A DNA stretch of 47,415 bases from an uncultured Mycoplasmatota bacterium (GTDB lineage Bacteria; Bacillota_I; Bacilli_A; RF39; UBA660). A model generated the notes under the pieces. It saw only the letters and a program-made list of their open reading frames with translations, did not search any database and had not been told where the DNA came from. This document shows positions 1 to 47,415 of the stretch, piece by piece; within the stretch, counting starts at the first letter, position 1; each line of letters starts with the position of its first letter. Made by a program: the position numbers and the translations under genes. The stretch lies in contig CAMOYI010000009.1 of assembly GCA_946629885.1 (NCBI GenBank), forward strand, positions 1 to 47,415, given 5' to 3'.

Positions 1-1
1 A

Positions 2-1666
2 AAGTTTTTGGGTGAATTTATAAATGGAAAGTTCGTAAATGGACTACTTAGAAAAGCAAATCTAAACTCTAAAATAAGGGCTATTAGTGTAGAAGAATTG
101 AAGGATATTATAGGAGTTGAGTCAAAAGACACAATTCTTTTAGGAAGTAGTAGCGTTTATAAAGGATATAATATATATCCACAAGTAAACGACTTGTTTG
201 CAAACCATATGTGTATATTTGGAAATAGTGGATCTGGTAAATCTTGTGGTGTTGCAAGAATTATTCAGAATATATTATCGAACAAGCAAAGTCTTGCTTA
301 CAATGCAAATTTGATATTTTTTGATTCTTTTGGAGAATATAAGAACGCCTTTAGAGATATTGGAACGATAAACGAGTATTACCACTATCGTTTCTTGACA
401 ACCATGCCTAAAGAAGCTACAGACGAGTTATTGAGCATTCCGATGAATTTATTGACAAACGACGATATCGGAATACTTTTGCAAGCGGAAAAACACTCTC
501 AGCTAACGATAATCGACCGCGCTATTAGATATGCTAAAATATTTTCTATAAATACAGAAGAGACTCATAGATTTAAAAACAATATTATTGCAAAAGCTAT
601 ACTTACAGTACTATATAGCAATACTACTTCTAAAGAGAAGAAAGATGAGATATTTAGAATAATCAATATATGTCATACTCCTGAATTCGATTTTGATACT
701 AGTATCGAAGGAATCGGTTATTCTAGAACATTTAGTGAATGTTTTGCAATTGATAATCAAGGAAGGTTTGGAGAAGAAGTATTAATCACAAATTACATAC
801 TTAAATTTTTAGATTCAAGTATAGATAACTATCCAACTCCAGAAGAAACCAATTATACGCTAGAAGACTTAGCAAACAGCTTAGAGTTTACTCTTATAAG
901 CGATGGATTTAATCAGAATTCACTTATGCATGACGATGCTCAATTGTTAAAAGTTAGATTGAACAATATACTTCACAGTAATATAAAAAATTTGTTCAGT
1001 GGAGAAAAGTATGTCTCAGTTGGTAATTTTATAACTAATCTTTTAAGTAAAAATAATCAAAAATTCCAAATTGTAAATATAAGTTTAGAGGGAATAGATG
1101 ATGCCTATGCTAAAGCGATTGTCAAAATATTTTCTCGAATAATATTTGAATTTGCAAAGGGAAATGCCAATAGAGCAACTATACCTTTCCATCTATTCTT
1201 AGAGGAAGCCCACAGATATGTACAAAAAGATATCGATGTATTCTTACTCGGTTACAATATATTTGATAGAATTGCTAAAGAGGGAAGAAAGTATGGCGTA
1301 CTTTTAGATATAATTAGCCAAAGGCCTGTAGATATATCAGATACTGTTTTGGCGCAGTGTTCAAACTTTTTAATCTTTAAGATGACACATCCAAAAGATA
1401 TTAAATATATAAGTGAAATATTGCCAAATATAAGTCAAGAAGTTATAGAAAAGATGAAAGTATTACAGCCAGGTACTTGTGTAGCATTTGGTTCAGCTTT
1501 TAAAATACCTATGATTTGTAAGCTTGAAATGCCTAGTCCTAGTCCATATTCATCTAGTTGTAATGTTTCTGCTTTCTGGGATTCAAAAGATTCAATCAAC
1601 ATATCAAATGAAACTAATATATCAGAAAATGATCAGGGAGCAATAGATGAAGTTGTACCACTATAA
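2..1666 (+). CDS. HerA/DUF87-like ATPase, 5' end truncated by window edge
   Basis: Frame is open to the window start (KFLGEFINGKFVNGL). Walker A GNSGSGKS, Walker B FHLFLEEAHRYV, RKYGVLLDIISQRP motif typical of HerA/DUF87. Confidence 0.85.
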   Translation, partial: KFLGEFINGKFVNGLLRKANLNSKIRAISVEELKDIIGVESKDTILLGSSSVYKGYNIYPQVNDLFANHMCIFGNSGSGKSCGVARIIQNILSNKQSLAYNANLIFFDSFGEYKNAFRDIGTINEYYHYRFLTTMPKEATDELLSIPMNLLTNDDIGILLQAEKHSQLTIIDRAIRYAKIFSINTEETHRFKNNIIAKAILTVLYSNTTSKEKKDEIFRIINICHTPEFDFDTSIEGIGYSRTFSECFAIDNQGRFGEEVLITNYILKFLDSSIDNYPTPEETNYTLEDLANSLEFTLISDGFNQNSLMHDDAQLLKVRLNNILHSNIKNLFSGEKYVSVGNFITNLLSKNNQKFQIVNISLEGIDDAYAKAIVKIFSRIIFEFAKGNANRATIPFHLFLEEAHRYVQKDIDVFLLGYNIFDRIAKEGRKYGVLLDIISQRPVDISDTVLAQCSNFLIFKMTHPKDIKYISEILPNISQEVIEKMKVLQPGTCVAFGSAFKIPMICKLEMPSPSPYSSSCNVSAFWDSKDSINISNETNISENDQGAIDEVVPL

Positions 1667-1705
1667 ATTATATAGTAATATGTACATTAGAATAGAGGTT
1701 TATAC

Positions 1706-2440
1706 ATGAGAGGAAAATATTTAATAATTGTATTTGTAGCTATGCTTACTTTAATTACAGGATGCGGGAAAAGTGCTTCAAAAGAAGGAACTGTAAATAA
1801 AAAAATAACTTTAGAATCTATGAAAAACGAAGATACAAGTTACCTTGATATTAATGGAAAGGTGATGTCTTTGCCTTTTAAGGTTAAAGATTTCTTTAAT
1901 GTTTTCACAGATTTTGATGCATTTACTTGGGATGATGAAAATAATAAAGATAAGAAAATTGATTTAAATGAAAAATTGCCATATATGACAACTGTTCAAG
2001 TTTCTGTTATTAAAAAATCAGGCGATGAGGATGATGAAACAAAATTAAAACGTACTAGACTTAGGTTTACTGCGCGCATTCTTCCAGAGGGTGGCGATAC
2101 TGTAGGAAATGCATTAGTTACTGGAGTAAGCTATCAGTATGTAGATAATTATAGTTTTGGTACAGTAAAAATCAATGGAATCGAAATCAATAAGACTACT
2201 GCAGGCGAGGTCATGAAATTTTTCGAAGAAACTTACGGTAAATATGTGATTTCTGATAATAGGAAGATTAAAGTAGATAGGGATTTATTGGCAAAGAAGT
2301 TTAAGAAAATTGAATACTGGGGAGCGGAAGCATATCCTGTGATTTACGCCAACGTAGATAGCTATTTAAACGATCAAGAGCCAATTACTTATGTTTCAGT
2401 AAATTATGATACAAATACATTTATTTATAAAAAAAGTTAA
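1706..2440 (+). CDS. Putative lipoprotein of unknown function
   Basis: Signal peptide with lipobox LITGC (MRGKYLIIVFVAMLTLITGCGKS). Confidence 0.75.
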   Translation: MRGKYLIIVFVAMLTLITGCGKSASKEGTVNKKITLESMKNEDTSYLDINGKVMSLPFKVKDFFNVFTDFDAFTWDDENNKDKKIDLNEKLPYMTTVQVSVIKKSGDEDDETKLKRTRLRFTARILPEGGDTVGNALVTGVSYQYVDNYSFGTVKINGIEINKTTAGEVMKFFEETYGKYVISDNRKIKVDRDLLAKKFKKIEYWGAEAYPVIYANVDSYLNDQEPITYVSVNYDTNTFIYKKS

Positions 2441-2453
2441 GCAACATTTTACC

Positions 2454-2480
2454 AAATCGCGATAAACCGCGATTTTTTTT
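2454..2480 (+). terminator. Rho-independent terminator
   Basis: AAATCGCG-ATAAAC-CGCGATTT followed by T-run. Confidence 0.85.
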
Positions 2481-2529
2481 GTACTAAAATCTTTTGTTTT
2501 AAATAGATTTAAATGAAAGGATTGTATGT

Positions 2530-4008
2530 ATGGATAAAAACAATGTTTTGACCTCAATTGCCAAAAGGGGAAATGGCGAAATATATTTAGGAGTCGTCGG
2601 TGCGGTTAGAACTGGTAAATCGACATTTATTAAAAGATTTATAGAAAATTTGGTAGTTCCAAATATAGCGGATGAATATGAAAAAAAGAGATGTTTAGAT
2701 GAAATTCCTCAAAGCGCCCAAGGAAAGACTATAATGACTACAGAACCAAAGTTTGTGCCTTCTAATGGCGCAAATATAGAGATACAAGACTTCACAGCAA
2801 ATATTAAACTAATAGACTGCGTAGGATACGTCATACCAGGTTCTAATGGATATGAAGACGATTTGGGAAATCCAAGAATGGTAAAAACACCATGGACTCC
2901 AGAAGAAATACCTTTTGTTGAAGCTGCAGAAATTGGAACAGATAAAGTTATTAGAGATCACGCAACTATAGGTATAGTAGTAACAACAGATGCTTCATTT
3001 GGAGAAATAGCGAGAAGTGAATATGTTGATGCTGAGAATAGAGTTATTAGTGAGTTAAAAGCTTTAGGCAAACCATTTATAGTCGTTTTAAACACAGTAC
3101 ACCCAACAAATTCGGAAACTGTACGTTTAAAAGATGAACTGATAAATAAGTATGATGTACCTGTCATTCCTGTAAGTGTAGAATCTATGAATGAAACAGA
3201 CATAATGGAAATATTGGAAACTGCACTAATGGAATTTCCAGTATTAGATGTCGAAGTAAACATACCAGAATGGATACATATACTTAATATGTCAGACGAC
3301 ATTAAAAAAGAATATTTAGATAAGATACGAGAATCCGTGACTAGTGTCGATAAATTGAAAGATGTCAACACCATAATCGAACACTTTACTGATAGTAAGT
3401 ATATTGATAAAAGTTATATAAGCTCACTAGATTCTGCCACTGGAGTAGTAACTTTAACTTTGGAAGCACCGGCTAATCTATATCAAGAAAAACTATCTAG
3501 TGTAATGGGTGATATAAATACGACGAAAGCTAGTATTCTTAAAATGTTTATAGATTATAATGAGGGAAGAAGCGAAACGACAGCGCTTAAAGATGCTCTA
3601 AAAATGGCCAAAAGTACTGGCTATGGCATAATGTATCCAGACTTAAAGGACATGAAGTTGGATACACCAGAAATAATCAAACAGGGAACTAGATATGGAG
3701 TCAAATTGAAGGCAGTCGCAAGTTCAATACACTTAATAAGAGTAGATGTGGAAAGCACATTTGAGCCAATTATAGGTAGTGAAATACAAAGTAAGGAACT
3801 TATAGACTATCTCATGAGAGACTATGAGACAGACCCTGCAAGCATATGGAAGAGCGAAATATTCGGAAGAAGTCTCGATGTAATAGTAAAAGAAGGAATA
3901 CAAGCTAAATTATCACTAATGCCAGAAAACACGAGATTTAAGTTGGGAAATACTATAACTAAAATTGTAAATAAGGGATCAAACAATTTAATAGCAATAG
4001 TGATATAA
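2530..4008 (+). CDS. spoIVA: Stage IV sporulation protein A (spore coat assembly ATPase)
   Basis: GVVGAVRTGKSTFIKRF P-loop, full-length 492 aa, SpoIVA-type C-terminus (GSNNLIAIVI); RBS AAAGGAT. Confidence 0.93.
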   Translation: MDKNNVLTSIAKRGNGEIYLGVVGAVRTGKSTFIKRFIENLVVPNIADEYEKKRCLDEIPQSAQGKTIMTTEPKFVPSNGANIEIQDFTANIKLIDCVGYVIPGSNGYEDDLGNPRMVKTPWTPEEIPFVEAAEIGTDKVIRDHATIGIVVTTDASFGEIARSEYVDAENRVISELKALGKPFIVVLNTVHPTNSETVRLKDELINKYDVPVIPVSVESMNETDIMEILETALMEFPVLDVEVNIPEWIHILNMSDDIKKEYLDKIRESVTSVDKLKDVNTIIEHFTDSKYIDKSYISSLDSATGVVTLTLEAPANLYQEKLSSVMGDINTTKASILKMFIDYNEGRSETTALKDALKMAKSTGYGIMYPDLKDMKLDTPEIIKQGTRYGVKLKAVASSIHLIRVDVESTFEPIIGSEIQSKELIDYLMRDYETDPASIWKSEIFGRSLDVIVKEGIQAKLSLMPENTRFKLGNTITKIVNKGSNNLIAIVI

Positions 4009-4009
4009 G

Positions 4010-4030
4010 AAGAAGTTAATCTTCTTTTTT
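4010..4030 (+). terminator. Rho-independent terminator after spoIVA
   Basis: AAGAAG-TTAAT-CTTCTT plus T-run. Confidence 0.65.
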
Positions 4031-4176
4031 TATTAATCTTCTACTGTAAATAACGAATTTTTACAGTTTTTTATGTATTTTTAGCTTATTTTACTTGATT
4101 TTTTTCTTGCAAGTGTGATAATTTATAGATGTAAGGAGTAGAGTGTTCCTTACCAAAGAAATATGGAGGTAATATT

Positions 4177-4449
4177 ATGGGAAAAACTCAATTAGTTGAA
4201 GCTGTTGCTGCTAAGACTGGATTAACTAAAGCTGATTCAGCTCGTGCAGTAGATGCAGTATTTGAAGCAATGACTGAAGGTCTTAAAAAGGAAGGAAAGG
4301 TTTCACTAGTAGGTTTCGGAACTTTCGCAGTTAAGAAACGTGCTGCTAGAGATGGTATCAACCCTCTAACAAAAGAACCTCTACACATTCCTGCAAAGAA
4401 GGCTGTATCATTCAAAGCTGGTTCTAAATTAAAAGATACTATTAACTAA
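4177..4449 (+). CDS. hup: HU family DNA-binding protein
   Basis: MGKTQLVEAVAAKTGLTKADSARAVDAVFEAM...GFGTFAVKKRAARDGINPLT; RBS GGAGGT. Confidence 0.95.
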   Translation: MGKTQLVEAVAAKTGLTKADSARAVDAVFEAMTEGLKKEGKVSLVGFGTFAVKKRAARDGINPLTKEPLHIPAKKAVSFKAGSKLKDTIN

Positions 4450-4459
4450 TAGAGTCTAT

Positions 4460-4482
4460 AGACCACGTTTGTGGTCTTTTTT
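4460..4482 (+). terminator. Rho-independent terminator after HU
   Basis: AGACCAC-GTTT-GTGGTCT then T6. Confidence 0.85.
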
Positions 4483-4483
4483 G

Positions 4484-4512
4484 TTGACAAAAAGTGGACA
4501 TTGATGTATTTT
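4484..4512 (+). promoter_or_regulatory. Sigma-A-like promoter for the 4529 gene
   Basis: TTGACA-N17-TATTTT, start codon 16 nt after the -10. Confidence 0.6.
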
Positions 4513-4528
4513 ATAGCCGGGTGGTTTT

Positions 4529-6988
4529 ATGGTTACAATGGGAAAAACAGAATTAAGTGTAGGTAGCTTAATATCTATACCTTTTTACCTTACAAATAGA
4601 GAAAAAAAGAAAATTATAAATGCAAGTAGAAAAGCTAATGGAAAAAATAGTGATAAATATATTGATAAAATATGCAAAATTTTGGGTAATGCCAATAAGA
4701 GGGAAAATTGGAGTAATTTAAAGTTTGACGGAAAAGCTTTTAGGGATGAATTCACTAACTTTATTAAGTCACTCTGTGGTTCTATAATTTCACGTGATGA
4801 GGCTATATATGTTATTGAAAGATTTAATGCGTATGCAGATAATCCGACAGAGAAAAATATTAGAGAATTCAAGAAAGCCTTAATTGAGAACGTCGAAAGA
4901 AATTTAAATAAAAGAGTTAAATTGACATATCCATTTGATAGTCAAGCCCCTTTTAATGTCGAATATTTAAATCGATATATGTTGCTTGCAGAAAATGCTA
5001 TTAAAGATAAGTTAAAAGAGTCCTGGGCAAACATAATTAAAATATATATATCAATATTTGAAGATGAACCTGAAAGAATAGAATCATATTTTAATGAACT
5101 ATTTGACTCAGGAGTATATAATAAGAATTTCTGGTCTTATATATATGGAACTATCGTTGGTAAATTAAAAAAGTCAAATGAAGAGCAGCATCATAAAGAA
5201 AATGATGAAACTTATGGAGCTTTGGCATTTGCCTTTGACTGTTTAAAAGACTTAGATGATTACTTCAATAATGAATTTAAAAATGATATAGCATTTATTA
5301 AATCTATAAATACTTTCCACCTAATTTTAGGGGATAAAAATAGAGTTGAAACTGTATTATTTCCAATTTCACCTAATGTACTTTCAGCATATAGAATGAT
5401 TTTAAGTAATGCAGTTGTACAATACAGTGAATTTCTTCGATTAACAGATGGTAACAGGGTATTAGAGGTAACAAAAATTGGTCAAATACAAGACAAGCGT
5501 GACGACGAATTAGTACGATTAACTGATAGAGTCAATCATCTAAATAAATTATTGATCACCTCTTGCTTAATACATTTATATCATTGTGGGCTTATTACTA
5601 TAGATGAAAGATTTGAGCTAGTAGAAAGATTTATAGATGATCCAAGTAAATTGGCAGATTTTATCAAAGAAGTTATCGATAGAGCAAAAGCGAAGTACAG
5701 TAATCAGAAAGATACACAAACATTTGATAATATATACGAATTATTTAAAGATGGAATGAGTCCTTATGAAATAGTAGAACAAATTGATGCTACAGTTAAA
5801 TCGAAAGGTGATATCAACAATAGTTATGCCGGAACTGTTTATACGACGAAGTATGAGTATGTTAAAAAAATGTATGAAAACATCATTTGTTTTCCTGGTT
5901 TTCTAAAGCAGGATGAACAAATTAAAGCTAATAGTATATTAGAAGGTTTATCGAAGAATGAAGAAGGTTATCAAATACTAAATAAAATTATATCTGATGC
6001 TTTTAAGAGACTCGGGTATCGTGAAGAACCCATTATCAAAGGATTGAATTCATCTGAGTGTCAACTAATAGTTGTTAGTGAAATGAGTGCCAATCCCGGT
6101 TTGCCTCAAATATTATCAAGTCTGTTTAAAAAGATACAAGGAATAGATAGAAGATCAAAAATATTAGAAGAGGCTCTTATATACATACTATCGTCTCGTA
6201 TAATCATGAACGCTCCTCTTGCTGGCAATATGGAAGCTCGATTGGACAATGTTTTTTTAGCACTTAATGCATTAAAAAGTATGCTAACCAATGATGAGAA
6301 CTTAATTATTAGCAGCAATTTATTAGATAGTGATATTATTGATGATGAAGAATTTGAAAGAAGAATAACCAGTTTAAAAGGCATTAATTCAGCAGCCGAT
6401 TTAAACTCTGATAGAGCGCATATAAAAATGATTAAAGCGACATTCGCTGCTTATAATCCTGATTATTTTAATAGCCAAGATTTATGCGCGCATATCGATT
6501 TATTTAGTGATGATAATTCTGTAAAAGATAATGAAGATCTATGTCGAAGTACAATTAATAGCTACTTACAAATAGTTTTTAATTCATATGAAAAATTATT
6601 CTTTTTAATTCCGAGCGTAGCATTTGTCGGTGTTAATAGAAATATAAACCCTGAATATAGAGAAACTATAGATATAGTCAATAAATTATTATTACAGATG
6701 ATGTCAACACAAAATTGCTTATCTGAAGAAAATATTGAGTTTTCTCTAAAAAATACTATAGGCTTAATAATAGATAAATTGACTTTTGAACTCGAAGAAG
6801 AAACTAATGAAACAGCTAAGATGGTAATAGAAGAAATAACAAAAATATTTTGCGCATTTATAAAAGAAAAAGATTTGTGTGAAATAATGGATGACGAGAT
6901 GAAAGTAAAATTTGGTGCTTTAGATAATAAATATAGTAACAATATGGGAAATGCTATGTTTCTAAGTACTGTAAATGGTGCAAATTAG
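4529..6988 (+). CDS. Large predicted alpha-helical protein of unknown function
   Basis: 819-aa ORF with own promoter and GGGTGG RBS; no family recognised. Confidence 0.8.
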   Translation: MVTMGKTELSVGSLISIPFYLTNREKKKIINASRKANGKNSDKYIDKICKILGNANKRENWSNLKFDGKAFRDEFTNFIKSLCGSIISRDEAIYVIERFNAYADNPTEKNIREFKKALIENVERNLNKRVKLTYPFDSQAPFNVEYLNRYMLLAENAIKDKLKESWANIIKIYISIFEDEPERIESYFNELFDSGVYNKNFWSYIYGTIVGKLKKSNEEQHHKENDETYGALAFAFDCLKDLDDYFNNEFKNDIAFIKSINTFHLILGDKNRVETVLFPISPNVLSAYRMILSNAVVQYSEFLRLTDGNRVLEVTKIGQIQDKRDDELVRLTDRVNHLNKLLITSCLIHLYHCGLITIDERFELVERFIDDPSKLADFIKEVIDRAKAKYSNQKDTQTFDNIYELFKDGMSPYEIVEQIDATVKSKGDINNSYAGTVYTTKYEYVKKMYENIICFPGFLKQDEQIKANSILEGLSKNEEGYQILNKIISDAFKRLGYREEPIIKGLNSSECQLIVVSEMSANPGLPQILSSLFKKIQGIDRRSKILEEALIYILSSRIIMNAPLAGNMEARLDNVFLALNALKSMLTNDENLIISSNLLDSDIIDDEEFERRITSLKGINSAADLNSDRAHIKMIKATFAAYNPDYFNSQDLCAHIDLFSDDNSVKDNEDLCRSTINSYLQIVFNSYEKLFFLIPSVAFVGVNRNINPEYRETIDIVNKLLLQMMSTQNCLSEENIEFSLKNTIGLIIDKLTFELEEETNETAKMVIEEITKIFCAFIKEKDLCEIMDDEMKVKFGALDNKYSNNMGNAMFLSTVNGAN

Positions 6989-7003
6989 ATTAGCCTATTT
7001 ATA

Positions 7004-7032
7004 TTGACAAAGAACGGCTTTTAATTTATTTT
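7004..7032 (+). promoter_or_regulatory. Sigma-A-like promoter for the 7050 gene
   Basis: TTGACA-N17-TATTTT, start codon 17 nt after the -10; very similar to the 4484 promoter. Confidence 0.6.
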
Positions 7033-7049
7033 AACTGTGAGGTGCTTTT

Positions 7050-8981
7050 ATGAAAAGAAAAGATTTAGAAACAAATAATAAGTTACAAAAAGATTTATTC
7101 GATGCGATAGATCTCTTTTGTGGTGCATGTAAGATAAGTACTATACCAATGCAACCTATATCTGTTAAATTGTTAAATACTTTAAAAAAATATCTTTTAG
7201 AAGCCTGTGATAATTACAAAATATCCTATAAAGATTACATTGAAAAACTCAATGCAGAAGAATTTGAAAACGTACACGGAGAAAATCAAATTGTAAGAAT
7301 ATTCACTATCCGTTTAAATGAAATAACTGACTTAATAATAGAGCAGGATATGTCTAGATGGAGAGAATTATTAAACGCTTTATTTAATGCAAAGATAATA
7401 ACTCGTAAACAAGGTGAAGATTATTACGAGAAGTATCGCAGGTATCTTTGTGGCCAAAACAACTATGATGAAGAAGTGCAACCAATGTTGGGCATTATTA
7501 AGGTATTAGTCAATATAGGAGATACGTATTACAATAAAATAAATTCGGACACATTTGAACTTCGAAGAGAACATTTTATAACCGTTGCTTTAGAAAAAAC
7601 TAGGAAAATAGTAGAAGTGCAAAAAAAGTATTTATTATATATTAGCAAAATATATAGTGCGTCAGAGAAAAGTGCGAAGAAAGATCTTTTTTATTCGATA
7701 TTTACATGTACATCTAAAAAAGAAAAAGATGTTAAAATTAGTGCTTTTTTTGCGGATATGGCTGAAGCCCTTGGATACTTTGACATTAACGAATATAATT
7801 CAGCGCTGCTATATGATTATTCCTTAAATGAAACTTTAAGGTTGTTGGATGAACTCAATAGACTTTTAGGAAATCATACAGGTACAATCAAAAGCTTAAA
7901 GACAGCATTGTGTAATGGTGAATATATTCAGTTTAGAAGGCTTTTTTCAAGATTAAAAAATGAAATATCAGAAATTTTCAGTGACGATGAAGAATATGCC
8001 ATGATGGAATCGAAAGTTATTCGCCACAAGTGGTTTGCATTACCGCAATATCTAACATATGTTAATAAAAATCTTTCATCAGATAAATATTTTGAGTTTC
8101 GCGCAAGTTTACTAGAAATATCTAAGAAGTTGGGCCTTTATGGTTTTGTAGGTCAAGTATTTGGAATTCATGATGAGGATGATACAAAAGATTTATACAC
8201 CATAATTCCAGAAGTTTTAAGAATTTTTAAAATTCATGCGCATATTTTATTGTGTGCATGCAGCGATGAAGAAAAGAAAATAGTAAATGGATTGTTATCT
8301 GAATTGGATATGGTTTTAGACAGCAAATCACAATCACCTTTGGACTGGAACAGTATAAAGAGCAATATTGAAAGAATCTTTGAAAAGCTAGTAGTCATCT
8401 ATAATGCCCATATACCAAAAAGCAAAAGTGAACAAGAAAAATATATGCTTGTTGAAGGTCTTTTTCTAACATCATTTACAAGATCTTTAGATACCGTTCC
8501 TAGTACTATGTCAGATATGAGTAATTATATTTTAAATTTACATACTCAAGAAATTAGTAATAATGAAACAGATAGCGCACCTATAAAAGAATATTTGAAA
8601 TTCTTATATAATCAAGAAAAGAGACCGTTTATTGCTCCTCGTCCAGAATTCTTTTTGCCACAGTGCAATATAGAGAATAGAAATATAATCAAGATGCTTC
8701 AAATAAATATAAACAATTTACTAAAAAAGGAATTGTCAGGTGATCAAGTTTGTTCCTTAGACTTGGAATGTATCCTAAAGGCATTTTTGCTAATAGTTAA
8801 CAATCAAGATGATAGAGATGCTCTTTTCAAATTATTAGTAGACTGTATGTTCGAAGCAGTTGAAAAGAAATTAGAAGAGTACAGTGCAACTTGGCCAGAA
8901 GATTATACAAGAATGTTTGAAGAGATAAAAAGCAAAGTTGATAATAAAGCGGAAGTACTCACTTTACAAACGATGAGTTAA
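7050..8981 (+). CDS. Large predicted alpha-helical protein of unknown function
   Basis: 643-aa ORF with GAGGTG RBS; no family recognised. Confidence 0.8.
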   Translation: MKRKDLETNNKLQKDLFDAIDLFCGACKISTIPMQPISVKLLNTLKKYLLEACDNYKISYKDYIEKLNAEEFENVHGENQIVRIFTIRLNEITDLIIEQDMSRWRELLNALFNAKIITRKQGEDYYEKYRRYLCGQNNYDEEVQPMLGIIKVLVNIGDTYYNKINSDTFELRREHFITVALEKTRKIVEVQKKYLLYISKIYSASEKSAKKDLFYSIFTCTSKKEKDVKISAFFADMAEALGYFDINEYNSALLYDYSLNETLRLLDELNRLLGNHTGTIKSLKTALCNGEYIQFRRLFSRLKNEISEIFSDDEEYAMMESKVIRHKWFALPQYLTYVNKNLSSDKYFEFRASLLEISKKLGLYGFVGQVFGIHDEDDTKDLYTIIPEVLRIFKIHAHILLCACSDEEKKIVNGLLSELDMVLDSKSQSPLDWNSIKSNIERIFEKLVVIYNAHIPKSKSEQEKYMLVEGLFLTSFTRSLDTVPSTMSDMSNYILNLHTQEISNNETDSAPIKEYLKFLYNQEKRPFIAPRPEFFLPQCNIENRNIIKMLQININNLLKKELSGDQVCSLDLECILKAFLLIVNNQDDRDALFKLLVDCMFEAVEKKLEEYSATWPEDYTRMFEEIKSKVDNKAEVLTLQTMS

Positions 8982-9047
8982 CCGCTTTTTTTATGGACAA
9001 AAATAGTATTATTTAGTAAAATGTTTGTAGATTAGAAGGTGTTTATA

Positions 9048-9893
9048 ATGAAAAAGACAGAAGAAAAACAATCTAACCCAGTGTTTGTTATTTTTATCTT
9101 TTTAATAGTACTTCTATTATTTTTGGCATTTCCTTATATAAAAAGCAAAAATAAAAAGGAAATAACTACGCCCATTAATAACAGTACTACGACTAAAAAA
9201 CACACTTCTGATAAAATAGATTCTTTAAGTTCTTATATACAAATTGGCAGTGGTGATACCATTAATTTTAATGGATTAAACATTAAAAATCCAAAGGTAC
9301 ATAATGATGTATTTAGTATTGATATATTCAGTGAAAAAGATATAGACTTATCATCATTGGACTACTATGTCGAATTTTACTATCCAAAAAACAAATTCCT
9401 TTTTAGAAGATTGCTTAAAGGTAATATATCTTCTAAAGAATATAAGACGATTAATATAAGTGATATCGATATCGACAACGATTATTATATTTCAATCAGC
9501 CATATACCCACATCTTACATACCAGTTAAAACCTTTTCAACTGATGAGTCTAGCATAAGTGGATTTACATGTGTAAAAGGAGCCTATACATACGAATATG
9601 ACTTTAGTGAAGATAAGCTCATAAGAGCGGCTAAAAAATACAAGTATGTAAGTAGTGACTTAGAAGAATTATCTGAAAAGCTATTTGAAATAAAAAAAGA
9701 AGAGAATTCTCTTAACGAGCAAAAGGGCGTGACCGCGAGTGTAGTAGAATCAAATAAAGAATTTATCTATACAATAGAGATAAACTATTTAGAAAAAAGT
9801 GAAAATAAAATAGACCCATATTTTTACGAAAAGGACGAATTTAATTATGTTGTCATGTTTAAAATGGAAGCAGAGGGGTTTGATTGCAAATGA
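9048..9893 (+). CDS. Membrane-anchored protein of unknown function
   Basis: Single N-terminal TM (PVFVIFIFLIVLLLFLAFPYI) followed by soluble domain; GAAGGTG RBS before ATG 9048. Confidence 0.7.
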   Translation: MKKTEEKQSNPVFVIFIFLIVLLLFLAFPYIKSKNKKEITTPINNSTTTKKHTSDKIDSLSSYIQIGSGDTINFNGLNIKNPKVHNDVFSIDIFSEKDIDLSSLDYYVEFYYPKNKFLFRRLLKGNISSKEYKTINISDIDIDNDYYISISHIPTSYIPVKTFSTDESSISGFTCVKGAYTYEYDFSEDKLIRAAKKYKYVSSDLEELSEKLFEIKKEENSLNEQKGVTASVVESNKEFIYTIEINYLEKSENKIDPYFYEKDEFNYVVMFKMEAEGFDCK

Positions 9894-10612
9894 ATCTAAA
9901 CATTAACGATTTTAATGGCCCATTAGATCTCTTATTGCATTTAGTAAAAGAATCTAAAATGGATATTTATGAGGTACCAATCGAAGAAATCACAAATCAA
10001 TATATCGATTATATTAATAGTCTAGAAAAGATGAATATAGATGTGGCTAGCGAGTATTTAGTTATGGCAAGTGAATTAGTATGCTTGAAGAGTAAGAGAC
10101 TTTTAAATATAAAAGAAGATGACGAAGAAGCAAATCAGTTAGAGTTTAAAATCGGAACCGAAGAAGAGCTCAGAAACAGATTAATAGAGTATCAAAGATA
10201 TAAAGAAATCACTGATAATTTTAAGGAATTAGAGCATAAGAGACAAGAATTTTTAACAAAAACACCGGAATCACTAGCAGAGTATAGGAGTGATATGCCT
10301 CTTGCTTCTGATATAACACTAGACGATTTGATTAGTGCCTTTAATAACTTTTTAGATAGACAAAAATTTATGAAGCCACTCAATACAAAGGTTACTAACA
10401 AAGAATTGAGCGTTACTAGAAGAACTAGTGAAATAAGGGCTTTGCTTGCAAAACATCATCGTATAGATTTTTTCGATTTATTCGAAGTAGTCGACAAGCC
10501 ATATATAGTAGTTACATTTTTGTCGATATTGGAAATGGCTAAAGCTAGTGAAATAGAAATAAAACAGGAAAAGAATTTTTCAAATATATTTATAGAATCG
10601 AAGGTGCAATAA
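9884..10612 (+). CDS. scpA: Segregation and condensation protein A
   Basis: FNGPLDLLLHLVKESKMDIYEVPIEEIT and downstream ScpB. Start may be TTG 9884 or ATG 9890. Confidence 0.93.
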   Translation: MQMNLNINDFNGPLDLLLHLVKESKMDIYEVPIEEITNQYIDYINSLEKMNIDVASEYLVMASELVCLKSKRLLNIKEDDEEANQLEFKIGTEEELRNRLIEYQRYKEITDNFKELEHKRQEFLTKTPESLAEYRSDMPLASDITLDDLISAFNNFLDRQKFMKPLNTKVTNKELSVTRRTSEIRALLAKHHRIDFFDLFEVVDKPYIVVTFLSILEMAKASEIEIKQEKNFSNIFIESKVQ

Positions 10613-11187
10613 TGAACAACTTGATGGGAGTATTGGAAGGCATTTTATTTGCAGTGGGAGATGAGGGAATTTCGCTCAAAGCTCTTTGTGAAGTCATGGA
10701 AATAGATGAGGACAAAGCAAAAGATGTACTTAAAGAATTACAAAAGAGATACGAGGGAAGTGAATATGGCATAAGAATTAGCTTTTTGGCAGATACATTT
10801 AAGCTTACTACAAAAAAAGAACACGCACCATATTATCAAAGATTACTTGGTAATCCTGAAACACAAACACTTTCTGAAACGGCACTAGAAGTGCTTGCAA
10901 TAATCGCGTATAATCAGCCTATTACGAGGGCATTAGTAGACGACTTAAGAGGTGTAGCATCATCTCAGATAATTAGAAAACTTTGCGCTAGAGGATTGAT
11001 TAAAATAAGTGGAAAATCCAGTATGCCAGGTAGGCCAAACCTATATAGTACAACGAGTGAATTTTTAGATTATTTTGGGTTAGCGAGTTTAAAAGATTTG
11101 CCTGAAATGAATAAGGAAGATCCTATAGAAGATAGCAATAAAGATTTGTTTACTTCTATATACAAAGAAAATCAAGAAGAACATTAA
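10612..11187 (+). CDS. scpB: Segregation and condensation protein B
   Basis: EGILFAVGDEGIS...LSETALEVLAIIAYNQPITRALVDDLRGV. Confidence 0.94.
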   Translation: MNNLMGVLEGILFAVGDEGISLKALCEVMEIDEDKAKDVLKELQKRYEGSEYGIRISFLADTFKLTTKKEHAPYYQRLLGNPETQTLSETALEVLAIIAYNQPITRALVDDLRGVASSQIIRKLCARGLIKISGKSSMPGRPNLYSTTSEFLDYFGLASLKDLPEMNKEDPIEDSNKDLFTSIYKENQEEH

Positions 11188-11208
11188 TTACGCTTCTTGA
11201 TTTTTTTG
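11170..11208. terminator. Bidirectional terminator shared by scpB and the yfhO-like gene
   Basis: AATCAAGAAG...CTTCTTGATT stem flanked by A-run and T-run at the converging gene ends. Confidence 0.75.
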
Positions 11209-13688
11209 TTAAATAAATATATTGTAGGTAATGATAGTATCGTTATGCATAAACTCATGTAGATGTGAGGAATAGTGTACTTTAATTCTATTACATGTTT
11301 TCCTTTTTCAATATCGAATGCAAGTAGGGTATTTCCTATCGCTTTTTTTTCAACCTTTTCTCCGTCTATGTATACATTCCAACCGGAATCATATGGAATA
11401 GAAGTATATACAAGCGAATCTTTATCGCCATCCACATTTGCACTGATATAGTGTTCACTAAATTCATCTATTTTAATTAAATTATCTTTTATCGTATTAT
11501 ATGACTCATTTAATGCATCTTCATCTACATAATATGCATAGAAAGCGTCATCTATGTAGTCTGAATAACCGATGTATATATCACGAGCATTTTCGACGTA
11601 TATTGTATAGTTTTCATTATAATCCGCGGAATCTATAACGTCTACTCCGATATCGTACCCGTAGTAGTAATCATCACTCATGTAGTAAAGTGTTCCATCT
11701 ATTATAACAAAATCAATACCTCCCTTAACTATATAAGTATAATAATTGTCGATAAAATCATTAGTTACATAGTGTATTACTGTTTTATCTCCTTCATAAT
11801 ACTCTGTGTAGTCAATTTCAAAGTTGACATTCTTGAGTACATCTTTAATTCCTGTAGATTTTTCAATAAAATCGTTTTGAATTTCAAAAGGATTTACATA
11901 TTCAGTGGACCAATCTATTAAGTCAGGATTTGATTTAAAAATTAGTGAAGTAGGGTATTCACTTCTATATGTATCATAGTTATCTGCACTTTCATATTTT
12001 TGATAATACTTTATAGGGTATCTACTAAATATGTATTTAAGATTGAACATCATACTGAATATTGGAGTATTTGGCTTATAGTAATGACTGTTGATTTCGT
12101 TACCGGGACTACCTAAAGCATGCATTAAAATTGCTTCATTTTCGTAACTCATGGAACTAAATGTAGTAAGGCCATAATAATCAAACCAATCTGGATCATT
12201 AAATGTTGTAATATATGGTCTATCTACTCTATATATATCACTATCATTATCACGAATAAACTCTAAAGAATTTTGAATATTACTATAATCGACATAGATA
12301 CTTTTCGTGTTATAAGATATGTTCCAATTCTCTTGATACTTTATAATACATTCTATACAAGCAGAAACAATGAAAAGTGTGACTGCGATAAAACTCATTT
12401 TTTTAAAGTATTTAAATGTCAATACGAAAGTAAAATAGCACGTAATAATAACTAGATTTAAGATAAACATATTTTCACTGAGATTATTAAAGTTTAAGAC
12501 TTTGGATAGAACTATAAATGCTATGCTAATAAGGTATGATATAATGAGCACAATGGTATTAATACTTTTTATTTTATCTAAGCTATAAGCACAGATAATT
12601 GTCGACATAAACACATAAAGAAATGAATATCTATATGGCAAATCATTTGGCACGTGTAGTCCATGCATGATGAAATCAAACTGAGGTACAATAAAACATA
12701 ATATTAAAAATAAGAGAGGAATTAGACATGTTAACTTTGTTTTTAACTCTATTTTTTTATTTAAGAAGAACGGAATAATTAACATTATAAAAAGTATACT
12801 TAAAGATATATTTGGTGCGTTCGTCTCTCCTGATGAAAAGACAGTTGTTCCCACACCAGATAAATGGTTGAAAATAAATTCTTTTAATGTAAATGAATAG
12901 TACTGACTTGTTGGCCAAGCATCACTCGTTGCACTTATACTATTAAGAGAAGTAAACATAGGGAAAATAACTAAAGCGCAGGTACATACTGATAAAAGAC
13001 TTGATAATATGAAATTACGAATTATTATTTTCTTATTATCCTTTTTTGATATAAGTATATATGAAATGAAATAGAATACTACAAAAATTGCAATCATATA
13101 GCCGATGAAATAGTTGGCATACATCATAAGCGACATAGTAGAGATATATAAAAGTATTTTATTATCATCCACGAGTTTTTCTACCCCAAGAATTATTAGT
13201 GGCAAGAAAATAATTCCATCTAGCCACATAATATTCCAGTAGTATGCCATAAAGTACGCTGAAAATGAATATAGAATAGATAGGGCAATCATAAGATAGT
13301 TACTGTTAAATTTTTTGTTTAATAGAGCCATCATAGCCATGCTAGATGCCGCAACTTTAATTGCAATAATAAAAGAGTACGATGTTATTATAGTCTTTTC
13401 ATTAAAGAAAAACATTATAATATTAAATGGACTGGATAAATAATTAAAGAAGTTTCTATAAAATGGTAAACCCAGTCCCATATTAAAAGAATATACAAAA
13501 CTTTTACCAGAAATTAACCTATTGAACATCTCTTTTAACATCGGAGCATACTGATGTAAAAAATCTACTGTCAAAAAGGATTTTTTCCCAAAGGGAGTAA
13601 TATCCTTTAAATACATTATCGATAAAACTAATAAAAGTGAAATTAATCCAGCTAACAGTAGTGGTATTTGTTTTTTAAATTTTTTCAT
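11184..13688 (-). CDS. YfhO family multi-pass membrane protein
   Basis: 834 aa; many TMs, FLTVDFLHQYAPMLKEMFNRLISGKSFVYSFNMGLGLPFYRNFFNYLSSPFN and terminal DSGWNVYIDGEKVEKKAIGNTLLAFDIEKGKHVIELKY typical of YfhO. Confidence 0.88.
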   Translation of the reverse strand: MKKFKKQIPLLLAGLISLLLVLSIMYLKDITPFGKKSFLTVDFLHQYAPMLKEMFNRLISGKSFVYSFNMGLGLPFYRNFFNYLSSPFNIIMFFFNEKTIITSYSFIIAIKVAASSMAMMALLNKKFNSNYLMIALSILYSFSAYFMAYYWNIMWLDGIIFLPLIILGVEKLVDDNKILLYISTMSLMMYANYFIGYMIAIFVVFYFISYILISKKDNKKIIIRNFILSSLLSVCTCALVIFPMFTSLNSISATSDAWPTSQYYSFTLKEFIFNHLSGVGTTVFSSGETNAPNISLSILFIMLIIPFFLNKKIELKTKLTCLIPLLFLILCFIVPQFDFIMHGLHVPNDLPYRYSFLYVFMSTIICAYSLDKIKSINTIVLIISYLISIAFIVLSKVLNFNNLSENMFILNLVIITCYFTFVLTFKYFKKMSFIAVTLFIVSACIECIIKYQENWNISYNTKSIYVDYSNIQNSLEFIRDNDSDIYRVDRPYITTFNDPDWFDYYGLTTFSSMSYENEAILMHALGSPGNEINSHYYKPNTPIFSMMFNLKYIFSRYPIKYYQKYESADNYDTYRSEYPTSLIFKSNPDLIDWSTEYVNPFEIQNDFIEKSTGIKDVLKNVNFEIDYTEYYEGDKTVIHYVTNDFIDNYYTYIVKGGIDFVIIDGTLYYMSDDYYYGYDIGVDVIDSADYNENYTIYVENARDIYIGYSDYIDDAFYAYYVDEDALNESYNTIKDNLIKIDEFSEHYISANVDGDKDSLVYTSIPYDSGWNVYIDGEKVEKKAIGNTLLAFDIEKGKHVIELKYTIPHIYMSLCITILSLPTIYLFNKKIKKRN

Positions 13689-13806
13689 ATTATCACCATA
13701 AAAATTATATCTTATTTTCTTTTTTTCGTAAACGGCAATTTACATTTGTTGAAAAATTAAAATTCGTCTGTTATACTAAACTTGGAATTTGAAAGAGTTG
13801 GGGGAT

Positions 13807-14985
13807 ATGCGTACTACTTATTATGAAAAATTACAAAACATTAATTTGGTAAGAAATGGTGAATATAGGTATACTACTGAAGACAAAGAATTAGATGAGT
13901 TTTTTGGCCTCAATAAACAATTTTACCTTTTACCAGATGCGAATAAAATTGTAGAACTTGCGAGTTATAACTTTTTATTTGCTATACTAGGATATCGCAT
14001 GACGGCGGTAACAAGCACTAAAGAAGGATACATTGCATCATATAGTGATAAAAGTGGAAAACACTTTGGTACTTTTTCAACTGGTATGATGTTTTCTGAG
14101 GAATATATATTAAAAAAAATAGTTGCAGCCTATAAAAAAGAAATTCGCAACATTAGTTTCAAAGGAGCACTATCGATCGATTATAGCCAACAAGATAGAA
14201 TTAGTTCTAAAGCTACAGGCGTTAGTTTACCAAAAGAAGTGGTTGATAAGCTCAATTTATATGGGAAAGTATTAAGTATTCTATCTCAAGACAAAACACT
14301 ATTGACCAGGTGCCGTTTGATAAGTGGCTCAATTGAGGATAAAGAGAGTATTGATTTTAGTTCATTCGATGAGGTCAATTTAAATAACTGTAGCGATAAC
14401 CATAGAATTCTTTGTAAGTTTATCTGTGGAAGTAACGAGGAATTATATAAATATTTAGATAACTATATCTGTTCGAAAGAGTCTTGGAAAAAGATGGATT
14501 TCGATGAAAGTTCAGTGCCAGATGAATTAAAAAAATCATTTGATGCTGCTAAAACAATTTTTGATAGTATATATGATAGTATAATAGATGGGTACCAGAA
14601 ATATTTCGGTAAACATAAAAATGCTGACGGAAATGCAGAAATTTATAATTTAGCAGATTCAGAGCTGTTTGACACCTATTTACCTCTTTTAACAAGCTAT
14701 GTAAATGAAAACTATCCGGATTGTAAAGATAAAACAGGAAAAGTGATGCAAGTATTTAGAGACATACTAAATATGTGTAAGACTGATTACAGTATAGATG
14801 TTGTCCTATGGGTTATGGAAAAAATAAAAAACATTACTGATGAATTTTTGCTTCCAGATGCTGCAACTAAGAGCGATCAAAGAGATGAATTGAATAGAAA
14901 ATTCGTAGAAATGGCTTTAAATCGAGCAGAAAACTTGGCCGCCGTTTTTGGTCAAACAGTATCTGGTGGTTCAATACAAATATAA
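13807..14985 (+). CDS. Protein of unknown function upstream of T4SS-like locus
   Basis: ORF 13789..14985, probable start ATG 13807; promoter TTGAAA-N17-TATACT upstream. Confidence 0.65.
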   Translation: MRTTYYEKLQNINLVRNGEYRYTTEDKELDEFFGLNKQFYLLPDANKIVELASYNFLFAILGYRMTAVTSTKEGYIASYSDKSGKHFGTFSTGMMFSEEYILKKIVAAYKKEIRNISFKGALSIDYSQQDRISSKATGVSLPKEVVDKLNLYGKVLSILSQDKTLLTRCRLISGSIEDKESIDFSSFDEVNLNNCSDNHRILCKFICGSNEELYKYLDNYICSKESWKKMDFDESSVPDELKKSFDAAKTIFDSIYDSIIDGYQKYFGKHKNADGNAEIYNLADSELFDTYLPLLTSYVNENYPDCKDKTGKVMQVFRDILNMCKTDYSIDVVLWVMEKIKNITDEFLLPDAATKSDQRDELNRKFVEMALNRAENLAAVFGQTVSGGSIQI

Positions 14986-15003
14986 ATTGATAATATATTT
15001 GGT

Positions 15004-15032
15004 TGACAAAATTGTATATTTTAGATAGAATA
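15004..15032 (+). promoter_or_regulatory. Promoter for VirB2-like gene
   Basis: TTGACA-N17-TAGAAT. Confidence 0.6.
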
Positions 15033-15063
15033 ATCATAGAAATAAGAAAGAGAGATGTTTTAA

Positions 15064-15537
15064 ATGAACGGATTATTAGGAGCTATTACAACAAATATCG
15101 ATGAATTGTGCTACGATGCAGCACCAATATTGAAATTGGCTGGTTGGGTATTGACAGTATTTAAGATCGCTATTCCACTAATTATAATTGCTTTAGGTGT
15201 TGTGGATTTAGCCTCAGCAGCAATTTCAAGTAAACCAGAAGAGATGAAAAAGAGTATTACTAGTTTGGTATGGAGATTAGTAGGTGGTATTGCTATATTC
15301 TTCATTCCTACATTAGTTATGTTAGTATTCGGATTCATTTCTGATTACCGTGATGCAGAGAATGGAGTATCTTCTTGGCAAATTTGTTACAGTTGTATTA
15401 CTTCACCTTGGGACGATTATTGTTCTGTTGCTTCTAAAGCAAAAGGTGCAAACGTGTCTTATACAACATGCTTTGACCCAAAGGTGGAATCGGGCAGCGT
15501 GAAATTAGGCATCAAAAACGATGTTAAATGTAAGTAA
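15064..15537 (+). CDS. VirB2/TrbC-like pilin candidate with Cys-containing C-terminal extension
   Basis: 157 aa, two hydrophobic segments separated by a short charged loop, immediately upstream of VirB6-like gene. Confidence 0.6.
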   Translation: MNGLLGAITTNIDELCYDAAPILKLAGWVLTVFKIAIPLIIIALGVVDLASAAISSKPEEMKKSITSLVWRLVGGIAIFFIPTLVMLVFGFISDYRDAENGVSSWQICYSCITSPWDDYCSVASKAKGANVSYTTCFDPKVESGSVKLGIKNDVKCK

Positions 15538-15569
15538 AAAGTATCAAGTAATAGCTTGATACTTTTTTT
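15537..15569 (+). terminator. Strong Rho-independent terminator after the pilin-like gene
   Basis: AAAAGTATCAAG-TAATAG-CTTGATACTTTT plus T-run (12-bp stem). Confidence 0.9.
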
Positions 15570-15710
15570 ATGACTACATGAGTTAACTAAGTAATTTGTT
15601 AAAAGTATTCTTTGCATGAAAAATTATATTAAAAATAGCCTTTATTTGGCTGTCAATTTGTGTTATAATTTTATATGATTATATTTGTATAAATAGATTG
15701 GGTGAGTATT

Positions 15711-18017
15711 ATGGCAAGTGGATTATTGCTTGGAAGGTTTTTCATTATAACTTGGATTTTCAGACTCTTAATGTTTTTGGATAATTTACTTTTGAATTTG
15801 TGTAGGGCTTCGTATAGAGTTTTTGTCTATACTTCTCGTATTACCTTGATAAGCGGTGATCAGATTGAACTTTTCACAAATAGAGTTTATTTAATTCTTG
15901 GTATTGCACTAGTATTTATAATTGCGTATAACCTGTTAACTTATATAGTCGATCCGGATAAGATGTCCGATAAAAAAACAGGCGCAGCTGCATTTGTTAA
16001 AAACGTCATAATATCATTGACATTAATAGTTATTACTCCGATGGCTTTTGTAAAATTGTATTCTTTTCAAAATACAATTATTACAAATGGTATAATTGCC
16101 AATTTAATAATGGGAACGCCGTCCGATGGAACGGTTGATGTAGATGAAGATATGTCACCTAGCGAAATAGCTGATGAATATTTGGATAATGGAGCTAGAA
16201 ATATTACAGCTAGCGTGTATTCCTCATTTATTTTACCTACTGACAATGACTTTAGCGTGCTTGATTGTCCTACTACTAAAGCGGAACTTGCATCCTCAGA
16301 TCTTATAGGAGCCCACATGGATTATTGTGATGCATATTATGAAATGTTAGAAACGGGCAGTAACAGCGCATTTAGAGATCTTATAGACGATTACGAGGAG
16401 GAGTTCGATTATTATTTTTTAGTTTCCACAGCTGGAGTCTTAGCGATGCTCTTTTTCTTCGGATCATATTGTTTAGAACTTGGTAGACGTGCAGGCAGGT
16501 TGGCGATACTTCAACTACTAGCACCAATTCCACTTGCTATGGAAGTTATACCTGGTAGAAGTGGATCTCGACAGAGGTGGCTAAATGATGTCGTCAGCAC
16601 ATATTTAGATGTATTTATCTATCAGGCAACTATTTTTATCATCATTTTCTTACTACAGTTTGTTGGTCCTGCGGTTCAAAATTTGTTTGCATCAGCATAT
16701 AGTTCAGCCAGGGTTTTATTGTTAAATATTGAACCATCATTTCAAAACTTATTTTATTCAGCTAGCATAGGCTCTGCAATTGAACGAACTATCGCAATAA
16801 TATTCCTAGTATTCGGATTGTTTAAGTTTGGAAAAGAAGTACCTAAAATGATCGAAGACCTAATCGGAATAAAAGGTGCTGGTTCATTTGGAGATGTATT
16901 TAAGAGATCTCTTGCTATGGCAGGAGTTAGTGCAGGATTAATTGGTTCTACTGCAACAAGGTTTAGTAGAAACTACGCCAATACTGAGGGAACTAGGGGT
17001 CAAAAAATTATGAGTGGCGTTGCGGGTGCTACATCGGGTATTGCAAGGACTCTCTGGGGTGCTAGGAATGTTCATAGCATAAAAGATGCAAGGAATTTGC
17101 AAAGCAGAGTTAATAACCAAGTTTCTTCAGCCAAAGTAAGAAGAGCCAACTATATGTCTAGAGCACGTGAAAAGATATTGGATCCGAGTGGAAATGCAGG
17201 ATGGCTTGATACATATGCTCAGATGAAACGGGATAGACACTTAGAACGTAGTGAAGATAGACAATTTGCTAGACACGAAAGGTGGACAGGAAAATCGTTT
17301 GAGGCAGATAATGAAAGGTTGACAGCATTAGATACACTTAAAACAAGGACAAAAGGCGCAAACTTCAAACTTCGGGACGATGCCGAATATGCAGAATTTG
17401 ATAATCACGAAAGAGATTATAAACTCGAATATGACGCAAGTCAGAGAGAGTTCTTGAGATTAGAAGCATCTGCCGATGGACTAAGTGCTTTAAAGACAAA
17501 TTACTTGCAAAATCACGCGGGGAGCACCGACGACGATTTTTATAAGTGGTTAGGCCAAGACGGAAATGCATTTAGAGATGTTTATTCAAATGTTATAGAC
17601 GCTAGAAATCAAACGTTTGAGAAGGAAAATTTATGGCAAGAAGCTAAAGACAAGAAAGCAGACGTCGAGAAGAACATACTCGAAAAAAAGAAACTCAATG
17701 TTATAAGGCAATCTGCAGTTGAAACATTAGTCGAATTAAAGTCGAATCCATTATTGTCTAATTTGACGAATGCAAGTGGACAAAAATATTCCGATCTTCT
17801 TTCAAAACTTATAAACGACAAAGGTGAACTTCTCGATAGTAACGGTAATGCTATCGATCATCCAACCGCAGATCAAGTAAAAGCTATTCGTAAGATGACT
17901 AGCGAAATTTCTACAGCCGCTACAAATCAGATTACTCAAATTAACATCGACCGTGCATCACAAAGAAGAGAAAAAGAACTTAGAGATGCTAGACAAAAGA
18001 ATAACAACAATAAATAA
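15711..18017 (+). CDS. VirB6/TrbL-like T4SS membrane protein with long charged C-terminal region
   Basis: Multiple TMs in the N-terminal half (YCLELGRRAGRLAILQLLAPIPLAMEVIPG); RBS GGGTGAG before ATG 15711; followed by PrgI and VirB4. Confidence 0.75.
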   Translation: MASGLLLGRFFIITWIFRLLMFLDNLLLNLCRASYRVFVYTSRITLISGDQIELFTNRVYLILGIALVFIIAYNLLTYIVDPDKMSDKKTGAAAFVKNVIISLTLIVITPMAFVKLYSFQNTIITNGIIANLIMGTPSDGTVDVDEDMSPSEIADEYLDNGARNITASVYSSFILPTDNDFSVLDCPTTKAELASSDLIGAHMDYCDAYYEMLETGSNSAFRDLIDDYEEEFDYYFLVSTAGVLAMLFFFGSYCLELGRRAGRLAILQLLAPIPLAMEVIPGRSGSRQRWLNDVVSTYLDVFIYQATIFIIIFLLQFVGPAVQNLFASAYSSARVLLLNIEPSFQNLFYSASIGSAIERTIAIIFLVFGLFKFGKEVPKMIEDLIGIKGAGSFGDVFKRSLAMAGVSAGLIGSTATRFSRNYANTEGTRGQKIMSGVAGATSGIARTLWGARNVHSIKDARNLQSRVNNQVSSAKVRRANYMSRAREKILDPSGNAGWLDTYAQMKRDRHLERSEDRQFARHERWTGKSFEADNERLTALDTLKTRTKGANFKLRDDAEYAEFDNHERDYKLEYDASQREFLRLEASADGLSALKTNYLQNHAGSTDDDFYKWLGQDGNAFRDVYSNVIDARNQTFEKENLWQEAKDKKADVEKNILEKKKLNVIRQSAVETLVELKSNPLLSNLTNASGQKYSDLLSKLINDKGELLDSNGNAIDHPTADQVKAIRKMTSEISTAATNQITQINIDRASQRREKELRDARQKNNNNK

Positions 18018-18034
18018 GAAAGGAATAAAAGAGG

Positions 18035-18349
18035 ATGAATGGGAATTATTTGATACCAGCAAACTCCAAGAAGTCTGGTATGATACTAGGATTATTTATG
18101 CCAATTGATTTAATAATTTTTGGCTCTGGTGTGGGATTGACATTAATTCTATTAATGGCTATACATGCGACATCACTTTCCACAATTATAATTATACTCC
18201 TTCCTGCATTGATTAGTGGATTTTTGGTATTTCCTGTACCAAACTATCACAATGTTTTACAGCTAATTATTAATATAACTACATACATATTTAAACCAAG
18301 AGATTATATATGGAAAGGATGGAATTATAAAAATGGCGACAAAAAATAG
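18035..18349 (+). CDS. PrgI family / VirB3-like T4SS protein
   Basis: 104 aa, two TMs and end motif YIFKPRDYIWKG; directly upstream of VirB4. Confidence 0.75.
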   Translation: MNGNYLIPANSKKSGMILGLFMPIDLIIFGSGVGLTLILLMAIHATSLSTIIIILLPALISGFLVFPVPNYHNVLQLIINITTYIFKPRDYIWKGWNYKNGDKK

Positions 18350-18875
18350 TGAGGATTGGCTACCAATCAAAAGCATAACAAATGGACACATCATTTTAGA
18401 TGATGGAATGATGGTGACAGGAGTTAAAATTGAACCCAAAAATATATTTATACTCGATCAAGCAGTTCAAGCTAATGTCATAATGGAACTTAGAAACTTT
18501 TACAATACAATAGATTATGAATTTTGGTTGATATCAGCTGGTAGACCAGTGGACATCAACTTATATTTGGCAAGTTTACAAGTTCACTATAACAATACTA
18601 CTAGCCAACAGGTGAGAAAGCTTTTGATGCAAGATATAAATAAGGCAAATGAATTTATGAGTACACAGGCAAATGTTGTCGATACGGAATATTTTATTCT
18701 GTTTAAAGAGAAAAAACCTGAAATAATTCAAAAAAGGATTCAGGGGTTAATCAGTGGACTTGCTAGATGTACTTTAAATAGTAAGCAGGTATCTAATGAT
18801 GATTTAAGAATGATTTTAGATAACTTCTTTAATGGGGCAGAGGGATTTAGATTTGGAACGGTGACGAGTTTATGA
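18333..18875 (+). CDS. VirB4-type N-terminal domain as a separate ORF
   Basis: Resembles the N-terminal part of Gram-positive VirB4 proteins; overlaps the next ORF by ATGA. Confidence 0.65.
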   Translation: MATKNSEDWLPIKSITNGHIILDDGMMVTGVKIEPKNIFILDQAVQANVIMELRNFYNTIDYEFWLISAGRPVDINLYLASLQVHYNNTTSQQVRKLLMQDINKANEFMSTQANVVDTEYFILFKEKKPEIIQKRIQGLISGLARCTLNSKQVSNDDLRMILDNFFNGAEGFRFGTVTSL

Positions 18876-20653
18876 GTTTAAAAAGTGAAATAGCTCCTAA
18901 GGGAATGAGCTTTAGTCCTACACAGTTTAGAATAGGAGACAAATATTGTACAATTTTATCTGTGATAAGTTATCCTAAGTTTGTAGAACATGGTTATTTA
19001 GCCAATCTTACAAATATACCAGGTGTCAAGTTAGTTATTAAACATATTCCAATCGATTTTGCATTAATGCGTAAGATGATCGATAAAGAAATTGTCGATT
19101 TAAAGGACAGATTTCAAAAAGAACATGACAACACTCTTCAAGAAAGAATTAGACAAGATTACGAATCATTGGAAGACTTTATTCAACAACTAGCAGCGAC
19201 TAGTGCTAAAGTATTCGATTTTCAAATGCACATAATGCTTTCAGCAGACTCAAAAGAAGAATTGGAAAATAAAAAAACAGAAATAAAGACTTATATGGCT
19301 GGTATGGATTTGAAAGGTATTCCTCTAATGTTTGAACAAGAGAAAGTACTAAAGTCGATAATACCGATATTTCCAAAACAAGATATCGAAGATAGAATTG
19401 GTACTCCGATACCATCGAGTACAGTTGCTGCAATGTATCCATTCGTCTTTGATAGCATCAAAGATCCAGGGTTAAGTACTCTTTTAGGTGTCGATTTCTC
19501 AGGTGGAGTTGTACTATTTAACCAATTCTTATATCAGATTAAAAAAGAACATAATAGAAACAATGCTAACATGTTGATTTTAGGTTCTAGTGGCTCAGGT
19601 AAGTCTACTGCCGCTAAAATGCTTTTGCGTAGCCATTTTAGGAATGAATACAAGGTAATAGCAATCGACCCAGAGGGCGAACTAGAAGAGATGTGTCGCG
19701 CATTTAATGGTGACTTTATAAATCTGGGACGTGGTGGAGAGTATGGAATGATTAATCCATTAGAAGTTGTAATGGATGGCGATGATGAAGCAGGCGTTGC
19801 AAATGCAAATTCAATTCTTACACGTACACTTGCCAGTTTAAAAACATTTATGGTTTATTATAGTCCAGGTATCGAAGAAGATGTTCTTACATTATTTAGC
19901 GATGTTGTACAAGATACTTATAAGAGATTTAATATCGATTTTAATTCTGATTTTACACAATTTACTAGTGCTGATTATCCGACTTTTGACGATGTATACG
20001 CAACAGTAAAGGGTAGGTTACTGTCAATGCCAGAAAAAACTCGCGAAAGAGATATTATGGAAAGATTGGAACTAAAGATACGACCTTTAACAAAAGAATT
20101 AAGATATTATTTTAATGGTCATACTTCAGTTGAACCAACCAGCGACTTTATAGTGTTCAATATTAAGGAATTGATGAATAGCAGTACTTCTATAAGAAAT
20201 GCTCTGTTCTTTAACATCCTTAAATACGCATGGACACTATGTCTAGATAGAAATGTAAATACTGTTTTATCTGTAGATGAGGCACACGTATTATTGGGAA
20301 ATAATAACGAACTTGGTGCAGAATTCTTAGCCCAAATTCAAAGAAGAAGTAGAAAATACAATACTGGAACAATCATTATTACACAGCAACCGACTGACTT
20401 TGCAGCAGAAAATGTAATAATGCACGGTAAAGCAATTTTTGATAACGCTAGTTACTATTTGGCAATGGGATTAAAAAAACAAGCAGTTGAAGATTTATCA
20501 AAACTTGTAGATTTAAATGAAAATGAAATGGAAGCAATTAAACGTTTCGGCCAAGGTCAAGGACTATTTATTTGTGGATCGAGACGTATGCAAATAAATA
20601 TAGTATTGTCTCAGGATGAACTTGATTCATTAGGTTCAGGCGGAGGTTTATAG
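18872..20653 (+). CDS. VirB4-like T4SS ATPase
   Basis: Walker A GSSGSGKSTAAK, Walker B VLSVDEAHVLLG, IITQQPTDF. Confidence 0.93.
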   Translation: MSLKSEIAPKGMSFSPTQFRIGDKYCTILSVISYPKFVEHGYLANLTNIPGVKLVIKHIPIDFALMRKMIDKEIVDLKDRFQKEHDNTLQERIRQDYESLEDFIQQLAATSAKVFDFQMHIMLSADSKEELENKKTEIKTYMAGMDLKGIPLMFEQEKVLKSIIPIFPKQDIEDRIGTPIPSSTVAAMYPFVFDSIKDPGLSTLLGVDFSGGVVLFNQFLYQIKKEHNRNNANMLILGSSGSGKSTAAKMLLRSHFRNEYKVIAIDPEGELEEMCRAFNGDFINLGRGGEYGMINPLEVVMDGDDEAGVANANSILTRTLASLKTFMVYYSPGIEEDVLTLFSDVVQDTYKRFNIDFNSDFTQFTSADYPTFDDVYATVKGRLLSMPEKTRERDIMERLELKIRPLTKELRYYFNGHTSVEPTSDFIVFNIKELMNSSTSIRNALFFNILKYAWTLCLDRNVNTVLSVDEAHVLLGNNNELGAEFLAQIQRRSRKYNTGTIIITQQPTDFAAENVIMHGKAIFDNASYYLAMGLKKQAVEDLSKLVDLNENEMEAIKRFGQGQGLFICGSRRMQINIVLSQDELDSLGSGGGL

Positions 20654-20676
20654 CGTTTAGAAAGTAGGTGAAGGGT

Positions 20677-23046
20677 GTGGACGAAGAAGGCAAAAAGCAA
20701 GATAATCAACAAACTAGTACTGAAAAAGCCGCCACAGTTGGTCTTAAAGTTGCTGCCAACTCGCTTGCACCCGGCATTGGTGGAAAGGCTGTTAGTATTG
20801 CAAGCAAAACCAGAATAGGCCAAAAAATAATTAGGAAAACTGCTAGAGCGGTTGGAAACGTACCAGGTTTGAAGACAGCTACGACATTAGATAAAGCCGG
20901 ATTACCTGATATGGCCGATGGAACATCTCATTTAATTGGTAATGTCCCTACAGGTACAACAAATATTAACGGTGCCCCATCTTTAACCAATAATGGGCAA
21001 ACAATTGATAAAAGTAAAATTAATTCAGGCGATGGTAATAGTGGCTCAAAATCAAACAGTAAAAAATCTGCGGTGTCATCCAATCTAATCGAAAAAAAGA
21101 AAAAGAAACTACTAATATATTTGCTCGTTGGAGCAGTTGGATTAGCACTAGCTGGTGGGTTGTTATTTGTTGTTGTTTCTGCAGTACGTGCTCCTTTCGC
21201 TGCGGTGGAAAACTTCATAGATAATATATTTAATAGTGAGGAAACAGGTATTACTGAGGAAGAAGAAGCAGAAATAGATGAATCTTATAAAAATTATCTT
21301 TGTGGCGATGATAGTAGCGATGAGTGTGTGGAAAAATACGAAGATTACATCAAAAGTGAAAAAGACTTTTTAGATAGGTTTAAATCTATATCTAAAGCGT
21401 ATAATCTAACAACTCGTCAACAAAAAATATTATATCAGACCATTGTATTTGGATACTCCATAGATGAGATTAACCCAGGTGACACATATAACATTAATGC
21501 TACAGAAAATTCAGAAGACAACGTCTATGAAAAAGAGAAGGACACTATAAAAGATCTTGCCCAAGAGTTTAATGGTTATGAAGAAAACTTTTACGACTAT
21601 TTAATTACTTCAGATTTTTTTGACGATAGAAGACCACTTTCGAATTACTATAGCGAGTATGCTGCTTCAGTTGGATTAAATGCAGACAATATTTCCCACT
21701 GGAGTGATGATGACAAACAGAAAGTTAGAAAAAAAATTGTAAAAGATATTAAAGGAATGATGTCGGATTATTTTAAAGACGATAAGAAGAAAACTTTTAC
21801 AGCAGAAAAGACCGTAACATACAATTCTTTTGCTTGGTGGCCAATAGGTTCATTGATAACAAAAACTATCAACTTTCGCAACAAAATCATAGAATTTGCA
21901 AGTAATACTCCGGCATATACCAGCATTAGTAGTCCATTTGGTTATAGAACTCATCCAGTTACAGGTAAACAAGGTACATTCCACAATGGTATCGATATTC
22001 CTGCGGCGTTAAATACACCAGTTATTGCTTGTTTAAAAGGTACTGTAGTGGAGATTAACAATACATGTAGTACGACTGGATCTAAAGGTTGTGGTAGTGG
22101 ATATGGTAATTATGTTAAAGTTAAAACCCCTTCTGGGCTTTCTTACCTTTATGGTCACTTAGCAAAAGATTCAATTAAGGTTAGCGTAGGTGGAGAAGTT
22201 GAGCAAGGCCAAGTATTGGCAGGTGTAGGAAGCAGTGGTACTTCTACTGGATATCACTTGCATGCAGCTATAATAACCACGGCCGGTGAATTTGTAAACC
22301 CACTCGACTATTTAGATCCGAATAATACAAGAGGTGTTATAACGAGTACTGCGCCAAGTACAGGTTCCGGAAAAATAGACGATTCAGGAATTCCAGACCA
22401 ATGGAAAAACGCATTTAAGTTTATTGCATTTAACGAAGGTGGTTTTTCTGAAAGTAACAAAGTAATATGTAGTTTGGACAAATTGCCAACCTCAAGATAT
22501 GGAACACTTTTATATCATAGAAAAGAAGTTTATGCTAATAATGGTTTTGACCTAGTCAATATTCCTGTTTATGAAAAAGTTGAAAAGAATGGTAAAATAA
22601 GTTTTAATAAACTTCCTGATTATTCAAATTACTGTAGTGATATAGAATTATATGATGAAAATGGTAATGCCATAGAAAAAGGCAGATTTGTTGATGAAAT
22701 ACCTGAAAAAGTCGCAAAAGCGGGATTTGTCGACTTAATGGAATATTTTGCAAATGATGTTAAAAAATGGGCGTCCAAAAACGGTGTTACTTTAAGTAAA
22801 AATCAAGTAGATGCCATAGTAAGTTTATCTTGGAGTGGCCCAGCGGCACTAGAAAAATTTAAAGAAATGTATAAAAAATATGGATATAATAATGAAAAAA
22901 TATGCTCAAACTGGTGGCGCTCATATTTAGTAACCTCGTCTGCTGCTGAAGCACAAGGAAACAATGTTAATGAAGGATTAAAAAATAGGCGAAATCGTGA
23001 GTGTAATTTATTCTTAACTGGCGACTATGGTGAAGCGATAAAGTAA
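20677..23046 (+). CDS. T4SS-associated bifunctional cell-wall hydrolase: TM, M23 peptidase, lysozyme-like (GH24-type) domain
   Basis: M23 motifs HNGIDI and HLHAAI; C-terminal GLKNRRNRECNLFLTGDY like GH24 lysozymes; TM LLIYLLVGAVGLALAGGLLFVVVSAV. ORF also open from GTG 20668. Confidence 0.85.
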   Translation: MDEEGKKQDNQQTSTEKAATVGLKVAANSLAPGIGGKAVSIASKTRIGQKIIRKTARAVGNVPGLKTATTLDKAGLPDMADGTSHLIGNVPTGTTNINGAPSLTNNGQTIDKSKINSGDGNSGSKSNSKKSAVSSNLIEKKKKKLLIYLLVGAVGLALAGGLLFVVVSAVRAPFAAVENFIDNIFNSEETGITEEEEAEIDESYKNYLCGDDSSDECVEKYEDYIKSEKDFLDRFKSISKAYNLTTRQQKILYQTIVFGYSIDEINPGDTYNINATENSEDNVYEKEKDTIKDLAQEFNGYEENFYDYLITSDFFDDRRPLSNYYSEYAASVGLNADNISHWSDDDKQKVRKKIVKDIKGMMSDYFKDDKKKTFTAEKTVTYNSFAWWPIGSLITKTINFRNKIIEFASNTPAYTSISSPFGYRTHPVTGKQGTFHNGIDIPAALNTPVIACLKGTVVEINNTCSTTGSKGCGSGYGNYVKVKTPSGLSYLYGHLAKDSIKVSVGGEVEQGQVLAGVGSSGTSTGYHLHAAIITTAGEFVNPLDYLDPNNTRGVITSTAPSTGSGKIDDSGIPDQWKNAFKFIAFNEGGFSESNKVICSLDKLPTSRYGTLLYHRKEVYANNGFDLVNIPVYEKVEKNGKISFNKLPDYSNYCSDIELYDENGNAIEKGRFVDEIPEKVAKAGFVDLMEYFANDVKKWASKNGVTLSKNQVDAIVSLSWSGPAALEKFKEMYKKYGYNNEKICSNWWRSYLVTSSAAEAQGNNVNEGLKNRRNRECNLFLTGDYGEAIK

Positions 23047-23059
23047 CGGAGGTTTATTT

Positions 23060-23533
23060 ATGATAAAATCTAAAAAAGTTAAGACTGTATTAGTTATAAT
23101 ATTTGTTATACTAATGGCTATTCTACTTATATTGCTAAATAGACACCAAACATTAAAAAAAGAAAGAGACTATATTCAAGTTGAGAACATATCTACTTTC
23201 TTCACTATAGCGTCTACTGCCAATAGATATATAAGTTACTTATCTAATGGGCTAAGAGATAATTTAAATATGGTTCTAAGCAGTGATTACAATGCAGATG
23301 AAGAAATTAGCAAATTTAATAATATTAATGGATATATGTACACTTTAAAAGTTAAGAATATATATCAGGCGACAATAAGCAAACACAAAGTAAAATATTA
23401 TATTTATGGTTTACTTAGAAAAGAAGATATTGACGAATTTGATTATGGAACTCCATATTATCTTATAATCGATGTCGATAAAGACGATTATACATTTAAA
23501 GTAACTCCATATGATGGAAAGGTATTTAAGTGA
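23060..23533 (+). CDS. Bitopic T4SS protein, possible VirB8-like fold
   Basis: N-terminal TM plus about 120-aa extracytoplasmic domain, in T4SS gene string. Confidence 0.6.
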   Translation: MIKSKKVKTVLVIIFVILMAILLILLNRHQTLKKERDYIQVENISTFFTIASTANRYISYLSNGLRDNLNMVLSSDYNADEEISKFNNINGYMYTLKVKNIYQATISKHKVKYYIYGLLRKEDIDEFDYGTPYYLIIDVDKDDYTFKVTPYDGKVFK

Positions 23534-23537
23534 TCAT

Positions 23538-24005
23538 ATGAAAAAGGGAGATTTTAAACTTTTAGGTATAGCGTTAATAGTCTTAGTTCTAATTAGCGCT
23601 ATCATATATTTAGCATTTACTTCTAGTAATGATGATGAATATGTTTTTACCTTTCCGCTAGAGGAGACTGCCAACTATGCTGCAAATGAAATCATTCCAA
23701 TCTATGTGGAGGAAGAAGAGTTAGTGCAAAACTATTATGCCGAGTTTATAAACCTAATTGTAAACGATAGAGATAACGCATACAGTTATGTCAAAAGTGA
23801 TGTTAAAGAGATAGATTATCCGACTATTGAATTATTTAACAATAGAATGGATGAATTGATTGCAAGTGGAATACTAGAAAGTAGAGTAGAAAAATATCGA
23901 AAAGATGAGCAAGATGGTAAAACTATCTACTATGTTACTAATACGAATGGCAACAGGATAACTTTTATAGAGAGTTCCATTATGAATTATGAAATAATAG
24001 TATAA
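23538..24005 (+). CDS. Bitopic T4SS protein, possible VirB8/NTF2-like
   Basis: N-terminal TM and YYAEFINLIVNDRDNAYSYVKSDVKE segment reminiscent of NTF2-like domains; ORF also open from 23511. Confidence 0.55.
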   Translation: MKKGDFKLLGIALIVLVLISAIIYLAFTSSNDDEYVFTFPLEETANYAANEIIPIYVEEEELVQNYYAEFINLIVNDRDNAYSYVKSDVKEIDYPTIELFNNRMDELIASGILESRVEKYRKDEQDGKTIYYVTNTNGNRITFIESSIMNYEIIV

Positions 24006-24069
24006 ATTAATAGATTTTTCGTGAAAAATAATATATAATGATTACTTGATAGAAGGAAGAGGTCTTACT

Positions 24070-26391
24070 GTGAAATTAAAAATCAGAGTTAAAAAGAAGG
24101 ATTTTATTTATTTTGTTTTGATTAGTATCGTTCTCTTTCTTGGATGTTCTATACTAGCAATTAACTTTTTATCACTAAGTAAAATCGGACACTTAGTAGG
24201 ATTTAACTTGTTTAAATATTATGATATTACAGCATTTTCTTTAAGTTTAATCTTTTTTGTGGTCTCTATGGTATTTATCTTTATGAGTGTATCTAATACC
24301 ATATTTAACTTTGAAAAGGGTGGACTTGGTCTCGTATTTGGCGATAAAGATGAAAAGGGATATAACCGCTGGTTGACAACTAAAGAAATGAAAAAAGCTT
24401 GGGGTGTAAAGCCAGTTGTTATAAACAAACCTACAAGTGATGCCGGTGGAATAGTTTTGATAAATGACGGAAAAACGATGTGGGTAGATGATGGTGAATA
24501 TCATACGATGATTATAGGTCAATCTGGTAGTGGTAAAACTAGTGCTCTAGTCGACCCACAGGTCTATAGTTTATGTAAACATGGCGAGTCTATGATTATC
24601 ACTGACCCTAAAGGTGAAATATATCGTCGTCATGCTAACAGGTTAAAGGCGAATGGTTATAATATTGTTTGTATCAACTTTCGTGAACCTAGAGAAGGAA
24701 ATGCTTGGAACCCGTTGACAATCCCTTATAGAATGTATAAACAAGGAAAAATAGATAAAGCACAAGAATTACTAGAGGATATAAGCCAGAACATATTTAT
24801 ATCTCCTAAAAACCAAAATGACCCATTCTGGGAAAGTGCTTCGAGTGCATATTTTTCAGGATTAGGAATTGGTCTTTTTGAAGACGCTAAAGAAAACGAA
24901 GTAAGTATTTCTTCGATAGAATATATGTCAACTTGTGGAGAAGAAAAAAATGGACTTTCCACTTATGCTAAAGATTATTTTAATTTAAAAGGTGAATCTA
25001 GTAGTGCATATAAGTATGCTAAAGCAACTATTACTGCGCCTAATGATACTAAATCGAGTGTACTATCAGTATTCCAGGATAAGATTAAACACTTTGCTTC
25101 TCGTCCAGAATTGTCCGAAATGCTTTCTTATTCAGACTTTAACATGGAAGATATAGGAAAAGAGAAAACAGCAGTGTTCTTGATAGTACATGATGAAAAG
25201 ACAACTTATCACTCATTAGCGACAATCTTCATAAAGCAATTATATGAAGTACTTATCGATGTTGCTCAAAAAAGTCCAAAGGGTGAATTGAAATTTAGAA
25301 CGAATTTCATTTTGGATGAATTTGCCAACATGCCTGCCTTAAAAGACGTTACTTCTATGGTAACGGCCGCGCGTTCTAGGAAAATTAGATTTACATTTAT
25401 AATTCAGAACTTTGCCCAGTTGGACGAAGAATATGGTGATAAAAATGCTGAGACTATAAGAAGTAACTGTGGAAACACTATATACTTATTGACAAATGAA
25501 TTGGCAGCCCTTGAGGAAATCAGCAAGCTATGTGGAGAAGTTAAATCAAAAGAAAAAGAAAAGACTGTATCTACACCTCTTGTAACTGTAACAGACTTAC
25601 AGAAAATGAAAAGAAATGAAATAATAGTTATAAGAATGCGTATGAGACCGTTTAGGACAATTTTAAAAGGCGCATATGAAGTCGATTGGGGAGATAATTA
25701 TGAAGAAGCAGCCCTTCCGGAAAGAGAACAAGCACCAATAAAATTATTCGATATGAAACAATATGTAAAAGAAGAGAAACGAAAAAAGACTATGGAAGCA
25801 ATCAACGCGGCGCAAAACAATACAGCTGGTTCTGGATTAAATCCAACTTCAGAAGTTAATCCTTTTCAAGATCCGTTTAAACCTGTATCGGATCCGTTCA
25901 TGGATCCATTTAAGTCACCATCAGATCCATTTAAACCCGCAACAGACCCATTTGCAAATCCATTTAAACCTGCATCGGATCCGTTTGCAAATCCTTTTGG
26001 AGGATTACCAAGCTCAGTTCCTAAGAGTAATGATACATCGCCAGTTTCAAATGTTCCACCAAAAGATGATGAAGTCGACATCGACGAGTTAGTTAAAAAT
26101 ATCGATGCTCAAATCGCTGAACTAGAAAAAGAACAGCAGGAAAAGAAGAAAACTGAAAAACCAAATGATAATATTAGTAGTATGTTCGATTTAAAAGAAA
26201 TGTCTTTAGACTTAAATGATGAGGTTAATAGTAATCCGCAACCTGCGAAGAAGCCTAGCATACAAGAAAATGTTATTAATACTGAAGATAATAAAGATAA
26301 AGTGGCTGTAGACAATTCTAGTGTCATTATGGATAATCAAGTAGTCACAGATGATCAATTTTTTGACGATTTTTTCGGTGATGATGAATAA
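24070..26391 (+). CDS. VirD4/TraG type IV coupling ATPase
   Basis: Walker A GQSGSGKTSAL, TDPKGEIYRRHANRLKANGYNI, FILDEFANMP, FIIQNFAQLDEEYG; RBS AGGAAGAGG then GTG 24070. Confidence 0.93.
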   Translation: MKLKIRVKKKDFIYFVLISIVLFLGCSILAINFLSLSKIGHLVGFNLFKYYDITAFSLSLIFFVVSMVFIFMSVSNTIFNFEKGGLGLVFGDKDEKGYNRWLTTKEMKKAWGVKPVVINKPTSDAGGIVLINDGKTMWVDDGEYHTMIIGQSGSGKTSALVDPQVYSLCKHGESMIITDPKGEIYRRHANRLKANGYNIVCINFREPREGNAWNPLTIPYRMYKQGKIDKAQELLEDISQNIFISPKNQNDPFWESASSAYFSGLGIGLFEDAKENEVSISSIEYMSTCGEEKNGLSTYAKDYFNLKGESSSAYKYAKATITAPNDTKSSVLSVFQDKIKHFASRPELSEMLSYSDFNMEDIGKEKTAVFLIVHDEKTTYHSLATIFIKQLYEVLIDVAQKSPKGELKFRTNFILDEFANMPALKDVTSMVTAARSRKIRFTFIIQNFAQLDEEYGDKNAETIRSNCGNTIYLLTNELAALEEISKLCGEVKSKEKEKTVSTPLVTVTDLQKMKRNEIIVIRMRMRPFRTILKGAYEVDWGDNYEEAALPEREQAPIKLFDMKQYVKEEKRKKTMEAINAAQNNTAGSGLNPTSEVNPFQDPFKPVSDPFMDPFKSPSDPFKPATDPFANPFKPASDPFANPFGGLPSSVPKSNDTSPVSNVPPKDDEVDIDELVKNIDAQIAELEKEQQEKKKTEKPNDNISSMFDLKEMSLDLNDEVNSNPQPAKKPSIQENVINTEDNKDKVAVDNSSVIMDNQVVTDDQFFDDFFGDDE
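25858..26001 (+). repeat. Degenerate in-frame repeats encoding DPF/NPF motifs
   Basis: Translation NPFQDPFKPVSDPFMDPFKSPSDPFKPATDPFANPFKPASDPFANPF. Confidence 0.9.
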
Positions 26392-26395
26392 AAAT

Positions 26396-26424
26396 TTGTA
26401 TTTTTAAAAGTTATATGCTATAAT
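26396..26424 (+). promoter_or_regulatory. Promoter of rimP-nusA-infB operon
   Basis: TTGTAT-N17-TATAAT. Confidence 0.65.
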
Positions 26425-26442
26425 CAAGCTATCAACGAAAGG

Positions 26443-26467
26443 AAGTGGGCCAACAAATGGACCACTT
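26443..26467 (+). promoter_or_regulatory. Leader hairpin upstream of rimP
   Basis: AAGTGG...CCACTT stem followed by TTTATTTG in the 5' UTR. Confidence 0.5.
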
Positions 26468-26493
26468 TTATTTGTCGATTTTGGGAGGAATGT

Positions 26494-26748
26494 ATGAAAG
26501 AAAAACTAGAAACAATTAAAGAAGCAATTACTAAGCCAATGGAGGATATGCAAATAATTGTAGACGATGTAAAATTTGTCAAAGAAAAAGGATATAGATT
26601 TTTAAAAATAACATTGGATAAAGTCAATGGTCTAGATATCGATACTGTCGTAGAAGCGACACGCGTAATCGACCCAATAATCGATGAGTTAGATTTGATT
26701 GATGAAGAATACGTTTTAGATATTTCAAGCAAGGAAAGAGGTAATTAA
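26494..26748 (+). CDS. rimP: RimP, N-terminal domain only
   Basis: 84 aa; GYRFLKITLDKVNGLDIDTVVEATRVIDPIIDELDLIDEEYVLDISSKERGN* directly upstream of nusA. Confidence 0.8.
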   Translation: MKEKLETIKEAITKPMEDMQIIVDDVKFVKEKGYRFLKITLDKVNGLDIDTVVEATRVIDPIIDELDLIDEEYVLDISSKERGN

Positions 26749-26749
26749 A

Positions 26750-27865
26750 ATGAACGGAAAAGAATTTATTAAAAATGTCAAAAAAGTTGCTGAAGAAAAG
26801 GGAATTGATGAAGAAATAATATTCGAAGCAATGGAACAAGCTTTAATCACAGCATATAAGAAAAACTATAATTCAAAAACTAATGTAAAACCGCGCGTAG
26901 ATAGAAAAACAGGCGATATTAAAATATTTTCATATTACGTCGTAGTAGATGATTATATAGATCCTGAGGTACAAATAGATGAAGAAGGTAACGAAGTAGT
27001 TGTTGAGCCAGATATTCCAGTTGATGCCCAAATATTATTAGAAGATGCTCAAAAGAAGGTGCCAGATATTAAGATCGGTGAAACGATAGAAGAAGAAGTA
27101 ACTCCAGATGATTTTGGACGTGTTGCAGTTCAAACTGCTAAACAGGTTTTAATTCAAAAGATTAGAACAGCTGAGCGTGAAAGCATTATGCTCGACTTTG
27201 CTGGTAAGGAAGGCGAAATAATGTTAGGAATGCTTGCAATGGAAGATGAAAAGAACTACTATGTCGATTTGGGTCGAGCTAGAGGTATTCTTCCAAAGTC
27301 AGAGATGATTCCAGGAGAAGTCGTAAAAATGGGATCTAGCATTAGAGTATATCTTCAAAAAATAACAGAAACTCCTAAGGGACCACTTATTCTTTGTTCA
27401 AGAAAACACTATAATTTTGTAAGACGTCTATTTGAAAGTGAAATACCTGAATTAATAGATGGAACTGTTCTATTATACGGAGTTGCAAGAGAAGCAGGAG
27501 TCAGAAGCAAGGTCGCTGTTTATTCTCAAGACGCTAATGTGGATGCAAAAGGAGCATGTATTGGAGAAAAAGGATCTAGAATTGGTAACATTTTAAGGGA
27601 ATTAAATGGAGAAAAAGTCGATCTAGTACTATATTCTGACAATATTGAAGAATTCATAAAAGAGTCTCTTAGCCCAGCTAAAAATGTCTATGTCAACATA
27701 GAAGAAAACGGCGAAAAAAATGAAGCTCTTGTCGTTGTCAGTGATGACGAATTGAGTCTTGCAATCGGCAAAGGTGGAATAAACATAAAGCTTGCTAGCA
27801 AACTTACAAAATATCACTTAACTATCAAGTCCATGAGTCAAGTAACTGAAGAAGGTAATAAATAG
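26750..27865 (+). CDS. nusA: Transcription termination/antitermination factor NusA
   Basis: S1/KH architecture; EKGSRIGNILRELNGEKVDLVLYSDN; SLAIGKGGINIKLASKLT. Confidence 0.96.
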   Translation: MNGKEFIKNVKKVAEEKGIDEEIIFEAMEQALITAYKKNYNSKTNVKPRVDRKTGDIKIFSYYVVVDDYIDPEVQIDEEGNEVVVEPDIPVDAQILLEDAQKKVPDIKIGETIEEEVTPDDFGRVAVQTAKQVLIQKIRTAERESIMLDFAGKEGEIMLGMLAMEDEKNYYVDLGRARGILPKSEMIPGEVVKMGSSIRVYLQKITETPKGPLILCSRKHYNFVRRLFESEIPELIDGTVLLYGVAREAGVRSKVAVYSQDANVDAKGACIGEKGSRIGNILRELNGEKVDLVLYSDNIEEFIKESLSPAKNVYVNIEENGEKNEALVVVSDDELSLAIGKGGINIKLASKLTKYHLTIKSMSQVTEEGNK

Positions 27866-28122
27866 TGAAAGAAAAAAAAGTGCCAATGCGCATGTGCGTA
27901 GTAACGCACGAAAAATTTCCTAAAAGGGAGCTTATAAGAGTAGTAAGTTTTAATGGTGAAATAAGCGTAGATGAAACTGGTAAGAAAAACGGTAAGGGAT
28001 GCTATTTAAAAAAAGACATCTCTGTTATTGAAGAAGCTAAAAAGAAAAAAATATTGAATAGAGTTTTCTCTTGCGAGATAGATGAAAAGATATATGATGA
28101 AATAATAAAATTAATTAATTAG
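27865..28122 (+). CDS. ylxR: YlxR family RNA-binding protein
   Basis: MRMCVVTHEKFPKRELIRVV...GRKGxGxYL-like KNGKGCYLKKD; between nusA and infB. Confidence 0.9.
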   Translation: MKEKKVPMRMCVVTHEKFPKRELIRVVSFNGEISVDETGKKNGKGCYLKKDISVIEEAKKKKILNRVFSCEIDEKIYDEIIKLIN

Positions 28123-28139
28123 AAAGAAGGTGCATTTAC

Positions 28140-30236
28140 ATGTTTAGTGTAAAAGAATATGCAAATGAAATGGGAATATCTGTACAAGATGTCCTTAAAA
28201 AATGTGCATTTTTGGAAATCAAGGCAAGTAATGCAGATGACATTTTATCAGAAGATGATGTAATCATGTTGGACAATGCCATAGACATTATGGATTCTGT
28301 CCAAGAAGATGACTATTCTCTTGAAAGTCAAGATGAATATGATAGAGTAGTCGAAGAGGAAAAGAAAGAGACTAGAAAAATTAATGATCACAACAAGAAA
28401 GTTGCGTTGACAGAGAATAAGACGAATTATGCTAAAAAGCGCAAAGAAATGTATAAACATAAAGAAAAACTTCAATCTTTAAATAATACTAGTGAAGACA
28501 TCGTACTATATAGAGATGGTTTGACTGTTCAAGGACTAGCAGATGAACTAGGTGTAAGTGGCAACGATATAATTGTTAAACTCATGTCTATGGGATTGAT
28601 GATATCTTTAAATGAAGTTATAGATTTTGATAATGCTGAGATTATATCTCTTGAATATGGTAAGACATTAAAAAAGGAAAGCACACAAGATGTTTCTAAC
28701 TTTGAAGAATTAGAGATAATCGATTCTGAAAGTGACTTAGTTTCGCGTCCACCAGTTGTAACGATTATGGGACATGTCGATCATGGTAAGACTACTTTAC
28801 TAGACTATATTAGAAATTCGCATGTCGTCGATAAAGAATTTGGTGGAATTACACAGCACATTGGAGCATATCAAATATCTTATAATGATAAAAAGATAAC
28901 ATTTATAGATACACCAGGGCATGCTGCATTTACAGAGATGAGAGCAAGAGGGGCTGCAGTTACAGATATTGTAATAATTATAGTAGCAGCAGATGATGGT
29001 GTTATGCCACAGACAGAGGAAGCAATCGACCACGCTTTAAGTGCTAATGTACCTATAATAGTAGCAGTTAATAAGATTGATAAACCAGATGCTAACATTG
29101 AAAGAATATATACAGAAATGGCTGCACATAACATAACTCCAGAATCATGGGGTGGAAATGTACCTTTTGTAAATATATCTGCTAAGACTGGTGAAAATGT
29201 AAATGAAGTTTTAGATACAATTTTGGCAATATCGGAGATTAATGAATATAAAGCAAATCCAAATAGATACGCAACGGGTACTGTAATCGAATCTAGAATT
29301 GACAAGACGAGTGGTGGAGTATCTAGTATACTAATACAAAATGGTACATTACGTCTAGGTGACCCAATCGTAGTAGGAACAGCTTATGGAAAAGTTAGAA
29401 CTATCAAAAACGACTTAGGACAAAGTATAGTAGAAGCTGGTCCAAGTACACCTGTTGAAATAACTGGATTAAATGGAAATCCTAGTGCAGGAGATAAGTT
29501 CATGGCATTCGAATCTGAGAAGACAGCGAAGGATATTGCAGCCAAGAGACAAAACAATGCAAAGATAAGTAAATACAAGACCGATGTCGTATCATTTGAA
29601 GACTTGTTTAGTCAAATTCAGTCTGGTATAAAAGAAATAAATGTAATCTTGAAAGCAGATGTTCGTGGAAGTGAAGAAGCTGTTAGAAATGCGCTTCTAA
29701 AGATAGATGTAGAGGGCGTAAAGGTTAAGGTCATTAGAAGCGGAATCGGTGCGATAAGTGAATCCGATATAGTTTTAGCAAATGCATCAAATGCATTAGT
29801 TATAGGATTTAATGTAGTGGCATCTAACTCTTGTCGTGAAGCCGCTAAAGAGTATAACGTAGATATAAAGCTTTATACGATTATCTATAAACTAGTCGAA
29901 GAAATGGAAGCTTCTATGAAAGGTATGCTAGATCCAGAATTTGAAGAAAAAACTATAGGTAATGCAGAAGTAAGACAATTATTTAAATTCTCTAAAGTTG
30001 GAACAATCGCTGGATGTAAAGTCATGAAAGATACTGTAAAGAACGGTGCTAAAGTAAGAATAATTCGCGAGGGTAGCATAGTTTATGATGGAGTAATATC
30101 TAGTATACAAAGAGAAAAAGATAGTGTCAAAGAAGTTAAAGAAGGATATGAATGCGGTATCACAATAGAAAACTTCAACGATTTAAAAATTGGAGATATT
30201 ATAGAAGCATATGAGATTGTCGAGGTAAAAAGATGA
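28140..30236 (+). CDS. infB: Translation initiation factor IF-2
   Basis: RPPVVTIMGHVDHGKTTLLDYIR, DTPGHAAFTEMRARGA. Confidence 0.98.
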   Translation: MFSVKEYANEMGISVQDVLKKCAFLEIKASNADDILSEDDVIMLDNAIDIMDSVQEDDYSLESQDEYDRVVEEEKKETRKINDHNKKVALTENKTNYAKKRKEMYKHKEKLQSLNNTSEDIVLYRDGLTVQGLADELGVSGNDIIVKLMSMGLMISLNEVIDFDNAEIISLEYGKTLKKESTQDVSNFEELEIIDSESDLVSRPPVVTIMGHVDHGKTTLLDYIRNSHVVDKEFGGITQHIGAYQISYNDKKITFIDTPGHAAFTEMRARGAAVTDIVIIIVAADDGVMPQTEEAIDHALSANVPIIVAVNKIDKPDANIERIYTEMAAHNITPESWGGNVPFVNISAKTGENVNEVLDTILAISEINEYKANPNRYATGTVIESRIDKTSGGVSSILIQNGTLRLGDPIVVGTAYGKVRTIKNDLGQSIVEAGPSTPVEITGLNGNPSAGDKFMAFESEKTAKDIAAKRQNNAKISKYKTDVVSFEDLFSQIQSGIKEINVILKADVRGSEEAVRNALLKIDVEGVKVKVIRSGIGAISESDIVLANASNALVIGFNVVASNSCREAAKEYNVDIKLYTIIYKLVEEMEASMKGMLDPEFEEKTIGNAEVRQLFKFSKVGTIAGCKVMKDTVKNGAKVRIIREGSIVYDGVISSIQREKDSVKEVKEGYECGITIENFNDLKIGDIIEAYEIVEVKR

Positions 30237-30580
30237 GTTTAAAAACTAAAAGAATAGGAAGTGCTATAGCTAGGGAAATTAGTGCTATCTTGAACGAAGA
30301 AGCAAGAGATGAGTTATTAAAAAATGTCAGCATTACAGATGTTACCGTCGACGATGACTTAACCTTTGCTAAAGTATATTTTATGACCAGGTTGAGTGAC
30401 ACAAAAAATATGGAAAAAGAATTAAATGAAGCTAGTGGGTTTGTAAGGAAACACTTAGCACACAGATTAAATTTAAGAAGTACCCCTGAACTAAAGTTTG
30501 TATATGATAAATCTCTAGACTATAGTGAAAAGATAGATAAAATTATAGATGAAATACACGAGGAGGAAAATCATGGGTGA
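30233..30580 (+). CDS. rbfA: Ribosome-binding factor A
   Basis: KTKRIGSAIAREISAIL...LAHRLNLRSTPELKFVYDKSLDYSEKIDKII. Confidence 0.94.
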   Translation: MSLKTKRIGSAIAREISAILNEEARDELLKNVSITDVTVDDDLTFAKVYFMTRLSDTKNMEKELNEASGFVRKHLAHRLNLRSTPELKFVYDKSLDYSEKIDKIIDEIHEEENHG

Positions 30581-31076
30581 TAATGTACTTTTACCAGAAG
30601 AGCCAAAAATAATCGATTTTTCGACAGTACAGAAAGGAAGTTTAGAGTACCTTTCACTGTGTAAATTGTATATAGAAGGCGCAAGAAGTTTAGGAAGTTC
30701 TCTTCTTAACAGATCCGATAATGTCCTTTATAAGGCTACAGATCGTATTCTACGGACCCCTATAAATGCAATTTATCGCGGAAATTTAGATAAAATAATT
30801 GAATTGTGTATTAGAGAAGAATTTATTGGATTAGCATATGGAAGTGGCAGTGATGATTCCGCGATCTTAGGCTATTTATATGCAAGAGTACAAGAAGGAA
30901 ATGCTACCGTTTTGGATATGTATCCTCATGTGCCAAATATTATAAATCCATTACTACAAGAACTTCGTGATAGAGGAGCTGTTAAAATATGTATTCTTCC
31001 AACAGGTGACTCAGAGGAATATAAAGTTTTTTTACGAGGACTTAATATTACTCCAGAGGGAATAAAAAAATTTTGA
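30573..31076 (+). CDS. Uncharacterised protein between rbfA and truB
   Basis: Start ATG 30573 with GAGGAGG RBS inside rbfA; no DHH motifs; family not recognised. Confidence 0.75.
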   Translation: MGDNVLLPEEPKIIDFSTVQKGSLEYLSLCKLYIEGARSLGSSLLNRSDNVLYKATDRILRTPINAIYRGNLDKIIELCIREEFIGLAYGSGSDDSAILGYLYARVQEGNATVLDMYPHVPNIINPLLQELRDRGAVKICILPTGDSEEYKVFLRGLNITPEGIKKF

Positions 31077-31924
31077 TTTCAAACAATTATATTTTAGTTA
31101 TCGATAAACCATCTGGTATGACTAGTAGAGATGTAGTTAATAAAATCTCTAAAACATTAATTACCAAAAGGGTTGGTCACACAGGTACACTTGATCCACT
31201 TGCAACAGGAGTCTTAGTAGTGACAGTTGGAAAATACACAAAACTATGCGAATTATTGACGTCTACATTTAAAGAATATAAAGTAGAAATGAAACTTGGC
31301 TTTGAGACAGATACTCTTGATATTACTGGTAAAGTAACAAATACTTCTTTAATGAGTGTTAGTGAAGAAAAAATAGTGTCTACTATCGAGAGTTTTGTCG
31401 GAAAGTATTTACAGGAAGTTCCAGCGTATTCTGCAGTAAAAATAAATGGTAAACGTCTATACGAATACGCAAGGGAAAATAAAACGATGGAATTGCCAAA
31501 AAGAGAAGTAAATATAAAAGATATAAGTGATATATCAATAAGCGGAAACACAGTATCTTTTAAATGTTTAGTTTCTAAGGGTACATATATACGAAGTCTT
31601 GTTAGAGACATAGGGATAAAACTTGGAACATATGCTACTATGAGTAACTTGGTAAGGACGAAGCAAGGAAAATTTTCTATTGAAGAATCTTATACTATCG
31701 AAGACATTGAACAAGGAAAATTTACTTCATTAAAAATAGAGGATGTATTGGATAATTTATATACTGTAAATATTGACGATAAAGTTTACAAAGAAGTGTC
31801 AAATGGCATTGTAAAGGAATATAATATAAAAGAGGACTATATATTATTCAAATATTCCAGTAATGATATTGCTTTATATAAGAGGAAAGAAAAAAATAAG
31901 TTTGGAATGTATGTAAAGTTCTAG
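31073..31924 (+). CDS. truB: tRNA pseudouridine(55) synthase
   Basis: LVIDKPSGMTSRDVV, VGHTGTLDPLATGVL; TTG start overlapping upstream stop. Confidence 0.95.
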   Translation: MISNNYILVIDKPSGMTSRDVVNKISKTLITKRVGHTGTLDPLATGVLVVTVGKYTKLCELLTSTFKEYKVEMKLGFETDTLDITGKVTNTSLMSVSEEKIVSTIESFVGKYLQEVPAYSAVKINGKRLYEYARENKTMELPKREVNIKDISDISISGNTVSFKCLVSKGTYIRSLVRDIGIKLGTYATMSNLVRTKQGKFSIEESYTIEDIEQGKFTSLKIEDVLDNLYTVNIDDKVYKEVSNGIVKEYNIKEDYILFKYSSNDIALYKRKEKNKFGMYVKF

Positions 31925-31996
31925 ACTTTTTTTGTCTAAAGTTTTGCTATTAATGGATTTAAATGATATACTGTAATGGCACAAGAGGTGAATTAA

Positions 31997-32527
31997 ATGT
32001 TAAAAGAATCTATTGTTCAAGATGAAAATTATATGGATATTGTAAAAGAATATTTTAATAACGCCGATGTTCAAAGATTAAAAAATATTCCACATCACGA
32101 TTCAAATAGATTGAATCATTCGATGAAAGTTTCATATTATTCATATAAGATATGTAAAAAGTTGCATTTAAACTATATTAGTGCTGCCAAGGCTGGAATA
32201 CTACACGATTTGTTCTTTACCCGTTCTGTAAACTATGATAAAGCTAAAGACAAAATTAGATTATATTCAAATATTCACCCAGAGATGGCTTTAGAAAACG
32301 CTAAAAAGATTACATCTTTAACTCCATTAGAAGAAAATATAATTATTTCTCATATGTGGCCTTTATCAAAGCACTTACCAAAATATAAAGAAAGTTTCAT
32401 ATTAGGTAGTGTAGATACCGTTATAAGTACAAAAGAATTTACATCAAAGTTAAATTACAAATTAACGTATGCTTTAGGAGTTTACTTTATATTTATATGT
32501 TATTTAATATTTAAAACTAATATCTAG
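31997..32527 (+). CDS. HD domain protein
   Basis: RLNHSMKVSYYSYKICKKL...AGILHDLFFT...ENIIISHMWPL...SVDTVIS. Confidence 0.82.
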   Translation: MLKESIVQDENYMDIVKEYFNNADVQRLKNIPHHDSNRLNHSMKVSYYSYKICKKLHLNYISAAKAGILHDLFFTRSVNYDKAKDKIRLYSNIHPEMALENAKKITSLTPLEENIIISHMWPLSKHLPKYKESFILGSVDTVISTKEFTSKLNYKLTYALGVYFIFICYLIFKTNI

Positions 32528-32552
32528 ACAAAAAGTCTAGATTTATTTTTTA
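32522..32552 (+). terminator. Rho-independent terminator
   Basis: ATCTAGAC-AAAAA-GTCTAGAT then TTATTTTTTATT. Confidence 0.75.
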
Positions 32553-32574
32553 TTGTGTTGTACAATTATATTGC

Positions 32575-32653
32575 GTCTTCGTAGCTCAGATGGATAGAGC
32601 GCGGCCCTCCTAAGGCCGGTCTTGCGAGGGTTCGACTCCCTCCGAGGACACCA
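32575..32653 (+). tRNA. tRNA-Arg (anticodon CCT), CCA encoded
   Basis: Acceptor GTCTTCG/CGAGGAC; anticodon arm CGGCC-CTCCTAA-GGCCG; T arm GAGGG-TTCGACT-CCCTC. Confidence 0.95.
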
Positions 32654-32730
32654 CGTGATTATAAACTGCTTAAATGCAGTTTTTTATGTACAAGTTTTAT
32701 GATAGAATAAAAACGAAGGAGGTACTTGTC

Positions 32731-34011
32731 ATGTTTAAAAAACAAAATTTACAACAAAGGGAATTGAATCTATTTGAAGAAAAATCTGTCATTACCGGAA
32801 TTATTCCTCATAATCATGAGTTTAAATTTGATGATGTAGAAAAAAAGCTCTCTTCAATACGTGGTTTTTCCCTTTTAGAATATAGACCTACAGATACATA
32901 TACTGGCGCTATTATAAAGTGTAAATTTGAAGAAGAAACATATGAAATGGAGTTATATAAAAACATATTTGACGGAGAAAAATTTCCAAAAATATACCTT
33001 ACTCAAAATTACGTTTTCAGCGATGATGAAATGAACTCTATCAAAGAAAGTACATCAGCAGTCACAATAATAATGCGATTTAAGAAAGATCCGAGAAAAG
33101 ATTTTCAACTACAATTAAAAGTTGTGTATAAGTTAATACCAAGTTTGGCTGGTGTCATAGACGAAAGCGCCATGAAAGTTTTTCCTCCAAAACTAATCAA
33201 GATGATTGCTGAATCCAAATATCTAGTTGACTCAGTTGACTTGTACATGGTTCATTCAGTATATGATGATCATGATAATATATGGTTACATACACACGGG
33301 TTAAATAGGTGTGGGATCACTGAACTAGAAATAATAGGGGCAAATAAAATGAACATAGACAAATTTCATAATTTGTTAAATGCCTTTGCAAGCTACATAA
33401 TCGAAAATAAAAGTGCCGGATTTGACCCATTAAAGAGTAGTGCATGTATAGGCCTGCTGGGTAATAAATGCCCAATATTTCTAACCGCTATTATTTGGAA
33501 CGAAGCTATAAGCTTATTTAAGTCGCTAGATTTGGGCGGAGTTAAAGACAGAAAAGGTGAACATAATGGTCTTACTAGTGTGATATTTACGTATAATAGT
33601 GAAAGTGATATAGAAAAAGGAAATGTAATAAAATTAATAGATATTGACAGCAAACTCGATGATAATGCCATTATTTTCTATAGTAGAAAAGAATCAGAAA
33701 GAATGAGTGGTGTGGCTAAAGAGCGAATAAGTGCTGTGTATAATGCATATAAAGATAAAACTAACGAAATATTACTCAAAATAGGACTACCAGTTGAAAA
33801 TAATGATGATATTGAGCATATCTGGTTTAAATTACTTAAAATAGATAATGAAAAATTCATGTGTGAACTTGTACAAGAACCATTTGAAGTCAAAAATATA
33901 AAGATTGGTGATAAGAAAGAATTTACACTCGATGATATTACAGATTGGATTATATATACTGAAACTAGAAGTATAACACCAAATAATGCCTATATTTTGA
34001 TGGATAATTAA
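32731..34011 (+). CDS. DUF4026/DUF2314-like protein
   Basis: C-terminal EHIWFKLLKIDNEKFMCELVQEPFEVKNIKIGDKKEFTLDDITDWIIYT resembles DUF2314; RBS GGAGG before ATG 32731. Confidence 0.7.
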   Translation: MFKKQNLQQRELNLFEEKSVITGIIPHNHEFKFDDVEKKLSSIRGFSLLEYRPTDTYTGAIIKCKFEEETYEMELYKNIFDGEKFPKIYLTQNYVFSDDEMNSIKESTSAVTIIMRFKKDPRKDFQLQLKVVYKLIPSLAGVIDESAMKVFPPKLIKMIAESKYLVDSVDLYMVHSVYDDHDNIWLHTHGLNRCGITELEIIGANKMNIDKFHNLLNAFASYIIENKSAGFDPLKSSACIGLLGNKCPIFLTAIIWNEAISLFKSLDLGGVKDRKGEHNGLTSVIFTYNSESDIEKGNVIKLIDIDSKLDDNAIIFYSRKESERMSGVAKERISAVYNAYKDKTNEILLKIGLPVENNDDIEHIWFKLLKIDNEKFMCELVQEPFEVKNIKIGDKKEFTLDDITDWIIYTETRSITPNNAYILMDN

Positions 34012-34067
34012 TTGACAAATATATGATAAATGATACAATATTTATGTGGTGAATATTGTATTTATAT

Positions 34068-34141
34068 GCTGATTTAGTTTAGTGGTAAAACAGATGCATG
34101 GTAAGCATCAGAGGACTGTTCAATTCAGTCATTCAGCACCA
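34068..34141 (+). tRNA. tRNA-Thr (anticodon GGT), CCA encoded
   Basis: Acceptor GCTGATT/ATTCAGC (one T-T mismatch); D arm GTTT/AAAC; anticodon arm GATGC-ATGGTAA-GCATC; T arm GACTG-TTCAATT-CAGTC. Confidence 0.88.
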
Positions 34142-34190
34142 TAAAATATATTTGTCTTATGAAATGTTTTATGGTATAATTTCATTACAT

Positions 34191-34277
34191 GCCTCCGTGG
34201 CGGAATTGGTAGACGCGCTGGACTCAAAATCCAGTGATAGCGATATCGTGTCGGTTCGAGTCCGACCGGAGGCACCA
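34191..34277 (+). tRNA. tRNA-Leu (anticodon CAA), CCA encoded
   Basis: Acceptor GCCTCCG/CGGAGGC; anticodon arm CTGGA-CTCAAAA-TCCAG; long variable arm. Confidence 0.96.
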
Positions 34278-34289
34278 TTAGAAAAAATC

Positions 34290-34320
34290 GTCACACTATA
34301 TATAGTGTGACTTTTATTTT
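34290..34320 (+). terminator. Rho-independent terminator after tRNA-Leu
   Basis: Palindrome GTCACACTATATATAGTGTGAC followed by TTTTATTTTAT. Confidence 0.8.
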
Positions 34321-34512
34321 ATAAAATCCCACAAGCAACACGGTATTACTCCTACTATCGTTAAACTCACTTTTACTATTTGACAAAAGTATAAATGAGT
34401 TTTAGATTATTGAATCAAGTTAGAAATTATGGTATATTTTTATTAGGCAAGTATTTACAATAGCATAATAATTAAATGCTTAAAAGGATTTATCTTGGCA
34501 GGTGGTGATGAA

Positions 34513-34587
34513 ATGTACTTCAGCAAAGAGAATAGGGAAAAGCGAAAAGAAAAACAGGCTATTCAAGAAAAAGGACAATCTTTATAG
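34513..34587 (+). CDS. Candidate 24-aa small protein MYFSKENREKRKEKQAIQEKGQSL
   Basis: Short ORF with GGTGGTGA SD-like sequence, two upstream promoter-like sequences (TTGACA-N17-TAGATT at 34380; TTGAAT-N17-TATATT at 34410) and a terminator-like hairpin at its end. Confidence 0.4.
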   Translation: MYFSKENREKRKEKQAIQEKGQSL

Positions 34588-34605
34588 ATTATCCTTTTTT
34601 ATAGT
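34570..34605. terminator. Terminator-like hairpin, possibly bidirectional (capA-like end)
   Basis: AAAAAGGACAATC-TTTATA-GATTATCCTTTTTT with one internal mismatch. Confidence 0.6.
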
Positions 34606-35802
34606 ATCTTTATATATCTTTTCTATCCAGCTTTTAGTCATACCGTAGCTGTATCTATAATGGTTTTTTTCATTTTCAACTGTGTATTCGTCATACGGTA
34701 TAAGTTTAAAATTTTTCATATCTTTATCAAAGTAGTTGATAACAAGTGAAGTATCGACATTTTTGATTTCTACTTTATCATTTAGAGAAACTTCTAGAGT
34801 AGATAAAAGTCCTACCTGATAGGCATTATCAAATTCTTCTTGTCCACTAGGCGTTCTACTGATATCGTCATCTGCAGAAACAAAATTACCTAGTGAATAG
34901 TACACCAATGTAGAGTGATTGTTATTTATCCATTCAACTGGTTGCATGCAGTGTGAGTGAGATCCTACGACAATATCTACATCTAATTCATTTAAAAAGT
35001 TTGCTAAGTTTTTCTGTTGGGTATTAGGAGTATATGTAAATTCATTTCCCCAATGCATAAAAACAATTAATACATCTACTTTAGGACGTAATAATGTAAT
35101 TTCTTCTTTCATTTTTTCTCTATAAATACTTGCATCGTTTGCATCGCTTGGATTATTAAACAATCCAACTTTTTCTCTCAAGTTCTCGGGTACTTTAATA
35201 TTTGTTCCATATGTATATGCAAGAAAGCCAAATTTAATACCATTTTTTTCTACTATTCTCGGCTTACTTCTATCTTCTTCATCATAGTAAGTACCGACAG
35301 TTAATATATTTGAATTATTCTTGAAAAAATCTAGAGTGGAATTGATTCCAGCTTCTTCTCGATCGTATGTATGATTGTTTGCAGTACATAATACCTCAAT
35401 GCTCTGTCTTGCTACTAATTCGCCCATTTTTGGTGGTGCACAAAAATTGAAACCATCTCCGCTTACTTTCATTGTTTCCGTACCAATTGGTACCTCCATG
35501 TTTGCAAGAGTCAAATCATCTTTGGAAAAAAATCTTTCGTTTATGCGACTAAAGTAATCATCGCCATTGCTATTTCTTTGTTCCAAATCCTTATATAGTG
35601 GACTTTCAAATAAGATATCACCAACCAAAGTTATTTTTACTTTTTTTTGCTTTTGTTCTTCCTTTATAATAGGTGGCGTAGGTTTAATCTCTTCTTTATT
35701 TTCAGGAGATTCATTTCTTCCACCGAGTACATATAATCCGATACATACAAATAGAACTATGAGTGTGATTAGCCAACGCTTTTTTAATCTTCTTTTTTTC
35801 AT
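34582..35802 (-). CDS. CapA family protein (metallophosphatase-like)
   Basis: TLVGDILFESPLY, CTANNHTYDREEAGI, VFMHWGNEFTYTPNTQQ, VVGSHSHCMQPVEWINN. Confidence 0.9.
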   Translation of the reverse strand: MKKRRLKKRWLITLIVLFVCIGLYVLGGRNESPENKEEIKPTPPIIKEEQKQKKVKITLVGDILFESPLYKDLEQRNSNGDDYFSRINERFFSKDDLTLANMEVPIGTETMKVSGDGFNFCAPPKMGELVARQSIEVLCTANNHTYDREEAGINSTLDFFKNNSNILTVGTYYDEEDRSKPRIVEKNGIKFGFLAYTYGTNIKVPENLREKVGLFNNPSDANDASIYREKMKEEITLLRPKVDVLIVFMHWGNEFTYTPNTQQKNLANFLNELDVDIVVGSHSHCMQPVEWINNNHSTLVYYSLGNFVSADDDISRTPSGQEEFDNAYQVGLLSTLEVSLNDKVEIKNVDTSLVINYFDKDMKNFKLIPYDEYTVENEKNHYRYSYGMTKSWIEKIYKDTIKKDNL

Positions 35803-35867
35803 TTTTAATACAACTCCTATACATTATCAGAATAACATAAATATCTTTTTTTTTGAAGAAAAAGCTT

Positions 35868-35895
35868 TGAATATTTGTATGTTTGCTTTATAATA
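35868..35895 (+). promoter_or_regulatory. Promoter upstream of the 35930 gene
   Basis: TTGAAT-N16-TATAAT (approximate coordinates). Confidence 0.5.
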
Positions 35896-35929
35896 TATGT
35901 CACTAGATATAAATGGAAGGAAGATACAA

Positions 35930-37831
35930 ATGAGTATTGAATTAAAATATAAAAGAATTATTTTGGATTGGATAGCTTCACATTTGGAAATTGACTTACA
36001 AAATCGTAAAAATGTAAACAATGCCTTTGAAATGTTAATATCTAAAATTATAAAGGAACCATCAAATAGTACTTCCTATGATTTTGATGCCTACGCAGAT
36101 GACTTTATGGCTCTCTTTTCAGATTCAATCAATCCCAAAGGTAATCAGAAGAGCATTGAAGAACTACTTGAGACTTTATTTTATATATATAAAAAAATGC
36201 AACGTAAACATGAAAACGTAGCTGATAAAAATACTGATATTGGAAAAATTAATCAAGCTACAGAAATACTAAAGATGATAATTGATGATTTAGTCATATT
36301 TGGTTTATTGTGTAAACTTGGCCATAGCGAACTTTTTTCGAAATATGTAACAGCGGAAAATGAAGATTTATTTGTAGATGAATTGTTAGATATCATCTAC
36401 GAAGAAACACAAAGCTTTAAAAAAATATACGATACTGTTTTTAATTATAATAGAGCGATTATGTCTATTTTTAATCGGAAATACACTAATAGGATGATAT
36501 GTTCTTTATTAAAAACAGGTACTTATGTTGACAGTGAAACTGTATTTAAAATGAATCGTCAGGTTTTTGTATTTGATCATTTAAGACGAATTAATTTTCC
36601 ATTTATTTATGGGGACAAGTTACCTGAAGTAACTTGGTACCAAGCTTTTAAAGTGTTTATAGAAATAACAGGAGGAGTTGGAAAGGGCAAAAGTACTTAT
36701 CCTTCTGAAGAAGCAAAAATAAAAGATATGATTAGGAGAAAAAAAGATTGTGACCAAAAGGCGGCAATTTTCTGTTTTAGAGTTTGTGCTATGTTAGGGG
36801 ATTTGAGATTTATCAATTATCCAATTCAATTGTTTGAAGATACATATTTGGCATCATTAGTAGGCCAAGATCCAGATTGGAAGGAAATATGTAAAAGTCA
36901 GAGCTGGAAGAGGATGTTACAAAATTCCAGTTGGAAAAAATTTTACAGTGATAGTAAGTGGTCAACAGTTTATAATGCTGTCGTAGAGAAAATAAGCGAC
37001 TATAGAAAACGGCACATTAATTTTTTAACACCAAAAGCAGCGAAAGTAGAGCAAAGAGGATATGATGAAAATGAATTTCAAATACATGATCGACTTTTAA
37101 ATTTTAAAGCTTTAATTCAAAATACAAAACAAGAAAATGAGGCGATAACATATAACGATGTATTAGCTTTTATCTTAGATGGCGTCGATGAGGAATACAA
37201 TGAGTTACTAGGCCTTATTTTTGGCATTAATGGCTATCCTGAGTTGTGCACACTAAGACAATTAGATGTATTTTTTTCAGAGTTAAAAAGCATCTATTAC
37301 ACAGGCCAAATTTATTTAACAAATACATGTAGAAGTTACTGGTTACCGTTATTATCTGCTATATTGAAAGAAATATTAAGTGATGAAAATAAAAAAGGAA
37401 TTAATAATACCGAAATTGATAAAATTAAAAAAGCAATATTAAAAATGAATTTATTTATAAGCCATAATTTTAGACCTGGCAATGAAACAGAAAATGACAA
37501 GCTTTTTGAAACAGCTATTATTACTTTTAGAGATAATCAACAAAATCTTCAGTTTTTATTAGATGGTGATACAGTTAATTTGAATGATGAAGTTGATTCT
37601 ATTTTAACTAAAAGCTGTAGTTTTGCTGTCTCGGAAAATAATATAGGATTGGGTAATACCCAAGCCGGAGTTAACGATAGCGAGGAAGTTAAAAAAGCTT
37701 TGTCTTGCTTCTTAATTAATTATCTTGAACAGAATGGATACAGATATAATTCAGATTCTGGTTTATTCGAAAGAATTAAAAAAATGGACTTTAAGGAAGC
37801 TCATGTGACTATTAAAGATACTGAATCTTAA
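35930..37831 (+). CDS. Large helical protein of unknown function with Trp-periodic repeats
   Basis: ORF 35897..37831; ATG 35930 preceded by GGAAGGAAG RBS; internal WKEICKSQS/WKRMLQNSS/WKKFYSDSK/WSTVYNAVV. Confidence 0.8.
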   Translation: MSIELKYKRIILDWIASHLEIDLQNRKNVNNAFEMLISKIIKEPSNSTSYDFDAYADDFMALFSDSINPKGNQKSIEELLETLFYIYKKMQRKHENVADKNTDIGKINQATEILKMIIDDLVIFGLLCKLGHSELFSKYVTAENEDLFVDELLDIIYEETQSFKKIYDTVFNYNRAIMSIFNRKYTNRMICSLLKTGTYVDSETVFKMNRQVFVFDHLRRINFPFIYGDKLPEVTWYQAFKVFIEITGGVGKGKSTYPSEEAKIKDMIRRKKDCDQKAAIFCFRVCAMLGDLRFINYPIQLFEDTYLASLVGQDPDWKEICKSQSWKRMLQNSSWKKFYSDSKWSTVYNAVVEKISDYRKRHINFLTPKAAKVEQRGYDENEFQIHDRLLNFKALIQNTKQENEAITYNDVLAFILDGVDEEYNELLGLIFGINGYPELCTLRQLDVFFSELKSIYYTGQIYLTNTCRSYWLPLLSAILKEILSDENKKGINNTEIDKIKKAILKMNLFISHNFRPGNETENDKLFETAIITFRDNQQNLQFLLDGDTVNLNDEVDSILTKSCSFAVSENNIGLGNTQAGVNDSEEVKKALSCFLINYLEQNGYRYNSDSGLFERIKKMDFKEAHVTIKDTES

Positions 37832-38606
37832 TTAGTTTACCAATAACTTTTATATTGTCAGTAGATTCTAATACTAATAATTTATCATTAATGCCAAGCG
37901 ATGTCTTAAAGTCGATATCGCTTTTTTCTATAAGATCATTTAAAAATTGTGTGTACTCTTCATCAGTATTAAAAAGAGTTTTTGTGTCAGCTTTATCTTT
38001 ATATACACTTACTATTTGCCATAAACTAGTATATTCATTTGTTACGAATTTAATTAAGAAGTTAGCATTGTCATCTCTCCACTTTTCGTCAAATGCAAAT
38101 CTCAAATCAAATATCGATTTATTTCCTTGAATTACTGTAACAGGATTAGAGTCGTTTAGTGTTCCTTTTACATAGACTGCACCAAACCTATTGGAAGTTT
38201 TATCGAATGCGTGATTCTTATAAAAAATCTCATCACCATTATTAACTACTGGAGAATTGATAGAAGTATTTTTTATTTGCACCCAAGCAGTTGCATCTGG
38301 CACTTTTTTTCTCAACTCGTTGAAGTTTATATTGATCATTCCTTGTTTGACATAAATAAAATAGGGCGAGAATTTATCTTTAGAATCCTCCGTATCAACT
38401 ATTATGGTAGATTCATTATCAACAACATATTCGATAGTAGTTTCTCTTTTCAAGTCTGAAACGAATTTGACAGTTTTTCTATATTCGAATATATAATCAG
38501 CAAAGTGTACTATTCCATATATTGAAAGGCTAATAACCACTAAAAACATAAATAGTTTAAATACATTTTTCCACTTTACACGATATTTTTTCTTTACTTT
38601 TGGCAT
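37812..38606 (-). CDS. Class B sortase-like protein lacking catalytic residues
   Basis: N-terminal TM; AWVQIKNTSINSPVVNNGDEIFYKNHAFDKTSNRFGAVYVKGTL matches the SrtB core pattern; no Cys in the protein. Confidence 0.7.
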   Translation of the reverse strand: MPKVKKKYRVKWKNVFKLFMFLVVISLSIYGIVHFADYIFEYRKTVKFVSDLKRETTIEYVVDNESTIIVDTEDSKDKFSPYFIYVKQGMININFNELRKKVPDATAWVQIKNTSINSPVVNNGDEIFYKNHAFDKTSNRFGAVYVKGTLNDSNPVTVIQGNKSIFDLRFAFDEKWRDDNANFLIKFVTNEYTSLWQIVSVYKDKADTKTLFNTDEEYTQFLNDLIEKSDIDFKTSLGINDKLLVLESTDNIKVIGKLIKIQYL

Positions 38607-38634
38607 CTTACTTCACCATATTAATTATAAAACA

Positions 38635-38664
38635 AAAAGTTTATACTTACTAGTATAAACTTTT
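38635..38664. terminator. Terminator hairpin downstream of proS
   Basis: AAAAAGTTTATACT-TACT-AGTATAAACTTTTT. Confidence 0.8.
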
Positions 38665-40103
38665 TAATATTGTTTCCCAAAATACAACTTGCATTTTGCC
38701 TCACTACCACATATTGCACATGGACCATCTGGTTCATGGTTATCTAGTGGAATGCATCTAGATTTTAATCCTAGCTCATCTTTAACCTTGTTTTCACAGT
38801 CCACATTTCCACACCAGTTGACTAATATGAATCCTGACTTTTCTTTAGCGATTTTAGTCATTTCATCATAATTATTTGCTGTGTATAACATAGTATTTCT
38901 TCTTGCTAGAGCTCTATCATACATGTCTTTTTGAATTTGTTCTAAAAGAGTAGGAATAGTCTTAATTACATTTTCAAGTGTAACTTCTATTTTCTCTAAA
39001 GTATCTCTTCTAACTAATGTAACGATACCTCTTTCCAAGTCTCTAGGACCAACTTCAATTCTTATTGGATAACCTTTAACTTCTGCTTCTGCAAACTTAA
39101 ATCCTGGAGTTTTATCTGTCTCATCTACCTTAACTGTAATATCATTTTTTAATAATTCTTCCTTGATGTTATCACATGCAGTTTTTAGTTCTTCGTTTTT
39201 AGAAGTATTACCAATTGGTATAATTATTACTTTAATTGGTGCGATTTTTGGAGGAAGTACAAGGCCTCTATCATCACCGTGAGTCATTATAATTGAACCA
39301 ATCATCCTAGTAGTTACTCCCCAAGAAGTTTGATATGGTGTTTCTAACTTATTTTCTTTGTTTAAAAATTCTATACCAAAAGCTTTAGCAAAGTGCGTAC
39401 CAAAATAGTGACTTGTTCCATTTTGTAGTGCGACTCCATCGTACATCATAGCTTCGATTGTGTACGTTTTCTCAGCCCCTGCAAATTTTTCTTTATCAGT
39501 CTTTTCACCAACTATAACTGGAAGTGCTAAGTAATTTCTCTGGAAGTCTTCATACACTTTGAGCATTCTCAAAGTTTCTTCCATTGCTTCTTTGGCACTT
39601 GCATGCATGGTATGTCCTTCTTGCCATAATATTTCTCTAGTCCTCAAGAATGGGCGAGTTGTCTTTTCCCAGCGAACAATTGTACACCACTGATTATATA
39701 GCTTTGGTAAGTCTCTATAGCTCTTTATTATCTTTTTATAATGCTCGCAGAATAAAGTTTCACTAGTAGGGCGAACGCATATTCTTTCCTCTAGTTCTTC
39801 ACTACCACCATGAGTAACCCATGCGACTTCTGGAGCGAAACCCTCGACGTGTTCTTTTTCGACATTTAATAAACTTTCAGGGATAAACATCGGCATTTGT
39901 AAATTCTCATGACCATAACGCTTAAATTCTCTATCTAGTACACTTTGCATGTTCTCCCAAATGGCATATCCATACGGTCTTATGATCATGCTGCCTTTCA
40001 TATTTGTGTAATCTACTAAGTCTGCTTTTTTAACTATGCTAGTATACCAATCTGCAAAATTTTCATCTCGACTTATAATACTTTTATTTTGGATTTCTCC
40101 CAT
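38664..40103 (-). CDS. proS: Prolyl-tRNA synthetase (archaeal/eukaryal-like short type)
   Basis: Real start MGEIQNKSIISRDENFADWY at 40103; RPTSETLFCEHYKKIIKSYRDLP, TRPFLRTREILWQEGHTMHA. Confidence 0.95.
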   Translation of the reverse strand: MGEIQNKSIISRDENFADWYTSIVKKADLVDYTNMKGSMIIRPYGYAIWENMQSVLDREFKRYGHENLQMPMFIPESLLNVEKEHVEGFAPEVAWVTHGGSEELEERICVRPTSETLFCEHYKKIIKSYRDLPKLYNQWCTIVRWEKTTRPFLRTREILWQEGHTMHASAKEAMEETLRMLKVYEDFQRNYLALPVIVGEKTDKEKFAGAEKTYTIEAMMYDGVALQNGTSHYFGTHFAKAFGIEFLNKENKLETPYQTSWGVTTRMIGSIIMTHGDDRGLVLPPKIAPIKVIIIPIGNTSKNEELKTACDNIKEELLKNDITVKVDETDKTPGFKFAEAEVKGYPIRIEVGPRDLERGIVTLVRRDTLEKIEVTLENVIKTIPTLLEQIQKDMYDRALARRNTMLYTANNYDEMTKIAKEKSGFILVNWCGNVDCENKVKDELGLKSRCIPLDNHEPDGPCAICGSEAKCKLYFGKQY

Positions 40104-40199
40104 ATTATCCCTCTTTTCATGAATGATTATAACAACAAAATAAATGTTTTGCAACTTATGTGATGATTTAGTATAATTAATATAATGTGGTGATGCAGT

Positions 40200-41456
40200 A
40201 TGGATAAGAATAGTAAAAGAAGAGTTAAAGTTGATGAGAATAATCCTAGTATTCAAAGAATTGAAGAACGTTGCATAAATTGTGGCAATTGTATGAGAAT
40301 ATGTGAGGAAGTTGTCGGAATTAACCATGAGACGGAAAAAGAAGATTGTTCTATATGTATAAACTGTGGTCAGTGCATAATGAATTGTCCAGTCGGTGCA
40401 CTTCTTGCTAAATATGACTATAAAAAAGTATTAAATATAATACATGATACCGATAAGATTGTAACTATATCTATAGCACCTGCAGTGAGAACATCTTTGG
40501 CGGAAGAATTTGGAATTGCAAATGAAAACTTTGAGGACATTTTACCATCTATAGCAAGAGCTTTAGGATTTGATTATGTTTTCGATATAACTTTTGGAGC
40601 AGATGTTACAGTTATGGAAGAAACACGAGAATTTTTAGAAAGACTAGAAAAAAAAGGGAAGTTACCGTTATTTACAAGTTGTTGTCCATCTTGGGTAAAA
40701 TATGCGTCTATATTTCATCCCGAACTACTTCCAAATATTTCGACGACTAAAAGTCCTATAGGAATACAAAGTACATTGATAAAAACATACTTTAAGGATT
40801 TTAGTTGTATCGATAACGATATAATAAGTGTAGTTGTCGCACCTTGTACTAGTAAGAAGTATGAAATAATTAATGGTGACACAGACTATGTCATTACGAC
40901 TCAGGAACTAGCGATGATGATGAGAGAGTGCAAAATTGACATTGAGGCATTAAAACCGGCTTCGTTCGATTCTCTTTTAAGTAAAGGAAGTAAAGCCGGG
41001 GTAATGTTTGGAAGAAGTGGTGGAGTAATGGAATCTATAATGAACTGTGCACACTACTATATAACAGGAAAATCACCAGAAATGGGCGAGTATCACATAG
41101 AGATGAATAGTCCGATAGAGTCTAAAACTTATAAAATAGGGAATAAGTCTATTAGATGCCTTGTAGTATATGGCATGAAATCATTAGAAAGCGTTTTAGA
41201 TAAAATCGGTAGCTACGATATTGTCGAAGTTATGAATTGTCCAGGAGGTTGTATAGGTGGAGGAGGTCAACCATTAATTCCAATACAGAAATTAGAAAAA
41301 TCAGAGATTGACCGTAAACGATTACTTAATAATGAAGATGCCAAAGTCCAATTTTGTTTTGAAAACAGAGATGTAGTAGAGTTATATGAAACATACTTAG
41401 ATAGACCGATGAGTCAAAAAGCAGAAAAACTTTTACACTGCAATCATATGAAATAA
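40200..41456 (+). CDS. [FeFe]-hydrogenase-like protein with two N-terminal 4Fe-4S clusters
   Basis: CINCGNCMRIC and CINCGQCIMNCP ferredoxin motifs; L1 TSCCPSW, L2 APCTSKKYE, L3 EVMNCPGGCIGGGGQP. Confidence 0.92.
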   Translation: MDKNSKRRVKVDENNPSIQRIEERCINCGNCMRICEEVVGINHETEKEDCSICINCGQCIMNCPVGALLAKYDYKKVLNIIHDTDKIVTISIAPAVRTSLAEEFGIANENFEDILPSIARALGFDYVFDITFGADVTVMEETREFLERLEKKGKLPLFTSCCPSWVKYASIFHPELLPNISTTKSPIGIQSTLIKTYFKDFSCIDNDIISVVVAPCTSKKYEIINGDTDYVITTQELAMMMRECKIDIEALKPASFDSLLSKGSKAGVMFGRSGGVMESIMNCAHYYITGKSPEMGEYHIEMNSPIESKTYKIGNKSIRCLVVYGMKSLESVLDKIGSYDIVEVMNCPGGCIGGGGQPLIPIQKLEKSEIDRKRLLNNEDAKVQFCFENRDVVELYETYLDRPMSQKAEKLLHCNHMK

Positions 41457-41496
41457 TCTTAATTAATAGGTAGTAATAATTTCAATCAGCATTAAA

Positions 41497-41528
41497 AAGC
41501 TAAGTTTATTTTTAAACTTAGCTTATTT
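41497..41528. terminator. Bidirectional terminator between hydrogenase and RNase J genes
   Basis: AAGCTAAGTTTA-TTTT-TAAACTTAGCTT. Confidence 0.8.
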
Positions 41529-43196
41529 TATTTCCATAATAACTGGTAGAATAATTGGTCTACGACCAGTTAATTCATTTATATATGGATTTAATTCTAA
41601 TATGATTTGATTTTTTAAATCGACATAATTATATTTTACATTTGACTGTAAATACTTATTAGTTATTTGCTCTATCTTTTTACTAATAGATAAGATGAGT
41701 TCAGTATTTTCATTTACTAGGACAAATCCTCTTGTCGTAACATTTGGATGTATTAGAAGTTGTCTTTTATTTATGTCTATGTTTAATATGGCGATTAATA
41801 TTCCATCTTTGCTCATCAATTTCCTATCTTTAATCACGACAGAACCGACACTTCCAACTCTCGATCCATCTACATAAATATCTGCTGCTTGATAATTTTT
41901 CCCACGTTTAACTTCATTTGGATATAAATCTATAGATTGTCCATTTTTAAGAATAAAGACTTTGTCTTCTTCTATTCCACAAGATACAGCGAGATTTTTA
42001 TGGCTCTTTAACATCTTATATTCACCGTGAACTGGCATAAAGTATTCAGGCTTAAACAATCTCAACATTAATCTTAGTTCTTCTTGTTTTCCGTGTCCAG
42101 ATGTGTGAATGCTATCAAACTCGGAGTTTGTTATGACTTTAACTCCCTTTAAATACAATTTATTAATAACTCTATTTACACTTGCAGCATTTCCTGGTAT
42201 TGGACTAGATGAAAATACGACAATATCATCAGGCATCAAAGTAATTTGTTTATGTGTACCTGCCGCAATACGCGATAATGCTGCTAATGGTTCACCTTGA
42301 CTGCCTGTACAAAGAATACATATTTCATTTTTCTTTAAGTCCTTTGCTTCACTAGGATCTATAAAAATGCTTTTATCTGTTATTAAGTTGTTTTCTATGG
42401 CAATTCCCTTTGCATTTTCCATACTTCTTCCAAAAGTTATAATCTTTCTGTTGTGCTCTCTACATGTTTCTACTATATGTTTAATTCTATATATATTTGA
42501 TGCAAATGTTGCAAGTATAATTCTATTGGCAGTGTATTTATCAAAGATAGAATTAATCGTTTCATCTACACAAGATTCACTCTTTGAAAATCCTTCAATA
42601 AGTGCATTCGTCGAGTCACTCATCATGAGTTTGACTCCTTGTTCGCCAATGCGAGCCATCTTATGTATATCGCTCATCGGTCCAATTGGTGTTAAATCAA
42701 ATTTAAAATCTCCAGTTTCCACAATAATACCAGCTGGTGTATGAACTATGATGCCATATGAATCCGGAATCGAGTGACTTGTACGAACAAATTCCACACT
42801 CATAGTTTTAAACTTGTAAAATGAATTTTCATCGAACACTTCAAAATCGTTATAGGTTATATTTCTATCAACTAATTTTTTCTTTATTAAGTCTAGTGCA
42901 ATTTTTGCAGAATATATTTTTGGAATTTTAACGCTAGATAATAGGAAAGGTATGCCTCCGATGTGATCCTCGTGACCATGCGTTATAAATAACCCCACAA
43001 TTTTGTCTTCATTTTCTTTTAAAAAGGTAACATCTTGTATTACATAGTCAACACCTAAAAGGTCATCTTCTGGAAACATTACTCCAGCATCGATTATGAC
43101 GATTTCATCGTCCGTCTTAATAATATACATGTTTTTTCCTACTTCGCCTAATCCGCCCAAAGCGAAGACAGAAGTAGTTTTGTCTAATTCAGTCAT
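41523..43196 (-). CDS. rnj: Ribonuclease J
   Basis: Start MTELDKTTSVFALGGLGEVGKNMYII; GLFITHGHEDHIGGIPFLL; SDSTNAL; HTSGHG; MPVHGEYKML. Confidence 0.96.
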   Translation of the reverse strand: MTELDKTTSVFALGGLGEVGKNMYIIKTDDEIVIIDAGVMFPEDDLLGVDYVIQDVTFLKENEDKIVGLFITHGHEDHIGGIPFLLSSVKIPKIYSAKIALDLIKKKLVDRNITYNDFEVFDENSFYKFKTMSVEFVRTSHSIPDSYGIIVHTPAGIIVETGDFKFDLTPIGPMSDIHKMARIGEQGVKLMMSDSTNALIEGFSKSESCVDETINSIFDKYTANRIILATFASNIYRIKHIVETCREHNRKIITFGRSMENAKGIAIENNLITDKSIFIDPSEAKDLKKNEICILCTGSQGEPLAALSRIAAGTHKQITLMPDDIVVFSSSPIPGNAASVNRVINKLYLKGVKVITNSEFDSIHTSGHGKQEELRLMLRLFKPEYFMPVHGEYKMLKSHKNLAVSCGIEEDKVFILKNGQSIDLYPNEVKRGKNYQAADIYVDGSRVGSVGSVVIKDRKLMSKDGILIAILNIDINKRQLLIHPNVTTRGFVLVNENTELILSISKKIEQITNKYLQSNVKYNYVDLKNQIILELNPYINELTGRRPIILPVIMEIK

Positions 43197-43314
43197 AAAT
43201 ATCCTTCTTTCATTCAATTAATAATTATTAAAGCGTCATTTGATATATAGATTATAACAAAGTATGTTTGAATTTTCAAGTGAATGCTGCTATACTTAAA
43301 TAGAGGTTGATAAT

Positions 43315-43716
43315 ATGAACAAAAAAGGGTTTACACTCGTAGAAATTATATTAGTAGTTGCGATTATAGGTACTATTGCTACCATCAGTATAGTTGTCAT
43401 ACAAAATACTAAAAATAAAGCAGCCAGTGCAATAATCGAGCAGGAAAAAGGTGAGATAGATACTGCACTTAGAGTACTCGGAATCGACTTAAAAGATTAT
43501 GAAAGCGATATATTTAATTGTATGGATGGTTCTTGGATTGAACGCTTCTGTCATATGAATAGCAATACTGGTGAGTGGCAATGGGTAAAATTAGATGTAG
43601 AAGATTTGAAAGAACACGGATATTTAAAAGATAACAGTTCACGTTGTAGTGGAGAAGTAACTGTATATAATGGTAATGACACAGTACTACCAGAAGTAAC
43701 CGCAGAATGCAACTAG
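43315..43716 (+). CDS. Type IV pilin-like / pseudopilin prepilin
   Basis: MNKKGFTLVEIILVVAIIGTIATISIVVIQ prepilin N-terminus. Confidence 0.88.
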   Translation: MNKKGFTLVEIILVVAIIGTIATISIVVIQNTKNKAASAIIEQEKGEIDTALRVLGIDLKDYESDIFNCMDGSWIERFCHMNSNTGEWQWVKLDVEDLKEHGYLKDNSSRCSGEVTVYNGNDTVLPEVTAECN

Positions 43717-43727
43717 GAGGAATACGC

Positions 43728-44699
43728 ATGGGTCTATTTGATAAATTAAAAGCGACATTTAAAAAAGAAGAAAAAAAAGACGTAACAGACTATGAAAATG
43801 GTCTTACAAAGACTAGGGAAAATTTTGTCTCAAAATTAAACATTTTGGGAATAAAATATACAAAAGTAAACGATGAATATTTTGAAGAACTTGAAAACAT
43901 ATTGATAAGCGCAGATATAGGTGTAAATACCGTTTACAAACTCTTGGACAGATTAAAAAAGAGAGTAAAAGATGAACACATTACCAATAGTAAGGATTTA
44001 AATGAAGTAATTGTCGACGAGATGTTTATGATCTATGTAGGATCTGACCAACTAAGCGATAAAATAAAGATTAATCAAGATGGACCTACAGTAATACTCG
44101 TAGTGGGAGTTAACGGCGTCGGAAAGACTACGACGATAGGTAAACTTGCCAAAAAGTATGTAGATGAAGGGAAAAAGGTTTTACTCATCGCAGGTGATAC
44201 ATTTAGAGCGGGTGCAGTGGAACAGTTAAAAATATGGGCTGATAGAAGTGGCGCAGATTTTTACGGAAAAGAAAACAGTGATCCTGCTGGAGTAGTATTT
44301 GATGGGCTTGCCCAAGCTAAGGAAAAATCTAGTGACATTGTACTCATAGATACTGCTGGTAGACTACAAAACAAGGTTGGTTTGATGCAAGAATTGGAAA
44401 AGATTAATAGAGTCATTTCAAAGCAGATTGAATCTGGCCCACATGAGACACTTTTAGTAATCGATGCAGGTACTGGGCAAAATGGAATAAGTCAAGCTGA
44501 AAGTTTTAAAGGTATAACAAACATTTCTGGTATTGTCTTGACAAAACTCGATGGTACAGCAAAAGGCGGTATAGTTTTAGCAATAAAAGATACAGTAGGA
44601 TTACCAGTCAAATTTATAGGCCTTGGTGAAGGTATCAATGATTTGAAATCATTCGATATCGAAACTTATATTTATGGACTATTTAAGGATATGATGTAA
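43728..44699 (+). CDS. ftsY: Signal recognition particle receptor FtsY
   Basis: GVNGVGKTTTIGKLA, AGDTFRAGAVEQL, DTAGRLQNKVGLMQEL, LTKLDGTAKGG; RBS AGGAGG before ATG 43728. Confidence 0.97.
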   Translation: MGLFDKLKATFKKEEKKDVTDYENGLTKTRENFVSKLNILGIKYTKVNDEYFEELENILISADIGVNTVYKLLDRLKKRVKDEHITNSKDLNEVIVDEMFMIYVGSDQLSDKIKINQDGPTVILVVGVNGVGKTTTIGKLAKKYVDEGKKVLLIAGDTFRAGAVEQLKIWADRSGADFYGKENSDPAGVVFDGLAQAKEKSSDIVLIDTAGRLQNKVGLMQELEKINRVISKQIESGPHETLLVIDAGTGQNGISQAESFKGITNISGIVLTKLDGTAKGGIVLAIKDTVGLPVKFIGLGEGINDLKSFDIETYIYGLFKDMM

Positions 44700-45010
44700 T
44701 GGAAGATACAATTTACTATATAGAATTATTCGATTTTTATGGTAGTCTTCTATCACCTAAGCAGAAAAGTTATTTTTATGACTATTACTTTGACAATCTT
44801 TTATTAGAAGAAATCGCAGAGAATGATCATGTAAGTAAAAATGCAGTTAGCAAGGAGATAATAAAAGCTAAAAGTAAGTTAGATTACTACGAAGAAAATT
44901 TACATCTATGGCAAAAAGATAAAAAAATAAAGCAAGAATTTGCAAATGAACGAGATATATTGAATAGAATTGAAAAATGTGATATCATGGAAAATATAGA
45001 GGAGGATTAA
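44699..45010 (+). CDS. ylxM: YlxM-like putative DNA-binding protein
   Basis: LLSPKQKSYFYDYYFDNLLLEEIAENDHVSKNAVSKEI, directly downstream of ftsY. Confidence 0.9.
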   Translation: MEDTIYYIELFDFYGSLLSPKQKSYFYDYYFDNLLLEEIAENDHVSKNAVSKEIIKAKSKLDYYEENLHLWQKDKKIKQEFANERDILNRIEKCDIMENIEED

Positions 45011-45012
45011 TT

Positions 45013-45564
45013 ATGATAGGTTTAGTAATCGCAGGTGTAGTATTGTTATTAATTATTTTATATGTTGTTACAACGTACAATAAACTCGTTAGCTTAAGAA
45101 ATAGAGTTAACGATCAGTGGAGTCAAATAGATGTAGAATTAAAGAGAAGATTTGATCTTATACCAAATTTGGTAAATACAGTTAAGGGATATGCTAAACA
45201 CGAAGATGAAACATTGGAAAAAGTTATCAAGGCACGTAATACTTATTTATCAAGTGGAACTAGGGAACAAGCTATGGAAGCGGATAGCGAATTATCTAGT
45301 GCTATTAATAAACTATTTGCCCTAAGTGAATCATATCCGGATTTGAAAGCAAACGAAAACTTCTTAGATTTACAGTCACAGCTTAAAGATACAGAAGAAA
45401 AAATAAGCTTTGCACGTAAATTCTATAACGATACAGCGCTACTTTTAAATAATAAAATAGATATGTTTCCATCTAACTTGATCGCTGGTTTATTTAAATT
45501 TACTAAGGTCGAATTCTTTAAAGCAAGCGAAGCAGAAAGAGAAAACGTAAAAGTTGAATTTTAA
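45013..45564 (+). CDS. lemA: LemA family protein
   Basis: YNKLVSLRNRVNDQWSQIDVELKRRFDLIPNLVNTVKGYAKHE. Confidence 0.95.
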   Translation: MIGLVIAGVVLLLIILYVVTTYNKLVSLRNRVNDQWSQIDVELKRRFDLIPNLVNTVKGYAKHEDETLEKVIKARNTYLSSGTREQAMEADSELSSAINKLFALSESYPDLKANENFLDLQSQLKDTEEKISFARKFYNDTALLLNNKIDMFPSNLIAGLFKFTKVEFFKASEAERENVKVEF

Positions 45565-45590
45565 CTCGATAATTAATCGAGTTTTTTTGT
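45563..45590 (+). terminator. Rho-independent terminator after lemA
   Basis: AACTCGAT-AATTA-ATCGAGTT plus T-run. Confidence 0.85.
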
Positions 45591-45732
45591 GTAAACAAGG
45601 TGTATTTTAGTTAAAATATACTAAAAAAGAGGCATTTTAAGTGTTATACTAACAATGTAAAATACTAAAATTTGACAAATGCAGTAAAAAGTGCTAGAAT
45701 AACCACCAATTAAAGGAATAAGGGGGATTTTA

Positions 45733-46149
45733 ATGAAAGGATACATATTAGACTATGTTAATGAAAATGAGTATCGTAAATTGGAACGTGCTCTAAAAAA
45801 ATATAACATGTTGGCATTTAAGAAACTTAACTTCGATTATTATCCTAAATTAAGAAGCGGAATATTTTTAGGAGAAAAAGTGGAAACCAACAAACAAGAA
45901 AAGACTGTAAGATACGAATTAAAGTTGCCAAGCGACCATATGTTTAGTCAAGTCCATGGTGATATTAAACTTCATTATATCGTATACTTAGAGCAAAATA
46001 TTGTCATGTTAGATACACTTACTCCATCTGATATTCTATTAGAAGGCCATATGGCAGAGTTGACGACATATAAGGGTGTAATGATTAGTAAACAAAATGA
46101 AGCAAAAGACATGTTCAAAATTGACTTGCTCAATATGTTAAATAAATAA
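45733..46149 (+). CDS. Conserved-looking protein of unknown function
   Basis: 138-aa ORF; upstream TTGACA-N17-TAGAAT promoter and following small terminator AAGAC-TTAG-GTCTT-T6. Confidence 0.7.
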   Translation: MKGYILDYVNENEYRKLERALKKYNMLAFKKLNFDYYPKLRSGIFLGEKVETNKQEKTVRYELKLPSDHMFSQVHGDIKLHYIVYLEQNIVMLDTLTPSDILLEGHMAELTTYKGVMISKQNEAKDMFKIDLLNMLNK

Positions 46150-46225
46150 GACTTAGGTCTTTTTTTGTGAATTAAATTCCGAATATCGTAATATGATTTA
46201 CTAAGTAATCTTTAAAGGAGAAAAA

Positions 46226-47415
46226 ATGAATAAGCACATATACATGGTAGGTATCGGTGGAGCTAGTATGAGTGGAATTGCCGAATTGTTAATCAATTAT
46301 GGATATATGGTGAGTGGCTCTGATATGGCCTTAAACGAAAATGTAAAAAGGCTTTTAGATAAAGGTATTAAGGTTAATATTGGTCAGAAAGCAGAGAATA
46401 TCGATAGCGATATAGACTTACTTGTATATACAGGAGCGATAAGTCCAGAAAATGAGGAAATTGTTGAAGCAAAAAGACTAGGTATTAAAATGATGGAAAG
46501 AGGAGAACTACTCGGCCTTTTAACTGAAAAATTTAAAGATACAATAGGAGTGGCAGGGACTCATGGTAAAACGACTACGACATCCATGGTATCATGTGTA
46601 TTTATTGCAGCAAGTAAAGATCCTACCATACAAGTCGGATCATATCTGAATAATATAGATGGAAATTACCGCATAGGAAAAAGTGATTACTTTATAATTG
46701 AGTCATGTGAATATAGAGATAGTTTTTTAAACTTTTCTCAGAGAAGTGCGATTGTAACCAATATTGATAACGATCATTTGGATTATTTTAAGAATATCGA
46801 TAACATATCTAAATCGTTTCAAAAATATGTTTCCAAACTACCGAAAGATGGAATATTAGTTGTAAACATGGATAACGATAGATGTTACGATTTAAGAAAT
46901 CACACGAAGGCAAAAGTATTGTCTATTAGTACCTATAACCATAAAGCAGATTACTATGCACAAAATATAAAATTTGACGAAAGAGGATGCGCCAGTTTCG
47001 ACGTAATAAAAAATGGCGTAGTACAAAATAGAATAGTTTTAAATGTTAAGGGAGAGCACAATATTTCTAATGCCCTTGAATGTTTTGCTCTATGTGACTG
47101 GTATGGCATATCACCAGATATCATTAAATTGGGATTAAGAGAATTTAATGGGGCTTCAAGGAGAATAGAATATATAGGTAAATTTTTAGGAGCAAAAGTA
47201 TACGACGACTATGCACACCATCCAACAGAAATCTATGCAACCGGGAAAGCTATCGTTAAAGAAAAGCACAATGAGATATATGCAATTTTTGAACCACATA
47301 CGTATAGTAGAGTAGCAAATCACAAAACTGATTTTGCAAAAGCTCTTAGTGTATTTAATCACATAATAATTATAGATATTTATGCGGCACGAGAAAAAAA
47401 CATTTATAATGTAAG
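46226..47415 (+). CDS. murC: UDP-N-acetylmuramate--L-alanine ligase, truncated by window end
   Basis: Own translation: MNKHIYMVGIGGASMSGIAELLINYGYMVSGSD, GVAGTHGKTTTTSMVS, YDDYAHHPTEIYAT; RBS AAAGGAG. Confidence 0.95.
   Translation, partial: MNKHIYMVGIGGASMSGIAELLINYGYMVSGSDMALNENVKRLLDKGIKVNIGQKAENIDSDIDLLVYTGAISPENEEIVEAKRLGIKMMERGELLGLLTEKFKDTIGVAGTHGKTTTTSMVSCVFIAASKDPTIQVGSYLNNIDGNYRIGKSDYFIIESCEYRDSFLNFSQRSAIVTNIDNDHLDYFKNIDNISKSFQKYVSKLPKDGILVVNMDNDRCYDLRNHTKAKVLSISTYNHKADYYAQNIKFDERGCASFDVIKNGVVQNRIVLNVKGEHNISNALECFALCDWYGISPDIIKLGLREFNGASRRIEYIGKFLGAKVYDDYAHHPTEIYATGKAIVKEKHNEIYAIFEPHTYSRVANHKTDFAKALSVFNHIIIIDIYAAREKNIYNV

Follow-up and report, generated by a model that had tools for sequence, protein, structure and literature searches.

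A vertically inherited, relaxase-free type IV secretion locus in an uncultured Bacillota family and its clustering with Tad pilus genes

Gene content and chromosomal position of the locus

The window, i.e. the whole analysed stretch of 47,415 nucleotides, harbours at positions 15064-26391 a type IV secretion system (T4SS) that is complete, monoderm and MPF_FATA-like, as is evident from Pfam and NCBIfam profiles, from relatives of its VirB6 protein and from predicted folds (Table 1). It comprises VirB4- and VirD4-type ATPases together with VirB3-, VirB6-, VirB8- and VirB1-like partners and is devoid of an outer-membrane core. All nine plus-strand ORFs of the set that a sequence-only reading had delineated, from the pilin to VirD4, were confirmed. 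The hydrolase assigned there as M23/GH24 proved to be an M23 peptidase, while its C-terminal lysozyme part is marginal (Phage_lysozyme E=0.047).

Table 1. Features of the T4SS locus and its flanks, with positions in the window
Feature	Position	Strand	Evidence and remarks
scpA-scpB, upstream flank	9884..11187	+	Pfam SMC_ScpA, SMC_ScpB
yfhO-like membrane protein, between scpB and T4SS	11184..13688	-	PF09586 E=6e-130
398-aa ORF, between yfhO and pilin	13789..14985	+	no Pfam/NCBIfam match; singleton in locus clustering; system membership uncertain
Pilin, PF18895-like	15064..15537	+	two hydrophobic segments, Cys-rich tail; PF18895 E=6e-4, below cut-off
VirB6-like polytopic channel protein	15702..18017	+	long hydrophilic C-terminal region; no own Pfam match; position conserved
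PrgI/VirB3-like membrane protein	18035..18349	+	TcpE E=0.003; aligns to NF045975 positions 2-97
VirB4 N-terminal domain (VirB4N), stand-alone, TrsD-like	18333..18875	+	NF045975 positions 102-276, E=1.3e-14; TrsD E=0.0023
VirB4 motor ATPase (VirB4C)	18872..20653	+	TraG P-loop E=1.9e-13; NF045975 positions 294-889, E=1e-106
Membrane-anchored M23 peptidase with lysozyme-like domain (VirB1 role)	20668..23046	+	Peptidase_M23 E=1.9e-21
VirB8-like NTF2-fold membrane protein 1	23060..23533	+	AlphaFold2 pLDDT 86
VirB8-like NTF2-fold membrane protein 2	23511..24005	+	AlphaFold2 pLDDT 81; NTF2-like Foldseek matches weak only
VirD4 coupling ATPase, variable linker, conserved C-terminal tip VTDDQFFDDFFGDDE	24046..26391	+	T4SS-DNA_transf E=1e-51; NF045973 above cut-off
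DPF/NPF-rich repeat within the VirD4 C-terminal linker	25861..25998	+	direct-repeat family D1
rimP-nusA-ylxR-infB, downstream flank	26494..30236	+	Pfam for RimP, NusA, YlxR; IF2 via family-wide orthologues

Several of the weaker assignments are complemented by relatives of the respective proteins. PF18895 is matched by 27 of 54 sampled relatives of the pilin, virB6 is directly preceded by a pilin-type gene in 74 of 77 loci, and VirB6 relatives match TrbL_4 (E=6.8e-7) as well as TrbL (E=4e-4). For the first VirB8-like protein, weak Foldseek matches include the VirB8 homologues CagV, TrwG and TcpC (E about 0.02). The Walker A motif of VirB4 is retained in 110 of 111 relatives. VirB4N, which constitutes a gene of its own in all 33 relatives sampled (mean column identity 61%), matches the TrsD profile only weakly, namely in 2 of these 33. 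A frameshift or pseudogene as the cause of the VirB4 split is ruled out, since PrgI, VirB4N and VirB4C are conserved as separate genes in about 110 loci.

The locus is embedded in housekeeping genes, with those for SpoIVA, ScpA and ScpB upstream and those for RimP, NusA, YlxR and IF2 downstream. Its assignment to the interval between scpAB and rimP-nusA holds with respect to these flanks, yet the T4SS does not directly follow scpB, as the yfhO-like gene and the 398-aa ORF intervene. This position is a derived relocation in the genus of the window. Linkage of virD4 to rimP is inherited in other members of this genus, while the scpB side is less stable. An empty scpAB-rimP site, which the sequence-only reading had named as a refutation of domestication, does occur in a genome of another genus of the same family (G034), where scpA, scpB, rimP and nusA are contiguous (L298); yet this genome holds the same T4SS at another site, which shows an intragenomic relocation in the window's genus and no ICE insertion.

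Family-wide inheritance and tests for a mobile element

The distribution of the system was assessed in a family-wide sample of 145 genomes; members of this bacterial family have small genomes, dwell mostly in the gut and are represented by uncultured MAGs. Orthologues of VirB4 are present in 121 of the 145 genomes and either VirB4 or VirD4 in 130, mostly as single copies. Between genera, VirB4 identity amounts to 64-74%, and in 111 of 112 genomes the protein is conserved better than IF2 (mean identity 68.7 vs 60.6%). The VirB4 and IF2 trees have 23 of 48 splits in common, as opposed to a random maximum of 3, with a Mantel r of 0.61. Within the class sample, VirB4 identities above 60% are confined to the family and do not exceed 35% outside of it. 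Moreover, the proposed dN/dS check on the motors revealed purifying selection, the value for VirB4 being about 0.013 and lower than those of NusA and IF2 (in comparison with the nearest relative, with dS near saturation). The motors are 95-97% identical, in contrast to the fast-diverging, envelope-exposed parts, i.e. the M23 protein (44%) and the VirB8-like proteins (60 and 48%), and likewise to the VirD4 linker (56%).

No relaxase was recognised among the ORFs of the T4SS locus; they are either T4SS parts or without a relaxase match among the Pfam and NCBIfam profiles, as had been noted from the sequence. In the 145 family genomes, a search for PF03432 relaxases up to 70 kb from the T4SS detected none, nor was there a match anywhere in the window's own genome, a MAG of 70% completeness. 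A relaxase together with an integrase or att repeats flanking the locus, named earlier as the signature of an ICE, was not found either, there being no integrase among the scanned flanking ORFs and no convincing direct repeat spanning the T4SS flanks. PF03432 matches occur somewhere in 33 of the 145 genomes, in several cases with a different VirB4 at a distance of a few kb (e.g. in G134 and G143), and most T4SS-positive genomes are without any such match. The patchy, horizontally spread distribution of an ICE is not seen: the system occurs in 130 of 145 genomes with congruent trees. The T4SS locus is intact, family-wide and vertically inherited, and does not belong to a mobile element. In view of its family-wide presence, the tree congruence, the purifying selection and the lack of PF03432 nearby, the earlier notion of a domesticated apparatus instead of a current ICE is well supported.

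Surface components and the often linked Tad pilus

The window locus contains a single pilin, while pilin arrays in the family include large exported ectodomains fused to a pilin domain. The fused domains comprise C39, M23, NlpC/P60 and YkuD-like types, some of which are cell-wall hydrolases; such pilin-fused hydrolases might merely remodel the wall of the producer itself. At the C-terminus of VirD4 resides a near-invariant tip, DD(E/Q)FFDDFFGDD, the strict pattern of which is found in 55 of 64 complete relatives. VirD4 orthologues are about as widespread among the genomes as those of VirB4, and the tip is kept even after relocation of the gene, which suggests directed substrate recruitment. 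The DPF/NPF repeats of the VirD4 linker were considered as a conserved eukaryotic-type motif, which was ruled out by copy numbers of 0-10 among relatives.

In many genera of the family, the T4SS and a Tad (type IVc) pilus locus form one cluster. The TadA ATPase gene is located directly upstream on the same strand, at a distance of 6.4-12.6 kb, in 49 of the 52 genomes having both on one contig, and the presence of T4SS and Tad co-varies (Fisher p=7e-7, with the kinship of the genomes ignored). In two genomes (G015 and G047), VirD4 still adjoins Tad genes though VirB4 is located elsewhere. To our knowledge, and in the literature searched, no Tad system is reported to share a single cluster with a VirB/VirD4 T4SS. 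The frequent adjacency to Tad pilus genes suggests that the T4SS is used for contacting or acting on other cells and not for spreading DNA.

Tad linkage is an inherited arrangement that is absent in the window's genus; in the window's genome, genes for TadA, TadB, TadC, Flp, TadE and a CpaE-like protein are situated on a separate contig (G000:C7). Universal linkage is ruled out, as 36 of the 75 loci with 8 kb visible upstream are without a Tad gene there, a count in which the window's genus is included, as are contigs that end before TadA would be reached. No close TadA orthologue was found in 15 of the 130 T4SS-positive genomes.

Proposed function and relation to known systems

According to a 2025 review, that almost every known Gram-positive T4SS moves DNA only comes as a surprise, and whether some of them are dedicated effector translocators is a long-standing question (PMC12857230). 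In this regard, a whole Bacillota family that keeps a relaxase-free, pilin-bearing T4SS, often beside a Tad pilus, provides a concrete and testable system and points to cell-cell contact as central for these uncultured gut bacteria. We consider it about an even chance (roughly 0.5) that the T4SS is a core contact-dependent machine for protein export, which is paired with the Tad pilus and parallels the T4SS of Patescibacteria. This reading draws on the family-wide conservation with no PF03432 relaxase nearby, on the Tad linkage and the VirD4 genes that stayed next to Tad genes, on the fast divergence of envelope-exposed parts as compared with the motors, on the pilin-fused domains and on the VirD4 tip. 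In such a scheme, the Tad pilus would capture or hold a neighbouring cell, the M23/lysozyme-like protein would open the wall, VirB3/4/6/8-type proteins would build the membrane channel, and pilins together with pilin-fused ectodomains would form a short surface structure. The acidic-aromatic tip of VirD4 may recruit a substrate or an adaptor, the substrate presumably being protein and not relaxase-bound DNA. The likeliest targets would be other gut bacteria, in antagonism or in an attached, epibiotic relation as in Patescibacteria. Membership of VirD4 in the conjugative coupling-protein family NF045973 points against this reading, as do the absence of Tad linkage in the window's genus, the T4SS-positive genomes with no close TadA orthologue and a possible role of the pilin-fused hydrolases on the producer's own wall. 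In addition, the core role may be one other than export via VirD4, given that VirD4 is reported as not essential in Saccharibacteria (PMC12102498). A more far-reaching and clearly speculative version holds that Tad pilus and T4SS constitute one coupled contact-and-delivery machine, core in the whole family, by which pilin-fused wall-active enzymes and VirD4-recruited proteins would be delivered into or onto neighbours. This would imply an epibiont or predator life convergent with Patescibacteria, and the VirB4 lineage might be near the donor of the patescibacterial system.

Among the alternatives to protein export, a pilus-like surface organelle or conduit, serving attachment to a partner cell and the exchange of nutrients or signals with it, while dedicated export of effectors would play a small part, is conceivable though less probable. 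It accords with the pilin arrays, the ectodomain-pilins, the Tad linkage, the small genomes and the 14 of 62 loci in which pilins, VirB6, PrgI and VirB4 are present with no VirD4 nearby, and the 2025 review voices the same speculation for the Saccharibacteria T4SS (PMC12857230); the similar spread of VirD4 and VirB4 and the retained tip argue against it. Unlikely is a machine for DNA uptake or release, ComB-like or resembling that of the gonococcal island, for which the Tad pilus would capture the DNA. In Liberibacter, DNA uptake is supported by Tad pili (PMC8513845), natural transformation of Helicobacter relies on a T4SS (PMC13395361), and ComEC is found in 128 of the 145 family genomes. Nevertheless, most T4SS-negative genomes still have ComEC, which therefore does not follow the T4SS, and ComEC-dependent uptake as the sole role is disfavoured. 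Moreover, ComB-type uptake systems are not known to have a coupling protein, whereas the T4SS of the family retains one.

The affiliation of VirD4 to the conjugative CD1115 family and the scattered PF03432 matches would be compatible with a resident conjugation channel, which mobilises elements having their relaxases elsewhere in the genome or employs an unrecognised relaxase. This is quite unlikely, considering that most T4SS-positive genomes show no PF03432 match and that several matches lie near other VirB4 proteins; furthermore, service to parasites would not explain the family-wide selection preserving the channel. As to a recently inserted, decaying ICE that lost its relaxase, the empty scpB-rimP site in another genus is outweighed by the same T4SS elsewhere in that very genome, the intact motifs, the purifying selection, the vertical inheritance and the lack of att-like repeats; this highly improbable origin is refuted by the family-wide distribution.

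The proposed export machine has its closest counterpart in Patescibacteria, epibionts with an essential relaxase-less T4SS (PMC12102498, PMC12857230), of which it represents an independent parallel or possibly a relative. As described in the available text of these sources, the patescibacterial and saccharibacterial systems are likewise chromosomal, relaxase-less and MPF_FATA-derived. Further shared traits are PrgI, VirB4 along with a TrsD-type VirB4 N-domain encoded separately, genes for a peptidase and a lysozyme located downstream of virB4, pilin arrays that are divergent and were scored by PF18895, a small genome and an accompanying type IV pilus. This layout, i.e. a relaxase-less locus with a pilin array and separate TrsD, PrgI and VirB4, recurs in the family, the window locus having one pilin. 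By comparison with the same text, the present system differs by its host, a Bacillota family and not CPR, by VirD4 usually lying in the locus, by two NTF2-fold VirB8-like proteins and by a companion pilus of the Tad type, the locus of which is in many cases physically linked; neither ectodomain-pilin fusions nor the VirD4 tip are among the features described there. The T4SS of the Streptococcus suis 89K island, the only one in Gram-positives with reported effector export (PMC12857230), has in common the core VirB1/3/4/6/8/D4 set and the proposed protein export, but is portrayed in that review as part of a mobile pathogenicity island, unlike the family core locus with its pilins and Tad linkage.

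With Tn1549/CTn-type conjugation modules (VirD4 CD1115 and VirB4 CD1110 families), the system shares a VirD4 passing the NF045973 cut-off, whereas its VirB4 falls below the CD1110 cut-off and no relaxase, integrase or att site was found. The best-matching named VirB4 family is that of the Mycoplasma/Spiroplasma ICE T4SS (Mbov_0397 family, NF045975). In these mobile elements, PrgI, VirB4N and VirB4C are fused in one protein of 894 aa, along which the three separate gene products of the window's family align consecutively; by contrast, the T4SS of the family is inherited and relaxase-free as judged by PF03432 searches. PF18895 pilins are not exclusive to Patescibacteria and RF39, as matches occur elsewhere in Bacilli, and several mycoplasma-type genomes likewise carry such pilins within a few kb of VirB4.

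Architecture of the T4SS locus

The nine plus-strand ORFs that the sequence-only reading had described at 15064-26391 are present, with only weak Pfam and NCBIfam matches for the pilin and PrgI ORFs. The PrgI ORF, a 180-aa ORF and VirB4 match consecutive parts (positions 2-97, 102-276 and 294-889) of NF045975, a single 894-aa mycoplasma ICE ATPase. Hence, the two-ORF VirB4 recognized in that reading is a real domain split into a stand-alone N-terminal domain (VirB4N) and a motor (VirB4C). The separate VirB4N protein occurs in 33 of 33 relatives sampled, and about 110 loci share the gene order pilin(s)-VirB6-PrgI-VirB4N-VirB4C over whatever stretch their contigs cover. In L160 (G102:C18), two VirB4-type ATPases stand in tandem, a fused 778-aa form (40% identical) directly preceding PrgI-VirB4N-VirB4C. 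VirB6 relatives match TrbL models. NTF2-like folds are predicted at good confidence for both small membrane proteins, the first of which has VirB8 homologues among its weak Foldseek matches.

Following a variable linker, the VirD4 orthologues of the family terminate in a near-invariant acidic-aromatic tip, DD(E/Q)FFDDFFGDD or a near match. A strict pattern detects it in 55 of 64 complete copies, and copies lying away from VirB4 have it too; it is not seen in any other protein of the extracted loci. A short tip conserved behind a disordered linker is characteristic of docking motifs.

A single locus can hold up to 8 pilin-type genes, and 27 of 54 short pilin relatives match PF18895. A profile built from these short relatives detects 100 proteins in 61 loci that combine an ectodomain (median 285 residues) with a C-terminal pilin domain, 98 of them featuring an N-terminal hydrophobic segment; some ectodomains are Peptidase_C39_2, NlpC/P60, M23 or YkuD-like. 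Two pilin fusions of the window's genome, G000, an ectodomain-pilin on contig C48 and a pilin-C39-like protein on C35, reside amid housekeeping genes away from the T4SS.

Features of the T4SS locus, its surroundings and related loci (window coordinates unless a locus is named)
Feature	Position	Strand	Remark
819-aa ORF	4529-6988		no Pfam match
643-aa ORF	7050-8981		no Pfam match
yfhO	between scpB and pilin	opposite	
398-aa ORF	13789-14985, between scpB and pilin		no assignment, no Pfam match
VirB4	18872-20653	+	confident Pfam/NCBIfam assignment
M23 peptidase	20668-23046	+	confident Pfam/NCBIfam assignment
VirD4	24046-26391	+	confident Pfam/NCBIfam assignment
VirD4 tip	26300-26391; many loci, e.g. 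L109:15077-17896		
Pilin fusions to large exported ectodomains or C39, NlpC/P60, M23, YkuD-like domains	L293:6069-7745 (G000 C48); L294:5327-6682 (G000 C35); L100:5824-6960; L081:3372-4367; L058:17245-18348; L103:374-2833		

Inheritance and chromosomal position

The T4SS locus is not a mobile element, and its reading as a domesticated apparatus rather than a current ICE is well supported by distribution, phylogeny and surroundings. Among 145 genomes sampled across the family, about one per genus, VirB4 or VirD4 occurs in 130 and a VirB4C orthologue that is 64-74% identical (up to 78% in partial copies) in 121, with VirB4C matches of at most 35% outside the family within the class and up to 31% on plasmids. 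VirB4C is more conserved than the housekeeping protein IF2 in 111 of 112 genomes, and their trees for 51 genomes have 23 of 48 splits in common against a chance maximum of 3 (Mantel r 0.61), with only 1 VirB4C split of support at least 95 contradicting an equally supported IF2 split. PF03432 relaxase matches occur in 33 genomes, the closest to this T4SS on the same contig lying 72 kb off, and the flanks of the window locus contain no convincing att-like repeats. The motors are intact, inherited and constrained, the remaining parts fast-evolving: against the nearest relative, G145, dN/dS, rough with synonymous sites near saturation, is 0.013 for VirB4C, 0.022 for the VirD4 motor, 0.019 for NusA and 0.022 for IF2, and identity is 97% for VirB4, 44% for M23, 60 and 48% for the VirB8-like proteins and 56% for the VirD4 linker. 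G083, a congener among the 15 genomes devoid of VirB4 and VirD4, also lacks nusA and infB in its assembly, so that its T4SS region is probably just missing. G000 itself, with the window as contig C9, is a 0.96-Mb MAG, 70% complete; its relatives bear record titles such as uncultured Bacilli, Tenericutes, Mollicutes or Ca. Coprovivens, which point to the RF39 lineage, and many of the names hint at an origin in rabbit, rumen, mouse or chicken.

The T4SS locus lies between scpAB and rimP-nusA, with yfhO and the 398-aa ORF between scpB and the pilin. Its linkage to rimP-nusA is kept in the congeners G145, G146 and G148, and also in G150, where one additional gene is present. In G034, of another genus, scpA-scpB-rimP-nusA is contiguous (L298) and the T4SS lies on a different contig. 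The position in the window is thus a derived relocation of a machine that is ancestral to the family.

Besides its copy at rimP, G146 harbors a second, 68%-identical T4SS (L147, G146:C35), which could reflect duplication, transfer or bin contamination (5%). L148 (G083:C17) contains a different T4SS, whose VirB4 is a fused protein of ~786 aa (about 34% identical) and which has a weak relaxase match a few kb off; similar loci occur in G003, G025, G094 and G143, and these are likely the family's real conjugative elements.

Tad linkage, function and known systems

To judge by sequence features, the pilins of many other genera are preceded by genes for TadA, TadB, TadC, Flp, TadE and CpaE-like proteins. 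TadA orthologues occur in 119 genomes; in 49 of the 52 with both genes on one contig, TadA lies 6.4-12.6 kb upstream of VirB4C and shares its strand. In G015 and G047, VirD4 is located beside Tad genes and VirB4 elsewhere. T4SS and Tad tend to be present or absent together (115/15/4/11, p=7e-7, without phylogenetic correction). The Tad locus of G000 resides on contig C7 without T4SS genes there; it (L279, G000:C7:1-15000) also encodes a 916-aa exported protein of no recognised family upstream of TadA.

We infer that the T4SS may serve contact-dependent export, with the Tad pilus as a grip on the neighbouring cell. ComEC is present in 128 of 145 genomes, among them most of those that lack the T4SS, so DNA uptake and the T4SS are not linked.

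The open-access literature searched yielded no description of the family T4SS for RF39/UBA660 with VirB4, T4SS or secretion systems. Judged by published descriptions, its nearest parallel is the T4SS of Patescibacteria, for which PMC12102498 and PMC12857230 report an MPF_FATA origin, PrgI, TrsD, VirB4, a peptidase and lysozyme adjoining virB4, pilin arrays and mostly no relaxase, as well as an essential role in epibiotic growth of Saccharibacteria. In the TGA-recoded mycoplasma-type genomes G337, G393, G296, G431 and G471, PF18895 pilin matches lie within a few kb of VirB4, which shows that pilin-bearing monoderm T4SSs extend beyond Patescibacteria.
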